Shown piece by piece: positions 1 through 58,163 of a stretch of 58,163 nt of DNA (positions are counted from its first letter, which is position 1; the number at the start of each line of letters is the position of its first letter). The notes beneath the pieces are model-generated. The model was not told the DNA's origin and made no database searches. It saw only the letters and a program-made list of their open reading frames with translations. A program made the translations under genes and the position numbers. This DNA comes from Pseudomonadota bacterium (GTDB lineage: Bacteria; Pseudomonadota; Gammaproteobacteria; Steroidobacterales; Steroidobacteraceae). Where the stretch lies: assembly GCA_025360865.1 (NCBI GenBank), contig JANYBG010000135.1, forward strand, positions 1-58,163. The letters run 5' to 3'.

Positions 1-215
1 CAGCTCGCCGCCGCGTCGAGGGCGGCGCGGTCCGGCCAATGGTTCTCGGCGATGCCCGTGAACAGCGGGTTGTCCTTGAGCAGCGCCAGGCGGTTCAGGA
101 GGATTTCCGGATGATCGCGCAGGTCCCACGCCTTGGTGTGCGCGATCCAGCGCTCGAAAAACTCCTGGTCGCTGAGGGCGGGATTCTTTCGCACCAGCGT
201 GAATGTCTTGATCAC
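1..215 (-). CDS. EthD-type dimeric alpha-beta barrel protein (C-terminus cut off by window edge)
   Basis: Reading from a GTG at 215 on the minus strand gives a protein beginning MIKTFTLVRKNPALS, followed by an FFERW-IAHT-HP pattern. That is the usual opening of EthD/ferredoxin-like alpha-beta barrel proteins (beta strand, then FxxxW, then a conserved His). About 71 residues are present before the window ends; the family is usually 95-230 residues. These proteins often sit in catabolic clusters next to oxygenases or dehydrogenases. The gene is divergent from the racemase gene, with 34 bases between the two starts, so both promoters must overlap. The exact role is unknown. Confidence 0.72.
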   Translation of the reverse strand, partial: MIKTFTLVRKNPALSDQEFFERWIAHTKAWDLRDHPEILLNRLALLKDNPLFTGIAENHWPDRAALDAAAS

Positions 216-249
216 AGCGTCCCCCGTTCACCCACCTGAAGAAACCCGC

Positions 250-1071
250 ATGCGTATCTGCGTCGTGAACAATGTACTCGACGAGAAATCCTCGCGTCTA
301 GCCATGCAGGGGATGCTGGAGGAGTGCGCGCAGGGACTGCTCGATCCATCAACGCGTGTCGAGGTGCGAGGCCTTGCGCACGCGCCAAGCCACCTCGAGG
401 CTGGCGTCGAGTTCTATCGTGACAGCTTCTTTCAGCTGCTCTCCACGGTTGAGATCGTCCGCGCCATCATCCGCGCCGCCGAGGAGGGATTCGACGCTGT
501 CGTCGTCAACTGCTTCGATGACTTTGGCGTCGAGCCTGCCCGCAGCGTCGTGTCCATCCCCGTAGTCGGCATCGGCGCCTCGAGTCTGTCCTTCGCCGCG
601 CGGCTTGGGCGGCGGGTCGGCCTGATCGTCCCGAACCTCCCCGGGCAGGTTGCGTTCGCCACGCGGCAGATCCAAGATCTCGGGCTCACGCCGACTCTGC
701 TTCCGGGCGGCATCCGCGCGGACGCGGTGCCCTTCGCGGATGCCTGGCGCGAGGCCATGGGCGATCCGCCCGCCGCCATCCGGCGCTTCGACCCCGTGGC
801 GCGGCAGCTCGCGGCCGACGGCGCTACCAGCGTCGTCTTCGGCTGCGGTGGCTTCAGCCTCGTTTGCGGAGCGCAGCGTTTCAGCCAGGTCGAGGTGGGG
901 GGCAGCGTGGTGCCCGTGGTCATACCCATCAACGTCGCTCTGGTCCAGGCGGAACAGCTGGCGCGCCTCCGGGCCGGAGGCCAGGAGGTCTCCGCCAGGA
1001 CTCCCGGCTCCTTCCCTCACTCGCCGGCCACCACGCGGATGCTCCTGGAAAGATTCGGGATCGGGCTCTGA
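250..1071 (+). CDS. Aspartate/glutamate/hydantoin racemase family protein
   Basis: The 273-residue protein starts at the ATG at 250, which begins with the family-typical beta strand MRICVVNNV; the frame is open upstream but that part looks non-coding. The two cysteines expected of the cofactor-independent racemase fold are visible, in VVNCFDD (about residue 80) and VVFGCGGFS (about residue 200). They act as the acid/base pair removing and returning the alpha proton of an amino acid, hydantoin or maleate-type substrate. The ending SPATTRMLLERFG is also usual for hydantoin or arylmalonate-type members. It lies 39 bases upstream of a phosphotransferase gene on the same strand and is probably cotranscribed with it. 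The substrate cannot be told from sequence. Confidence 0.82.
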   Translation: MRICVVNNVLDEKSSRLAMQGMLEECAQGLLDPSTRVEVRGLAHAPSHLEAGVEFYRDSFFQLLSTVEIVRAIIRAAEEGFDAVVVNCFDDFGVEPARSVVSIPVVGIGASSLSFAARLGRRVGLIVPNLPGQVAFATRQIQDLGLTPTLLPGGIRADAVPFADAWREAMGDPPAAIRRFDPVARQLAADGATSVVFGCGGFSLVCGAQRFSQVEVGGSVVPVVIPINVALVQAEQLARLRAGGQEVSARTPGSFPHSPATTRMLLERFGIGL

Positions 1072-1110
1072 GAGTCTCGCTGATCGGTTCGCGCACACCA
1101 GAGGAATCTC

Positions 1111-2460
1111 ATGCTCAATCACGATCTGCCCGGCGGAATTGTCGAATGGATCGCGCAAGTCGGTGGGGGCGAGGTGACTCGTCTCGAGCGGCACAGCGCC
1201 CGGCGGGAAGCCTGGGTGGTCGACATCACGAGCTCCAAGGGGGCCGTGACCGAGGGATTCCTGCGGCTTGAACGCGCGAAAATCCCGGGCGACCCCTGGT
1301 CGCTTGGCCGCGAGACGCGAATCGTCGCGGCGCTGCGTGACACGCCGGTGCCGGTGCCGCGAGTGCTGGCGCGCAACGAGGCCCTGGCGTGCACGCTGTT
1401 CGAGCGCGTGCCCGGGCGCTCCGACCTGCAGAACGCGCCGATGGACCAGCAGCACGTGGTGATGTCGAATTTCATCGACATCGTCGCCGAACTGCACCGG
1501 CTCGACATCGAGCGCTTTCCCGCCGCGGAATTTCCGCGACCGGCCACCCCGCGGGACCTCGCGCTCCGGGAGCTAGACCTGGTGAGGCACCGATGGTCCG
1601 AATTCCTTTCCGGCTACCACGATCCGCTAATCACCTATGGGGTCGACTGGCTGGAGCGCTTCGTGCCCTCGAGCGTGCAGCGCGTCTCGATGGTGCAGGG
1701 GGATACGGGTCCGGGGAATTTCCTGTTCGATGGTAACCGCGTCACCTCGGTCATCGACTGGGAATGGGCGCACCTGGGCGACCCCATGGAGGATCTGGGC
1801 AACATCTGCGTGCGGGAGTTCTGGAACCCCTCGGGTGGGCTCACCGGCCTAATGGGCCGGTACGAGCGGCACTCGGGTCTTAAGGTCGATCTCGCTGCGG
1901 TGCGCTACTACCGGGTGCAGCAGAACGTGCGCGGCATGATCCCGATCGCCGAGCGCACGGTGGTCGCGAACCTTCGCGAACCGCAGGCCTGGTATCTCGC
2001 CTATCGGTATATCGGCGACCGCTCCACGCTTGAGTCGATGGCCGAATCCCTGGGTATCGAGATCGGAACCGTCGAGATGCCCCGGGACGAGGGCGTCACC
2101 GACCCGCTGGCGCTGGCGGCGGATTTCGCCAACGAGAACGATGTACGCCCGGCGCTTACGAACCCGTTCGCGCGGGCTCGCGCGCTGGAGGTTTCCGTGC
2201 TTATCCAGTGCATGGAGCGGGTGCAGCGGCTCGGCCCGCAGATCCGGCGCGCGGACCTCGACGAGCTGAGTGAGCTGCTGGGTCGTCGCGTCGGCACCGC
2301 GGCGGAAGGTAACGCGGCGCTGGATGCGGCGGTCCGTGAAAGACGCCTCGACGATGAGCGGCTGATCCGCTTCTTCGGACGCCGCTGCTTCCGCCTGGAG
2401 TGGCTGTACTCGCCGGCCGCGCGCCTGTACCCCGCGCGGCGCTGGGCCGCGCTCGACTGA
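1111..2460 (+). CDS. APH-type phosphotransferase family protein with C-terminal extension
   Basis: The 449-residue protein starts at ATG 1111 behind a GAGGA ribosome site. Residues 20-300 are an aminoglycoside/choline-kinase-like fold: the catalytic loop is MVQGDTGPGNFLF (Asp and Asn of the HxDxxxxN type, with His replaced by Gln) and the metal site is VIDWEWAHLGDPMEDL. The remaining 120 or so residues form a helical extension with LGRRV, resembling the DUF6285-type partner domain. Members of this group that sit in catabolic operons are thought to phosphorylate hydroxyacyl-CoA or hydroxy acids, like the kinase domain of ACAD10/11 and LvaA, rather than antibiotics. A paralogue with the same architecture lies at 5785-7131. 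The substrate is unknown; antibiotic resistance is unlikely. Confidence 0.85.
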   Translation: MLNHDLPGGIVEWIAQVGGGEVTRLERHSARREAWVVDITSSKGAVTEGFLRLERAKIPGDPWSLGRETRIVAALRDTPVPVPRVLARNEALACTLFERVPGRSDLQNAPMDQQHVVMSNFIDIVAELHRLDIERFPAAEFPRPATPRDLALRELDLVRHRWSEFLSGYHDPLITYGVDWLERFVPSSVQRVSMVQGDTGPGNFLFDGNRVTSVIDWEWAHLGDPMEDLGNICVREFWNPSGGLTGLMGRYERHSGLKVDLAAVRYYRVQQNVRGMIPIAERTVVANLREPQAWYLAYRYIGDRSTLESMAESLGIEIGTVEMPRDEGVTDPLALAADFANENDVRPALTNPFARARALEVSVLIQCMERVQRLGPQIRRADLDELSELLGRRVGTAAEGNAALDAAVRERRLDDERLIRFFGRRCFRLEWLYSPAARLYPARRWAALD

Positions 2461-2513
2461 ATGCGGTGGCCGCCACTGGCGCGGCGCGGCACGCTCAGGG
2501 CGCACGCGTTGTT

Positions 2514-2960
2514 TCAGGAGATCGAGACGTTCAGGTGGTCGTTCATATTCCCGAGCAGCGTCACCTCGATGTGCTTCGAGCGGAAGCGCCAGCCGGCCGG
2601 GCCCCGGTCGAACACGTCGTCGTAGCGTCCGCAGGCGATCGGCTGCAGCGCGATCGCCAGGGTCCCCTGGAGAACGGTGAAACACGCGCGCACCCGCACC
2701 GAGCCGGCTCCCGGGCCGTCCTCGAACTCAAGGTTGGTGACGATATGGTGGGTACGCGGGGTTCCGCCCTCGAAGCGCTTGTTGCTCATCCGCCAGTAGT
2801 CACGCACCTCGGCCGCGCCCACGAAGCGCTGCGAGGTCTTGTTGGCGGTGATGGCCGCATCGGCGAACAGCGCCCCGAGATCCTCATATCGCGCGGTGTC
2901 GACATAGCGCGCATAGCGAAAAATCAGGCTTTCGATCGCAGTCCGGTCGTCGGCAGTCAT
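2514..2960 (-). CDS. SnoaL-like / NTF2-fold protein
   Basis: This is a 148-residue protein. The start at 2960 (MTADDRTAIESLIFRYA) is chosen over an ATG 12 codons upstream because it gives the standard SnoaL_4 beginning, an N-terminal helix followed by RYxxxxDTxRYEDLGALFADA. The cone-shaped NTF2 fold is shared by ketosteroid isomerases, dehydratases, polyketide cyclases and small subunits of ring-hydroxylating dioxygenases. The motif HHIVTNLEFE and the ending RFRSKHIEVTLLGN fit the family. It is transcribed away from the DUF7065-type gene across a region with two palindromes (2994-3019). A second member lies at 4084-4587. Catalytic role not assignable. Confidence 0.8.
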   Translation of the reverse strand: MTADDRTAIESLIFRYARYVDTARYEDLGALFADAAITANKTSQRFVGAAEVRDYWRMSNKRFEGGTPRTHHIVTNLEFEDGPGAGSVRVRACFTVLQGTLAIALQPIACGRYDDVFDRGPAGWRFRSKHIEVTLLGNMNDHLNVSIS

Positions 2961-2993
2961 GCCAGCGACTGTCGCGCGCGGACCCCGGAGGGT

Positions 2994-3019
2994 CAATCAT
3001 TTGATTGGGTTATCCAATC
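2994..3019. promoter_or_regulatory. Overlapping palindromes between divergent genes, probable operator
   Basis: CAATCA-TT-TGATTG (2994-3007) is a perfect 6-bp-arm palindrome. It overlaps GATTGG-GTTAT-CCAATC (3003-3019), a second perfect 6-bp-arm repeat with a 5-base spacer. Both lie between the start of the SnoaL-like gene (2960, minus) and the DUF7065-type gene (3153, plus). This position and symmetry are what a dimeric repressor serving both genes would use. The regulator is unknown; no matching known box is claimed. Confidence 0.45.
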
Positions 3020-3152
3020 CGCCAGCCTTCCGGGCGGTGGGGGCGCCCACCACAGGTCATGCCCCCGGTGGTAATCGGTTCTGGTGATTACCGCGCTTTG
3101 CCCGGGGTTCTATGCTGCAGAACACCTGATCCCAAGGCATCACGGGCTCACC

Positions 3153-4073
3153 ATGCTGGTCGTTGAAAACTCGGTGGACACCTTCCACGACTGGGACAAG
3201 TTCCAGCCGGCCTGGACGGAGACGTTCTGGTACGGAGCGTGGATTCCGGAACTGGCGACGACGGTCTACCTCTATCACTGGTTCCGGCCGGTCCTTGGGA
3301 TCTATGGCGGGGGCTGTATCGTGTGGGACGCCGACGCGTACCTGCCGTGGGACATTCCGGCCTTCCACTACGAGGTCAACCGTCCGCTGCCGGCGCGAGC
3401 GGACCTGCGCGACCTGGAACTCGACTGCGGCAGCCGGCTGCGCACGATCGAGGAGGGACGGCGGTACGAGATGTCCTACTCGCGCCGCGACATCGCGCTT
3501 GAGCTGCGGTTTGACGCGGTCACGCCCCCGGACATTGTCAGTGCGAAAGGAATGAGCGAGTTCTTCGCCGGTCACATCGACCAGGCCGGGCGGTACAGTG
3601 GCTTCCTGGAGCTCGGTGGCCGTCGCCACGAGGTCGACTGCTTCGGCATCCGAGACCGTTCCTGGGGCGCGCGGGTCATCACCGATGACATCCGCATGAA
3701 CTACTGCCACGGACAGTCCGAGAAGCTCGCGTTCGTGTGTTATTCCAAGCCCGGTGCCAATGGCGACGAGGTGTTCAAGGGCTACCTCGCCCGGGACGGG
3801 AAGCGGCTCAGCCTAGCCGGCGGCACGCGCCGGAGTATCTACGCGAGCGAGATCCTGGAACGCGTCGACATCGAGATCTGCGACGCGGAAGGGCGCCGCA
3901 TCCGCGGCCATGGCGTGCCCGTCAACCGCATGGTCTATGAACCCTATCCGAACCTGATCACCTGGCTGCATCTGATGCGCTGGGAGATCGACGGCGAGAT
4001 CATCTACGGCGAAGAGCAGGACGTGTGGAGCGTCCCGCTATGGCACGGCCGCGACCGCGCCGCGCGGATCTAG
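3153..4073 (+). CDS. DUF7065/DUF7064-type protein of unknown function
   Basis: The protein is 306 residues from the ATG at 3153; an in-frame start at 3084 would add 23 residues that look unlike the family. It is rich in aromatic residues and beta strands: WTETFWYGAWIPE near the start, then HEVDCFGIRDRSWGAR near the middle. The latter is the signature of the hydrocarbon- and steroid-locus family split into DUF7064 and DUF7065, related to lipocalin/AttH-like two-barrel proteins. There is no signal peptide or membrane segment. The next gene starts only 10 bases after its stop codon, so the two are probably translated from one message. Function is unknown; binding or shuttling of a hydrophobic acyl or steroid substrate is speculation. 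Confidence 0.68.
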   Translation: MLVVENSVDTFHDWDKFQPAWTETFWYGAWIPELATTVYLYHWFRPVLGIYGGGCIVWDADAYLPWDIPAFHYEVNRPLPARADLRDLELDCGSRLRTIEEGRRYEMSYSRRDIALELRFDAVTPPDIVSAKGMSEFFAGHIDQAGRYSGFLELGGRRHEVDCFGIRDRSWGARVITDDIRMNYCHGQSEKLAFVCYSKPGANGDEVFKGYLARDGKRLSLAGGTRRSIYASEILERVDIEICDAEGRRIRGHGVPVNRMVYEPYPNLITWLHLMRWEIDGEIIYGEEQDVWSVPLWHGRDRAARI

Positions 4074-4083
4074 GGCGTGCGAT

Positions 4084-4587
4084 TTGCTCGACTACGCCAC
4101 CGAGTACACCCTGCGCCGCCTCATCCACCGTTCCACCCGGCTGCAGGACGTCGGCCGCGTGGAGGATCTCGCGCGCCTGTTCGCCCGGGGCGAGATCGTG
4201 TTCGCGGGAGTCGGCGAGGTCTTCGTCGGGACGGACGGCGTGCGCGCGCTCATGCGGCGGCACCTCTTCTACGACGCCAACGGGAATCCGGCGAACCCGG
4301 AGTCGCACTACGCCACCGGCCGGGCGCTGCACTACGTCTCGAACATCGACGTCTTCACGACCGAGGATGGCGGGCTGGGCGCCGAGTCGCATTTCCTCAT
4401 CGTCCAGCAGCATGGTAATCGCCCGCCGCGAATCATCACCGGTGGCCGCTACCGCGATTCCTTCGGCCACTCCGACGAGGGCTTCCATTTCCAGCGGCGA
4501 ATCGTCGAGGTGCACTTCATCGGCGAGACGGCTGCCTATCTCAGCACGCATCCCTGGGGCGAGCTTTCGCGCGCCGCGCGGCGATGA
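4084..4587 (+). CDS. SnoaL-like / NTF2-fold protein (second copy)
   Basis: This 167-residue protein starts at a TTG (4084), ten bases after the preceding stop; there is no better in-frame start. The N-terminus MLDYATEYTLRRLIHRSTRLQDVGRVEDLARLF matches the SnoaL_4 pattern of helix, short loop and DLARLF. HYATGRALHYVSNIDVF supplies the conserved His and Asn stretch seen in hydroxylase small-subunit-like members. It follows the DUF7065-type gene and precedes the LuxR-type regulator on the same strand, so the three are probably one transcript. It is related to but clearly diverged from the protein at 2514-2960. Its reaction is unknown. Confidence 0.75.
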   Translation: MLDYATEYTLRRLIHRSTRLQDVGRVEDLARLFARGEIVFAGVGEVFVGTDGVRALMRRHLFYDANGNPANPESHYATGRALHYVSNIDVFTTEDGGLGAESHFLIVQQHGNRPPRIITGGRYRDSFGHSDEGFHFQRRIVEVHFIGETAAYLSTHPWGELSRAARR

Positions 4588-4603
4588 CAGTACACTTGGG
4601 CGC

Positions 4604-5758
4604 ATGGGGGATCGCATCGGCAAGACCCGGGGTGAGGCCGCGAGCGCGCAGCCGATTGGCTTCGACGAGTTGCTGCTCAAGCTCTATCGCAGCATCCATT
4701 CCCCAAGTCCCTGGACGGAGTTCCTCGAGGAGCTTAGCACGCAGTTCCAGGCTTGCACGGCGACGCTCGTGGTCCGCCAGCCCGCCAACGGCGATCGCGG
4801 CGACATCTTCGACGTCCACGCGACCCGGGCGCTGGTGGATGTGTACCGCAGCGTCAGGTTCGACGACGACCCATTTCTGGATCTCGAAGAGGGGGTCGCC
4901 TGCAACATTTTCGACCGGGTCTCCTTCGAGGAGTTCCAGCGCTCACGCTTCTACAACGAGCTGCTCAAGCTCGATGGCAACAACGACATCCTAGCCATGA
5001 ATGTCGTCTTCGGCGGCACCTACCTGGGAAGCCTCAAGCTGTCGCGGCGCGAGCCGTCCGGCCTGTTCGGCCTGGCCGAGAAGTCCCTGATGATGCGCCT
5101 GTACCCGCACCTCAAGGCGGCGCTCGAGATATTCGAGCGCGGTCGGCGGCGCCAGCTGGAGGTCAACGCCTACATCAAGGCGATCGACCAGCTGGCCTTC
5201 GGCGTGATCATCCTCAATGAGCGTGCGCACGTGATCCGCGTGAACGCGACCGCGTCGCGCATGATGAAGGAGACGCAACTGCTGCGCGTGGTCAGCAGTT
5301 TTCTGCAGGCGGGCGATATGGATCATGAGGTGCTGCTCGGCCGGGCCATCCAGCAGGCGCTCGCGCCCGCTAAGGGCGGCGACCCCGCCAGCGGCTCACT
5401 GGTGCTCGCCGCCCCTGGCGGCGAACACACGCTGCACGTGCTGCTGCGCCCGGTGCAGGAGGCGGATCCGCAGGGCGCCATTACGGCCGGGGGGGTGGCG
5501 CTGTTCCTTGCTGGCGAGAAGCTGCAGCGCATCATCTCAATTGGAACCTTCGCGCGGCTGTATGGGCTGTCAAAGGCCGAAGTCGCCCTCGTGGGTGAGT
5601 TGCTCGAGGGCCTGTCGATCAGCGAGGCGGCGACGCGCCTGGGCATCTCTGAGAATACCGCGCGAGTCCAGTTGCGATCAGTGTTCATTAAAACCGACAC
5701 GCATCGACAGGCGGACTTGATGCGCTTAGTACTCACGAGCCTGGCGATCATCGCCTAG
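4604..5758 (+). CDS. LuxR-type HTH transcriptional regulator with PAS-like sensor region
   Basis: The 384-residue protein starts at ATG 4604 (MGDRIGKTRGEA). A frame open far upstream is only the shadow of the SnoaL-like gene. Residues 25-190 look like an N-terminal alpha-helical/GAF-like sensor. Residues 195-300 are PAS-like (AIDQLAFGVIILNERAHVI, then RVNATASRMM). The last 65 residues are a GerE/LuxR helix-turn-helix: YGLSKAEVALVGELLEGLS, then LGISENTARVQLRSVFIKT, with the usual LTxxE replaced by LSKAE. Members of this type are single-component regulators of nearby catabolic genes. It lies between the SnoaL-like and phosphotransferase genes and probably controls this cluster. The ligand is unknown. 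Confidence 0.83.
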   Translation: MGDRIGKTRGEAASAQPIGFDELLLKLYRSIHSPSPWTEFLEELSTQFQACTATLVVRQPANGDRGDIFDVHATRALVDVYRSVRFDDDPFLDLEEGVACNIFDRVSFEEFQRSRFYNELLKLDGNNDILAMNVVFGGTYLGSLKLSRREPSGLFGLAEKSLMMRLYPHLKAALEIFERGRRRQLEVNAYIKAIDQLAFGVIILNERAHVIRVNATASRMMKETQLLRVVSSFLQAGDMDHEVLLGRAIQQALAPAKGGDPASGSLVLAAPGGEHTLHVLLRPVQEADPQGAITAGGVALFLAGEKLQRIISIGTFARLYGLSKAEVALVGELLEGLSISEAATRLGISENTARVQLRSVFIKTDTHRQADLMRLVLTSLAIIA

Positions 5759-5784
5759 CGCGCGACCCGACAGCTGATACGTCA

Positions 5785-7131
5785 ATGGCCACACTTGCGC
5801 CCGCGCTCGTCAACTGGATCGAGGGGACGATGGGATCCCCTCTTGCCGACGTGCACGAGCTGACCGGTGGCGCCTCGCGCAACAGCTTCATCCTCACGGC
5901 GAGCGATGGCGGAAAGTCGTTCCTGCGCCTTGACGCTGGCCGCGGCCCGCTGTCGGGCACCGACCTGACGCTGAACCGCGAGTATTCCGTTCTCGCGCAG
6001 CTGCAGGGAACGGGGCTGCCAATCGCACGCGTCTACGCGTTCACGCCCGAACATAACGCCATGCTGATGGAGTTCCTGCCCGGGCATACGAGTTACCAGA
6101 AGACCGGGAGCGCGGCGGAGGAGGCGGCGATCCGCAAGGAGCTGGTGGACACCGTGGTCATGCTGCAGCGAATCGACCCGCGCTCGGTGAGCGCGTTTGG
6201 CGCCGCGGCCGGGGCGCCGCTGGGTGTGGTTATCCCCGAGGACATGCGCACCTGGGGCGCTCTGTACGACGAGCGCGTCACGCTCCACGACCCGCTGATT
6301 GATTTCACGCTCAACTGGCTTAGCCAGGCCGTGCCTGACGCGCAGTCCGCATCGGTCATCGTCCACGGCGACCTGGGTCCAGGGAACTTCATGATCGAGG
6401 ACGGCGGCATCCGTGCGCTTATCGACTGGGAGATGGTGCGTATCGGCCATCCGCTGGAGGACCTGGCGTGCATCATCGCGCGCGCGCTCGGGGCGCCGTT
6501 CGGGGAGGCCAGCGAACACATCGCGAATTACGAGGCCGCGAGCGGCACGGCCGTGGACCTGCGCAAGCTCGACTACGCGCTGGCACTGGTGCTGGTGCGC
6601 TGGCTCATCGCCATGCACATGGCGCTTTCCAAACCCTCGGCGCTGCAGAACGTGCCAATGCTGTTCGCGTTCCGCCAGATCAACGCTCTTTCACTGGTCG
6701 AGGCCCTCTGCCGGTGCCAGGGGGTCGAGACCCACGATCCCGTGCCGCGGTTGCGCGGTGCAGATCCCTGCGGCATCGTCTTCCAGTACAGCCAGGAATG
6801 TCTCGCGGGACTTGCCCAGGATGCCGCCATGGGGGCATCGGGCTACAAGCTGCGGGGGATCATCGACCTGCAAGCATACCTGCGCGACTTCATCGACTAT
6901 GGCCCGGAACGGTACGAGCGCGAGGAGACCGAGCGCACCTGTCTGATCCTGGGCCGACGGGTGCGCACCGCGGAGGATGCGAACAAGGCCGTATGCGCGT
7001 TCGCGCGCACGGTGCCGATGGCCGCCGCCGCGCCGCTACTTCAGTTCCTGCGATGGCGTGCGGAGCGCGAGCAGGCGATCATGCATACCTCCCTGGGCGT
7101 GCGTCAGGACAACCGGATCCACATCGGCTGA
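5785..7131 (+). CDS. APH-type phosphotransferase family protein (second copy)
   Basis: The 448-residue protein is a paralogue of the one at 1111-2460. The kinase core has the glycine-containing N-lobe ELTGGASRNSFIL, the complete catalytic loop VIVHGDLGPGNFMI (His, Asp, Asn) and the metal motif ALIDWEMVRIGHPLEDLA. Unlike the first copy it keeps the His of HGD. The C-terminal third is helical and ends in an LGRRVRT-AEDANKAVCAF segment, comparable to LGRRVGT-AAEGNAALDAAV in the other copy, so both carry the same extension. The start is ATG 5785, 26 bases after the regulator stop; the ribosome site is weak. The likely role is phosphorylation of a hydroxylated carbon substrate or its CoA ester in the local pathway, by analogy with ACAD11/LvaA-type kinases. 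Confidence 0.84.
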   Translation: MATLAPALVNWIEGTMGSPLADVHELTGGASRNSFILTASDGGKSFLRLDAGRGPLSGTDLTLNREYSVLAQLQGTGLPIARVYAFTPEHNAMLMEFLPGHTSYQKTGSAAEEAAIRKELVDTVVMLQRIDPRSVSAFGAAAGAPLGVVIPEDMRTWGALYDERVTLHDPLIDFTLNWLSQAVPDAQSASVIVHGDLGPGNFMIEDGGIRALIDWEMVRIGHPLEDLACIIARALGAPFGEASEHIANYEAASGTAVDLRKLDYALALVLVRWLIAMHMALSKPSALQNVPMLFAFRQINALSLVEALCRCQGVETHDPVPRLRGADPCGIVFQYSQECLAGLAQDAAMGASGYKLRGIIDLQAYLRDFIDYGPERYEREETERTCLILGRRVRTAEDANKAVCAFARTVPMAAAAPLLQFLRWRAEREQAIMHTSLGVRQDNRIHIG

Positions 7132-7216
7132 CTGGCACCCGGTGATTACCGCTGCGGCAGGCACTCCCGGCTGGCGCCTGCCTTGAATCCCCTTGCCGCG
7201 CCCCCAAGCAGCAGGA

Positions 7217-7651
7217 ATGGCCGAGTCACTGCACCTCGTATGTCCAAACTGCCAGGGCGTGAACCGCGTCCAGGCCGAGCGCCTCGCGGATTCGCCCCAG
7301 TGCGGCCACTGCCACCAGGGTCTTTTCACCGGCGGCGTGCTCGAGCTCAGCCAGGCCACGTTCCGCCAGCAGATCGGACGCAACGACATCCCCGTCGTCG
7401 TTGACTTCTGGGCACCCTGGTGCGGGCCCTGCCAGATGATGGCGCCGCACTACGCCGCGGCTGCCGCGGAGCTGGAGCCGCGGCTAAGGCTCGCGAGGCT
7501 GAATACCGAGGCCGAGCCGACTCTCGCCGGGGAATACAACATTCGCAGCATTCCCACCGTGGCGGTCTTCAAGGGTGGCCGGGAGATCGCGCGGCAGGCC
7601 GGGGCGATGGGCAAGGCCGATCTCATTCGCTGGATACGCGCGCACGCCTGA
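7217..7651 (+). CDS. trxC: Thioredoxin 2 (zinc-binding thioredoxin)
   Basis: The 144-residue protein begins at ATG 7217 (MAESLHLVCPNCQG). It has the N-terminal zinc ribbon that separates TrxC from TrxA: CPNC at residues 9-12 and CGHC at 29-32. The thioredoxin fold follows with the active site WCGPC at residues 68-72 and the cis-proline segment RSIPTVAVF. It reduces protein disulfides in the cytoplasm using electrons from thioredoxin reductase and is commonly tied to oxidative stress. Length and layout match the E. coli protein (139 residues). It sits on the same strand between the phosphotransferase and an SDR gene, with 85 bases upstream, and may be independently transcribed. Confidence 0.95.
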   Translation: MAESLHLVCPNCQGVNRVQAERLADSPQCGHCHQGLFTGGVLELSQATFRQQIGRNDIPVVVDFWAPWCGPCQMMAPHYAAAAAELEPRLRLARLNTEAEPTLAGEYNIRSIPTVAVFKGGREIARQAGAMGKADLIRWIRAHA

Positions 7652-7799
7652 GAGCCGGACGCCGGACCTCGTTCCTTCCGCTGGCTCACCCATCCGCAGC
7701 GGGTCGCCGGGACGCCCGGACGTGTTTGCCAGCCAGCGGCTGTGGCAAGATCCACCTCTCCGCGACCTGCGTGGTCCGGTCACCGCGGGAGTGGATGTA

Positions 7800-8546
7800 A
7801 TGACTGAACGTGTGGCGCTGGTCACCGGTGGTGGTCGCGGAATCGGGCGCGAAGCCGCGCTGCTGCTCGCAGCCTCAGGAGCGCGTGTCATGGTCGCGGC
7901 GCGCAACCAGGGCGAGTTGGCAGCCGTCGGCCTCGAGTATGTGGTCGCCGATCTTGGCAGTCCGGAAGGTTGCGCGCTGGCGGTCGCTGAGACCGAGCGC
8001 AGGCTCGGGCCGATCGACCTCCTGGTCGTCAACCACGGCATCGGCTCGGCCCACGAACGACTTGTCTGGGAGCAGGACCCGGAAGTCTGGCGGCAGACCA
8101 TGCGAGTGAACCTCGATGGGCCCTTCGAGCTGACGCGGCTGACGGTCGGAGGCATGTGCCGGCGCGGCTTCGGGCGGGTGGTGTACACCAGCTCCACCGC
8201 CGGGCAAACGGCGGAACGATCCGGAAGCGCGTACACCGCCTCCAAGCACGGCGTTATCGGACTCGCCCGGGCGGTGGCCCAGGACGCAGGGCCTTTCGGG
8301 GTGACCTCCAACGCGGTGCTGCCGGGCTGGGTGCGTACCGAGATGGCGGAGCGCTCGGCGCGCACTGAGTCAGAGCGACGCGGCATCACCGTCGACCAGG
8401 TATGGCGCGAGCGCGCCGCGATCTATCCGCGCAACCGCGTCCTGGAGCCACGCGAAGTCGCGCAGGTGATCGCGTTCCTGTGCGGTGACGCGGCCGGGGG
8501 CGTGAACGGCGAGGCGATCACCGTGGCGCTTGGCGGGGTCTGGTGA
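7800..8546 (+). CDS. SDR family oxidoreductase
   Basis: The 248-residue classical short-chain dehydrogenase starts at ATG 7800 (MTERVALVTGGGRGIG). It shows the cofactor motif TGGGRGIG, the stabilising NHGIG in place of NNAG, the catalytic Ser in YTSSTAG, and YTASK with the catalytic Tyr and Lys. The ending HxxG-type AITVALGGVW stands where the family normally has VDGG. The AAR segment after beta strand 2 suggests NADP rather than NAD, but this is weak. It oxidises or reduces a hydroxy/keto pair of an unknown substrate. A 540-base non-coding stretch follows, so it probably ends its transcript. Confidence 0.87.
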   Translation: MTERVALVTGGGRGIGREAALLLAASGARVMVAARNQGELAAVGLEYVVADLGSPEGCALAVAETERRLGPIDLLVVNHGIGSAHERLVWEQDPEVWRQTMRVNLDGPFELTRLTVGGMCRRGFGRVVYTSSTAGQTAERSGSAYTASKHGVIGLARAVAQDAGPFGVTSNAVLPGWVRTEMAERSARTESERRGITVDQVWRERAAIYPRNRVLEPREVAQVIAFLCGDAAGGVNGEAITVALGGVW

Positions 8547-9086
8547 TCCTTCCCGAAATCAACGAAGCCACATGGCCGCCGCCAGCGGCGGCGCGCGCAT
8601 CGGCGGGAGATCAGGGCCCGTAATCCAGTCGCGGATACGAGTCCGTCCCCCGGCCCCGGCTGTGAGATCCAGCGGCGTGCCTAAAGACGTCGGGTCAGGC
8701 GCCGTCCGGATCCTGGCGTGGATCGTGCGTACCCGCGGATTCCCGCGCGCAGAAGTGTCGGACGGCCTGCCCGCCACACCGCCGCATTGGTAGAACCTGG
8801 GATTGCGCCATCCCCGCTCGCGCGTGAAGACGAGTTTTCAGCTTGACGCTCACGAGGTTCTTCCGCGGGCACGGTGGTTCGCGTCGCGGGTTGCGCGCGC
8901 TATTGTCCGGAATTTCCCCGGCCCGCTAGAGGTGTTGGCGACGGAAACTCGTGTAGGAGCCCCTAACGGGGATACACAAGCCGCCGCGAGGCGGGGCGGG
9001 CGGCTCCGGCGCGAGGGCTGCGGGGTGCCCTTCGGTCAGCCCGCAAGGTACGCTCGCAGGGCTTATCCACGAGCGGGAGATCCCAG
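8547..9086. other. 540-base non-coding stretch
   Basis: No reading frame here has convincing protein character on either strand. The right half carries two imperfect hairpins (8951-9005, listed separately). The last 12 bases include GGGAGA, a plausible ribosome site for the GTG start at 9087. A promoter for the GcvT-type genes should lie here but I see no clear -35/-10 pair. Confidence 0.5.
8951..9005. repeat. Two adjacent imperfect hairpins, REP-like
   Basis: GTGTA-GGAG-CCCC-TAAC-GGGG-A-TACAC (8951-8977) folds into a bulged hairpin. One base later AGCCGCC (8979-8985) pairs with GGCGGCT (8999-9005). The first starts with GTGTAGGAGC, which resembles the head of gammaproteobacterial REP elements (GTAGGAGC plus a GC hairpin). 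Only one copy is visible in this window, so a repeat family is not shown. A 5' leader structure of the gene at 9087 is an alternative. Confidence 0.35.
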
Positions 9087-11534
9087 GTGCAGAGCATTCC
9101 GTCCCACGCGCGAGTCGTGATCATCGGTGGCGGCATCGTCGGCTGCAGCGTCGCGTACCACCTGGGCAAGCGGGGCTGTACGGATGTGCTGTTGCTCGAG
9201 CGCAAGCGGCTCACCAGTGGCACCACCTGGCACGCCGCGGGTCTGGTGGGCCAGCTGCGCGCGACCCAGAACCTCACCCGCCTGGCGCAATACACCACCG
9301 CGCTCTACGAGGGTCTCGAACGCGAGACTGGCCAGGCGACCGGCTTCAAGCAGGTCGGCTCCATCGCGGTGGCCGCGAGCGAGGCGCGGTTCGAGGAACT
9401 CAAGCGCGGCGCATCCATGGCGCGCTGCTTCGGTCTTGAGGTACAGACGCTCTCGCCAGGTGCCGCGCAGGAGCGCTGGCCGCTGCTGTCGACCGAGGGA
9501 CTGGTGGGCGCGATATTCCTGCCCAAGGACGGCCAGACCAATCCGGTCGACACCACGCAGGCGCTGGCCCGCGGGGCGCGCGCCGCGGGCGTGCGTATCC
9601 TCGAGGACACGAAGGTCACCGCGATCCGCACCGCGCGCGGCCGCGTGACAGGTGTCGCGACGCAGCAGGGCGAGGTCCGCGCCGATATCGTGGTGAACTG
9701 CGCGGGCATGTGGGCGCGCGAGGTGGGCGGCTGGGCCAATGTCTCGGTGCCGCTGCACGCCGCCGAACACTTCTACATCGTCACCCAGCCGGTCCCGGGG
9801 TTGGCGTCCGGGCTGCCGATCCTGCGTGACGCCGATGCCGTGTCGTACTTCAAGGAGGATACCGGCAAGCTTCTTGTGGGCTGGTTCGAGGCGAAGGCCA
9901 AGCCCTGGGGCGGCGAGGGGATCCCGGAGAACTTCGCCTTCGACCAACTGCCCGCGGACATGGCGCACATTGAGCCGCTGTTCGCCGCGGCCATGCGCCG
10001 CGTGCCCGCGCTCGAGTCCGCCGGGGTACAGGTGTTCTTCAACGGACCGGAGAGCTTCACGCCCGACGACCGTTATCTTCTGGGCGAGGCGCCGGAGATG
10101 CGCGGGCTGTACGTGGCGGCCGGCTTCAATTCGATCGGCATCCAGTCAGCCGGCGGGGCGGGCAAGGTGCTCGCCGACTGGATCGTCGACGCGCACCCGC
10201 CGTCTGACCTGTGGGACGTCGATCTCCGGCGGTGCGCGCCGTTCCAGCGCAACCGGCGCTACCTGCGCGACCGGACCGAGGAGACACTCGGGCTGCTGTA
10301 CGCGATGCACTGGCCGTTCCGTCAGGTCGAGAGCGCGCGCGGCGTGCGCAAGTCCCCCCTGCATGACCGGCTGGCGGCCGCCGGGGCCTGCTTCGGGGAG
10401 GTGGCAGGCTACGAGCGCGCCAACTGGTTCGCGACCGGCGGCGCCGAGGCGCGCTATGAGTACAGCTACGGCCGGCAGAACTGGTTCGGGCCCTCGGCCG
10501 GGGAGCACCAGGCGGTGCGCGAGCAGGTAGGTCTCTTCGACCAGTCCTCGTTCGGGAAATTCGTGCTCAAGGGAGCCGATGCGACGCGCGTGCTGGGGCG
10601 GATCTGCGCGAACGACATCGACGTACCCGTGGACAGGGTGGTCTACACCCAGTGGCTCAATGAACGCGGCGGCATCGAGGCGGACGTCACCGTGACGCGC
10701 GAGGCCGAGGATTCGTATCTGATCGTCACGGGCTGCGCGACACAGGTGCGCGACTTTGGTTGGTTGTGCCGGGGCATCGCCGCGGATGCCCGCGCCGTCG
10801 CGATCGATGTCTCATCAGGCTACGCGGTGCTCGGCCTGATGGGCCCGCGCAGCCGTGACTTGCTCGCAAGCTTGACGGACGCGGACCTCGCCACGAGCGC
10901 GTTTCCCTTCGGGAGCTCGCGGATCATCGACCTGGGATACGCGCGCGTGCGCGCCAGCCGCATCACCTACGTGGGCGAGCTCGGCTACGAACTGTACATG
11001 CCCGCCGAGTTCGCGCAGTCGGTGTACGACGTCCTCGTCGCGGCCGGCGCGGACTTTGGCCTCAGACTCGCCGGCTACCATGCCCTGAACAGCCTGCGCA
11101 TGGAGAAGGCCTACCGGCACTGGGGCCATGACCTAGGCGATGAGGACACGCCCCTCGAGGCGGGCCTCGGCTTCGCCGTCGCCTGGGACAAGCCCGGCGG
11201 CTTCGTGGGCCTCGAGGCGCTGCGGCGCCAGCGCGAGTCAGGCGCTCGGCGCCGGCTCGTGGCGGTCGCGGTCGAGGGCACGGATCACCTGCTGTACCAC
11301 AACGAGCCGATCTGGCGGGACGACGAGCTGGTCGGACGAACCTCATCGGCGATGTTCGGCCATAGCATCGGGGCCGCGCTCGGGCTGGGCTATGTCCAGA
11401 ACAAGGGCGCCGCGGTCACCGACGACTGGATCGCAATAGGGCGCTACGCGGTCGAGGTCGCGATGGAACGGATCCCGGCGCGGGTCTCGCTGCGGCCCTT
11501 TTACGATCCGACCAGTGCGCGGGTGAGGGTTTGA
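9087..11534 (+). CDS. GcvT-family FAD-dependent dehydrogenase (dimethylglycine/sarcosine dehydrogenase type)
   Basis: The 815-residue protein starts at GTG 9087 behind GGGAGA. Residues 8-390 form a DAO-type flavoprotein: the FAD motif VVIIGGGIVGCSVAYHL and GTTWHAAGL, whose His49 is where mammalian dimethylglycine and sarcosine dehydrogenases attach FAD covalently. Residues 430-815 form the aminomethyltransferase (GcvT) half plus its C-terminal barrel (GIEADVTVTREAEDSYLIV, then ARVRASRITYVGELGYEL), which binds tetrahydrofolate and takes up the formaldehyde unit. The fusion oxidatively demethylates an N-methyl amine such as dimethylglycine or sarcosine. A diverged second copy starts 23 bases downstream; the two may form a heteromer or act on successive N-methyl groups. 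Confidence 0.88.
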   Translation: MQSIPSHARVVIIGGGIVGCSVAYHLGKRGCTDVLLLERKRLTSGTTWHAAGLVGQLRATQNLTRLAQYTTALYEGLERETGQATGFKQVGSIAVAASEARFEELKRGASMARCFGLEVQTLSPGAAQERWPLLSTEGLVGAIFLPKDGQTNPVDTTQALARGARAAGVRILEDTKVTAIRTARGRVTGVATQQGEVRADIVVNCAGMWAREVGGWANVSVPLHAAEHFYIVTQPVPGLASGLPILRDADAVSYFKEDTGKLLVGWFEAKAKPWGGEGIPENFAFDQLPADMAHIEPLFAAAMRRVPALESAGVQVFFNGPESFTPDDRYLLGEAPEMRGLYVAAGFNSIGIQSAGGAGKVLADWIVDAHPPSDLWDVDLRRCAPFQRNRRYLRDRTEETLGLLYAMHWPFRQVESARGVRKSPLHDRLAAAGACFGEVAGYERANWFATGGAEARYEYSYGRQNWFGPSAGEHQAVREQVGLFDQSSFGKFVLKGADATRVLGRICANDIDVPVDRVVYTQWLNERGGIEADVTVTREAEDSYLIVTGCATQVRDFGWLCRGIAADARAVAIDVSSGYAVLGLMGPRSRDLLASLTDADLATSAFPFGSSRIIDLGYARVRASRITYVGELGYELYMPAEFAQSVYDVLVAAGADFGLRLAGYHALNSLRMEKAYRHWGHDLGDEDTPLEAGLGFAVAWDKPGGFVGLEALRRQRESGARRRLVAVAVEGTDHLLYHNEPIWRDDELVGRTSSAMFGHSIGAALGLGYVQNKGAAVTDDWIAIGRYAVEVAMERIPARVSLRPFYDPTSARVRV

Positions 11535-11556
11535 GCCGGGCGCCGCGGGTGAGCAG

Positions 11557-13974
11557 GTGAACAGTCACGCGCGGGTACTCGTCATTGGCGGCGGCGCGGT
11601 GGGCTGCAGCGCGCTCTACCACCTGACCCGGCTCGGATGGACGGATTGCGTGCTCGTCGAGCGTGACGAGCTGACCGCGGGTTCCACCTGGCACGCCGCG
11701 GGCAACTGCCCGAATTTCTCCACCTCCTGGACTATCCTCAAGCTGCAGCGGTATTCGACCGCCCTGTATGCGCGGCTCGCCGGCGAGGCGGGTCACGAGA
11801 TCACCTACCACGCCACCGGCAGCATCCGCCTCGCCCATACCCGGGACCGTGCCGACGAATTCCACCACGTCCTCGCCCAGGCGCGCGCGCAGGGCATCGA
11901 CTTCGAGCTCCTCTCGCCTGCGCAGATCAGCGAGCGGCATCCTTTCGTCGAGCTCGACGGGATCCGGCTGGGCCTATGGGATCCGCACGACGGTGACATC
12001 GACCCGGCGCAGCTGACCCAGGCACTCGCCCGGGGCGCGCGGGAGGGTGGCGCTACGATCCACCGCCAGACGCGCGTGACGGCGATCCGGCGCGGGCCGG
12101 ACGGCTGGCGCGTTGAGACCAGCGCGGGGACGATCGACGCGGAGTACGTGATCAACGCGGCCGGTTACCGCGGGGGCGAGATCGCCGCGATGATCGGCGA
12201 GCAGCTGCCGATCGTCACGCTGTCGCACCAGTACCTGATCACGGACGACATCCCCGCCCTGGTCGAGCGGGGCGCGGCGCGCCTGCCGCTGCTGCGCGAC
12301 CCTGACGTGAGCTACTACCTGCGGCAGGAGCGCCACGGGCTGCTGCTGGGTCCCTACGAAGCCAACGCCCATGCACGCTGGCTCGAGGGGCTGCCGGGAG
12401 AATTCGCGCATCAGCTGTTCGAGGACGACCTTGCCCGCATCGAGAGCTACATCGAGGCCGCCTGCGTGCGCGTGCCCGTCCTGGCCTCCGCGGGTATCAA
12501 GCGGGTCATCAACGGGCCGATCCCCTACGCGCCGGACGGTAATCCGCTGATAGGACCCGCGGCGGGCGGTGCCAATTTCTTCCACTGCTGCGCCTTCACC
12601 TTCGGGATCGCGCAGGCAGGCGGCGCCGGCCGCGCCATCGCGGAATGGGTCGTGAACGGTGAGCCGGACTGGGACTTGTGGTCGTTCGATTCGCGGCGCT
12701 ACCTGGCGCGTGCCGAGGGTGGTCGCGCACTGGCCAAGGCCCGGGAGACTTATCGGCACGAATACGGGATCGGCTACCCGCAGGAAGAGCGCGCCGCGGG
12801 ACGTCCCGACAAGGTCTCCCCCATTCACGACCGGCTGGTGGAGCGCGGGGCGGTGTTCGGTGCGCGTGGTGGCTGGGAGCGCGCGGTGTACTACGCGATT
12901 GACGGCGATCCGGACGGCCCGGGAAGCTCGTTCCGCAGGCCGCACTGGCATCGCGCCGTGGCGCGCGAGTGCGCCGCGGTCGCCGGCGGCGCCGCGCTGC
13001 TGGACATGCCCGGCTTCACCCGGTTCGAGGTCACAGGCGCCGGTGCCGCCGCGTGGCTCGATCACATGATCGCAGGCGAGGTGCCACCGGTCGGCCGCAC
13101 CGCGCTGAGTTACCTGTGCTCACCGCGCGGCGGAATCGTCAGCGAGATGACGGTGTCGCATTTGGCGGAGGGACTTTTCTGGCTGGTGTCCGCGGCCGCG
13201 GCGGAACGCCACGATGAGCACTGGCTCCATACCCATCTCACGCAGCGCCACGGGCCGGTCGGCATCGCCAATGTCACTGGCGACTATGGAGCGCTCGTCG
13301 TGACCGGTCCGCGCTCGCGAGAGGTGCTGGCCGGCATCACCGAGGCTGAACTCTCGAGCAGGGCCTTCCCATGGCTCGCCGTGCGCCCCATCGGCATCGG
13401 TGATGCGCTCGTCGTCGCCATGCGGGTGAGCTACGCGGGAGAACTCGGGTGGGAGCTGCACATCCCGGTCGGGCAAGTGGCGGCCGTGTATGAGCGCCTG
13501 CTCGCCGCGGGCCGCCCGGGGTCAATTGCGCACTTCGGCCTCTACGCCATGGAGAGCCTGCGACTGGAGAAGTGTTACAGGAGCTGGAAAGCGGACCTGA
13601 CGCGTGAATACTCCCCGTTCGCCGCGGCGCTCGGCCGCTTCGTGCGCCTGGGTAAGGCGGCGGACTTCATCGGCCGGGAGGCGCTGCGCAGGGCGGCGGC
13701 CCCGACGCAGCTGTTCGTGCCGCTGCTGGTGGAGGCGCGCGACGCGGATGCCGCGCCCGTATCCATTGTCCACCACGGGGAGGAGCGGGTCGGGCTCGTG
13801 ACCTCGGGCGGCTACGGCTACCGCCTGGACCGCAGCATCGCGCTCGCCTACGTCCGCGCGGACCTGGCGCTGCCCGGCACCGAGCTCGAAGTGGAGGTAC
13901 TCGGCGAGCGTTGCCCGGCGGTAGTCGCGCGTGAGCCGCTATACGATCCGGACAACGCGCGCCTGCGGGCCTGA
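11557..13974 (+). CDS. GcvT-family FAD-dependent dehydrogenase (second, tandem copy)
   Basis: This 805-residue protein has the same two-part layout as its upstream neighbour. It has the FAD fold VLVIGGGAVGCSALYHL, the putative FAD-linking His46 in STWHAAGN, then a GcvT half (GGIVSEMTVSHLAEGLFWLV, VAMRVSYAGELGWELHI) and a C-terminal barrel. It starts at GTG 11557, 23 bases after the previous stop, behind GAGCAG, so the two are surely cotranscribed. Sequence identity between the copies looks moderate, indicating an old duplication with split substrate preference rather than a recent tandem repeat. The likely substrates are N-methylated amines; sarcosine or a related compound is the best guess. 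Confidence 0.87.
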   Translation: MNSHARVLVIGGGAVGCSALYHLTRLGWTDCVLVERDELTAGSTWHAAGNCPNFSTSWTILKLQRYSTALYARLAGEAGHEITYHATGSIRLAHTRDRADEFHHVLAQARAQGIDFELLSPAQISERHPFVELDGIRLGLWDPHDGDIDPAQLTQALARGAREGGATIHRQTRVTAIRRGPDGWRVETSAGTIDAEYVINAAGYRGGEIAAMIGEQLPIVTLSHQYLITDDIPALVERGAARLPLLRDPDVSYYLRQERHGLLLGPYEANAHARWLEGLPGEFAHQLFEDDLARIESYIEAACVRVPVLASAGIKRVINGPIPYAPDGNPLIGPAAGGANFFHCCAFTFGIAQAGGAGRAIAEWVVNGEPDWDLWSFDSRRYLARAEGGRALAKARETYRHEYGIGYPQEERAAGRPDKVSPIHDRLVERGAVFGARGGWERAVYYAIDGDPDGPGSSFRRPHWHRAVARECAAVAGGAALLDMPGFTRFEVTGAGAAAWLDHMIAGEVPPVGRTALSYLCSPRGGIVSEMTVSHLAEGLFWLVSAAAAERHDEHWLHTHLTQRHGPVGIANVTGDYGALVVTGPRSREVLAGITEAELSSRAFPWLAVRPIGIGDALVVAMRVSYAGELGWELHIPVGQVAAVYERLLAAGRPGSIAHFGLYAMESLRLEKCYRSWKADLTREYSPFAAALGRFVRLGKAADFIGREALRRAAAPTQLFVPLLVEARDADAAPVSIVHHGEERVGLVTSGGYGYRLDRSIALAYVRADLALPGTELEVEVLGERCPAVVAREPLYDPDNARLRA

Positions 13975-14063
13975 GTGGGTTGCCGCGTGCTTCCGATGCG
14001 CGGATTTGCCGGGCGCGCCCGCGGGTCACAGAATGGGCGGTGTCGGATGGGGAGGATGCCGCC

Positions 14064-14369
14064 GTGTGCCGTAACATCAAGATGCTCTTCAATTTCCAGC
14101 CGCCGGTGACGCCGGACGAGGTCCGCGCCGCGGCGCTGCAGTTCGTGCGCAAGGTGAGCGGCTTCAACAAGCCCTCGCAGGTCAACGAGCCCGCATTCAA
14201 CGCCGCCGTGGAGCGGATCAGCGCGAGCAGCTTGGAACTCCTGTGTTCGCTCAAGACGAACGCGCCGCCGCGGGACCGCGCTGTCGAGGCGACCAAGGCC
14301 CGCGAGCGCGCCGCGGTGCGTTACAGCGCGTTCCGGCCGATGGCCGACGACAAGAGTGGATCCGGATAA
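14064..14369 (+). CDS. DUF2277 protein
   Basis: The 101-residue protein starts at GTG 14064, placed behind a strong GGGGAGGA site at 14049-14056. The beginning VCRNIKMLFNFQPPVT and the segments AAALQFVRKVSGFNKPS and TNAPPRDR are the family signature of DUF2277. An open frame upstream to 13980 lacks any family match and is left out. The protein is small, soluble, and of unknown role; its wide spread in proteobacteria and actinobacteria with the conserved CRNIKxLFNF head suggests a housekeeping function. It is followed 117 bases later by msrB on the same strand. Confidence 0.87.
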   Translation: MCRNIKMLFNFQPPVTPDEVRAAALQFVRKVSGFNKPSQVNEPAFNAAVERISASSLELLCSLKTNAPPRDRAVEATKARERAAVRYSAFRPMADDKSGSG

Positions 14370-14486
14370 GCTGGCCGCGGACGCCTCGAGGTTGGCCGCG
14401 GGGACAATTTCGCTCCGGTGAGCCTCGGGTTACGCGGCGCGGCGCTCCCAGTGGCGATATCCTGAGTGAGGCTAGAGGAGCGCTGT

Positions 14487-14957
14487 ATGACTCAGTTCGA
14501 CCTGCGACCCCCCACGGACACCCAGCGCGCCAGCATCTCCGCCGGGCTGAGCCCGGAGGAGCGCGACGTCCTGCTCGAACACGGTACCGAGGCGGCGTTC
14601 TGCGGGGTGTTTCTCGATAACCACAAGGACGGCGTCTACTGCTGTCGCTTCTGCGGGCTGCCGCTATTCAGGTCCGCCGCGAAATTCGATTCGGGCACGG
14701 GCTGGCCGAGCTTCTTCAATCCCTTCGCGGAGAGCCATATCCGTCGCATACGCGACAGTAGCTACGGGATGACTCGGGTGGAGGAGGTGTGCGCGCGCTG
14801 TGGCAGCCACATGGGACACGTGTTCCCGGATGGGCCGCCGCCCACCGGCGAGCGCCACTGCCTCAACTCCGTGTCCCTTTCGTTCACGGAGCGCGGCGTC
14901 GCGCTGCCGGACATACTCGGCCGCGGAGCGCCCGAGGGGCTTGCCGCGACCGACTAG
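14487..14957 (+). CDS. msrB: Peptide-methionine (R)-S-oxide reductase
   Basis: The 156-residue protein starts at ATG 14487 behind GAGGAG (14475-14480). MsrB repairs methionine-R-sulfoxide in proteins. The four structural zinc cysteines are present as CRFC and CARC, and the catalytic Cys is in GERHCLNSVSLSF. The family core SGTGWPSFFNP is intact. The resolving cysteine region near the first third reads TEAAFCGVFLDN, as in typical MsrB with thioredoxin recycling. The trxC gene at 7217 could supply the reductant, though the two are not linked in one operon. It converges on the rluE gene. Confidence 0.95.
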   Translation: MTQFDLRPPTDTQRASISAGLSPEERDVLLEHGTEAAFCGVFLDNHKDGVYCCRFCGLPLFRSAAKFDSGTGWPSFFNPFAESHIRRIRDSSYGMTRVEEVCARCGSHMGHVFPDGPPPTGERHCLNSVSLSFTERGVALPDILGRGAPEGLAATD

Positions 14958-15019
14958 CGGGCCGCCGCCGGCCTGCCAGTCGGCCATCCATCCGCGCGAA
15001 AAGCTCACTGCGGGGATAT

Positions 15020-15628
15020 CTACCGGCCGCGGGGGCGGCCGTTCCCGCGGCCTGGCCACGGGGCCCCGGCGTCGATCTCACGCCAGGCGCCGGGCGCGAG
15101 GCCCTCGACTGTGACTTCTCCTATGCCTGCCCGGACCAGTCGCAGTGTGGGGAAGCCGATGTGCGCCGTCATGCGGCGAACCTGGCGATTCTTGCCCTCG
15201 CGCAGAGTCAGTTCGAGCCATGTCGTCGGAATCTTCGCGCGCCAGCGGATGGGTGGGTCGCGCGGCCACAGCTCCACGGGCTCCGCGATCACCCGCGCGC
15301 CGGCCGGCTCGGTCCTGAAGTCCCCGAGATCCACGCCGCAGCGCAGCGGGGCGAGCGCATCCTCGGTCGGGGCGCCCTCGATCTGCGCCCAGTAGACTTT
15401 CGGCAGCTTGAACCGCGGGGTGGCGATGCGCGCCTGCAGCGCGCCGTCGTCGGTCAGTAGCAGCAGTCCCTCGCTGTCGGTATCGAGCCGTCCGGCGGGA
15501 TAGACGCTCGCCACGTCGATATAGTCGGCCAGCGTGCGGCGCTCAGGTTCGCGGCTGAACTTGCAGATGACGCCGAACGGCTTGTTGAAGGCGATCAGCA
15601 CGCGTGAATCAGCCGAGGAATCCTTCAA
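15020..15628 (-). CDS. rluE: 23S rRNA pseudouridine synthase, RluE type
   Basis: The 202-residue protein starts at ATG 15628, overlapping the end of the radical SAM gene by 20 bases, which implies coupled translation. The RsuA/RluB/E/F family motifs are clear: FNKPFGVICKFS, the catalytic Asp motif VYPAGRLDTDSEGLLLLT, and the C-terminal LREGKNRQVRRMTAHIGFPTLRLVR. There is no N-terminal S4 domain, and the start plus length match RluE (modifies U2457 of 23S rRNA in E. coli) rather than RsuA or RluB. The protein ends in an arginine-rich tail RGNGRPRGR. RluE versus RluF is judged only from length and motif spacing. Confidence 0.88.
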   Translation of the reverse strand: MKDSSADSRVLIAFNKPFGVICKFSREPERRTLADYIDVASVYPAGRLDTDSEGLLLLTDDGALQARIATPRFKLPKVYWAQIEGAPTEDALAPLRCGVDLGDFRTEPAGARVIAEPVELWPRDPPIRWRAKIPTTWLELTLREGKNRQVRRMTAHIGFPTLRLVRAGIGEVTVEGLAPGAWREIDAGAPWPGRGNGRPRGR

Positions 15629-17564
15629 TCAGGTCCGGGGGCACCGTCGCGGCGGGAACCGACGGACGCGAGCCACCGCCAGCGCGTGCACGGGCGGTGG
15701 GACGCCGGTCGAACCACTCGCGCACGTCGACATCGAGGCCGACGCCGTGCATGTAGTTGTAAAGCGCCTTGCGCAGGCCGCCGCCCAGGAAGTCGTGATC
15801 CGCGCCCACCGGATCCTCGAACGGGAGGTCGTTGAGCGCGAACGTGACATCCTCCGGCGGTCGCAGGGTGATGCCGTACTTCCTCGGCTGCAGACCGATG
15901 GGTGAGTGCGCGGTCGCCGCGAACCGGTGCCAGTACGCCGACTGGATGCACCCGGCCGCGAACAGCTGGCGCACCCGCTCGAGCGCATCGATCGTGTCCT
16001 GCGCGGTCTCCGTCGGGAAGCCGTACATCAGGTACGCGTGCACCATGATCCCGGCGTCGCTGAACGCCCGGGTCACCCGCGCCACCTGTTCGACGGTGAC
16101 GCCTTTATGCATGAGCTTGAGGAGCCGGTCGGACGCCACCTCGAGGCCGCCGCTCACGGCCACGCAGCCGGAGGAGGCGAGCAGGCGGCACAGCTCGGGC
16201 GTGAAGGTCTTCTCGAAACGGATGTTCCCCCACCAGGTGATGCTGAGCTTTTCCTTGATCAGGCGCTGCGCGAGCGCGCGCATGCCCGCGGGCGGCGCGG
16301 CCTCATCGACCAGGTGGAAGCCGGTCTCGTCGGTCTCCGCGATCAGCGCCCGGATGCGCCGCACGACGAGGTCCTCCCCCGGACGGTCGTAGCGGCCGAT
16401 GTAGTCGAGCGACACGTCGCAGAACGAGCACTTCTTCCAGTAGCAGCCATGCGCCAGCGTGACCTTGTTCCAGCGTCCGTCCGACCAGAAGCGGTGCATC
16501 GGGTTCAGCATTTCGATGAGCGACACGTACTCGCCAAGCGGTAGTCCGTCATACGTCGGGATGCCGGTGTCCTTTTGCGGGATGTCGTGTTGGGTCGGGT
16601 CGCTTTTCAAGACGACCCGCGCGGCTTCGCGCACGTACGTGCGGACGAGGGGTGCCTCGCGGCCCCGCAACCGTCTCAGCAGGTTCAACATCGGGCGCTC
16701 GCCGTCATCGAGCGTGAGGTAGTCGAAGTAGTCGAATACGCGTGGGTCCCGCAGCGAGCGCAGCTCGGTGTTCACCCAGCCCCCGCCCAGTATCAGCGTC
16801 GTGTCGGGCGCGGCCGCGCGGATCGCCCGTGCCATGCGGAACGCGCCATAGACGTTGCCCGGGAAGGGCGCCGTCAGGGCGACGACATCCGGCGGTGAGC
16901 TGACAAGCTCGCGGGTCAGCTCGTCGAGCGTGTCATCCACCAGCGTGGGTTCGCCGTTCAGCGCCTCGTGAAGCGAGTCGAACGAGGCGGCGCTGGCGGC
17001 CAGTCGTTCGCCGTAGCGCGCGAGCTCGAACCGTGGGTCGATGCCCAGCCGCCAGACGTCGGCGAGGTCATCGACGTAGAGGCTGGCGAGGTATCGCGCC
17101 TGCTCCGTCGTGCCCAACGTGCCGAACGCGGACAGCAGCTGTTCATCAAGCGCCACGTGCTCCGCGGAGGGCGGCGGGCTGAGGTGCTCGAAGCGGGGGC
17201 CTTCAGGAAGGAACGCCCGTCCGGCGATACGAAAGGCGAGGCTGGGATCGCGTCGCTGCAGGAGCCGGATGGCCGGCTCGACGGTTTCGATGTAACGCTC
17301 GGTGTGCCGCAGGAAGTGGGCGATGGCGGGCGGAACCGGGAGGCGGCCACGGGCGGCGCGCTTGCGGCGACGCAGGACTTCGGCCATGCGCGCGAGGCCC
17401 GCGGCGCAGAACAGCCGCAGGAACAGAGCGAGTGAGGCATCGGCCTGTCTTAGTTCCAGGCCGAGTTCCTCGGCGTGCAGGCGCAGGAAGCCCATCAGGT
17501 ACGCCGTGGCGGGGTACGGCGTATTGAGCTGAGTCATCGGCGGCGTGGCGAGCAGAATGCGCAT
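15609..17564 (-). CDS. B12-binding-type radical SAM protein
   Basis: The 651-residue protein has an N-terminal opening MRILLATPPMTQLNTPYPA typical of the B12-binding radical SAM superfamily, a Rossmann-like region near residues 220-300 (VVALTAPFPGNVYGAFRMA, TTLILGGGWV), and the radical SAM barrel from about residue 360. The cluster motif is GCYWKKCSFCD, that is C-x4-C-x2-C rather than the textbook C-x3-C-x2-C. Downstream GGLEVASDRLLKLMHKGV and HAYLMYGFPTET match the SAM-binding strands. It presumably carries a 4Fe-4S cluster; the reaction is unknown. rluE overlaps its 3' end. The DxHxxG cobalamin signature is not obvious, so B12 use is uncertain. Confidence 0.85.
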   Translation of the reverse strand: MRILLATPPMTQLNTPYPATAYLMGFLRLHAEELGLELRQADASLALFLRLFCAAGLARMAEVLRRRKRAARGRLPVPPAIAHFLRHTERYIETVEPAIRLLQRRDPSLAFRIAGRAFLPEGPRFEHLSPPPSAEHVALDEQLLSAFGTLGTTEQARYLASLYVDDLADVWRLGIDPRFELARYGERLAASAASFDSLHEALNGEPTLVDDTLDELTRELVSSPPDVVALTAPFPGNVYGAFRMARAIRAAAPDTTLILGGGWVNTELRSLRDPRVFDYFDYLTLDDGERPMLNLLRRLRGREAPLVRTYVREAARVVLKSDPTQHDIPQKDTGIPTYDGLPLGEYVSLIEMLNPMHRFWSDGRWNKVTLAHGCYWKKCSFCDVSLDYIGRYDRPGEDLVVRRIRALIAETDETGFHLVDEAAPPAGMRALAQRLIKEKLSITWWGNIRFEKTFTPELCRLLASSGCVAVSGGLEVASDRLLKLMHKGVTVEQVARVTRAFSDAGIMVHAYLMYGFPTETAQDTIDALERVRQLFAAGCIQSAYWHRFAATAHSPIGLQPRKYGITLRPPEDVTFALNDLPFEDPVGADHDFLGGGLRKALYNYMHGVGLDVDVREWFDRRPTARARAGGGSRPSVPAATVPPDLIEGFLG

Positions 17565-17647
17565 GGAGGACGCAGGGTAGCGCAGCTGGCCCGGTAGTTG
17601 CGACCGAGCCGCCGAGGCTTAAACCGTCGGGAAAGGCGGGCGGATCG

Positions 17648-17676
17648 TTGTCTGGAAGTCATTGACCGAATATAGT
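17648..17676 (+). promoter_or_regulatory. Sigma-70 type promoter for the sulfotransferase gene
   Basis: TTGTCT (17648-17653) and TATAGT (17671-17676) are separated by exactly 17 bases. The operator at 17661-17689 covers the -10 element, the classic arrangement for repression. Transcription would begin near 17683, about 50 bases before the chosen start codon. Confidence 0.55.
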
Positions 17677-17689
17677 GTTTCGGGTCAAT
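17661..17689. promoter_or_regulatory. Operator 1: ATTGACC-N15-GGTCAAT
   Basis: Perfect 7-bp inverted arms ATTGACC (17661-17667) and GGTCAAT (17683-17689) with a 15-base spacer. The same arms and spacer occur at 22277 and 22527, each time at the head of a gene in this locus. The site overlaps the -10 of the predicted promoter. The TetR protein encoded at 25715 is the likely binder. Confidence 0.72.
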
Positions 17690-17732
17690 GACGAAACGGT
17701 CGGTCGCGCGAAGCGAGAATCTAGGGGGCGGT

Positions 17733-19001
17733 ATGGGGGACAAGACTCTGGATAGGCGCGCAGCCTACGAGATGGGGCCAAGGCCGGACTGGATAAGCCG
17801 GCTCAACGCGGAAGGCGAGATCCTCGATTCGCGGCACGTGGTGCCTCTGGATGCCGCCTCGCTAATCGATGCCGCCTGCGACAGCACGGGCCTTGCGGAC
17901 TTCGGCGATGGGCCCTGGCGCGAACACCTCGACATCCTGCTGCGCGCCCTTCAGGACGAGGCGAACTTGCACCTCCTGGGAAGGCTTTACACCCGGTCCG
18001 ACATGCTCATGTATCTGCAGGGACGCCTGCAGATCATCGAATGGTACACGCGGCATCCGGAGATCGATGACGAGCAGATCACGGAGCCGGTATTCGTGAT
18101 CGGGCTCGGTCGTTCGGGAACGACTATCCTGCAGGAGACGCTCGCCCAGGACGACCAGTTCCGTTTCGTACTGAAGTGGGAAGCGTTGTTTCCGTGCCCG
18201 CCGCCGGCCGAGGAGTCATACCGAAGCGACCCTAGGATTCAGCGCGCGCACGATCTCATCACTCTCCAGGATCGCATAGCACCGGAATGGAAGTCCCAGC
18301 ACGCAGTCGCCGGCAATTTGCCCGTGGATTGCCTCGAGTTCACGCAGGGCTGCTTCGCTTCCGACCTGTTCCTGGCCTCGTTCCAGATTCCCTCTTACGA
18401 AGCCTACCTGGCCAAGCTCGACGCCACCGAGTACTACCGGTGGCACCGAAAGATACTGAAGCTCCTGCAATGGCGCTACAAGCGTAAGCACTGGTTGCTC
18501 AAGGGATCCAATCACCTGCCGGTGATCCCGCAGCTGCTGACGGTGTATCCCGATGCCAAGATCATCTTTCCCGCCAGGGATCCAATCGTCGCGGTTTCCT
18601 CCATCGTCAGCGTGCTGGGGACGATCTACTCCTTTCGCACGGACACCCCCTTCAGCAGCTGCACCTATGAGAAATGGATGCTTATCGACAAGATCGCGGA
18701 GATGCTGAACAAGCTCGTGACCTGGGTTAAGGATGGCACACTGCGACCGGGGTTCTTCGCGACGATCCAGTACCTTGAGTTCTCGGCAGACCCCGGCTCG
18801 GCGCTGCGCGGCCTTTACAGTGACTTGTTGCTAGATCTATCGCCGCAGACCGAGCGACGCATGAGTGCCTACTTAGTGGGGAAGCCTAAGCACGTCTACG
18901 GGAAACACACGTATGAAGTGGGTACCCCTGATGAGATCGCCAGGGAGCGCGAGCTGCTCAGGCCTTACCAGAACTTCTTCAGGGTCGAAAGCGAGGTTTG
19001 A
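17733..19001 (+). CDS. Sulfotransferase family protein
   Basis: The 422-residue protein starts at ATG 17733 behind AGGGGG; an in-frame ATG at 17688 lies inside the operator and is rejected. The 5'-phosphosulfate-binding loop is VFVIGLGRSGTTILQE (about residues 120-135), and a 3'-phosphate-binding-type segment IIFPARDPIVAVSSIVSV follows near 290. It would transfer sulfate from PAPS to a hydroxyl group of a small lipid-like acceptor. Large members of this Sulfotransfer_3 type occur often in steroid- and terpenoid-degrading bacteria. It is the first gene behind operator 1, and the DUF1214 gene follows with essentially no gap. The acceptor is unknown. Confidence 0.84.
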   Translation: MGDKTLDRRAAYEMGPRPDWISRLNAEGEILDSRHVVPLDAASLIDAACDSTGLADFGDGPWREHLDILLRALQDEANLHLLGRLYTRSDMLMYLQGRLQIIEWYTRHPEIDDEQITEPVFVIGLGRSGTTILQETLAQDDQFRFVLKWEALFPCPPPAEESYRSDPRIQRAHDLITLQDRIAPEWKSQHAVAGNLPVDCLEFTQGCFASDLFLASFQIPSYEAYLAKLDATEYYRWHRKILKLLQWRYKRKHWLLKGSNHLPVIPQLLTVYPDAKIIFPARDPIVAVSSIVSVLGTIYSFRTDTPFSSCTYEKWMLIDKIAEMLNKLVTWVKDGTLRPGFFATIQYLEFSADPGSALRGLYSDLLLDLSPQTERRMSAYLVGKPKHVYGKHTYEVGTPDEIARERELLRPYQNFFRVESEV

Positions 19002-19003
19002 CC

Positions 19004-20107
19004 GTGGCGATGCCAAGCGGCGCGGGTGGTAATGGAGCCGCCGACGCGGCGGCGGCGGCAGAGGCGTGGGGTGCGTATTGTGACAGTCTGAAAGTCGCAG
19101 GCCAGCAGCTGCTACGCACTGACTTCCCGATCGACAGGCTTGACCTCGCGGAGGGGCTGCGGTACCTCGTGAGGCTGGTATTCACCTCCATTGATCGCGG
19201 CGTGGAGGGGGCGGACCCGGCCCACCCACTCCTGTACCCGCTGTGCAATGAAAGAATCAAGGTGGGCGGGGACAACCCGGACAACCGGTACTACGCCGCG
19301 GCGATCAGTGACCAGTACGAATACGTTCTCATGGGGGATTTCCGCGACTGCGGCTATTTCAGCGTGGTCGCGACTGGCAAGGTGGATGGCAGTGAGACCG
19401 TCATAAGCGGATCATTGCGGGGCGACGACCTCGAGGTGCTGGCTGACGGCATGACCCGGATCCGCATCTCCGCGCGCAGCTCCGGGCGCGATGTCCTGAC
19501 CACCAACGCGCGCACTAGCCTGCTGATCGTGCGTTGCACAATCGAGGGCCTACCGGGAAAGCAGGTGCCGCTGACACTTCGGCGAGTCGACAAGCCGGAG
19601 CCGCCAGTAGCGCTGTCAGTCGCTGAAATGGCGTCCCGGTTGACCGCAAGCGCGCAGTTCGTGCGCAACGCCTCCGCGTTCTTCGGTGACTTCACGGCTA
19701 GATTCCAGGCTCACATCAACCGCCTGCCGTTATTTCCCGACCAGAAGTACCTGGTATCGATTGGCGGCGATCCGAACATCCTGTACTACCTGTCCGCCTG
19801 GGCGCTCGGGGACAATGAGGTCCTGTGCCTGACGATGCCGCGCATCCCGCGCTGTTCTACCTGGAACCTGCAGCTTTGCAATGTCTGGTTTGAATCGCTG
19901 GACTACACCGCAAGCCAGATACACCTCAACAGTAACAGCGCGATCCTCGATACCGGTGGCGGCGTGACGATCCGGATCGCCGGGCGCGATCCGGGTGGGG
20001 ACAACTGGCTGCGGACCCTCGGCCACACCAGTGGGCTGCTCTGCATGCGGCTGGTAGGGGCCGAGGAGGCCGCGATCGTGAATGCCGCCGTAGGCAAGTT
20101 GCCCTAG
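19004..20107 (+). CDS. DUF1214-type protein
   Basis: The protein has about 367 residues. Possible starts are TTG 18998 (overlapping the previous stop), GTG 19004 and ATG 19010; GTG 19004 is preferred because GCGAGG ends 7 bases before it. The C-terminal 100 residues hold the DUF1214 pattern: TWNLQLCNVWFESLDY, GGGVTIRIAGRDPG, then NWLRTLGHTSGLLCMRL. The N-terminal half is DUF1254-like in layout with AISDQYEYVLMGDFRDCGYFSV. No signal peptide or membrane segment is evident. Such proteins frequently sit beside sulfotransferases in sphingomonad and steroidobacter catabolic loci. Function is unknown; translation is probably coupled to the sulfotransferase. Confidence 0.75.
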   Translation: MAMPSGAGGNGAADAAAAAEAWGAYCDSLKVAGQQLLRTDFPIDRLDLAEGLRYLVRLVFTSIDRGVEGADPAHPLLYPLCNERIKVGGDNPDNRYYAAAISDQYEYVLMGDFRDCGYFSVVATGKVDGSETVISGSLRGDDLEVLADGMTRIRISARSSGRDVLTTNARTSLLIVRCTIEGLPGKQVPLTLRRVDKPEPPVALSVAEMASRLTASAQFVRNASAFFGDFTARFQAHINRLPLFPDQKYLVSIGGDPNILYYLSAWALGDNEVLCLTMPRIPRCSTWNLQLCNVWFESLDYTASQIHLNSNSAILDTGGGVTIRIAGRDPGGDNWLRTLGHTSGLLCMRLVGAEEAAIVNAAVGKLP

Positions 20108-20131
20108 GCCGGACCGTCCTGGAGCGCATCG

Positions 20132-20476
20132 CTAGCGCGTGACGGGTGTCCCGATGGGCACGTAGAACTGGCAGTCAACGTCCGTATAATCCAGCGCGGT
20201 GGACGGGGGGATGCGTGCCACGTTTTCCACGCTCCACAGCCTACGGACGGTTTCCTCGATGCTGTCAGTTTCGATCTCATAGACGGCGAGGTACTCGTGC
20301 CGTGCCTTCTGAAGGCCGGCGGGCAGCGCGACTGCGGCCACACGATAGCGCCGTCCGGAAACCAGAGTCGGAGAGCGGACCATCTCCGGCAGCAGGAGGC
20401 GGTCGTACCATTCATTGAATTCGGCTTCGCGACCTGGGGCCGCGTTGGACCGGACCGTCATAATGTACCTGGCCAT
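20132..20476 (-). CDS. Small dimeric alpha-beta barrel protein (DUF4286/EthD-like)
   Basis: The 114-residue protein begins MARYIMTVRSNAAPGREAEFNEWYD, the standard pattern of a beta strand followed by EFNxWYD and a helix seen in DUF4286 and EthD-like proteins. A second half HEYLAVYEIETDSIEE gives the other half-barrel. Members are often annotated without function and occur in aromatic and steroid degradation clusters, where they may bind or cyclise a substrate. It lies 66 bases downstream of the KstD-like gene on the same strand and is probably expressed with it from operator 2. It converges on the DUF1214 gene with a 24-base gap. Confidence 0.72.
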   Translation of the reverse strand: MARYIMTVRSNAAPGREAEFNEWYDRLLLPEMVRSPTLVSGRRYRVAAVALPAGLQKARHEYLAVYEIETDSIEETVRRLWSVENVARIPPSTALDYTDVDCQFYVPIGTPVTR

Positions 20477-20542
20477 TGGGATTTTCCTTCAGCAGCAGGC
20501 GCGTTGTGATTCTGCGCTCAATGCACCGGGTATCTTCACTTC

Positions 20543-22273
20543 CTAAGCGCCCGGCGCGGTTCGCTCCAAGGCAAGCGGGCCTGTGGCCGGATCCAACGGA
20601 AGCCCGCTGGCGTTGCGGGCGGCTATATAGCCGAATGTCATCGCAGGACTGAGCGTACCTCCGGCACCCGGGTAGGCGTGCCCCATCATGCTCGCCGTAG
20701 TATTGCCGGTCGCATAGAGGCCGCCGATGGGCTTGAGGTCACGATCCAGGACCTGGGCATGCTCGTTGCACAACAGGCCGCCGTTCGTGCCGATGTCTCC
20801 CGGGATGATCGGCAGCGCATAGAAGGGAGGGGTGGTCAGCGGCGCGAGGTTCGGGTTTGGCTGAACCTTGGGATCGCCGTAGTAGCGGTCGTAGGCGCTG
20901 TCCCCGCGCCCGAACTCAGGATCGCGACCCCGTTCAGCGTTCAGATTGAACTGCTTTACCGTGCCGGTAAGGCCGCCGGCGGGAATTGCAAGTCGCGCCT
21001 CAAGCTCGCGCCAGGTACGAGCCTTGACTAGAGAGTGCCGCAGTCCCGCCTGATGCAACGCGAGGGGAATTCCGGGAATTAGTGGACCGACGGGATAGCG
21101 GCGGCGATATCTCTCGTCGAATATGAGATACGAAGGGGAGGTCCGCGCCCCCGGACGGTCAGCCTCGATCATCCTGAGTCCGGCGATGTCGTATGCCAGC
21201 GCCTCGTTCATGTATCGGCGACCGGCCTGGTTGACGATGATGCAGCCGGGGAAGGCGCGCTCGAACGTGAGCAGGCGGGCCCTCGGTTCATCGGGGAGCT
21301 TGATCATTGGCCCCCACCACGCCGAGTCCATGTTGCCTAGCGCAGCTCCTACGGTCAGCCCGAGCTCAAGGCCGTCGCCGGTGTTGGTTTCCAATGCACC
21401 ACTGGACGAGGGGTCCCACGCGCCTGGCAAATGAGCACGCCGCAATGCCGCGCTGCCCTCGAATCCGCCAGTGGCCATCACGACCGCCCGCCGGGTCACG
21501 ATCGATTGCGCGACGCCCAGATGGTCAACAATCGCGCCGGTTACCCGTCCGCTTGCGTCCCGTATTAGGCTGGTAACCGGGGAGTTAAGCCAGAGGGGAA
21601 CGTCGTAGCGCTCCAAGGAGTAGCGCAGACGTCCAAGCAGTGCCCCGCCGGCGGTGAGAAAGCGGTTTCTCCGGGAGACCAGTCGCTGCCCGATGTCCAA
21701 GTAATAGCGGGCAAGGACCTTCACCAGCGTGCGCTGCCAGCCCGGCGGCCGGTGTAACAGCGGAAAGACATCGTCCATCGTGAATGCGATGCGGTTGAAG
21801 AGCAGCGTGGCCGGCACCGGCGGCTGCAGTGATTTCAAATGCGGGCCCAGTCGCCTGCCGTCGAACGGCAGCACGTCATGCGTTCGGTATCCCAGCTTCG
21901 CGCCTGGGGCCTCGGGCCGGTAGTCGGTGTAGGGAATGGAGCGGTATCGCACCTCGGAGTTGTGCTGCAGCCACCCGAGCATATGGCGCGCGGACTCCGC
22001 GAAGGCGCGGATATTGGCATCGGCTACGTCAGCGCCGACGATCGCGTGCAGGTACTCAGACGCCTCCGCCACGGAATCATGGCCGCCGGCCGCGGCGCCC
22101 AGTTCGCTCGCGGGCACCCAGATGAAACCACCCGAGGTCGCGGACGTGCCCCCCCAGTAGTTGGTCTTTTCCACGACGAGCACGCTGAGTCCGGCGGCGG
22201 CGGCGACCAGCGCGGCTGTCAGGCCGCCGGCCCCAGAGCCCGCCACCAAGACATCAATTTCAAGTCTCTTCAT
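20543..22273 (-). CDS. KstD-like FAD-dependent dehydrogenase (3-ketosteroid delta-1-dehydrogenase family)
   Basis: The 576-residue protein starts at ATG 22273 (MKRLEIDVLVAGSGAGGL); an ATG at 22288 lies inside operator 2. The FAD fold VAGSGAGGLTAALVAAAAG is followed by GGTSATSGGFIWVP. The three regions that carry the catalytic tyrosines in Rhodococcus KstD have counterparts: IPYTDYRPEAPGAK, AFPGCIIVNQAGRRYMNEA, and the C-terminal NTTASMMGHAYPGAGGTL with AMTFGYIA. These support 1,2-dehydrogenation of a 3-keto-steroid or related enone, rather than fumarate reduction or urocanate reduction. The exact substrate is open. No signal peptide is seen, so it acts in the cytoplasm. Confidence 0.85.
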   Translation of the reverse strand: MKRLEIDVLVAGSGAGGLTAALVAAAAGLSVLVVEKTNYWGGTSATSGGFIWVPASELGAAAGGHDSVAEASEYLHAIVGADVADANIRAFAESARHMLGWLQHNSEVRYRSIPYTDYRPEAPGAKLGYRTHDVLPFDGRRLGPHLKSLQPPVPATLLFNRIAFTMDDVFPLLHRPPGWQRTLVKVLARYYLDIGQRLVSRRNRFLTAGGALLGRLRYSLERYDVPLWLNSPVTSLIRDASGRVTGAIVDHLGVAQSIVTRRAVVMATGGFEGSAALRRAHLPGAWDPSSSGALETNTGDGLELGLTVGAALGNMDSAWWGPMIKLPDEPRARLLTFERAFPGCIIVNQAGRRYMNEALAYDIAGLRMIEADRPGARTSPSYLIFDERYRRRYPVGPLIPGIPLALHQAGLRHSLVKARTWRELEARLAIPAGGLTGTVKQFNLNAERGRDPEFGRGDSAYDRYYGDPKVQPNPNLAPLTTPPFYALPIIPGDIGTNGGLLCNEHAQVLDRDLKPIGGLYATGNTTASMMGHAYPGAGGTLSPAMTFGYIAARNASGLPLDPATGPLALERTAPGA

Positions 22274-22276
22274 GTC

Positions 22277-22305
22277 ATTGACCAACATTTGCGCGATTGG
22301 TCAAA
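22277..22305. promoter_or_regulatory. Operator 2: ATTGACC-N15-GGTCAAA
   Basis: ATTGACC (22277-22283) and GGTCAAA (22299-22305) are spaced by 15 bases, identical to the other two sites except for the last base. It sits immediately upstream of the KstD-like start (22273, minus strand). A possible -35 (TTGACG on the minus strand, 22330-22335) lies upstream; the -10 is not clear. A bound repressor here would block transcription start or the ribosome region. Confidence 0.68.
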
Positions 22306-22495
22306 GATTTGGCATGCATTCACCCGCGACGTCAAGTGGAGGCTGGGCCCTCAAGCCGCGCCCGCAGGGCCGGCGGTGGATGGCGGATACACTCAACGCG
22401 AACGGGGGAAAAATCGGCTATCGCCTGCTCATAACGGTAGCCGCGGACAGGTCGCGGACGGCGACGCGAGACGCGGCCCCGCGCCGCTGCGGCGC

Positions 22496-22523
22496 TTGAC
22501 TTGTAAGACATTACGGCTAGGAT
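22496..22523 (+). promoter_or_regulatory. Sigma-70 type promoter for the TonB-dependent receptor
   Basis: TTGACT (22496-22501) and TAGGAT (22518-22523) are 16 bases apart. Operator 3 begins at the very next bases, so the predicted start of transcription (about 22530) falls inside it. This is a typical repressor-controlled promoter layout. Confidence 0.6.
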
Positions 22524-22526
22524 GCG

Positions 22527-22555
22527 ATTGACCGATTGCTATACAAACGGTCAAT
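22527..22555. promoter_or_regulatory. Operator 3: ATTGACC-N15-GGTCAAT
   Basis: This is the best copy: CGATTGACCG (22525-22534) and CGGTCAATCG (22548-22557) form perfect 10-bp arms. Core arms and the 15-base spacing equal those of operator 1. It lies 27 bases before the start of the TonB-dependent receptor, directly after its predicted -10 element. Confidence 0.75.
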
Positions 22556-22582
22556 CGATAGGCGATTGCTAGGGGGTGCCAC

Positions 22583-24727
22583 GTGAAAAGTACACACTCT
22601 GCCATGCTGATGTTTGGGCTGGCGCTGTGCGCCGCTGGGGGGTTACGCCCCACGACTGCGAGCGCCGCGCAATCCAGCTCCGAACTGCAGGAGGTTGTCG
22701 TCACGGCCGAGCGGCGCGAGACGAATCTGCAGGATGCGCCTCTGTCGATCCTCGCGTTTGACGAGGGATCGCTGTCGAACATGGGAGTGACGGGGCTCGG
22801 TGACCTGACCCACGCCGTTCCGAACCTGACGCAGATTACCTGGTCCGTCGGCAATTCGACACTCAGGCTCTACATCCGGGGAATCGGCCAGACCGACAGT
22901 CAGCTGACCGGGGACTCCCCGGTGGGCGTCTATCTGGATGGGGTCTACGTGGCACGCACCTCAGGCCTCGCCCAGAGCATGCCGGATATCGAGCGCGTGG
23001 AAGTGCTGCGCGGCCCGCAGGGCACCCTGTTCGGACGCAATACCACGGGTGGCGCGATCAACATCGTCACGAAGCCACCCACGACCGATGATTTCAAGAT
23101 CTTGCAGACAGTGCGGGTTGGGAATTACGGCGCGTTCAAGTCGAGCACAATGCTCAACATGCCGGTGACCGATGAATTCGCAGTGAAGGTCGCGTATTTG
23201 GCGGATCAGCGCGGCGGAACGGTCGACAACACCGGCGGCGGGAACGATTTCAACCAGTGGGACAACAAGGCCGCGCGCATCGCCGCGCGCTGGAAGCCAA
23301 GCGCGGCGGTGACGCTGGACTACGAGTGGGATGATTCGCGCTATGTAACGACCGCAGACCTGCTTTACCTGGATACGGTGAGTTCGCTGTTCACAGGCGT
23401 GCTTCCAGAGACGAAGCATCGCGTCAACAGTTTCGCGCTGCCCTTGCCGGTTCCTGACAGCCACACCCGCACGGGCGGGAACGAGCTAACCGCGAGCATC
23501 GAGACCGGAATCGGGGAGCTCAAGTCGATCTCAGCCTACCGGACCCTCGACTTCGACGCCTACCAGGATCAGTCTGCGAACTCATTCCTCGAGATATTCC
23601 GTAACAAGCAGCTGATCGACCACCAGCACCAGTTCTCCGAGGAACTGCAGCTGATCGGGGGCACACCGGACACCGCACTGACCTATGTCGCGGGCCTCTA
23701 TTACTTCCGTGAGGCGGGCGATGAGGTGGCAACGGATGAGATTGGCCTTATAAATCTGGACCTGCCGCGGCACATCACGGCTACAAACAAGGCCTATGCG
23801 GCGTATACCTCCTGGACCTGGCGCCCGGGTGGCACTTCGCGCTGGTCCTGGACACTGGGCGGGCGGTATTCCAAGGACGAGCGCGAGGCGGACAACTTCA
23901 TCGTGGCTCCCGTCTCGGCCAGCTACGACAAGTTCACGCCCTCGGGTGATGTCAGCTTCAAGCTCACTGATACCAGTTCGATCTACGGCCGAATCTCAAC
24001 CGGCTATGACGCCGGTGGCTTCAACATGCGCGCGGCGGACTTCAGCCACGCCTTTGGCCCGGAGTCCTTGACCGCCTATGAAATCGGCTGGAAATCGGAA
24101 CTCCTGCAGCACCGCCTGCGCTTCAATGGCGCGGTGTTCCTATCCGACTACACGGACATCCAGTTCACTATTAAGGTGCCCGGCCAGTCCAATCCGGCGC
24201 TTACCGAGACACTCAATGCAGGCAAGGAGCGCCTCTACGGCCTGGAATTCGACGCTACCTACCTGTTCACCGAGTCGCTGATCGGCTCTTTGTCCTACGG
24301 GCATCTCGCGGGTGAATTCAAGAAGGCCGCTCCCGGTGACGACTTATCGCTCTACCGTCCAGCCAACGCGCCTAAGAACACCCTCCATGCGACTATCGAC
24401 TGGACGATGGCTCACATCGCAAAAGGAGAGCTCGGGCTGTACCTGGACTATGCGTACCAGGCCTCCACCTTCACCACGCCCAGGAACCCCTATCCGGGCA
24501 GCGATGAGATCCCCTCATATGGTCTGTTCGATGCGCAACTGAAGTGGAGCCGCGACGGAGTCATTGGTGGCCGCGGCGGAGTCAGTGCCGCGCTTTGGAT
24601 CAAGAACGCCTTTGACAAGGAATACTTCGTGGATGCGGCTTCGGTATTCGAAGGCCTGCATGCGAATCGACTGGTTCGCTACGGCGATCCGCGCACTTAT
24701 GGCGTCGAAGTGAGCTTGCGATACTGA
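22583..24727 (+). CDS. TonB-dependent receptor
   Basis: The 714-residue outer-membrane protein starts at GTG 22583 behind AGGGGG. It has a signal peptide (LMFGLALCAAGG, cleavage near ASAA), then the TonB box region LQEVVVTAERRETNLQDAP. The plug domain carries LRLYIRGIGQTD, VYLDGVYVARTSG and RVEVLRGPQGTLFGRNTTGG. The 22-strand barrel ends in VEVSLRY with the terminal aromatic residue needed for assembly. The plug type (IRGIGQ, SPVGVYLDGVY) is the one found in sphingomonad and steroidobacter receptors for large hydrophobic or steroid-like substrates, not the classic siderophore type. It is the gene behind operator 3 and leads an apparent receptor-SDR-TetR unit. Confidence 0.93.
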   Translation: MKSTHSAMLMFGLALCAAGGLRPTTASAAQSSSELQEVVVTAERRETNLQDAPLSILAFDEGSLSNMGVTGLGDLTHAVPNLTQITWSVGNSTLRLYIRGIGQTDSQLTGDSPVGVYLDGVYVARTSGLAQSMPDIERVEVLRGPQGTLFGRNTTGGAINIVTKPPTTDDFKILQTVRVGNYGAFKSSTMLNMPVTDEFAVKVAYLADQRGGTVDNTGGGNDFNQWDNKAARIAARWKPSAAVTLDYEWDDSRYVTTADLLYLDTVSSLFTGVLPETKHRVNSFALPLPVPDSHTRTGGNELTASIETGIGELKSISAYRTLDFDAYQDQSANSFLEIFRNKQLIDHQHQFSEELQLIGGTPDTALTYVAGLYYFREAGDEVATDEIGLINLDLPRHITATNKAYAAYTSWTWRPGGTSRWSWTLGGRYSKDEREADNFIVAPVSASYDKFTPSGDVSFKLTDTSSIYGRISTGYDAGGFNMRAADFSHAFGPESLTAYEIGWKSELLQHRLRFNGAVFLSDYTDIQFTIKVPGQSNPALTETLNAGKERLYGLEFDATYLFTESLIGSLSYGHLAGEFKKAAPGDDLSLYRPANAPKNTLHATIDWTMAHIAKGELGLYLDYAYQASTFTTPRNPYPGSDEIPSYGLFDAQLKWSRDGVIGGRGGVSAALWIKNAFDKEYFVDAASVFEGLHANRLVRYGDPRTYGVEVSLRY

Positions 24728-24772
24728 GCGATCGGGACACTGGGCCGGCGGAAGCGTCGAAGGAGCGAGGTC

Positions 24773-25609
24773 ATTTCAAACAGCGAACACGCCACGCGCG
24801 CCGGCAAGCTTGCGGGAAAGGTCGCGATCGTCACCGGAGCCGCCCAGGGCACGGGTGAGGCGATCGCGCGTCGGTTCGTGGCTGAGGGGGCCCGGGTGAT
24901 CCTCGCGGACGTCCGGGTAGCGCAGGGCGAGGCGCTTGCGCGCGAGCTGGGTGACAACGCCGAGTTTGTCGAATTGGACGTCGGCGAGGAGAGCCATTGG
25001 GCCCGCGTGGTTGCCCGGGCGGAGCATCGCTTTGGCGGGGTCGACATCCTCATCAACAATGCCGCGGTTCTGGTGATGGCTCCTCTGGAAGAGACCTCGC
25101 TTTCCGACTATGAGCGCGCGGTACGCGTCAACCAAGTGGGCCCCTTCTTGGGCATGCGGACCGTGGTCCCGGGCATGAAGCGCCGCGGGGGCGGGTCAAT
25201 CGTCAACATCGGTTCCACTGATGGGGTCTTCCCGGGCGACCAGGGCCTGATGGCCTACGGGGCAACGAAGTGGGCCCTGCGAGGCATGACGAAGATCGCT
25301 GCGGTGGAACTCGGGCAGCACGGGATCCGGGTGAACATCGTCAACCCGGACGCCGGCAATCCGCTCATCGGACGGCCGTTCTTTCCTCCGGAAGTGATCA
25401 GCGATGCGAAGCTGCACGAGCTGGGCAACCGCATGGCCTACCGAGTGCTGAAGCGCCTGCGACCGGACCGCAAGCGCGTCGACGAGATCGTCCCGATGGT
25501 GCTGCTTCTGGCCTCAGAGGACGGTTCCGCGTGCACGGGTGGCGACTATCCCGTCGACGGCGGATATAGTGCGGGTATGAGCGGACTCGCGCAACTATTA
25601 GGACTTTAG
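24773..25609 (+). CDS. SDR dehydrogenase, hydroxysteroid dehydrogenase-like, probable ATT start
   Basis: The reading frame needs its N-terminal Rossmann strand (GKVAIVTGAAQGTGEAIARR), which lies upstream of the first in-frame GTG (24878). Between the in-frame stop at 24725 and this strand there is no ATG, GTG or TTG. The best-placed codon is ATT at 24773, 7 bases after AAGGAG (24760-24765); CTG 24740 is the other option. From ATT the protein has 278 residues. It shows NNAAVLVMAPLEET, the catalytic Ser in IGSTDG, YGATK and the late PFFPPE loop, resembling 3-alpha/20-beta-hydroxysteroid dehydrogenases. It presumably oxidises a ring or side-chain hydroxyl of the compound imported by the receptor upstream. 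Confidence 0.8.
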   Translation: MSNSEHATRAGKLAGKVAIVTGAAQGTGEAIARRFVAEGARVILADVRVAQGEALARELGDNAEFVELDVGEESHWARVVARAEHRFGGVDILINNAAVLVMAPLEETSLSDYERAVRVNQVGPFLGMRTVVPGMKRRGGGSIVNIGSTDGVFPGDQGLMAYGATKWALRGMTKIAAVELGQHGIRVNIVNPDAGNPLIGRPFFPPEVISDAKLHELGNRMAYRVLKRLRPDRKRVDEIVPMVLLLASEDGSACTGGDYPVDGGYSAGMSGLAQLLGL

Positions 25610-25714
25610 TATTCGGTCACGAGCGCTGCGGCCCCGCGAGGGCACGAGGTCCGCGTACCGGCTGCACGTATTGCGTGGCGATCCCGCGGCCGCTCTGGCA
25701 CGATTGCGCTGACC

Positions 25715-26458
25715 ATGGCAGATAAGCAACGCTCCGAGCCGCAGACAGATGCCTACGGACCCCGGCAACTCAAGTCATTAGCGCGCCGGCGGCAGGTCCT
25801 GGCCGCGGCCAACCGTTGCTTCAGTCGCCACGGATTCGCGAAGACGTCGATCCAACTGGTCGCCACGGAGGCCGCGGTCTCCAAAGCGCTCGTTTTCGCG
25901 TTCTTCGGCCACAAGGCCGCGCTCTATGACGCGGTGATCGAGCAGACCCTAGTCACGTGGACGGGATTCGCTGAACACGAGGCCGCGCGCTTTCACGGTC
26001 GCCCGGAGCGGGAACTGGCAAGCATGTTCCGTGGCTCATTTGAGTTCGCGGCGCATTCCCCGATGCTGCGAGTGCTCATGTCACGACGCGATCGCGAGTT
26101 GCAGGAGAAGCTAACCAGTTTGCCGCGGATCGTGCGCGACTGGCGGAGGCGCTTCGCGGACGTGGTCCAGCGTGGGATTAGTCAGCAGGTCTTCAGAGCG
26201 GACCTTGACCCCCAGTTGACCGCTCTGGTGATCCACGACGTCCAGCACCTGTACCTCGATCAGATGGTCGCAGGCCAGAAAGGTGACTACGACGCCGACA
26301 GAATGGAAATGGCTCTTGGCCTTCTTCTCGCCGGGATCCGTGTGGTGCCAAAGGGCCCGATCCCGGGCGAGGAACGCGTTGCCAGCGCCAGGAGAGCGCG
26401 CATCGGTGGGTCAGCGCCTACCGCGAGGTCGCCCGCAAGCACCCGGCGACGGCGCTGA
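25715..26458 (+). CDS. TetR/AcrR family transcriptional regulator
   Basis: The 247-residue protein begins at ATG 25715. The N-terminal helix-turn-helix (about residues 28-75) reads VLAAANRCFSRHGFAKTSIQ, then EAAVSKALVFAFFGHKAALY, the standard TetR layout. The ligand domain follows; a long basic, disordered C-terminal tail (RRARIGG, ARSPASTRRRR) is unusual. It lies downstream of the receptor and SDR genes on the same strand with a 105-base gap. As the only repressor-type gene in the locus it is the best candidate to bind the three ATTGACC-N15-GGTCAAT operators. No such operator precedes its own gene, so it is either constitutive or read from operator 3. Confidence 0.86.
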   Translation: MADKQRSEPQTDAYGPRQLKSLARRRQVLAAANRCFSRHGFAKTSIQLVATEAAVSKALVFAFFGHKAALYDAVIEQTLVTWTGFAEHEAARFHGRPERELASMFRGSFEFAAHSPMLRVLMSRRDRELQEKLTSLPRIVRDWRRRFADVVQRGISQQVFRADLDPQLTALVIHDVQHLYLDQMVAGQKGDYDADRMEMALGLLLAGIRVVPKGPIPGEERVASARRARIGGSAPTARSPASTRRRR

Positions 26459-26487
26459 GCCGGCCCGGGACGCTCCTAAGCGATCCT

Positions 26488-27447
26488 CTAGGGGCGGGGC
26501 TGATCGAACCGCGCGGGAATCGTTGTCGACGACCCTTCAGGCTTACGAATGATGCTGGTCGCCATGGCGACAACGGAAGCGAGGTCGGATAGCTGGCCTG
26601 GGATGACCAGGGTCGTGCTTTCTTTGGCCAACTTGCCAAATTGACGTACGTATTCCTCGCCGATGCGCAGCTGCATGGCCTCGACCCCGCCACGCTCACT
26701 GAGCGCGCCTCCTACCTGTCGCAGGCCAGCGGCGGTCGCCGTCGCCACCGCCAGAATGGCGGCCGCCTGACCGTCGGCCTCGTTGATCTGCTGCTGCTTG
26801 GTGGCTTCAGAGGCCTTGATGACACGCTGCTTGTCGCCCTCAGCCTCGTTGATCTTGGCGTCGCGTTCGCCCTCGGAGGCGAGCACGACGGCGCGTTTCT
26901 CCCGCTCCGCGCGCATTTGCTTCTCCATGGCCGAAAGGATGTCCTTAGGAGGGGAGATATTCTTGATCTCGTAGCGCATCACCTTCACGCCCCAGGCCCC
27001 TGAGGCCTTGTCGAGCTCTGAGACAATGTTGGCGTTGATCGTCGCGCGAGCTTCGAATGTGCGATCCAGCTCAATCTTGCCGATCTCGCTGCGCAGCGTC
27101 GTCTGCGCCAGCTGGCCGATGGCGAATCCGTAGTTCGTGATGCCGTACGAGGCGAGGTGCGGGTCCAGGACCTGGAGGTAGAGAATCGCGTCGACGCCAA
27201 CCTGGACGTTGTCCCGGGTAATACAGATCTGCTCGGGGACATCATTGGCCTGTTCCTTCAGGCTGTGCCGATACGCTATGCGCTCGACGAACGGGATCAG
27301 AATGTGAAAACCCGCCTGCAGCGTGCGGCTGTAGCGACCGAGGTTCTCAATGACGAAGGCGCTTTGCTGCGGGACCACCGTGGCCGTTCGCCACACCAGA
27401 ACGACAGCCATGACGGCCAGCACGATAAACACATAGGGCACGTACAT
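26488..27447 (-). CDS. qmcA: SPFH/stomatin-like membrane protein, QmcA type
   Basis: The 319-residue protein has one N-terminal membrane segment (VPYVFIVLAVMAVVLVW), then the stomatin/prohibitin domain (VPQQSAFVIENLGRYSRTLQAG, FVERIAYRHSLKEQ, VGVDAILYLQVLDP) and a coiled-coil with the conserved motif NISPPKDILSAMEKQMRAER. A glutamate/alanine-rich helix ASEGERDAKINEAEGD follows. QmcA-type proteins form cage-like complexes in the inner membrane and associate with proteases such as FtsH. The upstream NfeD gene is 18 bases away on the same strand, the standard partner arrangement for this family. Confidence 0.92.
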   Translation of the reverse strand: MYVPYVFIVLAVMAVVLVWRTATVVPQQSAFVIENLGRYSRTLQAGFHILIPFVERIAYRHSLKEQANDVPEQICITRDNVQVGVDAILYLQVLDPHLASYGITNYGFAIGQLAQTTLRSEIGKIELDRTFEARATINANIVSELDKASGAWGVKVMRYEIKNISPPKDILSAMEKQMRAEREKRAVVLASEGERDAKINEAEGDKQRVIKASEATKQQQINEADGQAAAILAVATATAAGLRQVGGALSERGGVEAMQLRIGEEYVRQFGKLAKESTTLVIPGQLSDLASVVAMATSIIRKPEGSSTTIPARFDQPRP

Positions 27448-27465
27448 AGATATCTCGCCGAAGGC

Positions 27466-27897
27466 CTAGGAAACGGGTTCGACCAGCAGCGTCAGGTCGC
27501 TCACGCGCATGACGCGCGCGCGGGTGCCCGCGGCGATCGGGAGGGAGCTGTCGTTGCGTACCGTCCAGTGGGTCCCCTGGTATTCGGTTTGACAGGATTC
27601 ACCCGGCGCGAGCGGGCCTTGAAGCGTTATCACCCCGCCAGAAGGGCCGGTCTTCACCGTCGGCAAAGTGGGGCGAAATTTCTGATATACGCGGCTGCGA
27701 AACGCCAGCATCAGGACGACGGACAGGATCGCGAAAAGCCCCCACTGCGCCCAGGCGGCCACTGACGTGGAGGCGGCGAGCAGGCCGACGATCATCGCCG
27801 CGGAGCCGACGAAGACCAGGTAGAACTGCGCGTTCACGAACCCCAGTTCCGCGCCGAATAGGATCGCGCCGCCAATGATCCAACCCCACCAAGCCAT
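27466..27897 (-). CDS. NfeD-family membrane protein
   Basis: The 143-residue protein has two to three membrane helices (WWGWIIGGAILFGAELGFV; YLVFVGSAAMIVGLLAAS; WGLFAILSVVLMLAF) followed by a soluble OB-fold: GGVITLQGPLAPGESCQTEYQGTHW, in two adjoining parts, then TRARVMRVSDLTLLVEPV. This is the short NfeD form (NfeD1b) that pairs with stomatin-like proteins. The gene is the first of the NfeD-qmcA pair. The two proteins are thought to act together in membrane protein quality control. No promoter pattern is obvious in the upstream region. Confidence 0.9.
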   Translation of the reverse strand: MAWWGWIIGGAILFGAELGFVNAQFYLVFVGSAAMIVGLLAASTSVAAWAQWGLFAILSVVLMLAFRSRVYQKFRPTLPTVKTGPSGGVITLQGPLAPGESCQTEYQGTHWTVRNDSSLPIAAGTRARVMRVSDLTLLVEPVS

Positions 27898-28326
27898 CTT
27901 CTCGTACCTCGCTTAGGTGTGGGGGGATCGTGCTCCAGTGAATGCAAATGGTACACCCAATGGCGGGGTGGCGCTGATGCGCGGTCGCCCTCGGGGGGAG
28001 CCGGGCGACGGCGGTGTTGCTGGACTTTGTCTGAAGCGCCGCGCCGGGACGCCGCGCGGCCGCACATCCGCAAGGAGGCGGCCGGGCTCGCGCAGATCGT
28101 GCCGGTCAAGGATGGCGATCACGTCAGCGTCGTCGACTGGCGCCAGCACGCACTCGCGCGACGTCTGGCGTTAGACATCCTAGCCCTCTCAGGGTCGAGA
28201 GCCGCGGCGCTCCCAGGTTCCCTTGGTGAGCTCCCCAGCCGACCCTATCGGGCGTAGCGGCCGCCAGGTCCGCCCACCGACACGCGTGCGCGAAATGCAG
28301 CGCGCGTGAGCTGCCCTGCGCAGCCG
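27898..28326. other. 429-base stretch without a confident gene
   Basis: Short frames on both strands have alanine/arginine-biased composition. One plus-strand frame (about 28066-28190) reads KEAAGLAQIVPVKDGDHVS then WRQHALARRLALDIL, which looks protein-like but has no clear start or family. It may be an old gene remnant. Confidence 0.35.
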
Positions 28327-28524
28327 TTATCTCGTGGTTGGCGCTTGCGCCTGCGGGGTCGCTGGCTGTGGAGACACTGGGCCGGGGTAAGGCATTGGCA
28401 GCGGCACCGGCATCGGAATGATGATGGTTGAATGGGGCGGCCCGTGACCGGAACCGTCTTGCGCAACGGCGATCGCGGTTGTGGCTGAGGCGATAACCAG
28501 GAACGGGATGACGGTGAACTTCAT
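28327..28524 (-). CDS. Small secreted proline-rich protein
   Basis: The 65-residue product starts at ATG 28524 behind a strong GAGGAGAG site (6 bases away), which supports it as a real gene. Residues 1-21 are a signal peptide (MKFTVIPFLVIASATTAIAV, cleavage near AQD). The mature part of about 44 residues is rich in proline, methionine and histidine, with IIIPMPVPLPMPYPGP. No family is recognised. The composition could suit a periplasmic metal-binding or structural peptide, but this is a guess. Confidence 0.6.
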   Translation of the reverse strand: MKFTVIPFLVIASATTAIAVAQDGSGHGPPHSTIIIPMPVPLPMPYPGPVSPQPATPQAQAPTTR

Positions 28525-28973
28525 GCTAACTCTCCTCGGTCGCGGTGGGATGAATCGGTCGCGAAGTCAGAACGTGGTCAATCAGCGGGCTCGCGGCTGT
28601 CGCGTCCGCGTAACCACGCCCCACCAAGTAACTGTCCCGGAGAGACCTCGAATCTCAGTCGCCAAAAAAATCGATCGTGAGTGACACTCACGCGTCCGCC
28701 GGGACAGCTAGGACTTGAGAGTCGAGAACTCTCGCGACCCGGCGCCGCGCGAACGATTGCGCGCCTTACCGGCCGTGGAGGCACGCGAACGATGGCGATA
28801 ACCCGGACTCGTGGCCAAAGCCCGTGCACGCGCTCTCGGGTCTACCAGCCAGACGTGGCCGGCACTCGCCGCGATCGCCTTGCGCACCCCCGGGAGGCTT
28901 GCGGAGGTGGCCACGGGGGCAAGAGCCACGGGGGTGAGAGCCACGGAGGCCGCCCCGGCGCGGGGACTGAATC
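28525..28973. other. 449-base stretch with a palindrome, a 15-base repeat and a possible subtilase relic
   Basis: No intact gene is seen. A 15-base unit resembling GAGCCACGGGGGTGA recurs three times at about 28909-28955; one frame reads HGGKSHGGESHGGR and stops at 28977, overlapping the next gene start. At 28835-28900 two frames together give GSTSQ, PDVAG and LAAIALRTPGR. This resembles the GTSxATPHVAGxAAL block of S8 peptidases broken by a frameshift. That reading is weak. Confidence 0.3.
28676..28692 (-). terminator. Perfect palindrome with T-run on the minus strand, possible terminator
   Basis: CGTGAGTG-A-CACTCACG has perfect 8-bp arms. Read on the minus strand it is followed after six bases by seven T residues (28664-28670 as A on plus). 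The very short loop and the gap before the T-run make it a non-standard terminator; an operator is the alternative. Confidence 0.35.
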
Positions 28974-29183
28974 GTGAGCCGAGTGAATGTCGCGGTCGCT
29001 GTTGACGACGACGCAAGCTTCTGCATTTACGAGGTGGCCGCCGCGTGCCGCGCGGCGGGCCTTCGGCATACCGCTACACTCGCGGAGGTCGGACTACTGA
29101 TGGGATCGGTGGAGGCCGGCGTTCTGCCGCGACTCTGGGCCGTTGCCGGGGTCGTCGTCGTCGAGGTCGAAAGCCTGCCTTAG
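28974..29183 (+). CDS. Small peptidase-inhibitor-I9-fold protein (often mislabelled ketohydroxyglutarate aldolase)
   Basis: The 69-residue protein starts at GTG 28974, overlapping the preceding stop as GTGA. It reads MSRVNVAVAVDDDASFCIYEV, then AACRAAGLRHTATLAEVGLLMGSV (two adjoining parts) and AVAGVVVVEVE. This is the beta-alpha-beta-beta-alpha-beta plan of free-standing subtilisin-propeptide (I9) proteins: VNVxVxVDD, a helix, then GxLxGSV and a terminal AVxGVxxVE. Such proteins can act as chaperones or inhibitors of S8 peptidases. A broken S8-like segment just upstream would fit, but no intact peptidase is present in the window. It was likely missed by length cut-offs. Confidence 0.6.
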   Translation: MSRVNVAVAVDDDASFCIYEVAAACRAAGLRHTATLAEVGLLMGSVEAGVLPRLWAVAGVVVVEVESLP

Positions 29184-29190
29184 GCGTGAT

Positions 29191-29865
29191 TCACGGCGTG
29201 GTCTCAGCGGAGCGTCGAAGCGTGAAGGGAAAACTCTCAGGCGAGCCGGCGAGGTCCGGATCCGGTGCGATTCGCAGGACGTAATCGCCTGCCTCAAGTC
29301 GGGATGCGTCGGCGTAGCCTTGCACATAGCCATCCGCGTCGGCGGTAAGGCCGCCGATGGAGCCCACCAGCGTTGCAGAATGCGCTTGGTAGCGATCGAG
29401 GATCAGGCGGTACCGGGAAACGCGCGTCGCTGGCCTCGCGCGAAACTTGATGAGGCCGGACGGCGGAAGCCTCAGCGTGGGAGTTGTGCTTCCCCGTACC
29501 GCGACAAAGGTGAACTGCCCGGCGATCGCGCCGCCGGCGGCGCGCGGGTCAAGCGATGCCATCAATACCGGAGAGGTGCCCGAGCTGTTGTGCAGCCACA
29601 GAAACAGCCCAAGGCCAGCGACCACGGCTGCCGCGAGCACGGGCCGCCAGAGCCGAAAGTTGATGCGCCCGGGCGCCGCATTGGTCAGGTAGCCCTCGGA
29701 GCGCACCACCTCAAGTCCTTCGCGCAGCTGCAAGAATCGCTCGAGCTCACGCACAAGCTCGGGGTCGCCGACGAGCCGGTCCTCGAACCGTTCTCGTTCC
29801 TCGTCCGACAGACGTCCGACAACGTATGCGCGTATCCGCTGCAGCTCGCCGCTTACGTCTAACAC
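29191..29865 (-). CDS. Membrane-anchored anti-sigma-factor-like protein
   Basis: The 224-residue protein overlaps the sigma-factor gene by 7 bases and is its natural partner. Residues 1-60 form a short acidic helical domain (GELQRIRAYVVGRLSDEERE) of the anti-sigma N-terminal type, but without the His-Cys-Cys zinc motif. One membrane helix follows at about 73-92 (LWRPVLAAAVVAGLGLFLWL). Residues 100-224 form an exported beta-rich domain (TPTLRLPPSGLIKFRARP, YVLRIAPDPDLAG). The design suggests sequestration of the sigma factor until a periplasmic signal is sensed. No RseA/FecR domain is identifiable. Confidence 0.72.
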   Translation of the reverse strand: MLDVSGELQRIRAYVVGRLSDEERERFEDRLVGDPELVRELERFLQLREGLEVVRSEGYLTNAAPGRINFRLWRPVLAAAVVAGLGLFLWLHNSSGTSPVLMASLDPRAAGGAIAGQFTFVAVRGSTTPTLRLPPSGLIKFRARPATRVSRYRLILDRYQAHSATLVGSIGGLTADADGYVQGYADASRLEAGDYVLRIAPDPDLAGSPESFPFTLRRSAETTP

Positions 29866-30518
29866 CGCGCGCCGCCTGCGGCATACGCCAGGAAATTCAG
29901 GCCGAATAACGCGATGGTGAGCAGGTCACCTTTCCAGAATCCCTGCCTTTCAAGGAGCTCCTTGAACCGATTGCGAGCGCGAAAGATGACCCGATTGAAG
30001 TGCTCCTCGGACAAGCCCAGCTCCCGACAGATGTGCTCCTTATCCTCATCATTCAGATAGAACCGAACCAGGACCTCCCGATCCCGCGTTACCGGCATCG
30101 CATCGAGTGTCCGCCGCGCCGCGGTGACCCACTGCGGGCGACCCACTTTCTCCCAGTCCGGATCATCCTCGATCCCGGGGAGTTCATCGACGGCGTCGGC
30201 GCTGGAGAGCGCCGTGCGATCACGCCGACGGTGGTTTCGCAGATGGTTGAGGGCGACTCGATACAGGTACCCTCCCATGCGCTCCGGATGAGCGATTTCG
30301 CCGCGTCGCAGTTTCTCCAGCGTTGTGACGGCGGCGTCCTGAAGAATATCCGCGGCGACCTCTGGATCGCGAACCCGCCGCAAGATCAGCGCACGCAGTC
30401 CCGGGTAGTCCCGATACACCGCGGTCAGTCGCGAGACCGGATCCGCCACCGGCGCAAGTACGTCCGATTCCGGAGGGAGCATCGCGGCGGGTATTGCGTG
30501 TTCGTCGACGGCGGTCAT
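29859..30518 (-). CDS. ECF-type sigma-70 factor with hydrophobic C-terminal tail
   Basis: The 219-residue protein starts at ATG 30518 (MTAVDEHAIPAAML). The frame is open to 30743, but that part overlaps the signal-peptide region of the divergent CHAT gene. Region 2 is at about residues 45-100 (DPEVAADILQDAAVTTLEKL, GGYLYRVALNHLRNHRRR). Region 4 is at about 135-190 (TRDREVLVRFYLNDEDKEH, LGLSEEHFNRVIFRARNRFK). After region 4 comes an uncommon tail: LLTIALFGLNFLAYAAGG, hydrophobic enough for a membrane helix. The anti-sigma-like gene follows with a 7-base overlap. The CHAT gene diverges only 27 bases away. Confidence 0.85.
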   Translation of the reverse strand: MTAVDEHAIPAAMLPPESDVLAPVADPVSRLTAVYRDYPGLRALILRRVRDPEVAADILQDAAVTTLEKLRRGEIAHPERMGGYLYRVALNHLRNHRRRDRTALSSADAVDELPGIEDDPDWEKVGRPQWVTAARRTLDAMPVTRDREVLVRFYLNDEDKEHICRELGLSEEHFNRVIFRARNRFKELLERQGFWKGDLLTIALFGLNFLAYAAGGARC

Positions 30519-30545
30519 AATCCAAGTATAAGCCGCAACCACCAA

Positions 30546-33500
30546 ATGCCGCAGCGGATTGCCTTCTTTCACAGCGGGCTTGGGCTTCTTGCGGCAATCG
30601 TTCTCGTGGTCTGCGCGACGCCGGCGGCGTTGGCGAGCGTGTCGTGCGCCAACGCGCTCGGTGCGTCTGCCTTCAGCGCCGGCCCGCTCAGAATCGTTGG
30701 GCAGGTTCCCGCCTCTTTGGACTTGTTCCTCGTTCCAGGCCACGTGTACCTGTTCGAAGTCGCGGAGTCGGGGACCGACGCGATCGCTGAGATTCTCAAG
30801 GCGAAGAGTGAAGTCATCGCACGTGCCGACAACCCCGAGCGTCGCACGGGCACCCAGCGGGCCGTGGTCACCGCGCCGGATTCCGGCTTTCTCACCGTGC
30901 GCGTGAGGGGCAAGGACCAGATCAACGGAACCGGAACCGCCGCCGTTCGCGTTTTTGATCTTGTGGCACTGCGCACTCGACCTGACTGTATGGGGGTCTT
31001 CCGGACACTCGCCGCGGCGGATGCCGACTACGCTTTGGGACAGTTGATTTCACGGGGCCATTCGGCCTCCGGCGCCCATGGCGCGCGCGAGGCGTTCTTG
31101 CGGGCGGCGGACGGATACTCCACCGCCGAGCGCGCCCTCGCGGGTTCCGCGGACGCGCTCCTGCGTGGGCGGACGCTGCTTGCCCTCGCCGCGGTCGAAT
31201 ACTTCGATCTGGCCGACTGGGGGAATACGGTCGACTGGGCTAAGGCGGCGGCGCGGACCCTCGGCGGCGACGATGCGTATCGACGGGCGAGGGCTGATGC
31301 ACTCGTGGCCGCGGCGTGGATCGAGATCGGATCCCCCCCCGTGGCCGTAAGAACGGTCCGCGGCGATGAAACGAACTCAGGCGAACTTCTCGCGCGTGCG
31401 CGTGCGCAGCTACACCGCCTGAGTCGGTTTCACCTGCGGCGAGGCGAGACGTATGACGCGGGTCTGCAGTTCACGAACGTCGGATTGACTTACCTGTACG
31501 AGAGTCGCTTCCGGGAGTGCGTGTCGGCGTCCGCGAGATCAAGTCGCCTGTTTGGCGCCATCGGCGACACGCTACGCCGTGCCCAGGCATGGCAGAACCA
31601 GGCGTTGTGTCTGTGGGGGCTCGGGCGTCTGCCGGAGGCGCAACGCTGGTTCGAGCGCGCGCTCACAGACATCGGTCCGGAGCCCTTTCCAAGCATCTTT
31701 CTCGCCTCGATCACCAATACCGCGCTTGCGGACTACGCGCTAGGTCACTTCGACGAGTCGCTGCGCCTCTATGACCGCGCCCTTGGCTTCGCCCGAAGGG
31801 CCCAGTCCGAGCGAGATGAGGCGTACTGCCTCTACGGAATTGGCGTGAATTACTACGCGCTGGGAGACCGTGAGCGCGCGCGTGAGTTTCTCGAGCGTTC
31901 CCTCATCATCCGCACGGCGGCTTTGGATGTTCGCGGGCGGGTGACGAGTCTACGCGCGCTCGCGGCCGTGTCCGCTGATCAGGGCAGAATGGATGAGGCC
32001 GTTGCCGCCGACCGGGAGGCGCTCGGCCTTGCTGAGGCGCCGTCGTCAATGCAGCGCATCCGGATTCAGCTGGCGGCGCACACCGCCGCGGCCGGTTACC
32101 TGGAGGACGCGAAAGCGCAGCTTGACGATGTACTGCTGACGGGTCCGACAGCTGATCCGCTCATTCACGCTGAGGGACTGCTGCAACGCGCGGTCGTGCT
32201 TCGGAGAATGGGTCGACTGAGGGAAGCCGTGGCGGACCTCGGGGTGGCGCGGCCGCGCTTGCACCGGTTGGGCGGCGTCAGGGCCGAATTCGACGCGAAC
32301 CTTGAACTCGCGCGGACGCTGCGGCTCGCAGGACGAGCCGAGGATGCCCTCGCGGCTGTCGACCGGGCGCTGGGACAGGGTGCTGCCGTGCGCCTGCGGA
32401 CCGCGAATCCGGAGCTAAGGGTCCAGCTTGCGGCACCGCTGCGGTCAGCCTACGACGTCAAGATTGAATTGCAGCGGGCTCGTTACGAGGCGGCACTGGC
32501 GGCGGGGCGAAACGCTGAGGCCGATCGGCTCGCGGCTGCGTCTTTCGGCACCGCGGATGCTTCGCGCGCCCGCTCGCTCGCTGACCTTGCCGCTCAGGAA
32601 TACGCGCCTGCCGCGCGTCGCACGCTCGCATCGGAGTTCCGGCGCCGCGACGAACTCTATAGGGAGCTTTCGGGGCGTCGATTCGCGCTGGAATCCCGAG
32701 TGGACAGCTCCGGATCAGGCGACCCCCGCGCGAAGCATCTTACGAGTGATATCGCGGAACTTGAGCGTCAGGCCGACACGATCAGCACCCTGATCGCCAA
32801 AGGCTCCACACCCAGCGGCGGAACCTCGCGGCCGCGCGTGGCGGAAGGCGGTCCGCCACGCGTTCCGGAGGACAGCGTGCTCGTGTCGTATTGGCTGGGA
32901 TCCGAGTCCGCCTACGCCTGGGTTGTCACATCCACCGAGGTCCACTGGATACGTTTGCCGGGGCCCGCGGTGATTGACCGTCAGGCTGCCGCCTTTCGTC
33001 GTTCACTGACGCGGCTCGTGGACGTGCCGGTCGAGCGCCGCCTCCTGGATGCTCGCGCGCTGTACGAGCTGATCATCCGTCCGGTCGATCCCTGGCTATC
33101 GGGCGCGCGGCGTTGGGTGTTCATTCCTGACGGCTCGCTGGACTACGTGCCGTTCGCGGCGCTGCGAACGGCGGATGGGTTTGTCGCGATGCAGCACGAT
33201 GTCGCGGTTGCCCCGGCGGCATGGATGCTGAACGCGCATGAGGGGCGGCCGCCGCCGCAGGGCCGTCGTCAGTTGCTGCTCGTCGCTGATCCTGTGTATC
33301 AGGCCGATGATCCCCGCCTCGCGACCGTCGGCCCTGCGCCATCGATGGCCCAAACTTCGCCTCAGCGTTCGGGGGCGCCAGGCCTGTTCGGACCCCCGTA
33401 TCAACGCTTACCTTTCGCCGCGGCGGAGGCGACCGCGATCGCGGAACAGTTCTGGTCCGCGGACGTCGATCAACTAGTCGGCGTCGATGCGACACGTCAG

Positions 33501-34148
33501 CGGTTGCTCGCGATGGATTGGTCCAAATATCGCTTCATCCACGTCGCCACCCACGGCAGTGTGGACACACAGTTTCCGCAGCTCTCGGCCTTGATGCTCG
33601 GTTCCTACGACCCCAACGGTAACGCGGTGGATGGCGCGCTACGGGTTTCCGACCTGGCCCTTCTTACGCTCACCGCGGATGTCGCGATATTCAGCGCCTG
33701 TGACACAGCCCTTGGCAAGGAAGCCCCGGGCGAGGGCCTCATAGGCATCAGCTCAACCGCGCTCGCCCGGGGTGCTCGTGCCGTGGTGGGCTCGCTTTGG
33801 CCGATATCGGATGAGATCGGGGCGCGACTCATGACAGTGTTCTATAGATACCTGCTTCGTGACTCGTCGAGGGCGCCGGAAGCGCTCGGGGCGGCCGAGC
33901 GGGCCATCTTGGCCCGAGACGCCTCCGCTGACCCGGCCATCTGGGCTGCGTTTCAGGTTTCGGTGGTTGCACTTGGGCAAGCCCGCCCGGGCTTCAATGT
34001 GGGACCAGCGCAGGCTGCAACGAAGCTAAAGCCACAGGAGCGGCTCGACAACGATGGGGAGGTTCCAGCGACCGCCGATCAGTCCGCTGACGACATCCCG
34101 CTTACCGCGGTACCGGGCGAGGATATTTTCGCTCGCGCTATGCATTAG
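30546..34148 (+). CDS. Exported TPR-CHAT protease
   Basis: The protein has 1200 residues from ATG 30546; the long open frame further upstream lies over the sigma gene and is rejected. A signal peptide (LGLLAAIVLVVCATPAALAS) opens it. Next comes a PPC-like beta domain (about 40-150, FLVPGHVYLFEVAESG, DSGFLTVRVRG). TPR-type helical repeats run from about 290 to 760 (YCLYGIGVNYYALGDRERAR). The caspase-like CHAT domain fills about 850-1160. The catalytic dyad is intact: His1003 in HVATHGS and Cys1052 in FSACDTALG, followed by GARAVVGSLWPISD. A periplasmic CHAT beside an ECF sigma/anti-sigma pair suggests a stress- or damage-triggered protease. Its targets are unknown. Confidence 0.88.
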   Translation: MPQRIAFFHSGLGLLAAIVLVVCATPAALASVSCANALGASAFSAGPLRIVGQVPASLDLFLVPGHVYLFEVAESGTDAIAEILKAKSEVIARADNPERRTGTQRAVVTAPDSGFLTVRVRGKDQINGTGTAAVRVFDLVALRTRPDCMGVFRTLAAADADYALGQLISRGHSASGAHGAREAFLRAADGYSTAERALAGSADALLRGRTLLALAAVEYFDLADWGNTVDWAKAAARTLGGDDAYRRARADALVAAAWIEIGSPPVAVRTVRGDETNSGELLARARAQLHRLSRFHLRRGETYDAGLQFTNVGLTYLYESRFRECVSASARSSRLFGAIGDTLRRAQAWQNQALCLWGLGRLPEAQRWFERALTDIGPEPFPSIFLASITNTALADYALGHFDESLRLYDRALGFARRAQSERDEAYCLYGIGVNYYALGDRERAREFLERSLIIRTAALDVRGRVTSLRALAAVSADQGRMDEAVAADREALGLAEAPSSMQRIRIQLAAHTAAAGYLEDAKAQLDDVLLTGPTADPLIHAEGLLQRAVVLRRMGRLREAVADLGVARPRLHRLGGVRAEFDANLELARTLRLAGRAEDALAAVDRALGQGAAVRLRTANPELRVQLAAPLRSAYDVKIELQRARYEAALAAGRNAEADRLAAASFGTADASRARSLADLAAQEYAPAARRTLASEFRRRDELYRELSGRRFALESRVDSSGSGDPRAKHLTSDIAELERQADTISTLIAKGSTPSGGTSRPRVAEGGPPRVPEDSVLVSYWLGSESAYAWVVTSTEVHWIRLPGPAVIDRQAAAFRRSLTRLVDVPVERRLLDARALYELIIRPVDPWLSGARRWVFIPDGSLDYVPFAALRTADGFVAMQHDVAVAPAAWMLNAHEGRPPPQGRRQLLLVADPVYQADDPRLATVGPAPSMAQTSPQRSGAPGLFGPPYQRLPFAAAEATAIAEQFWSADVDQLVGVDATRQRLLAMDWSKYRFIHVATHGSVDTQFPQLSALMLGSYDPNGNAVDGALRVSDLALLTLTADVAIFSACDTALGKEAPGEGLIGISSTALARGARAVVGSLWPISDEIGARLMTVFYRYLLRDSSRAPEALGAAERAILARDASADPAIWAAFQVSVVALGQARPGFNVGPAQAATKLKPQERLDNDGEVPATADQSADDIPLTAVPGEDIFARAMH

Positions 34149-34482
34149 TTCCGTTGCCGCCACCGCCATCACCGGCGCGACCGAATCTGACGCGACCAGG
34201 ATCATGCATGCGCTCATCGTATGCGATGCTGGAGAAATCGCGGCCGATGGCGATGAGGTTTACAGGTGCAGCTTCACGCCGCCCGACCATTGCAACATCG
34301 TCACAGCAACCGAAACGCTGCTCAACGGGCCAGCGGGTGAGTCTCTCGAGGTGATCATCGCGGCGGACGGCACCCGCGTGACTTCGACCGTGACCGCGCT
34401 GCCGGCAGCCAGAGCGAATGGCGGTAAAGTGTCACGCCCGGAGATCAGCCTGACCGCGCGGATCAAGTGTCGCAGGTCGTAA
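34054..34482 (+). CDS. Small exported protein of unknown function, overlapping the CHAT gene end
   Basis: The frame gives 142 residues from ATG 34054 (AGGAG at 34036-34040, a long 13-base spacing), overlapping the last 95 bases of the CHAT gene in another frame. The region YRARIFSLALCISSVAATAI looks like a signal peptide. The mature part (ATESDATRIMHALIVCDAGE, VYRCSFTPPDHCNIVTATE) holds four cysteines in total, consistent with periplasmic disulfides. No family is recognised. A shorter start at ATG 34204 would lose the signal peptide. The position suggests coregulation with the CHAT protease, as partner, substrate or inhibitor. Confidence 0.5.
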   Translation: MGRFQRPPISPLTTSRLPRYRARIFSLALCISSVAATAITGATESDATRIMHALIVCDAGEIAADGDEVYRCSFTPPDHCNIVTATETLLNGPAGESLEVIIAADGTRVTSTVTALPAARANGGKVSRPEISLTARIKCRRS

Positions 34483-34615
34483 GGCATGGCAGCGGAGTTC
34501 CGCACCGCACGGGGGGCGGCCCCAATCGCGCTTGCGACGATCACGTGCTGACAGCGGCTTCGGAGGGCCCTCAGCATCGCACTCATGGGGATGGTTCGCC
34601 AACGGACGGTAAGTG

Positions 34616-34975
34616 ATGGACACGGAGAGGCTTCGCACGATCCAACAGCCCTCACAGGTCGAGGCCCTGCTTGAGTTGTTCGTGGCATCCGTTGATGTGC
34701 TGCCCGATGGCGCGCGCAAACTTACGGATCTCAACGAGCTTTCACTGGTTCTGCGACAGCTTGCGATCACTGCCGGGGAGAAGGACAAGGTCTGGGGAGC
34801 ATGGACGGACAACCACCGTACTTGGCTGTTCACAGCCGAATTGTCGCTGGCCTTGTCGCGCGAACACGGACGCCCGGTGCTGCAGGTCGACATGTATGGC
34901 GAGCACGGCCAACTCACGGACTCCTCGAATTGGCTCTCCGCGCGGGACGGGCAGTGGAGACGCTGCGCCGAATGA
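34616..34975 (+). CDS. Small acidic protein of unknown function
   Basis: The 119-residue protein starts at ATG 34616 (a GTG at 34613 is directly before it). It reads as a coherent soluble protein: PSQVEALLELFVASVDVLPDG, in a helical first half, then DKVWGAWTDNHRTWLFTAEL and GRPVLQVDMYGEHGQLTD, a tryptophan-rich beta part. It has no signal peptide, and the single cysteine is near the end. No family recognised. It is third in the same-strand series after the CHAT gene and the small exported protein, with 133 bases before it. Confidence 0.5.
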   Translation: MDTERLRTIQQPSQVEALLELFVASVDVLPDGARKLTDLNELSLVLRQLAITAGEKDKVWGAWTDNHRTWLFTAELSLALSREHGRPVLQVDMYGEHGQLTDSSNWLSARDGQWRRCAE

Positions 34976-35403
34976 GCACCCGTGTCGGCTACCTCGAAGC
35001 CGCCGCGAACTGCGACGTTCGAGCCGATCATCCTGCCGCGACAACGACTGCCGGCCGCTTTGTCGAAAAGCCGCTCCCCCGGGTATCCCGAGCCAAAATT
35101 CGCACGGGTCGGAGCCCTGCGGCCCTAAGCGCACCACGAGGCCTTTACCGCACGATTGTACCGGGACGCTGACACGGGCTGATCGAGGCGTTGACGGCGA
35201 TCCCCGAGTGCGCTGGTAGGCCACCCTCGGTCCGCCTGCGGTGGTGCCGTAGCGCGACTTCGTGCCTTTTGCTGAAAGCAGCCTGGGGAGCGTTCCCCGT
35301 TTGGCGCTGGACTAGACACTTCGTTGGGCAGCTCCCAGGTGCGTTGATCCGCTGCGGAATTCGCAGCAGCGGTCGCGACAGGACTCGGTATAGTAGACGC
35401 CCA
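34976..35403. other. 428-base non-coding stretch before the permease
   Basis: No convincing gene. A TATAGT at 35389-35394 lies 9 bases before the permease ATG and could be a -10 for a nearly leaderless transcript, but no matching -35 is visible 16-18 bases upstream. Confidence 0.4.
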
Positions 35404-36816
35404 ATGACAGACGTCCCGCCCGCCGTTGAGGCGGATAAGAACGAACTGAGCCGCTCCCTGCGGCCACGACACGTCGCCATGATCACCATCGGGGGCATCA
35501 TCGGCGCCGGTCTTTTCGTCGGCAGTAGCGTCGCGATCACCGCCGCCGGGCCTGCGATAATCATCAGCTACGCGCTGACGGGCCTGCTGGTCCTGCTGAT
35601 CATGCGCATGCTCGGCGAGATGGCCGTCGACATGCCGCACGTGCGCTCGTTCACTGAATTCACACGCTCCGCTCTGGGCAACTGGGCCGGGTTCTCGGTC
35701 GGCTGGCTGTACTGGTACTTCTGGGTCGTTGTGATCCCGGTCGAGGCGATCGCCGGTGCGGGGATCATCCAACGCTGGTTACCGTTGCCCATGTGGGAGA
35801 TCGGCGCGGTGCTCATGCTGCTTATGACGAGCGTGAATCTCATGTCGGCCCGCGCCTACGGCGAGTTCGAGTTCTGGTTCTCATCGATCAAGGTCGCGGC
35901 CATCCTGTGTTTCATCATCGTGGTCGGCGCCCACGCGTTCGGCTATCGCTCCGCGACCGGTGCCACCTTCTCGACCCTCGTCGCCCATGGCGGCTTCGCG
36001 CCCAGGGGGCCGTTCGCCGTGCTGGCGGCCGTGACGACCGTCATCTGGTCGATGATGGGAGCGGAGGTGGTCACGATCGCCGCGGCGGAATCGCCGGAGC
36101 CAGCCAAGGCGGTGGCGCGGATGACCTCGAGCATCATCACGCGCATTCTGCTCTTCTACGTCGGGTCGATCTTCGTGATCGTCAGCACTGTGCCCTGGAC
36201 GCAGGTCGTCTCTGGCCAGTCTCCCTTCACGCTCGCGTTGGACGGGATGCACTTTCCGTACGCCAGTGAAATCATGGCGGCGGTGATCCTCACCGCGGTC
36301 CTGTCGTGCCTCAATTCATCCTTCTATGTGGCCTCCCGGGTGCTGTTCGTCCTCGCCAGTCGCGGCGACGCGCCGCGCTGGCTGGTTAAGACCAACCGCA
36401 GCCACGTGCCGGCGCGCGCCGTGCTGCTGGCAAGCCTGGTCGGAATGGCCGGGGTGGTCGCCGCCATTTTCTCGCCGAGCGTGGTGTTCGCCTTCCTGGT
36501 CAACGCCTCCGGCGCCGTCATCGCCGTCATATACCTGGCCATAGGCGTGTCGCAGGTACGCACGCGACGCGCCCGCGAGCGCGCCGGCGCACCCGCACCG
36601 ACGCTGCCCATGTGGCTCTTCCCGTGGCTGAGCTATCTTGCGATCGCGGGAATGGTCACGGTGCTCGTCGCGATGGCCCTTGAACCTGCGCACCGCGCCG
36701 AATTCTGGACCAGCACCCTCTCCATCGGCGTCGTACTGCTCGCCTACGTGATTTTCAGGCGGGGCCGGGGGGCGGCGCCTGCGCTGGAAGCGGTCGTTCC
36801 GGCGTCCCGCGGCTGA
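35404..36816 (+). CDS. APC-family amino acid permease (GABA/aromatic permease type)
   Basis: The 470-residue inner-membrane transporter starts at ATG 35404 (MTDVPPAVEADKNELSRSL). The first helix carries the family signature MITIGGIIGAGLFVGSSVAI, where the unwound GxG binds the amino acid backbone. About twelve hydrophobic segments follow, including LTGLLVLLIMRMLGEMA, WAGFSVGWLYWYFWVVVIP and AAVTTVIWSMMGAEVVTIAA. The Glu in GAEVVTIAAAES is the conserved helix-6 element of AAT/GabP members. It drives proton-coupled uptake of an amino acid, possibly GABA or a similar compound. A DUF885 gene starts 43 bases downstream and may be in the same transcript; peptide or amino acid use is a shared theme. 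Confidence 0.9.
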   Translation: MTDVPPAVEADKNELSRSLRPRHVAMITIGGIIGAGLFVGSSVAITAAGPAIIISYALTGLLVLLIMRMLGEMAVDMPHVRSFTEFTRSALGNWAGFSVGWLYWYFWVVVIPVEAIAGAGIIQRWLPLPMWEIGAVLMLLMTSVNLMSARAYGEFEFWFSSIKVAAILCFIIVVGAHAFGYRSATGATFSTLVAHGGFAPRGPFAVLAAVTTVIWSMMGAEVVTIAAAESPEPAKAVARMTSSIITRILLFYVGSIFVIVSTVPWTQVVSGQSPFTLALDGMHFPYASEIMAAVILTAVLSCLNSSFYVASRVLFVLASRGDAPRWLVKTNRSHVPARAVLLASLVGMAGVVAAIFSPSVVFAFLVNASGAVIAVIYLAIGVSQVRTRRARERAGAPAPTLPMWLFPWLSYLAIAGMVTVLVAMALEPAHRAEFWTSTLSIGVVLLAYVIFRRGRGAAPALEAVVPASRG

Positions 36817-36859
36817 CCGATCCCGCGATCCCGGGTGGATCGCGAAAAGAGGCGAGTTC

Positions 36860-38530
36860 ATGCGCGCATTCGTCAAGTCCTCGGCTGTGCTCTTATTCGT
36901 CTCTCCGTTGCCAGGTCTCGCCGCCAGCGACTACGCGAGCCTTGTTCAATTGGCCCAGGACTGGCGCGGGTTCGAGCGGCCGGCGATCAGCAATTGCGTT
37001 CCCGACTATGGCGCCGGGGCAATGACCGCCAAGGCGGAACAGTTGCCCCGCTATCGCGCCCGGTTGGCGGCGATCGACACCCAGCACTGGAGCGCGGCGC
37101 AACAAGTTGATGCGCGGCTGATCGAGGCCGAAATGAACGGGTTGGACTTTGACTTGCGCGTCCGCCGTCCCTGGGCCCGCGATCCGTCGTTCTATGCGAC
37201 TCTGTTCGGTGAGCGCAGCGATGTGCCGCAGCACGAAGGTGTGACGGCGGCCCCAGCCATTGATCTGTTCTCCTACGATTTCCCGCTGTCCCGGGCCGAC
37301 CAACAGAAGCTGACCTGCTTGCTGGGGGCGATACCGGCGCTGCTCGCTCAAGCGCGGCTAAACCTTCAGGCCAGTAACGCGCGCGATCTGTGGGTGTATA
37401 GCGTACGTACGCTCCGCGACCAGGGCGAAATACTGGCCCACCTGGAGGCCGGCGGTCTCGATATGCGAACCCTTGAAGGGACCAGGCGCGCGAACCTCGC
37501 GGGGGCAGGCAAGCCCCTGCTGGGCGCCGTGGAGTCCGCCCGTCGCGCGACTGATGATTTCGCCACGTGGCTGGGAGCGCAGGCGCCGGGTAAAACGGGA
37601 CCGTCAGGGGTCGGCATCGAGAACTACAACTGGTACCTGAGGAATGTGCACCTGGTGCCGTATGACTGGGACCAGCAGGTGACCCTGCTGCGGCGGGAAT
37701 TGGAGCGAGCGCGCGCCAGCCTGAGCATGGAGGAGTTCCACAACCGCGCGCTGCCGTTGCTCGATCCGGGCAATTCGCCGGAGGCGTTTCATGCGCTGAT
37801 GGAACAGCGAATGCGGAAGTTGACCGATTTCCTCATCACGGCCGGCATCGTGCCCGACAAGGCCTATTACCGCGACGCCATGGCGCAACAGATCCTGGCG
37901 TACGTGCCGCTGGAGAAGCGCAATTTCTTCCTGCAGGCGAGCGCGCGCGAGCCGTTGGGGCTGTTTTCGCACGACTATCACTGGATTGAACTGGCGCGGA
38001 TGAAAGAAGAGCCGAACGCGAGCCCGGTGCGACGCCTGCCAGCACTGTCCAATATGTTCGACAGCCGCTCCGAAGGGTTGGCAACCGCCATGGAAGAGAC
38101 GCTGATGCAGGCGGGACTCTATGACGACAATCCCAGGGGACGCGAAATAGTCTGGGTGATGCTCGCCAACCGCGCCGCGCGCGGCCTGGCGTCGCTATAT
38201 GTGCAGGCCAATCAATTGACGTTGCAGGAAGCGGGGCGCTTTCACGCGCAATGGACTCCCCGCGGATGGTCGGATCCGACGAGCGACCTGGTGGCTTTCG
38301 AGCAGTTGCTGTACTTGCGCCAGCCGGGCTACGGAACGAGCTACATCACCGGCAAAATGCAATTCGAACGACTGATCAGCGACTACGCGCGCCAGCAGGA
38401 AATGAACGGTAAACCGTTCAGCGTCGCCGAGTTCTTCGCCCGCATGAATCCATCCGGGACGATTCCCTTCGCGCTTATCGAAGCGGAGATGATCCCCGCG
38501 GATGCACCCAGGGGAACGCCCGCTCCCTGA
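36860..38530 (+). CDS. DUF885-like protein lacking the zinc-binding motif
   Basis: The 556-residue protein starts at ATG 36860 behind AAGAGGCGAG and has a signal peptide (LLFVSPLPGLAA). It aligns along its whole length with the DUF885 family (M32/M2-like helical metallopeptidase fold): DYASLVQLAQDW, LLAQARLNLQASNARDLWVY, and near the end SEGLATAMEETLMQAGLYDD, GTSYITGKMQFERLI. Where active members carry HExxPGH, this one has RRLPALSNMFDSRSEG. It therefore lacks the zinc ligands and is probably not a peptidase. It may bind peptides or partner the intact paralogue encoded opposite it at 38632-40329. The stop codons converge with a 101-base gap. Confidence 0.78.
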   Translation: MRAFVKSSAVLLFVSPLPGLAASDYASLVQLAQDWRGFERPAISNCVPDYGAGAMTAKAEQLPRYRARLAAIDTQHWSAAQQVDARLIEAEMNGLDFDLRVRRPWARDPSFYATLFGERSDVPQHEGVTAAPAIDLFSYDFPLSRADQQKLTCLLGAIPALLAQARLNLQASNARDLWVYSVRTLRDQGEILAHLEAGGLDMRTLEGTRRANLAGAGKPLLGAVESARRATDDFATWLGAQAPGKTGPSGVGIENYNWYLRNVHLVPYDWDQQVTLLRRELERARASLSMEEFHNRALPLLDPGNSPEAFHALMEQRMRKLTDFLITAGIVPDKAYYRDAMAQQILAYVPLEKRNFFLQASAREPLGLFSHDYHWIELARMKEEPNASPVRRLPALSNMFDSRSEGLATAMEETLMQAGLYDDNPRGREIVWVMLANRAARGLASLYVQANQLTLQEAGRFHAQWTPRGWSDPTSDLVAFEQLLYLRQPGYGTSYITGKMQFERLISDYARQQEMNGKPFSVAEFFARMNPSGTIPFALIEAEMIPADAPRGTPAP

Positions 38531-38631
38531 CACCGAAGGCTCCCGCACCCGTTGCGAGGTCGTCGCGCTTCGCCCCGCGCCCGATACCACCCGAACGAGG
38601 CGGGATCGCGGCTGTCCCATGCGGATTCAGC

Positions 38632-40329
38632 TCACTGCAACGCGGCCCGCAGTGAGGACTCGTCGTCCAGCATCAGGAATTCGATCACCGACACCGGCAG
38701 ACTCCCGTAGCTGATCAGCTGGTCGTGAAACGCACCAAGGCGAAAGTCGGTACCTCGGCGATCGCGATAAAGGCCGAGCAACCGCATGATCTGCCACTTG
38801 CCGGTGATGTACGAGATCTTCTGGGTGGGTGAGGAGGCGGCCCCCGCGGCTTCACCCTCCGCGGCTTCGCGGTCCAGCCCGCCAGCCTCCATGAAGTAGC
38901 CCACCGCCTGCGCGAAGTTCCAGCGACCGGTGTGCAGGTTCACGTCCACGCCGATGCGGGCCGCCCGGTAGCGGGCCAAACGCAAGACCTGCGCCTGCGC
39001 CGCGGAATTCTGCGGATAAAGGCCTTCGCGCGAGAGCATCTCCTCCCCGTATAGCGCCCAACCTTCCGTGAAGACGGTGTCGGCATGCTGAAGCCGGATT
39101 TCACTTTGGACGTGGTTCGCTATCGACAGCTGCAGGAAGTGTCCGGGGATGCCCTCGTGCGCGAGGATGGGTCGCGGGTCCTCGATGGCCGCGCGTATAT
39201 AGAAGTTACCGCTGGTCGGATCGTAGGTCGGAATGAAGTAGAACCCGCCTGGGTCTTTGTCGTAGATGCCGGGCGGGTTCATGAAGCCACCAGGGGAGGT
39301 GGGCTTGAACGCCGCGGGGAGTTCACGGATCTCGAAGGCACCCACGTAATCGGGGATGGTCACCAGCCGATTCGCCTGCAGGAAGCTTACGATCTCCTTC
39401 AGGCGCGATTGATAGACCGCAAGAAACTCGGTCTGGTCTTTCGGTATATGCGCCGCGCGGCGCGGGTCGGGGGAAGCGAGCGTGGGATCCTTCAGCATCG
39501 CCTCCAGTGCCCGGTAGCGAGCCAGCTCCACCTCTCCCAGATGCGCGACGTCGCGAGCGTCCAAGGGTAGCAACAGCACGCGTTTGAGCAGGTAGTTGTA
39601 CCGCGCCTCTCCCATCGGCTGCCAGTCCGGCATCCTCGGCAGGCCGGCTTTCAGCCAGTCGGCATAGTCATGCAACGCCTTGACGGCCGCGTCGCGTGCG
39701 GCGATCAGACGCTTGCGCTCCGCGGGGGACATGTGGTCGGCGAGCGTCATGAGGCTGACCGTGTACAGCTCGTCTCCCTCACGCGCCGCTTGGACCGCAA
39801 GCGAGGCATATAGCTTGACCGGATGCGTGAGGTTAGTGCGGGCGGTCCGCAGCAGCGCGGGCATCTGCTCAAGCCTGGCAGTGGCCGCAAGCGCGCGGGT
39901 CCGGGCCGGCGCATAGTCTTTCTTCAGCAGACTGAAGATCGCGTTCGAGCATTCATTGACATACACCTGAGGGTCCGAGCTTTCCGGATCCAGTTGTCGA
40001 TCGAAGAAGTCCGCGCCCGCGAGCTGGGACTGGAAAAGGATGAGGTCAATCCGCTCGTCCTTGCTCCACCCGTCGGTGACGGTGGCATTCATTCTGGCAA
40101 GCAGGTCGCGCACGTGCTCCCTGCGACGCCGCACCTCGCCCATGCTGTAGTCAGTGAGGCGACTGTCATAGCGGTGCTCGCCCTGGTCGCTGGTCGCCAC
40201 CGGATAGGCCGCATCACGCCACTGGTAGTACTCGTGGGCCGTCGCCCGCAGATCCGCCGCCGCGGCCGCGGTGTAGCCGCTGTAGAGCAGCAGCATCGTG
40301 GCAAGTGGCAAGCGACGTTGGCTTGGCAT
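38632..40329 (-). CDS. DUF885 family protein, putative zinc carboxypeptidase-like enzyme
   Basis: The 565-residue protein starts at ATG 40329 with a signal peptide (LPLATMLLLYSGYTAAAAAD). The zinc site is complete: HEGIPGHFLQ supplies two His and the catalytic Glu, and FTEGWALYGEEML supplies the third ligand, as in DUF885 proteins related to M32/M2 peptidases. Other family blocks are ISYITGKWQIMRLLGLYRD and LLPLDARDVAHLGEVELARY. It is predicted to be periplasmic and to trim peptides. The neighbouring plus-strand gene (36860-38530) is a homologue without the zinc motif. The ribosome site is weak, but the signal peptide fixes the start. Confidence 0.87.
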   Translation of the reverse strand: MPSQRRLPLATMLLLYSGYTAAAAADLRATAHEYYQWRDAAYPVATSDQGEHRYDSRLTDYSMGEVRRRREHVRDLLARMNATVTDGWSKDERIDLILFQSQLAGADFFDRQLDPESSDPQVYVNECSNAIFSLLKKDYAPARTRALAATARLEQMPALLRTARTNLTHPVKLYASLAVQAAREGDELYTVSLMTLADHMSPAERKRLIAARDAAVKALHDYADWLKAGLPRMPDWQPMGEARYNYLLKRVLLLPLDARDVAHLGEVELARYRALEAMLKDPTLASPDPRRAAHIPKDQTEFLAVYQSRLKEIVSFLQANRLVTIPDYVGAFEIRELPAAFKPTSPGGFMNPPGIYDKDPGGFYFIPTYDPTSGNFYIRAAIEDPRPILAHEGIPGHFLQLSIANHVQSEIRLQHADTVFTEGWALYGEEMLSREGLYPQNSAAQAQVLRLARYRAARIGVDVNLHTGRWNFAQAVGYFMEAGGLDREAAEGEAAGAASSPTQKISYITGKWQIMRLLGLYRDRRGTDFRLGAFHDQLISYGSLPVSVIEFLMLDDESSLRAALQ

Positions 40330-40914
40330 ACGGATCTCTGCCGGTGGTGGCGGGGCCTGTAGTCTATCCGAGCCTCTACGAGGATGGCGGCGTGCCGGCG
40401 GCTGGACTCTGGCGGAGCCTGCTCCAGGGGCTCCGCGGCATCGCGGCCCACCCCGCGCGTCCCTGCGGGCGGGAGATCAAGATCCAGGGGCCCTGAGATC
40501 CTCGCAGCGGGGCGCGCATCCAGAGATTCCCGGGAACCGCCCGCTAAGCACCGCATCGCACGAAATCCTCGCCTCCTCCGCGACTCACTGGTTCGTCCGC
40601 GAAGGGAGATCGAGGATGCGCTTAACCATGCGGGATCGCGGTGGCATCGCCGCCGGGTGCGCGCCAGCGCCGAACGGTCCCCGGCGGCGCGCCCGGCTCG
40701 CCCGGATGCCGCTACTGCGCGCCGGGCGCGCTGGGGATATGTCATTCGTTGTGAAAAGCGTGAAGCAGCGATCATTTATCGGTGCATCTCTGGCTGCTAT
40801 GCGGCGGCATTGTTTTCTGCGGTCCGTATCACTGCAGCTGGGGTGAATCACAGCGATTCTCGACCACGAAACTCTGGATGGTCCCGCAGTGCTTCTAAGG
40901 ACGGGTCTCGAACC
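40330..40914. other. 585-base non-coding stretch between divergent genes
   Basis: It separates the DUF885 gene (minus) from the glucoamylase-like gene (plus). Frames that stay open here are GC-driven and show no family features. Promoters for both genes should lie here; a patch with lower GC at about 40730-40860 is the most promising place, but no -35/-10 pair is convincing. Confidence 0.4.
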
Positions 40915-42414
40915 ATGCGCCAGGAATGGCTCTCGGCGGTGCGGCGGAAGCTGGTGAGGCTGATCGGCGGTTGCGCAACGCCTGGCCACGGCCTGCTTGG
41001 GCTCCTCGCCGCCGGCTGCGCCTCGCTTTGCGTCAGTGGCCCCGTCCTTGGTGCGCCCGAGCAAGCTCACGGGGCCGCAGTCGCCGGCGCAGAGCTGGGC
41101 GAGCGCCCGCTCGACCCCTTCCTCGCGGAGCTCGAGGAGCGCACGTTCCGCTTCTTCTGGGACACCGCGAACCCGGCGAACGGTCTGGTCCCGGATCGCT
41201 ATCCCACACCCTCGGTCTCGAGCATCGCGGCCGTGGGCTTTGGTCTGACCGCGTATCCGATCGGGGTCGAGCGTGGCTACGTCTCGCGCGCGGCAGCCCG
41301 CAAACGCGTACTGACGACCTTGCGGTTCTTCGCGCGCGCGCAGAACCAGCACGGGTTCTACTACCATTTCGTGGATATGCACACGGGCGCCCGCGCCGGC
41401 AACAGTGAGATCTCGACGGTGGACACTTCGCTGCTGCTGGCAGGCATGCTCTTCTGTCAGTCCTACTTCAGCGGCACGGATCCGGGGGAGGCGCAGATCC
41501 GCAAGCTCGTGGAGCGGCTCTACCGCCGGGTGGACTGGACCTGGGCGCAGCCACGCGCGCCGGCGGTGACGTTGGCGTGGACTCCGGAGGCGGGGTTTTC
41601 CGAAAGTGACTGGCGCGGATACAACGAGGGGATGCTGGTGTATCTGCTCGCCCTGGGTTCGCCTTCGCACCCGATCGGGGAGCAGGCATGGGCAGCCTGG
41701 ACCGCGGGCTATGACAAGCAGTGGACCTCGGTATACGACCAGACCTATCTGGGATTCGCCCCGCTGTTCGGCCACCAGTACACCCATGTGTGGGTGGATT
41801 TTCGCGGCATCCAGGATGCCTACATGCGTGGGCGTGACCTGGACTATTTTGAGAACAGCCGCCGAGCAACGTACGCCCAGCGCAGGTACGCCATCGCCAA
41901 TCCGAAGCACTGGCAGGCCTATGGGAAGAACGTCTGGGGTATGAGCGCCTCCGATGGCCCCGGCCCCGGCGCCGGCGTGGGCGCCGGGGCGGAGTATCAG
42001 GGTGCGCGCCCGGCGTTTCTGGAATACGCGGCGCGCGGACTTGCCCCGGGGGGTGTTGTCGACGATGGCACCATTGCGCCCACGGCGGCCATCAGTTCAC
42101 TGCCGTTCGCCCCTGAGATCGTCCTGCCGGCGACGCTCGAGATGTATCATCGCTTTGGCGCGGACATCTATTCGGATTACGGGTTTCGCGATGCATTCAA
42201 TGCCAGTTTCCGCTTTGCTGACCGACCGGCCGAGCCCAAGCGCCCCGGCTGGGTGGATCAGGACTACCTGGGCATCGATCAAGGTCCGATCCTGGCCATG
42301 ATCGAGAACTTCCGCAGTGATCTGGTCTGGCGGGTGATGCGTACCAATTCCCATCTTCAGTGTGGCCTGCAGCGCGCGGGCTTCGCAGGCGGCTGGCTTG
42401 CGCAACTGAAGTGA
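40915..42414 (+). CDS. Glucoamylase-like (PF10091) protein, possible beta-1,2-glucanase
   Basis: The 499-residue protein starts at ATG 40915; the frame extends much further upstream but without coding character. An N-terminal export signal (GLLGLLAAGCASLCVSG) is present; LAAGC is a weak lipobox. The Glycoamylase (PF10091) motifs are clear: LEERTFRFFWDTANPANGLV, EISTVDTSLLLAGMLF, FSESDWRGYNEGMLVYLLAL, ASDGPGPG and TIAPTAAISSLPFAPEI. The group includes GH144 endo-beta-1,2-glucanases and the cyclic glucan synthase C-terminus. It probably hydrolyses an oligo- or polysaccharide in the periplasm or at the surface. The stop overlaps the GTG of the following GH39-type gene (GTGA), implying coupled production. 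Confidence 0.86.
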   Translation: MRQEWLSAVRRKLVRLIGGCATPGHGLLGLLAAGCASLCVSGPVLGAPEQAHGAAVAGAELGERPLDPFLAELEERTFRFFWDTANPANGLVPDRYPTPSVSSIAAVGFGLTAYPIGVERGYVSRAAARKRVLTTLRFFARAQNQHGFYYHFVDMHTGARAGNSEISTVDTSLLLAGMLFCQSYFSGTDPGEAQIRKLVERLYRRVDWTWAQPRAPAVTLAWTPEAGFSESDWRGYNEGMLVYLLALGSPSHPIGEQAWAAWTAGYDKQWTSVYDQTYLGFAPLFGHQYTHVWVDFRGIQDAYMRGRDLDYFENSRRATYAQRRYAIANPKHWQAYGKNVWGMSASDGPGPGAGVGAGAEYQGARPAFLEYAARGLAPGGVVDDGTIAPTAAISSLPFAPEIVLPATLEMYHRFGADIYSDYGFRDAFNASFRFADRPAEPKRPGWVDQDYLGIDQGPILAMIENFRSDLVWRVMRTNSHLQCGLQRAGFAGGWLAQLK

Positions 42415-43967
42415 TACCGGGGCGTGTGGGCCACTTCGTCGCGCGCGGTGCTGTCGTGCGGGGGTTCCTGGTGGGCGCGGTCCTCGCGGGGGGCGTCGCA
42501 CCGGCACTCAGCCAGCCCGTTGAGACGGTGACCGTCGATGCGAGGGCGCCCGGGCGCCCGTTCCCGCACTTTTGGGAGCACGTGTTCGGCTCGGGCCGTG
42601 CGGTGCTGAGCCTTCGCGAAAGCTATCGCGAGGACCTGCGTGACCTGCGCAGCGTCACGGGAGTCTCGTACGCACGCTTCCACGGCATTCTCGACGATGA
42701 AGTGGGAGTGTACACGGAGGGTCCCCGCGGGGAGGCCATCTACAATTTCTCGTACGTTGATGAGATCTACGATGGCCTGCTGGCGGAGGGTGTTCGCCCC
42801 ATCGTGGAGCTCAGCTTCATGCCACACCGCCTGGCGGCGGCGGATACGCGGCACAGCTTCTGGTATCACCCGGTGGTCGCCCCGCCAAAGGACTACGACC
42901 GGTGGGATGCCCTGATCACAGCGCTTGCCACCCATCTGGTGCAGCGCTACGGGATCGCAGAGGTCAGCCAGTGGTACTTCGAGGTGTGGAACGAGCCGAA
43001 CCTGGACTTCTGGGCCGGCGAGCCGAAGCAGTCCACGTACTGGACGCTCTATGACCACACGGCCCGGGCGCTCAAGGAGGTGGACGGACGCGTGCGTGTC
43101 GGGGGACCGGTGACAGCGCAGGCCGCGTGGGTCGCGGATTTCATCCGGCATTGTCACGAACTCGGCATACCCGTGGATTTCATTTCCACCCACGTCTACG
43201 GGGATGACTCGGCCAAAGACGTGTTCGGGTCCGAGGAACATATTCCCCGTGACCAGATGGTTTGCCGGGCGGTCGCGAAGGCACATTCGGAAATCAAGGC
43301 GTCCGCAATGCCTGAATTGCCGCTGATCCTGAGCGAATTCAACGCGACCTACATGAACCGCACGGAAATCACCGACGCGCCATTCATGGGCGCGTGGCTG
43401 GCACAAACCATCCGCCAGTGCGAGGGGCTCGCGCAGGAGATAGCGTATTGGACCTTCTCGGATGTATTCGAGGAGGCAGGCGTGGTGCAGAAGCCGTTCT
43501 ATGGCGGCTATGGCCTGCTCGCGGCCGGACATATCCGCAAGCCCGCCTTCAATGCCTTCGCCCTGCTGCATCAACTCGGGATGGAGCGTTTGGAAATCGA
43601 CGCCGAAGGCACGCTGGCGACTCGTCGGGAAAAGGGCGAGCTGGTGGTTGCGCTGTGGAACTACACGGATGTCGGCTCTCCGGGGTCTGCCCGTAGAGTG
43701 ACGCTGCAGGTCAGGAACGCGCATCCGCCCAATGCAACGCTCCAGGTGCTGGATCGCACCCACGGGAACGCGTTGGCGGCCTATACGCGCATGGGATCAC
43801 CACGGTACCCCACCCGGGCGCAGCTCCGTGACCTGCGCGCGGCTGCGATCCTGCCCGCCCCGTCGGTTGTGGAACTTAAAGGCGGTTCACTGAGCCTGGA
43901 AATCGCCCCTGACGGACTGGTGCTCGTCACGCTCCCGGCATCGCGTGAAAACCTCCGCAGTCGCTGA
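42411..43967 (+). CDS. GH39-type glycoside hydrolase
   Basis: The 518-residue protein starts at GTG 42411, overlapping the previous stop by 4 bases. It has a signal peptide (VRGFLVGAVLAGGVAPALSQ). The TIM barrel shows the clan GH-A acid/base Glu in WYFEVWNEPNLDFW and the nucleophile Glu in LPLILSEFNATYMN. Other GH39 markers are FPHFWEHVFGSGRA and YARFHGILDDEVGVY, as in beta-xylosidases and alpha-iduronidases. A beta-sandwich follows the barrel. It probably trims a xylosyl- or uronate-containing glycan. Together with the PF10091 enzyme upstream it forms a two-gene saccharide-degrading unit. Confidence 0.89.
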   Translation: MIPGRVGHFVARGAVVRGFLVGAVLAGGVAPALSQPVETVTVDARAPGRPFPHFWEHVFGSGRAVLSLRESYREDLRDLRSVTGVSYARFHGILDDEVGVYTEGPRGEAIYNFSYVDEIYDGLLAEGVRPIVELSFMPHRLAAADTRHSFWYHPVVAPPKDYDRWDALITALATHLVQRYGIAEVSQWYFEVWNEPNLDFWAGEPKQSTYWTLYDHTARALKEVDGRVRVGGPVTAQAAWVADFIRHCHELGIPVDFISTHVYGDDSAKDVFGSEEHIPRDQMVCRAVAKAHSEIKASAMPELPLILSEFNATYMNRTEITDAPFMGAWLAQTIRQCEGLAQEIAYWTFSDVFEEAGVVQKPFYGGYGLLAAGHIRKPAFNAFALLHQLGMERLEIDAEGTLATRREKGELVVALWNYTDVGSPGSARRVTLQVRNAHPPNATLQVLDRTHGNALAAYTRMGSPRYPTRAQLRDLRAAAILPAPSVVELKGGSLSLEIAPDGLVLVTLPASRENLRSR

Positions 43968-44225
43968 CGCGATGTAAACGCATTGAGCGAAGACGGCCGC
44001 CCACGCGCTGCGGCCGGTCCCCGGCTGGAACGCGCCGACCTCGGCTGCCTGCGTAGCCACTGGTGGGCTTGCCCTACGCACGCACGCATTCGCACGAACG
44101 GATGGAGGACACGCCGTGTCCCCCGCGCGCCCGCGGAGCCGATCTCTGGGTATCGCCGCCAGGAGGGTCTTAGACTATCTTAGCGGTCGCTGCGCTCGGC
44201 AGTCGGATGCGACCTGGGGTCAGTC

Positions 44226-45455
44226 ATGGGAAAATCAAGAACGACGGGGTTGCCGCGCCGTGACTTTCTGCGCGCCGCCGGTGGGCTGGGCATTGGGGTG
44301 CTGCTGGGTACACGGCACGCGGCCGTGCTGGCCGATGACCACTACACGCTACCGGTCGCCAATGGCGAACGCCCCTTGGTCCGGTACCCGCAAAAGCGCT
44401 CGCTGATTGTGCAGACCTCTCGGCCTCCACAGCTGGAAACTCCGTTTGAAGTATTTGATGGAGATGTTCTGACGCCGAACGATGCGTTCTTTGTTCGCTA
44501 TCACCTGGCCGGCGTCCCAACGGAAATTGATCCTGAGGCATTCAGAATCAGCGTCGGGGGTAAGGTCGATACGCCCCTCACACTCAGCCTGGCTGACCTG
44601 CGGAAGCTCGAGCCCATCGAGTATGTAGCCGTCAACCAGTGCTCGGGCAATGGGCGGGCTTTTTCCGCGCCCCGCGTGGCCGGCGGGCAGCTTGGCAATG
44701 GCGCGATGGGTAACGCCAAGTGGCGCGGTGTGGCGCTGAAGACGGTGCTCGATTTGGCGGGGGTTCAGGCGGGCGCCAGACAAGTTCGGTTCGACGGCCT
44801 GGATGGGCCAGTGCTGCCCGCCACCCCGGATTTCGCCAAGGCACTCGATGTCGACCACGCCGCTGACGGCGAGGTCATGCTTGCCTACTCGATGAATGGC
44901 GCGGATCTGCCGCTGCTCAACGGCTATCCGGTGCGACTCGTGGTGCCAGGCTATTTCGGTACCTACTGGGTCAAGCACCTCAACGAGATAACGGTGCTCG
45001 ATGCGGTGCTCGATAATTTCTGGATGTCGACGGCGTATCGAATCCCGGACAACCCCTGCGCGTGCGTGCCACCGGGAACAACGGTGAAGAAGACCGTGCC
45101 GATCTCGCGCTTTCCGGTTCGCTCGTTCATCACCAATGTTAAGGATGGCGCCACCGTGAAGTCCGGGCGGCCCATGCTCGTGCGGGGGATCGCCTTTGAC
45201 GGTGGCTACGGGATACGCGAAGTCAGCCTTTCGACCGACCGAGGGCAGAGCTGGCGGCAGACGACCCTCGCGGCTGACCTGGGAAAGTATTCCTTCCGGC
45301 AGTGGCAGACAACCGTTTCGCTCGCCCGTGGCGCTCGCACGCTGCAGGTGCGTGCCATAAACACGATCGGCCAGAGCCAGCCGCTGGAGACGCTGTGGAA
45401 CCCCGCCGGCTATATGCGCAACGTGGTTGAGACCACCCACGTTGTCGCAGCATAG
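44226..45455 (+). CDS. sorA: Molybdenum sulfite dehydrogenase catalytic subunit (SorA-like)
   Basis: The 409-residue protein has a Tat signal (PRRDFLRAAGGLGIGVLLG), needed because the molybdenum cofactor is inserted before export. The Mo-ligating Cys139 is in VNQCSGNGRAF. The sulfite-oxidase core continues with GAMGNAKWRGVALKTVLDLAG and VPGYFGTYWVKHLNEI. The C-terminal dimerisation domain (Mo-co_dimer) is present: VKSGRPMLVRGIAFDGGYGI. It oxidises sulfite to sulfate in the periplasm and passes electrons to the small cytochrome c encoded 11 bases downstream. The pair resembles SorAB of Starkeya. Confidence 0.88.
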   Translation: MGKSRTTGLPRRDFLRAAGGLGIGVLLGTRHAAVLADDHYTLPVANGERPLVRYPQKRSLIVQTSRPPQLETPFEVFDGDVLTPNDAFFVRYHLAGVPTEIDPEAFRISVGGKVDTPLTLSLADLRKLEPIEYVAVNQCSGNGRAFSAPRVAGGQLGNGAMGNAKWRGVALKTVLDLAGVQAGARQVRFDGLDGPVLPATPDFAKALDVDHAADGEVMLAYSMNGADLPLLNGYPVRLVVPGYFGTYWVKHLNEITVLDAVLDNFWMSTAYRIPDNPCACVPPGTTVKKTVPISRFPVRSFITNVKDGATVKSGRPMLVRGIAFDGGYGIREVSLSTDRGQSWRQTTLAADLGKYSFRQWQTTVSLARGARTLQVRAINTIGQSQPLETLWNPAGYMRNVVETTHVVAA

Positions 45456-45466
45456 GTGAGCAAGCC

Positions 45467-45787
45467 ATGATACGGACAAACACGCGGTGGCTCGCGTTGG
45501 CCGGTGCCCTGGTCGCCGCCGGCGCCCTTGCTTCGAGTCTGAAGATAGAGCTACCCACCGAGGCGGCATCGCTCAAGCCCGGTTCCGGGGCTGAAATCGC
45601 CAAGGGCCAGTGTCTTACCTGCCATTCCGCTGAGTACATCACCACCCAGCCGCGCGACAAGCCGCTCGCATTCTGGAAGGCGGAAGTCGAAAAGATGAAG
45701 AAGGCGTACGGCGCGCCGATCCCGGACGACCAGGTGAGCGCCATCGCTGACTATCTCGCACGCAGCTATGGAACCGGCGGGTCCTAG
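45467..45787 (+). CDS. sorB: Cytochrome c subunit of sulfite dehydrogenase (SorB-like)
   Basis: The 106-residue protein starts 11 bases after the sorA-like stop. It has a signal peptide (WLALAGALVAAGALAS), a single haem site QCLTCHSAE (Cys49, Cys52, His53), and a Met-containing segment KMKKAYGAPIPDDQVSAI for the sixth ligand. Length and layout match the small cytochrome partner of SorA. It receives electrons from the molybdenum subunit and hands them to the respiratory chain. The two genes form a compact operon. Confidence 0.88.
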   Translation: MIRTNTRWLALAGALVAAGALASSLKIELPTEAASLKPGSGAEIAKGQCLTCHSAEYITTQPRDKPLAFWKAEVEKMKKAYGAPIPDDQVSAIADYLARSYGTGGS

Positions 45788-46061
45788 AGGTTCGCGTCAG
45801 ACGAGACGGTCAGAACCGGAACGCGCCCGGCTGCCAGTGCCTGCGAAACCCGGCCGCGAAGTGTTTCATGCGACGAACGCTCTTAAGTCAGGACCAAATG
45901 GCCGATCACCGATGAACGGGGCGATTTCCTGGCGAGCCGCTCCAGGCGTGGATCGCCGCGGCGATCGAGGTCACGCCGCCACCTCAGGCCGAGCCTAGGG
46001 CGGGATCACCGCGCGCGTAGTGTCAGACAAATCTTCGTGCCATCAGATTCGGCGGTCCAAG

Positions 46062-47675
46062 TCATAACTCGTGATCGAGGGGAAGCAGCGATAGGGTCCG
46101 TACCTCCACTCGCTGCCAGGCGCTGCGCGCGGGCTCTTTCGTATAGGTAACGGGCGTGCCCTGTTCGACCGTGTTCCACACGAGCGTCGGCGTTCCTCGG
46201 GAGTTTGATGGCTGCAGGCTGACTGCATAGGCATTGCCGGGCTGGGTCATGGCGTCGAAGCGTTGCGCGCCTTGCAGGGCGATTTCCGGACTGTAAATAA
46301 TGAGGCCTATTTCCGTATTGAGCCTCCGTGAACGGGCGTCATAGTTCATGGATCCAACAAAGATTGACTTGCGATCGAAGACGAGAAGCTTCGCATGGAG
46401 GCCATAGGTGCCGTAACGGGTCATCTTCCTGGACTCACCACTGCCGCGGGTACTCTCTGGGCGGTTGCGAATTTCGTACAGTTCCACCCCGGCCTGGAGC
46501 AAGGGCACCCGATAATGGTCGTATCCGGCCTCGGCGGCAGGATCATTGGTGGCCTCGAGGGAGGTCGTCAGAATGCGGACTCGGCGGTGTGTCTCGGACT
46601 TCTCGGTAAGCAGTTTCTCTTCATCAGGTGTCGGGATCAGATAGGGGGTCACCATCAGCAGTTCGGATTGGGTGGCGCGCACAGCGTTCGCGACCGTGTT
46701 GAACATGAGGCTTCCGACCCGCTCACCTGCCGCGACCGTCTTCTTATCGGGACTATCGCAGGCGAGCTCCGCAGTAGCCCAGCTCACCGGAGCGGAACCT
46801 GAAAGCAGGGTCTGGAGCGGCTCACCCGCGGTCAGCTTCTCCGTGAAATGCGAATCGGCGGAGGTGGCCCTCTGCGGGGGAGTCCGGCGCGCTGCGAGCG
46901 CCGCCGCGCGCCCCGCGTCGTACTGGTCGCGCGGCACCACCGCCTCCACCGGAGTGGCGATCTCGCTTCGCCAAAAAGTCTCGAATGTCTCCGCCAGCCT
47001 TGGCACCAGCGGCCCGGCCACCAAAACATCGGCATCAGCGAACTGGGAATCCGGGTCCACCTGGAAGTACTGATCCCCGATATTTCGGCCCCCAATCAAG
47101 GCGATAGCCCCGTCCACGACGAAAAGCTTGTTGTGCATCCGGTGATCGAGGCGTGACTTATCGAAGAGAAACTCGGCGGCCCGCAGGACCCGACTGTGCC
47201 CGCGATACCGCCAGGGATTGTAGATGCGGATTGCTACATTGGGACTGGCCGCGAGCGCGAACAATTGCTCGTCCCCGGCGACGGCTTCACCGTCATCGAC
47301 AATCAGGCGTATTCGCACTCCGCGCTGCGCGGCTTGTACCAGTGCTTCTGTGATCAACTTTCCCGACTCGTCGCCGTGGAAAATGTAGTACTGCAATTCA
47401 AGTGACTTCGTTGCCCGCGCGATGAGTTCAAGGCGCATGAGGAGTCCATCGATACCCACTGAATACAACCGGAATCCCGAGGCGCCGCTGTTCAGCCGCG
47501 CGCCCGTGACGAATGGCTCAACAAGCGCACCGTTCGGCGCCGCGTCTGTGCTCACCGGCTCACGACGGGGAGCGTCACGGCCGGGCAAGCCAGCGCAACC
47601 CCCCGCCAGGAACAGGCTCAGCCCGGCGAGTCCACAAAGGCGCAGCCATGGTCTGGTCGAAGCTTGGTTTCTCAT
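46062..47675 (-). CDS. Phospholipase D-family lipoprotein (cardiolipin synthase-like)
   Basis: The 537-residue protein starts at ATG 47675 behind AGGAA; a longer open frame to 47891 is discarded. The N-terminus is a lipoprotein signal (LCGLAGLSLFLAGGCAG; Cys after LAGG). Two HKD catalytic motifs are intact: HNKLFVVDGAIALIGGRN in the first half and HAKLLVFDRKSIFVGSMN in the second. The layout and the RGVRIRLIVDDGEA segment match the YmdC/ClsC-type exported PLD proteins. It probably acts on phospholipids in the envelope. Whether it makes cardiolipin or hydrolyses other phosphodiesters is not decidable here. Confidence 0.88.
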   Translation of the reverse strand: MRNQASTRPWLRLCGLAGLSLFLAGGCAGLPGRDAPRREPVSTDAAPNGALVEPFVTGARLNSGASGFRLYSVGIDGLLMRLELIARATKSLELQYYIFHGDESGKLITEALVQAAQRGVRIRLIVDDGEAVAGDEQLFALAASPNVAIRIYNPWRYRGHSRVLRAAEFLFDKSRLDHRMHNKLFVVDGAIALIGGRNIGDQYFQVDPDSQFADADVLVAGPLVPRLAETFETFWRSEIATPVEAVVPRDQYDAGRAAALAARRTPPQRATSADSHFTEKLTAGEPLQTLLSGSAPVSWATAELACDSPDKKTVAAGERVGSLMFNTVANAVRATQSELLMVTPYLIPTPDEEKLLTEKSETHRRVRILTTSLEATNDPAAEAGYDHYRVPLLQAGVELYEIRNRPESTRGSGESRKMTRYGTYGLHAKLLVFDRKSIFVGSMNYDARSRRLNTEIGLIIYSPEIALQGAQRFDAMTQPGNAYAVSLQPSNSRGTPTLVWNTVEQGTPVTYTKEPARSAWQRVEVRTLSLLPLDHEL

Positions 47676-48140
47676 GTTCCTGTAGAGCTCACGGTCTCCG
47701 AGCGCCCGGTCGGTTTTCAGGACAGGCGTGGATTGTGGCATAGCCGGGAGATGAAGCCTGCAGCTAAGCCGCGAGCTGCGGAGTAGGTTCGGTCCGGGAA
47801 GACTTGTAGGTGATATCCGGCGGGAGCTGCGCGGCGGGCGCTGACGTAATGCTTCCCTGGAATGATGCTCAGCAGGACATCGGTCCGCCATTCGCCCCCA
47901 GGGTCATATGGGTGGAGTGGCGTTTGGAGGCGATCGGTGTAGCCGCGTGCTGCACTGCAACGGGGCGCGAGTCAGGTTGCAATCCGCTCAGCAGCGTTCC
48001 TGACCCTCTACCAGCCGCGACCGCCGACACCCCGGCCGCCGCAGACAGGAACCAGCCCAGGTGAACGGCTTTCAGGATGGCCGCAGGTCCAGTGGCGGGC
48101 GGTGCGCGCCGTGGAACTCGGTGGCGCCATGGAAGCGCCG
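47676..48140. other. 465-base stretch without a confident gene
   Basis: The minus-strand frame 47869-48065 reads LKAVHLGWFLSAAAGVSAVA, then a short tail ending GANGGPMSC. It looks like a small exported peptide, but no usable start codon or ribosome site lies before it. Nothing else stands out. Confidence 0.35.
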
Positions 48141-48836
48141 CTAACGGGAGGCAGGCAGCTGCAGCGCGACGTTGGGACAGCTGGTATGGACACCCGGGCC
48201 GCATGCCCGCACCGCAAGCTCCCGGGTCAGGCATATGCGCACCTCCGACAGGTTCGCGCGGTTGCAGGCGACTGTCATGCCACCTTCTGGCATCCGCGGA
48301 TTGGCATGCTGGAATAGGCTGATGATCTGATCGGCGGTGAAGGACTGATCGCTTCGGGGAGTGTCCAGCTCGGCCGGGACCTTCACCGCCGCAGTGGCCT
48401 GATCGGCGGTGCGGAAGTAGTCGAGCGCGGTCATGCCGCTGCACGTGCCATGTTCCTGCCATTCGTGTGACATCAGTCGCTCGCTGGGATAAAGGGAGCG
48501 CCCCTTGGCGGCAGCGGCCGAGGTGAGGTCCAAATCAGTGACGCACCTGTCAGGGTATCCGCCGCGATCATACTGCGGCCACAGACCGTGCAGCACGAAA
48601 CCGTAGCCCTTGCTCGAGCATTCTGAGCTGTCGTCGCTGTGAGTGAGGCAGTACGTGGGCGCCCACGACAGGCTGAGCAGGTAGTAGTCAAACTGCCCGC
48701 TCTGACCTTGCTCGCTCTTCTTGTGATGGTGATGCCCCTCGGCGATGGTTGTCATCAGCAACGCGACCCCCAGCGCGGCCAGGATCGATGGCAGGGCAGC
48801 TGAACGGGTCTCTCGACTTGAACGCAGGAATGTCAT
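48141..48836 (-). CDS. Ribonuclease T2 family protein (RNase I-like)
   Basis: The 231-residue protein has a signal peptide (LPSILAALGVALLMTT) and a natural HHHH stretch just after it. Both T2 active-site blocks are present: CAS1 as GFVLHGLWPQYD (His83) and CAS2 as SHEWQEHGTCSG (His124, Glu125, His129). Cysteines are arranged as in the family. It cleaves RNA without strong base preference in the periplasm, scavenging nucleotides via 2',3'-cyclic intermediates. It is expressed alone; the next gene downstream (PLD) is 465 bases away. Confidence 0.92.
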   Translation of the reverse strand: MTFLRSSRETRSAALPSILAALGVALLMTTIAEGHHHHKKSEQGQSGQFDYYLLSLSWAPTYCLTHSDDSSECSSKGYGFVLHGLWPQYDRGGYPDRCVTDLDLTSAAAAKGRSLYPSERLMSHEWQEHGTCSGMTALDYFRTADQATAAVKVPAELDTPRSDQSFTADQIISLFQHANPRMPEGGMTVACNRANLSEVRICLTRELAVRACGPGVHTSCPNVALQLPASR

Positions 48837-49151
48837 GGGGGCCTCTCGACTGTTTGCTCCACAACTCTCTCACCGGAGTGACCAGCCGCGTGTGCGCACC
48901 CTCGCGCAGGTGTGTGTAAGACTCTAGCGCAAGGCGACCGCCGATACGATGGAACCGTGCTCTCACACTCAGAGCCGACGGAGGGCGATTGAGCGAGCGA
49001 TGACAACGGGTTCGAGGGGCGATGAGCGAGCACTCGCGCCGGCTCGTCGCGGTATGAAGCAATCCGCAACGATTCCATGCGCGCTCGAAGTAAAGAAGGG
49101 ATGCTCAACGGAGGGATGCTCAACGGAGGGCGCTCAGGCAGGCCGATTGCC
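48837..49151. other. 315-base non-coding stretch
   Basis: It holds a two-copy 15-base direct repeat (49099-49128, listed separately) near the 3' end of the 209-residue membrane protein gene. No gene or clear promoter is seen. Confidence 0.45.
49099..49128. repeat. Tandem 15-base repeat, two copies
   Basis: GGATGCTCAACGGAG occurs twice back to back and is followed by GG of a third, incomplete copy. It lies 24 bases beyond the stop of the minus-strand gene ending at 49152. Slippage product; no function assigned. Confidence 0.7.
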
Positions 49152-49781
49152 TCATTCCGCGGGCGCGCTACCGGGCTTCTGGCGGGTGCGATCGGTCTGG
49201 ATCCGCGCGCTCACCAACCTGGTCGTGAAAATCCCGGCCGTTCGCGTCGCGGCCGGGTGGTGCCGGGAACGGTTGTTCGCCCGGGATGCCACGGATTCCT
49301 GGCGCTCCCGTGCGCGTTGCATCAGAAGTGCCGCGACCACCTGCTTGGCCTCCTCTGGGGTCGTCTGTGCGGGAAGCTCGAATACTTCGCTGGAATCGAA
49401 GGGATTCACCACCCGCACCAGAGCGGGGTCGGTGTCCGGCTGAGATGCCGGAGCCGACACAAGTGGCACAGATGGGGCGATTTGTATTGAAGCGGAGTTA
49501 GCGCGAGCGGCCGATGTCGGGACCAGCGAGTACCAGCCGCTGAAGGCGGTCACGAAAAACACGAGTGCGGCGAATGTTATCGTAGCCACGACGTCGATTC
49601 GTCGCGTTCGCGCGTAAACGTACGTGTCGTAACTGTGCTGCTGGGAGGCAAGCGTCGTTGCTGACGGGGTTTCGGCCGCTCGCAGGAACGCGAGCTGCTC
49701 GGCGCTGAGCTCGAACTCCACCGTATCCGCTGTCGAATCCGGTCCTTCGCGTGTTCCAGCAACTTCGGGCCGCCCGTCCAT
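49152..49781 (-). CDS. Single-pass membrane protein of unknown function
   Basis: The 209-residue protein starts at ATG 49781 (MDGRPEVAGTREG). The cytoplasmic N-terminal part has FELSAEQLAFLRAAE. One membrane helix is at about 63-85 (VVATITFAALVFFVTAFSGW). The exported part has the conserved-looking VVNPFDSSEVFELPAQTTPE, EAKQVVAALLMQRARER. The tail is basic. No family with known function is recognised. The reading frame continues open upstream as EEDLFQHTLDGIT beside a helix-turn-helix-like segment, so it may once have followed a sigma-factor gene, as anti-sigma or effector proteins do. Confidence 0.65.
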   Translation of the reverse strand: MDGRPEVAGTREGPDSTADTVEFELSAEQLAFLRAAETPSATTLASQQHSYDTYVYARTRRIDVVATITFAALVFFVTAFSGWYSLVPTSAARANSASIQIAPSVPLVSAPASQPDTDPALVRVVNPFDSSEVFELPAQTTPEEAKQVVAALLMQRARERQESVASRANNRSRHHPAATRTAGIFTTRLVSARIQTDRTRQKPGSAPAE

Positions 49782-50298
49782 CGTGATCCCATCCAGTGTG
49801 TGCTGAAAGAGGTCTTCCTCGCCACCGCGCGCTGCACAAGGAATTTATACACCCAGCGATCGGACAGCACAGCGTGCCGGTGCGCCACCCGGTTGTAAGT
49901 CTTATCTGACGCACCGACATATGCGAAATCGCTTGCGCGCGCGCGGACGACGGGGTACCTGATCTGACGTTCAGAGGGCTTCCGAGGCGATGCTGGGAAA
50001 GTCAGGCGGCTCGCCTTTGGGTGACCCCGAACGGGCCGAGCGTTTCTTCGGGGGTTGATCTCTGCCGGAAAAGGCGGACCAGCGCCTACAGCGCGCCCAG
50101 GAAGCCCGCGTGCTCGTGCTGCGTGGCTCATTCATTTGCCGATGGCCAGTTTAAGTCGTATGGGGCAGCCACGGACGGCCTTAGTTTGTGGTATCGCTAC
50201 GTCGTTTCACGCACACGCCGGACGACGATTTCGGCCTGTGAGAAAATCCCATAGGTCAGAGAGTGCATTTGAATAAAAGCAGCAAGTTCCTGTGAATT
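49782..50298. other. 517-base stretch with a possible sigma-factor relic
   Basis: On the minus strand about 49825-49915 reads KTYNRVAHRHAVLSDRWVYK then FLVQRAVA; a frame shift later it continues EEDLFQHTLDGIT directly into the membrane-protein frame. The first part resembles region 4.2 of ECF sigma factors. No region 2 is found upstream, so at most a remnant is left. The right end carries the broken start region of the gene at 50299. Confidence 0.35.
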
Positions 50299-50781
50299 TT
50301 GGCAACGGCCGCTTTGCCGTTCGCGGCAGCCATGATTTACCTGCTGACGGGGATCTTTGGTCCCTCGGATTTCGGGCTCCGGTGCAACCGGATTGGTGAG
50401 CGGGCTCAATGCGAGGTGCTACAAACACGCTTTCTGGGTGTCTTCGGCAACAGCATCTTCACTATTCCTGAATCTGAAATCGCGGGTGCTGTGACTATTT
50501 GCGCGGGGAATGGCGTCGGGGGCCGCCGCGACTCCAGCTGCGCAGTGAATCTCACCTTGAAGTCGGGCCAGTATCGGAATTATCCCGTCCTCAGCTATCC
50601 GTTGCGTGAAGAGGCGGAGGCGTCCGCGCGTAACCTCAATGACTATTTCACGAACCCTTCCGCGCCACCCATCGAGATTCACGACGAGATTGCGCAGACC
50701 TTAGTTCTATTGTTGGGGCTGCCAGTCTTTGGGATTGGCTGTGTTCTGATACTGAGATGGAGGTCCCGACGTATTACATGA
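50299..50781 (+). CDS. Small membrane protein of unknown function, start region interrupted by TGA
   Basis: From TTG 50299 the product has 160 residues with two membrane helices: LATAALPFAAAMIYLLTGIF at the start and TLVLLLGLPVFGIGCVLIL near the end, enclosing a soluble part with cysteines (LRCNRIGERAQCEVLQTRF, VTICAGNGVGGRRDSSCAVN). TTG has no ribosome site. The same frame upstream reads HLNKSSKFL from GTG 50263 up to a TGA at 50293. A single base change (TGG to TGA) would explain an N-terminus of the type KSSKFLWILATAAL. The gene may be recently inactivated or may start at ATG 50332. No family recognised. Confidence 0.5.
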   Translation: MATAALPFAAAMIYLLTGIFGPSDFGLRCNRIGERAQCEVLQTRFLGVFGNSIFTIPESEIAGAVTICAGNGVGGRRDSSCAVNLTLKSGQYRNYPVLSYPLREEAEASARNLNDYFTNPSAPPIEIHDEIAQTLVLLLGLPVFGIGCVLILRWRSRRIT

Positions 50782-50935
50782 CGGAGCGCGCGAGCCGACG
50801 CGGATGGAATAACCCGGACGCCACTGGACTCTCCCGCGCACGTCAAGGTCTCGGCCTTTGCCAAACGACCCTGCGAATGTGCTTGCCGAAAAACCCGGCC
50901 AATTCGTGACCGAGGCAAGGTGCGAGTCAAGCGGA

Positions 50936-52258
50936 CTAGTCGAGGACCTTCCCGGTTACCCCGGCGCGCGTGAAGTTAAACTGCAGCAGGCGGGCACGCG
51001 CTGGCGGACTGTCGGCCGGAGCGAATTTCCACCTGCGGGCGGCATCAGCGGCAATTCTGGCGAAGTACTTGCTCGGGCCCGGATTTTTCACGGCGACATC
51101 AACGACGTTTCCCGACCGATCAACGGTTACCCGGACCGTGACCCTGATTCGCCCGTGGATGGAGGTACGGGCGCTGCCCGAGATGTCAGGCACTTCTGAG
51201 TGAAGGACCGAGGTCGTCGTGGGCGGAGCACTACCGGCGATCTGTGACGCGGCTGCCATGGGAGCCGCCCCTGCGGCCGTGGCTTCAGGGTGGGGCGGGA
51301 GCTGCGGGGAATTCGGACGCCCGCGCGCCCAATGGAAAGCGGCCCACGTGCCGGCCAGAATTAGCATTCCCACCACGATGGCCGGAATGATGAACGAACG
51401 TGCGACGAGCGGGCGCTGTACGGGGGCCGCGCCGGCGTCAGAGCGCCCATCCCCGACGCGCGTTATGGTGACGGGCAGCGGAGAGGCCCGCGGCGCGGGG
51501 TTGATTGCGTCTGCCAGTTCCCCGAGCCCGGGCCGGGCGTCTGGTTCCCGACTCAGGCACCGCCGCAACGTGTCGGTGGACTGCGGCCGAAGCGCCGCTG
51601 GGAGGCTGGTGGCGAGCAATGGTTCTTCACCCGAAGTGGGGGCTCGCTGGGTGAGAGCCTCAACTAGCGTTACCCCGAGTCCCCAGACATCACTGGCGGC
51701 GCAAATCTTGCCGCCCCTGGCCTCGGGTGCGTCGTAGGGGGAGGGCTTGGCGATGCCCGCCGTCACTTCGCCGGCCGGGCGGACAGAATCGGTCGCCAGT
51801 TTCAGCTGGTCGTTGATGCTAACGATATTGGATGGTTTCAGCTGGCCATGCACCAAGTGGCGGCCGTGCAGGTACCCCAGCGCATCCACAGCGGGACTGA
51901 CGATTTCCCGCACTTCGTCGACTGTCAGCGTCCGGCGCTGCAGGATCTGCGCCAGCGTCTGCTCCGCGTATTCGGTCACCACGAAGAGAAACGGATGTCC
52001 CCCGAGCTGACAACGGCCGGCGTCCAAGGTACGCACCAGATGAGGGTGGAGGAGTGTGGCAGCCGTTCTCCATCGCGTCAGTCGCGTCTCATCGAGTGAG
52101 GCGCTCGCCGGGACCAGCTTTATCGCGGCATCAGTGAGGCCCAGCGCCGTGCATTCGGTGAGAAAGACCACGCTGTGGTCCGAATTTCCGAGGAAAAGCC
52201 GTAAGGGATAGACTCCATTGACAATCTGGCGTTCCCATTTGCTCCAGCCTTCGCTCAT
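50936..52258 (-). CDS. Pseudokinase fused to a membrane helix and TonB-C-type domain
   Basis: The 440-residue protein starts at ATG 52258 (MSEGWSKWERQIVNG). Residues 10-285 have the Ser/Thr kinase fold, with the ATP-site Lys47 in AAIKLV, TEYAEQTLAQIL, and the catalytic-loop position reading HGQLKPSN (residues 137-144) instead of HRDLKPSN. The DFG position reads LATDS (154-158). Both catalytic aspartates are absent. The APE-like PEARGG and DVWGLGVTLVEALT are kept. A membrane helix (IIPAIVVGMLILAGTWAAF) follows near 300. Residues 360-440 are a TonB C-terminal-type domain: GRIRVTVRVTVDRSGNVVDV, then RRWKFAPA. It probably senses or binds a partner in the cytoplasm and works mechanically in the periplasm. 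Confidence 0.82.
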   Translation of the reverse strand: MSEGWSKWERQIVNGVYPLRLFLGNSDHSVVFLTECTALGLTDAAIKLVPASASLDETRLTRWRTAATLLHPHLVRTLDAGRCQLGGHPFLFVVTEYAEQTLAQILQRRTLTVDEVREIVSPAVDALGYLHGRHLVHGQLKPSNIVSINDQLKLATDSVRPAGEVTAGIAKPSPYDAPEARGGKICAASDVWGLGVTLVEALTQRAPTSGEEPLLATSLPAALRPQSTDTLRRCLSREPDARPGLGELADAINPAPRASPLPVTITRVGDGRSDAGAAPVQRPLVARSFIIPAIVVGMLILAGTWAAFHWARGRPNSPQLPPHPEATAAGAAPMAAASQIAGSAPPTTTSVLHSEVPDISGSARTSIHGRIRVTVRVTVDRSGNVVDVAVKNPGPSKYFARIAADAARRWKFAPADSPPARARLLQFNFTRAGVTGKVLD

Positions 52259-52540
52259 CGGACTCCGATCGCAAGTATTGCGCGACTCACCCGCAGCGGG
52301 GACGGTCCCGGGAAGATACCACCGGTAGCGGTTCGCCACCCGTGGAGCGCCTAGCGACTGCCTCCAGCCCTCCCGGGCGGCGCACTAGGGGAGGCGAAAT
52401 TCGCCGTCTGGAGGAGGAGAGGGCGTCGAGCTTGCGCCCGCGGTTGATTCCGCAGTTCGCGTTCCGGGGCCGGACCCCAGATTCAGTGTCGGCGACCTAC
52501 CGCGCCCCGCATCGGTGGGTCAGCGATCTCGCGGAACAAA

Positions 52541-52590
52541 CCCCCAGGCCGCCGCCAGCGGAAGTTCGTCCGCTGGGGGCGGCCTGGGGG
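52541..52590 (-). terminator. Very long GC-rich hairpin, probable terminator of the S53 peptidase gene
   Basis: Positions 52541-52562 pair with 52569-52590 over 22 bp with one mismatch, around the 6-base loop AGTTCG. On the minus strand it starts 57 bases after the S53 stop and is followed by GTTTGTTCC, a modest U-rich tail. The remainder of the 388-base gap up to the pseudokinase start (52258) shows no gene. Confidence 0.65.
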
Positions 52591-52646
52591 TGGACATTCA
52601 CGGCCAGGGACTCTTCTCGATGCCCCGCCGCCTGGTTGTCGCGCGA

Positions 52647-54635
52647 CTACGGATTGCTGCGGCTGCCCGGCTCGCCGGCCGCGGGAGACTCCTGGAGTAG
52701 AAGGAAGTTCTTGATGTCGAGCGTACCGTTGCCGAGTACCTCGCTGTAGGCCTGCCCCGGCTCGACGATGAAGCCGTTGTTGTTGCCGGAGATGTTGCGG
52801 TGGAAGTACTGAAATTCCTTCGGCGCCCTGCGGCCTCCGAGCCACGTTTGCAGGGCTGACAGGCCGTAGATCAACGGATTGATATTGCCCACACGCGTGC
52901 CCAACCTCTCCACGAGAAGGGCGGTAACCGCGGCCATTTCGGGCGTGGACGCGCTGGTGCCAATCAGCACCGCGAGCGACTGCCCGATCCAGACGATGAC
53001 CGCGCTACGGGGGAGCACCGTGCAATCCTGCTCGGCGAGGTCGGCATCTCCTGGACAGCCGCCCATCATCAGCGACACATCGGGAACCGAGCGGTGCCTG
53101 TCGCTCTCGGTATCGACCAGGTACTGGTACCCGGGCTTCTTGAAGATAACGCTGAAGCCGCCACCCGAGCCCCACGTGTGGTTGTCCACTGAGACCGTGC
53201 TCCCGTCCGTGAGCGTGAACTGCGCCGGCAAGCGTGGGTCGAAGTTCGCGTTCTCGGACACATAGGTCACGTCATCCGAACTTGGCGCGCCCACCGTTTT
53301 CAGGTTAGTGCCGCCCACGCCCGTGACACTGGGATCACTTGCCGGGACCGAGACACCCTTAACGAACGAGGTGCCGTTGGTCGGATTGTTGTCGAACGCT
53401 ATCGAGGTGCACATCGGGGCACCGTCATCACCGGAGCTGGCGAAGAAAGAGATTCCCTGCGCGTTACCCTGCTGAAAGATCGCATGTTGCTGCCGGAGAA
53501 TGAAGGTGAAATCCTGACCGCCATTCGCCGCCGCCGTGAAATCGAGTTCACACTTGCCGAACGAGGAGCTCACCACATCGACCTTGTTGTCCTCGACCAG
53601 CGCGGTGTAGGCATCCGTGATCGAAGCCTCACTCAGGTCCGGCATGTCATAGAGAATTTCCCGGGCGCCCGGAGCCGTGCCTAGGGACATCTGGGTGTCC
53701 AGAGAGGCCTCGAATGCGTCCGCCGTGGCCGGGTTGAATGGGCCGCTGCCCCCGTCGACCGGGCGGATTTTCACCGTCGGCACCGGCAGGTTGGAGTTAC
53801 GCGAGTATTCCTGCACGTCGAGAATCGGGCCGATGCTGATGGTCGAATTGAAGCTGGCGGCGAGGTCGACCGGATCGATCACCGAGGAGATGACGATCCC
53901 GATGGTTGTGCCAACCCCTGCCATCTGCACCTGCGCCGGGTGACGCGAGAACGGGGGCCTTACCAGCGCTCGAAACGAGGGAGCCTGATAGGCCTCCTTG
54001 AGATCATTGGCGTAAAACAGGCTGAAGTCGTTCGCCAATCGGTCGCCAGAGGAGGCTCCTGGCAGCGCGCCGCGATTGAGCTGCTGCCGGCTGGCCTCCA
54101 GGTGCTGGGAATGCACCTTCGCCATCAGGTGAGGCGCGAACTCTGGAATCACCGCGCCGAGCTCGGCAAGGGCCGCCGGCATCGTGAGATGTCCGTGGTT
54201 TGGGGCGGTTAACTTCACCAGTCCGCGCGGGGTCTGTACGAGCTCGAGTCGCGTGGCGAACAGGCGTTCGATTGCCGCCACCGAGCCGCGAACCTCCAGG
54301 CTTTGGGTGCGCTCGGCCGTTACCGTCAGGCTATTCGCCTCGAGGATCGCCTTCGCGCGCTCGATGGATTCGTGGCTTGGGCCAAACCGCTCCTTGAATT
54401 GCTCCGGCGTGAGCCATTGACGGTACGAGGGCGAGTTGGCGTCGGTTTGGTCCCGCAGCAATTCCTCGAGGGCCGCCGTGTGGGTCAAGGGCAGGTATAC
54501 ATTGAAGCGTGTGCTCGCATTCTGGTCTGCGGCACCGAGGTGCTTCATGTGGGTCTCACTGGCCGATCCCGGCAGCGAAAACGCACAGGTCAGCGCGCCG
54601 AGCAGCGCGCCCGGCACGAGCGTACGGATTCTCAT
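52647..54635 (-). CDS. Secreted S53 (sedolisin/kumamolisin-like) serine-carboxyl peptidase
   Basis: The 662-residue protein has a signal peptide (LVPGALLGALTCAFSLPGSA). A pro-kumamolisin activation domain covers about 30-180 (LLRDQTDANSPSYRQWLTPE, QFKERFGPS). The catalytic domain shows the Glu/Asp pair in FEASLDTQMSLGTAPGA, the oxyanion Asp in FFASSGDDGAPMC, and the Ser in IGTSASTPEMAAVTAL. The usual SGTS is IGTS here, a mild change. It is a self-processing acid-type endopeptidase released to the periplasm or medium. A large hairpin follows the gene. Confidence 0.91.
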   Translation of the reverse strand: MRIRTLVPGALLGALTCAFSLPGSASETHMKHLGAADQNASTRFNVYLPLTHTAALEELLRDQTDANSPSYRQWLTPEQFKERFGPSHESIERAKAILEANSLTVTAERTQSLEVRGSVAAIERLFATRLELVQTPRGLVKLTAPNHGHLTMPAALAELGAVIPEFAPHLMAKVHSQHLEASRQQLNRGALPGASSGDRLANDFSLFYANDLKEAYQAPSFRALVRPPFSRHPAQVQMAGVGTTIGIVISSVIDPVDLAASFNSTISIGPILDVQEYSRNSNLPVPTVKIRPVDGGSGPFNPATADAFEASLDTQMSLGTAPGAREILYDMPDLSEASITDAYTALVEDNKVDVVSSSFGKCELDFTAAANGGQDFTFILRQQHAIFQQGNAQGISFFASSGDDGAPMCTSIAFDNNPTNGTSFVKGVSVPASDPSVTGVGGTNLKTVGAPSSDDVTYVSENANFDPRLPAQFTLTDGSTVSVDNHTWGSGGGFSVIFKKPGYQYLVDTESDRHRSVPDVSLMMGGCPGDADLAEQDCTVLPRSAVIVWIGQSLAVLIGTSASTPEMAAVTALLVERLGTRVGNINPLIYGLSALQTWLGGRRAPKEFQYFHRNISGNNNGFIVEPGQAYSEVLGNGTLDIKNFLLLQESPAAGEPGSRSNP

Positions 54636-55166
54636 CGCTATCCCCTTCGAGTGTAATCAGTATTGGTTTGTTAGTTGAGTTCCCGCACGCCGTGTGCGCG
54701 TAGAAACTCTTTCCCCGACACGCACTGTATTCCGGTACGGGCCGGTCGCCCAGCTTCCGTGGCGAAGCCAGTCGAAACTCTGGCGGTGGTTGTGGGCGTA
54801 CCAGGAATCAATCCGTTGTCATATTGTTAACTTCCTCGCCCGGGCCGGGCTCTTAAGGGGTCACTACAGCGGTAGCTCCGTCGTGACCGTCCAGTAGCCC
54901 CGAGCTATTCCGCATCGGGGCCGCTCATGCGTCGAAGCCCGGAACATTTATCCCGCACCCGGGCTGCACCTCGGGCTTCGATTGCCGTTTGGCTTGGGCG
55001 GAAGCGCCAGGTGACGAATCGTGTGGCTGCGCGAGGGGTCCGCGTTCGCTGGAGCGGCTCGGGAGGCGCTGAAGCCCTCTCGCGAGGCCGCGCTCTCAAT
55101 AAGAAAAAGGGGCATCCCCCGCGGCGGGCATGCCCCTTGATCGCGAATGCTGTCCGGTCGCCGTTC
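54636..55166. other. 531-base stretch between the S53 and phosphatase genes
   Basis: No gene is supported. It should hold the S53 promoter (transcribed leftward from about 54640-54720), where the DNA is locally AT-rich (AATCAGTATTGGTTTGTTAG). The right end carries the terminator of the phosphatase gene (55099-55138). Confidence 0.45.
55099..55138 (-). terminator. Rho-independent terminator of the phosphatase gene
   Basis: On the minus strand AAGGGGCAT (from 55138) pairs with ATGCCCCTT (to 55107); the inner part CCCGCCGCGGGG can pair further. It is followed by TTTTTCTTATT. It begins 28 bases after the stop of the gene at 55167. This is the clearest terminator of the window. Confidence 0.88.
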
Positions 55167-56795
55167 CTACTCGTCATCCTTGCCCGATTCGAACAGGAAC
55201 GGCAGCACCGCGATGCCCTCCTTACGGACCGACTGCAGTTCGCCCGGATCGATGCCCAGCGCCTTGAGAATGGTGGCCGCGACTTGTGAGCTCAGCACGG
55301 GTGTCTTCACCGTTCTCGCCTCGAGCGCGGGGTTGGACACTATCAATCCCACGTTGGTGTCGCCGAAACTGAAGCCGCCGTGCTCGGCGATCTTGTTCTT
55401 GGTCGGACCGGTATAAACAGTCCCATACACCGGCTGGACAATGATGTCCGGAGTTCGGCTGTCGTGCCGGGGATCACGGAACCTCAGCTGCAGTTCCTCG
55501 CCGGCCATTACATCTTCGATGTAGAGGGCCTTCGCGTTCCGGTTCAGGTAGTCCGCCACGAGCTTCGTCTTGTTCTGGTCGGGAAGCCAGATGAGGGCGA
55601 CGTCATCATCCTGCACAAATCCACACGGACCTTCCGGGCAATTGTTGCCCGCGTCGGTGATGATCTTGGCGGCCTCGTTGGTGCCGCAGTCAGAAATCAC
55701 GCAAACCAGGTCCGCGAAGTGGCCCGGCTTGACCAGCTTCGCCAGGTTAATCGGCGACTGCCCGTGTTTGGCGGTGACGATCATAAGGGTTGAATCGTAA
55801 ATTCCCGCTTTCTTGAGCGCACTGACGATGCGCGCGAGGGCCTCGTCGGTCTTTCTGAGTCCGTATGCGAGCACCGGGGTGGGCGCCCCCGAAGCATCCA
55901 GATAGCCTCCCCTCTGCTTGTCGGTGCTAGGGTCGCTATCAGCCGCGCAACCACTGTCGGCGTTGTCCACCAGCAACTTCTGACCCACGCTCACGCCCTG
56001 AAAGTTCATCCCGAAAACGGTCGGCACACCCACGTGCTTGCTGCCGTCATGAGTGAGCCCCTGGATCTCATTCAGCACGGCCTGCACCTTGAGAGCGTCG
56101 TTCTGCACGGTGCACACGATGCTCGTCGTGTTGTCGATACCGCCTACGTTAGTGATCTCCGGGGTATACAGATCGTCAACGCCCGCTCCCGACGGGCCAT
56201 TGACCAGCTCATACGCAGGGTGCTTGTCCGCCCAGGCCGTGCGTCCGGTCCGTTCGGCCTTAATGACCTCAAAAATAGTATTGCTACGCAGCGCATTGTG
56301 CGGATACATCGGGGAACAATGTCCGTGCGAGTCGATGAAGCGCGGCAAGGCGCGCGGATCGATGACATTCTGCGAGACGCCGGCCACATAAAGGTCGATC
56401 GACTCGTCAAAAGTCATCTGCGTACCGGGGCTTCCCGAGCACGCGGTGTTGTCGGGCGCCCATATCGTGCGGTCGTAGCTAGAGTCGTAGAAGAGACCAT
56501 GCGTCCGCGGCGAGCCTCCCGTTATCAGAGCCAGCAGCCCGGGAAAGGAGTCGGAATTGGCCGGCGTGCGGGCATTGGAGAAGGTCACGCCGTGTTCACT
56601 CAGATCCTCCAGGGCGGAGCCCTCGTGTGCCTTGACGTAGTTGGCCACGTCAAGCGCATGCATGCCATCGACGCTAATCAGAAGAACATGCCTGATTTCG
56701 CCATTTAGTCCATCGTGCGCACCGGCGTCGACGGCGGCGAACATGGATACGACTGCGAGGAGCGACGCGACTACGATTATTTGCCACTTCACCAT
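55167..56795 (-). CDS. Alkaline phosphatase superfamily (type I phosphodiesterase/nucleotide pyrophosphatase) protein
   Basis: The 542-residue protein has a signal peptide (IIVVASLLAVVSMFAAVDAG). Metal-site blocks of the superfamily are present: HVLLISVDGMHALDV with the first Asp, FSNARTPANSDSFPGLLALI around the nucleophile (a Ser where NPPs have Thr), TAKHGQSPI and AEHGGFSFGD with His ligands. The many cysteines (for instance CVISDCGTNE, CPEGPCGF) suit a periplasmic, disulfide-stabilised enzyme. It should cleave a phosphate mono- or diester; nucleotide or lipid substrates are equally possible. It has its own strong terminator. Confidence 0.86.
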   Translation of the reverse strand: MVKWQIIVVASLLAVVSMFAAVDAGAHDGLNGEIRHVLLISVDGMHALDVANYVKAHEGSALEDLSEHGVTFSNARTPANSDSFPGLLALITGGSPRTHGLFYDSSYDRTIWAPDNTACSGSPGTQMTFDESIDLYVAGVSQNVIDPRALPRFIDSHGHCSPMYPHNALRSNTIFEVIKAERTGRTAWADKHPAYELVNGPSGAGVDDLYTPEITNVGGIDNTTSIVCTVQNDALKVQAVLNEIQGLTHDGSKHVGVPTVFGMNFQGVSVGQKLLVDNADSGCAADSDPSTDKQRGGYLDASGAPTPVLAYGLRKTDEALARIVSALKKAGIYDSTLMIVTAKHGQSPINLAKLVKPGHFADLVCVISDCGTNEAAKIITDAGNNCPEGPCGFVQDDDVALIWLPDQNKTKLVADYLNRNAKALYIEDVMAGEELQLRFRDPRHDSRTPDIIVQPVYGTVYTGPTKNKIAEHGGFSFGDTNVGLIVSNPALEARTVKTPVLSSQVAATILKALGIDPGELQSVRKEGIAVLPFLFESGKDDE

Positions 56796-57205
56796 GGATC
56801 TCCCGGTTTATTGAACGGTGGACACGTGGCAGGATCCCCGCGACATGTGACACCCTAATTACGGCACCAAGGCCCCGCGTGTCCGCCAGTCACCTCGCGC
56901 GCGCGGGATTCAGTGCCGGACCCCAGCGCGCCTGGACTGAAATCCGTCAAGCAAGATCAATGAGGCCGGATGGTGCGGAATCCGTTCAGCGCACGCTGCC
57001 CCATTCGTCGCCACGCGGGCGGCGGAGGAGTTGGGTGTGGTTCCCAACAGCGCCGCCAGATATCTCCGGCGCGCATGAGAGGTTGTCGCGCGTTCCTTGC
57101 CCGCTTTCGCGGAAGCCATAGGGGAGCCTCCCAAATTCCCACGCTAGAGTCGGGAGGCACGCGCGGGGGCTGTGACTACCGACGGGAAGGGCCACAAAAA
57201 AAGCG
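56796..57205. other. 410-base stretch beside the integrase, possible element boundary
   Basis: No intact gene or tRNA is seen. The frame 56941-57078 (plus) ends with ATRAAEELGVVPNSAARYLRRA, which has the look of a short helix-turn-helix end, without a start. As integrases usually lie next to their attachment site, this region or the part beyond the right edge may hold it; no direct repeat pair can be shown inside the window. Confidence 0.35.
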
Positions 57206-58163
57206 CTACAGCCCACGCTCCCTGGCCATCCTCGCGATCACGGTCGCCTTATGTCCCTGGGCCAGGTGGCTGTAGCGCTTGACCATCGCCATGGTGCGGT
57301 GACCCAGCACATCCGCTATCTCAAGGAGGCTTGACCCCTGGGCCGCCAGGTATGAGGCGCAGGTGTGACGCAGATCGTGAAAGCGGAAGTCATTGATACC
57401 CGCCCTCGCCAGTGCGGCGTACCAATGCGCGTCGAAGCCGAGGTATGGCTTATCCATCCCCGCTCTACAGGGAAAGACGAAGCTGCTTTCGGCGCCATGG
57501 CCGATTTGGAGTGCCTTGAGGGACGCGAGCGCCTTGCCTACCAGGGCAGCCGGCGCGGATCACCGTTCTTGGTGTGCTGGATGATCGCCTGGGGTGCGGG
57601 AGGGTCGAGGGTGATGTCAGTCCACCGCAGGCGGATCAGCTCCCCACGCCGCGCCCCGGTCGAGATCGCGAGAAGCACCAGGGTGCACAGGGGCGGCCAC
57701 GAAGAACCAGCGCAGGCCGCGAGCAGGGCCTCGCGCTCATCATCTCGGAGGAAGCGTGTTCGTCCTCGGGCTTCCTTCTTCCTGCCGACATCAGCGACGG
57801 GATTCCTATCGATCAGACGCCATTCCCGCACGGCCATCGTCAACATGTGAGAGAGCGTTCCAAGGTAGCGGTTCACCGTGGCGCCGGATCGCTTGTATGC
57901 CCTAGGCGCGGTGTCTCCGCCATTCTTGGCTCTGCGCACCTTGATGCGCGTGAAAGCCTGCGAAGCGAGGTCGTCTCGCCGCTGCGATGCGATCGTTCGT
58001 GATTTCGGCGAGGGTGTGGGAACCTAGGGAAGCTCTGCACAGGTTGAGGTAATTGGCCGATACTGTGTGCAGGGGACAGCGGCGGTGAGGGAGCGATGAA
58101 GCAGACCACCTTTGCATCGGCGGCGTGGGAAACGAAGGGCAAGGTGACGCGCCGGGAGCGTTT
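57206..58163 (-). pseudogene. Frameshifted tyrosine recombinase/integrase (N-terminus beyond window)
   Basis: Three minus-strand frames join into one phage-type integrase. The first, from the edge to about 57975, holds the SAM-like core-binding part (LGSHTLAEITNDRIAAAR). After an apparent 2-base loss in the GAGA run near 57975 it continues DDLASQAFTRIKVRRAKNGG, then NRYLGTLSHMLTMAVREW and the first catalytic Arg in STGARRGELIRLRW. An apparent single C missing from a C-run near 57545 gives a stop after RRLPW. The third frame carries FHDLRHTCASYLAAQG (His, Arg), LGHRTMAMVKRYSHL (His, Tyr). All catalytic residues survive, so the decay is recent or reflects sequencing errors. Confidence 0.82.

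Follow-up and report, generated by a model that had tools for sequence, protein, structure and literature searches.

Three copies of one inverted repeat, ATTGACC-N15-GGTCAAT, stand close together in the stretch of DNA analyzed here (58,163 nucleotides, hereafter the window), each ahead of a different group of genes. Do these copies form one control system, and which protein would read them? The initial annotation proposed a compact regulon, with the TetR gene at 25715 as the source of the binding protein. We consider it quite likely that the three sites are operators of this TetR protein (25715-26458), which would most likely be a ligand-released repressor of a local uptake-and-oxidation cluster.

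Putative operators and genes of the cluster

The features on which the argument rests are listed below; L025 denotes a related locus in a second genome, described in the next section.

17648..17676, plus strand: promoter-like TTGTCT-17-TATAGT, by consensus match only, overlapping operator 1
17661..17689, plus strand: operator 1, ATTGACC-N15-GGTCAAT, no mismatch, at the head of the sulfotransferase-DUF1214 unit
17733..19001, plus strand: sulfotransferase-family protein (Sulfotransfer_3, family match), 49% identical to its L025 counterpart
18998..20107, plus strand: DUF1214-like protein, 32-36% identical to four plasmid proteins annotated DUF1214
20132..20476, minus strand: small protein (open reading frame) downstream of the KstD-like gene
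20543..22273, minus strand: KstD-like FAD dehydrogenase (FAD_binding_2), under the NCBIfam cut-offs, 62% identical to its L025 counterpart
22277..22305, minus strand: operator 2, TTTGACC-N15-GGTCAAT on the minus strand, one mismatch, at the head of the KstD-like unit
22307..22335, minus strand: weak promoter-like TTGACG-17-CCAAAT, seen by eye and absent from the scan, ending 1 bp before operator 2
22496..22523, plus strand: promoter-like TTGACT-16-TAGGAT, from the scan, ending 3 bp ahead of operator 3
22527..22555, plus strand: operator 3, no mismatch, at the head of the TonB receptor-SDR-TetR unit
22583..24727, plus strand: TonB-dependent receptor (family matches)
24776..25609, plus strand: short-chain dehydrogenase (SDR; family match), 76% identical to the L025 SDR
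25715..26458, plus strand: TetR-family regulator, 66% identical over 208 residues to the L025 TetR, proposed binder of the three operators

The positions, arms and 15-bp spacer first reported for the three sites were confirmed (mismatches 0, 1 and 0), and the gene positions bear out that one site heads each of three different units. The outer arm ends span 29 bp and the arms lie 22 bp apart; at operator 1 the symmetry can be extended to TCATTGACC...GGTCAATGA, up to 33 bp. The gene labels were likewise upheld by family matches to Sulfotransfer_3, FAD_binding_2/KstD-like, TonB receptor, SDR and TetR_N, the latter being PF00440 with E 2.5e-11 and 43.6 bits against a cut-off of 24. The DUF1214-like protein matched no Pfam family, and the small protein had no match in Pfam or NCBIfam. 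The best solved relative of the KstD-like protein is the 3-oxosteroid 1-dehydrogenase 7p18, and the nearest solved relatives of the SDR are 3-alpha,20-beta-hydroxysteroid dehydrogenases. Because both proteins are nearest to solved steroid dehydrogenases, the substrates of the cluster are likely steroid-like. The GC3 of the cluster genes (17600-26460) was 0.75-0.80, that of the three genes to the left 0.86-0.89 and that of the four genes to the right 0.77-0.84.

The pattern was then counted across the source genome (G000; 3,814,095 bases in 257 contigs, 96% complete). Base composition would give about 0.004 exact and 0.20 one-mismatch occurrences in the whole genome; for 58 kb the figure is 0.003. 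With at most one mismatch, only the three cluster sites matched; two other places appeared at two mismatches, and up to three mismatches gave 42 places against 28 for a reversed-pattern control. The further sites that had been expected ahead of other catabolic genes did not appear, as the rest of the source genome held none with at most one mismatch. As the arm was chosen after inspection, these chance figures flatter the motif, and the independent test is the related locus L025.

The related locus and its three sites

Comparison of the TetR protein with genome contigs gave 53 pattern matches, a search that reaches close relatives only and from which some records were possibly left out. One relative was confirmed, at L025 in a MAG labelled Rhodospirillales (genome G366, contig C266). 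Identities between its TetR, SDR, KstD-like and sulfotransferase proteins and those of the window are given in the list above; its gene order is rearranged relative to the window cluster. The L025 TonB receptor matches the window receptor weakly (33% over 243 residues, E 5e-25). The window receptor is closer to a second C266 receptor, at L027 (E 9e-51), than to the site-adjacent one, and no good operator site was found at L027 (best score 7.7). Also at L025, a 970-aa protein (3782-6694, minus strand) combines a TonB-receptor plug with a C-terminal OmpA domain and looks an unusual fusion.

Allowing up to three mismatches, the window pattern matched L025 three times against 0.66 expected, a number reached by 5 of 200 shuffles, and each of these sites differs from the window consensus by 3 mismatches. 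They precede a TBDR-molybdopterin-sulfotransferase run, a SnoaL-KstD-TetR run and an SDR-SDR-LLM-SDR-LLM (luciferase-like) run, that is, one site per putative operon as in the window, the L025 operons being defined by strand and spacing. The spacer is 15 in all six sites, the upstream arm in gene direction is invariably TTGACC (6 of 6) and TCA is retained in the downstream arm. Across the 15 middle bases dyad symmetry is weak, at 19 of 42 (p 0.03).

Within the partner region, each set of sites could be recovered from the other. A matrix trained on the window ranked the three L025 sites 1-3 (21.9, 14.6 and 12.8), followed by 9.9, which overlaps the third site, and 6.8; a matrix trained on L025 ranked the three window operators 1-3 (23.9, 23.6 and 18.4; next 11.7). 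None of the dinucleotide shuffles, 300 in one set and 150 in the other, gave three matches at that level, while shuffling L025 produced a single match as good as its third site in 57 of 300 cases. The window matrix gave no match of 12 or more in 101,870 bases drawn from other loci. At genome scale, cross-trained covariance models did not recover the partner sites at E<=10 (150 of 590 candidates scored in G366, 26 of 26 in G000), so that the cross-species evidence is local. A covariance model of all six sites, for which 150 of 260 candidates were scored in G366, found no place other than those six at E<=10, a result that is partly circular. The loose pattern TTGACC-N17-TCA occurred at 22 places in G366, including a cluster of three in C266, against 19 for the control; five other such places all scored under 12 by the window matrix.

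The motif was absent from four sphingomonad plasmid regions that contain relatives of 2-4 cluster proteins but whose best TetR match, 28% over 69 residues, is not close. Their best six-site scores were 4.7-11.8, and 11.8 was reached by 23 of 200 mononucleotide shuffles. The top sphingomonad score with the L025 matrix (13.2, at L048:9324) fell on an AT-rich stretch without TTGACC and was rejected.

The proposed regulator and its probable mode of action

Taken at the level of sequence, palindromic operators stand at linked units and are conserved along with the TetR gene, as in a local regulon, in one relative. The compact, locus-specific regulon of the initial annotation is therefore supported by sites with at most one mismatch that are confined to the cluster and by their recurrence at the heads of the L025 operons. 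The reading frames of the window that reach 100 aa or more were compared at E<=1e-8 with L025 and L027, two regions that together cover the 39-kb contig C266 except for about 1.2 kb. The proteins in common were the cluster enzymes, the receptor, one SDR outside the cluster and TetR, and TetR was the only regulator among them.

A different, unlinked regulator, such as a LysR or BirA-like protein or a ribbon-helix-helix tetramer, might bind the sites, with TetR merely travelling along. The separation of the arms by two helical turns suits tetrameric or wide-reaching regulators, and in NikR, GTATGA half-sites are described at opposite ends of the inverted repeat (PMC4486848). Nevertheless, we judge this unlikely. 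The site is restricted to the cluster in both genomes within the limits of the search, as expected of a linked regulator, and no second regulator common to the window and the L025/L027 regions was found.

Relatives of TetR are otherwise scarce. Among 150 family genomes, of which at least 133 had a TetR match at E<=0.001, no ortholog was detected, the best match past the window having E 9e-12 and 43% identity over 77 residues; none was found in the sampled same-genus genomes either. At E<=1e-30 or 1e-25, nothing past G000 and G366 appeared in 296 genomes of the order, 5 of the order of G366, 385 of the class of G366, 369 of the class and 398 of the phylum; these order, class and phylum samples are overlapping, partial draws, and the large searches scored the best 6-9 candidates per genome. 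In plasmids, 93 records matched TetR at E<=1e-5, with 27-33% identity in the 10 of 93 listed, and no relative was confirmed in viral contigs. The SDR of the relative, searched at E<=1e-60 in 367 genomes of the class of G366, was found in G366 only. The cluster may have been acquired. Structure prediction of TetR from two sequences reached a pLDDT of 47, too poor for use.

If TetR is the regulator, it would bind all three operators and the regulated set would comprise the TonB receptor, the KstD-like dehydrogenase, the steroid-type SDR, the sulfotransferase, the DUF1214 protein and probably TetR itself. The position of the sites relative to promoters informs on the sign of this control. A sigma-70-like scan of 17550-25800 passed two elements, which is the chance level (1.8 +/- 1.4), and both lie at operators, namely 1 and 3. 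Numbers of scan matches were at chance level in the window and L025 alike. The L025 TonB-receptor promoter (6767-6795) has the same geometry as that at 22496-22523 in the window: in both, the -35 is TTGACT and the -10 ends 3 bp before the operator. This clear geometry is common to 2 of the 6 sites; operator 1 instead overlaps its TATAGT -10, and operator 2 reaches to within 3 bp of the likely KstD start codon (ATG, 22273).

With three bases between the -10 and the operator at the TonB-receptor promoters, a repressor bound there would cover the start point, and this common geometry suggests repression at the start of transcription. TetR would then cover the -10/start region and block initiation, and would be released by a substrate or intermediate of the cluster, probably steroid-like. 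A promoter of its own is possible for the TetR gene, which lies 105 bp past the SDR gene in the window and 186 bp past the KstD gene in L025. Activation by TetR, or a dual role, appears improbable at these sites. It would suit L025 site 2, ahead of which no good promoter was found, and activation is known for some TetR proteins such as AtrA (PMC3511530); however, sites 1 and 3 and the site at the L025 TonB-receptor promoter are in a blocking position, either overlapping the -10 or lying after it. A role of the inverted repeats in RNA, as 5' hairpins acting on stability or attenuation, is very improbable: the window copies fold well (z -5.7, -2.7 and -6.2) and operators 2 and 3 are probably inside the transcribed leader, but the L025 copies have no convincing fold (z -1.8, -0.4 and +0.7), compensatory changes were absent from 7 pairs in 6 sequences (a weak test given the near-invariant columns), and what is conserved is the TTGACC sequence rather than the pairing.

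Proposed binding mode and comparison with known systems

TetR repression remains the preferred reading, and the wide spacing of the arms has to be accommodated by the protein. Single-dimer TetR operators measure 15-17 bp and operators of dimers of dimers 22-32 bp (PMC4150764). The recognition helices of a TetR dimer are described as about 37-38 A apart, approximately one DNA turn (PMC6449355, PMC4150764), with 38 A for the CprB dimer (PMC4150764). By this geometric comparison, an arm separation of 22 bp is too far for one TetR dimer. As the arms are two turns apart and operators of 22-32 bp take two dimers, we infer a pair of dimers, which would fill the site of 29-33 bp and make its strongest contact at the upstream TTGACC arm. 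The length of the sites fits the operators of QacR, CgmR, Ms6564 and CprB, which are 22-32 bp long and bind two dimers (PMC4150764). QacR is described with 15-bp half-sites and a 6-bp spacer (PMC4486848), whereas here two short, strong arms surround 15 weakly conserved bases.

The best NCBIfam match of the window TetR is RutR of E. coli, over the HTH only and at 41.2 bits, below the cut-off of 368. The half-site of RutR is TTGACC, the same as here. The RutR spacer is 4 bases and not 15, that is, about one turn shorter than here. Arm pairs with a RutR-type four-base spacer scored no better than those with other spacers, in the window and in L025, and were rejected. If the RutR geometry is simply transferred, both inner subunits would fall on one spot, so that the detail could be unusual. 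A TetR protein might thus read TTGACC arms two turns apart through same-face dimers that meet over the center, each RutR-type half-site being placed one turn outward, unlike the TetR-DNA complexes in the papers cited here; we propose this arrangement only tentatively and regard it as rather doubtful. The RutR operator is described as a palindrome of about 16 bp (PMC10891134), in contrast to the 15-base spacer found here, and the regulated genes differ. K52 of RutR is said to contact guanine, by comparison with QacR (PMC10891134). By match coordinates, K57 of the window TetR stands opposite this residue.

KstR and KstR2 are likewise TetR-family regulators of steroid genes, but their gene set and lineage differ from those found here. 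Their operators are short palindromes, and the contrast in spacing drawn with them in the initial annotation rests on these. KstR2 is the second-ranked solved relative of the window TetR, at 36 bits, a score like that of other TetR proteins and which does not indicate orthology. The bsd I bile-salt cluster of Caenibius tardaugens offers a TetR protein with proposed palindromic operators in a proteobacterial steroid cluster (PMC12882949). In a comparison of operators, those proposed there, ATAGGGCCATTG and GCATGCGGGATGC, are short and unrelated in sequence to the present sites.

Among the matches listed from open-licence papers, we found no paper describing an ATTGACC-N15-GGTCAAT operator. Local TetR regulons are already known as a type; the one proposed at this cluster is new. 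It provides a testable operator and regulator for an uncharacterised and probably steroid-directed cluster, known so far from two genomes. Also, it may offer a ligand-responsive switch, and with arms so unusually spaced it lends itself to a simple test of how long operators are occupied by TetR proteins.

Outside the cluster, other genes of the window deserve mention. A tandem pair at 9087-13974 encodes a DAO-GCV_T (dimethylglycine-dehydrogenase-like) protein of 815 aa and then one of 805 aa that looks alike. Two DUF885 proteins are encoded by convergent genes at 36860-40329, and in a single protein encoded at 50936-52339 (minus strand) a TonB C-terminal domain comes after a protein kinase domain.
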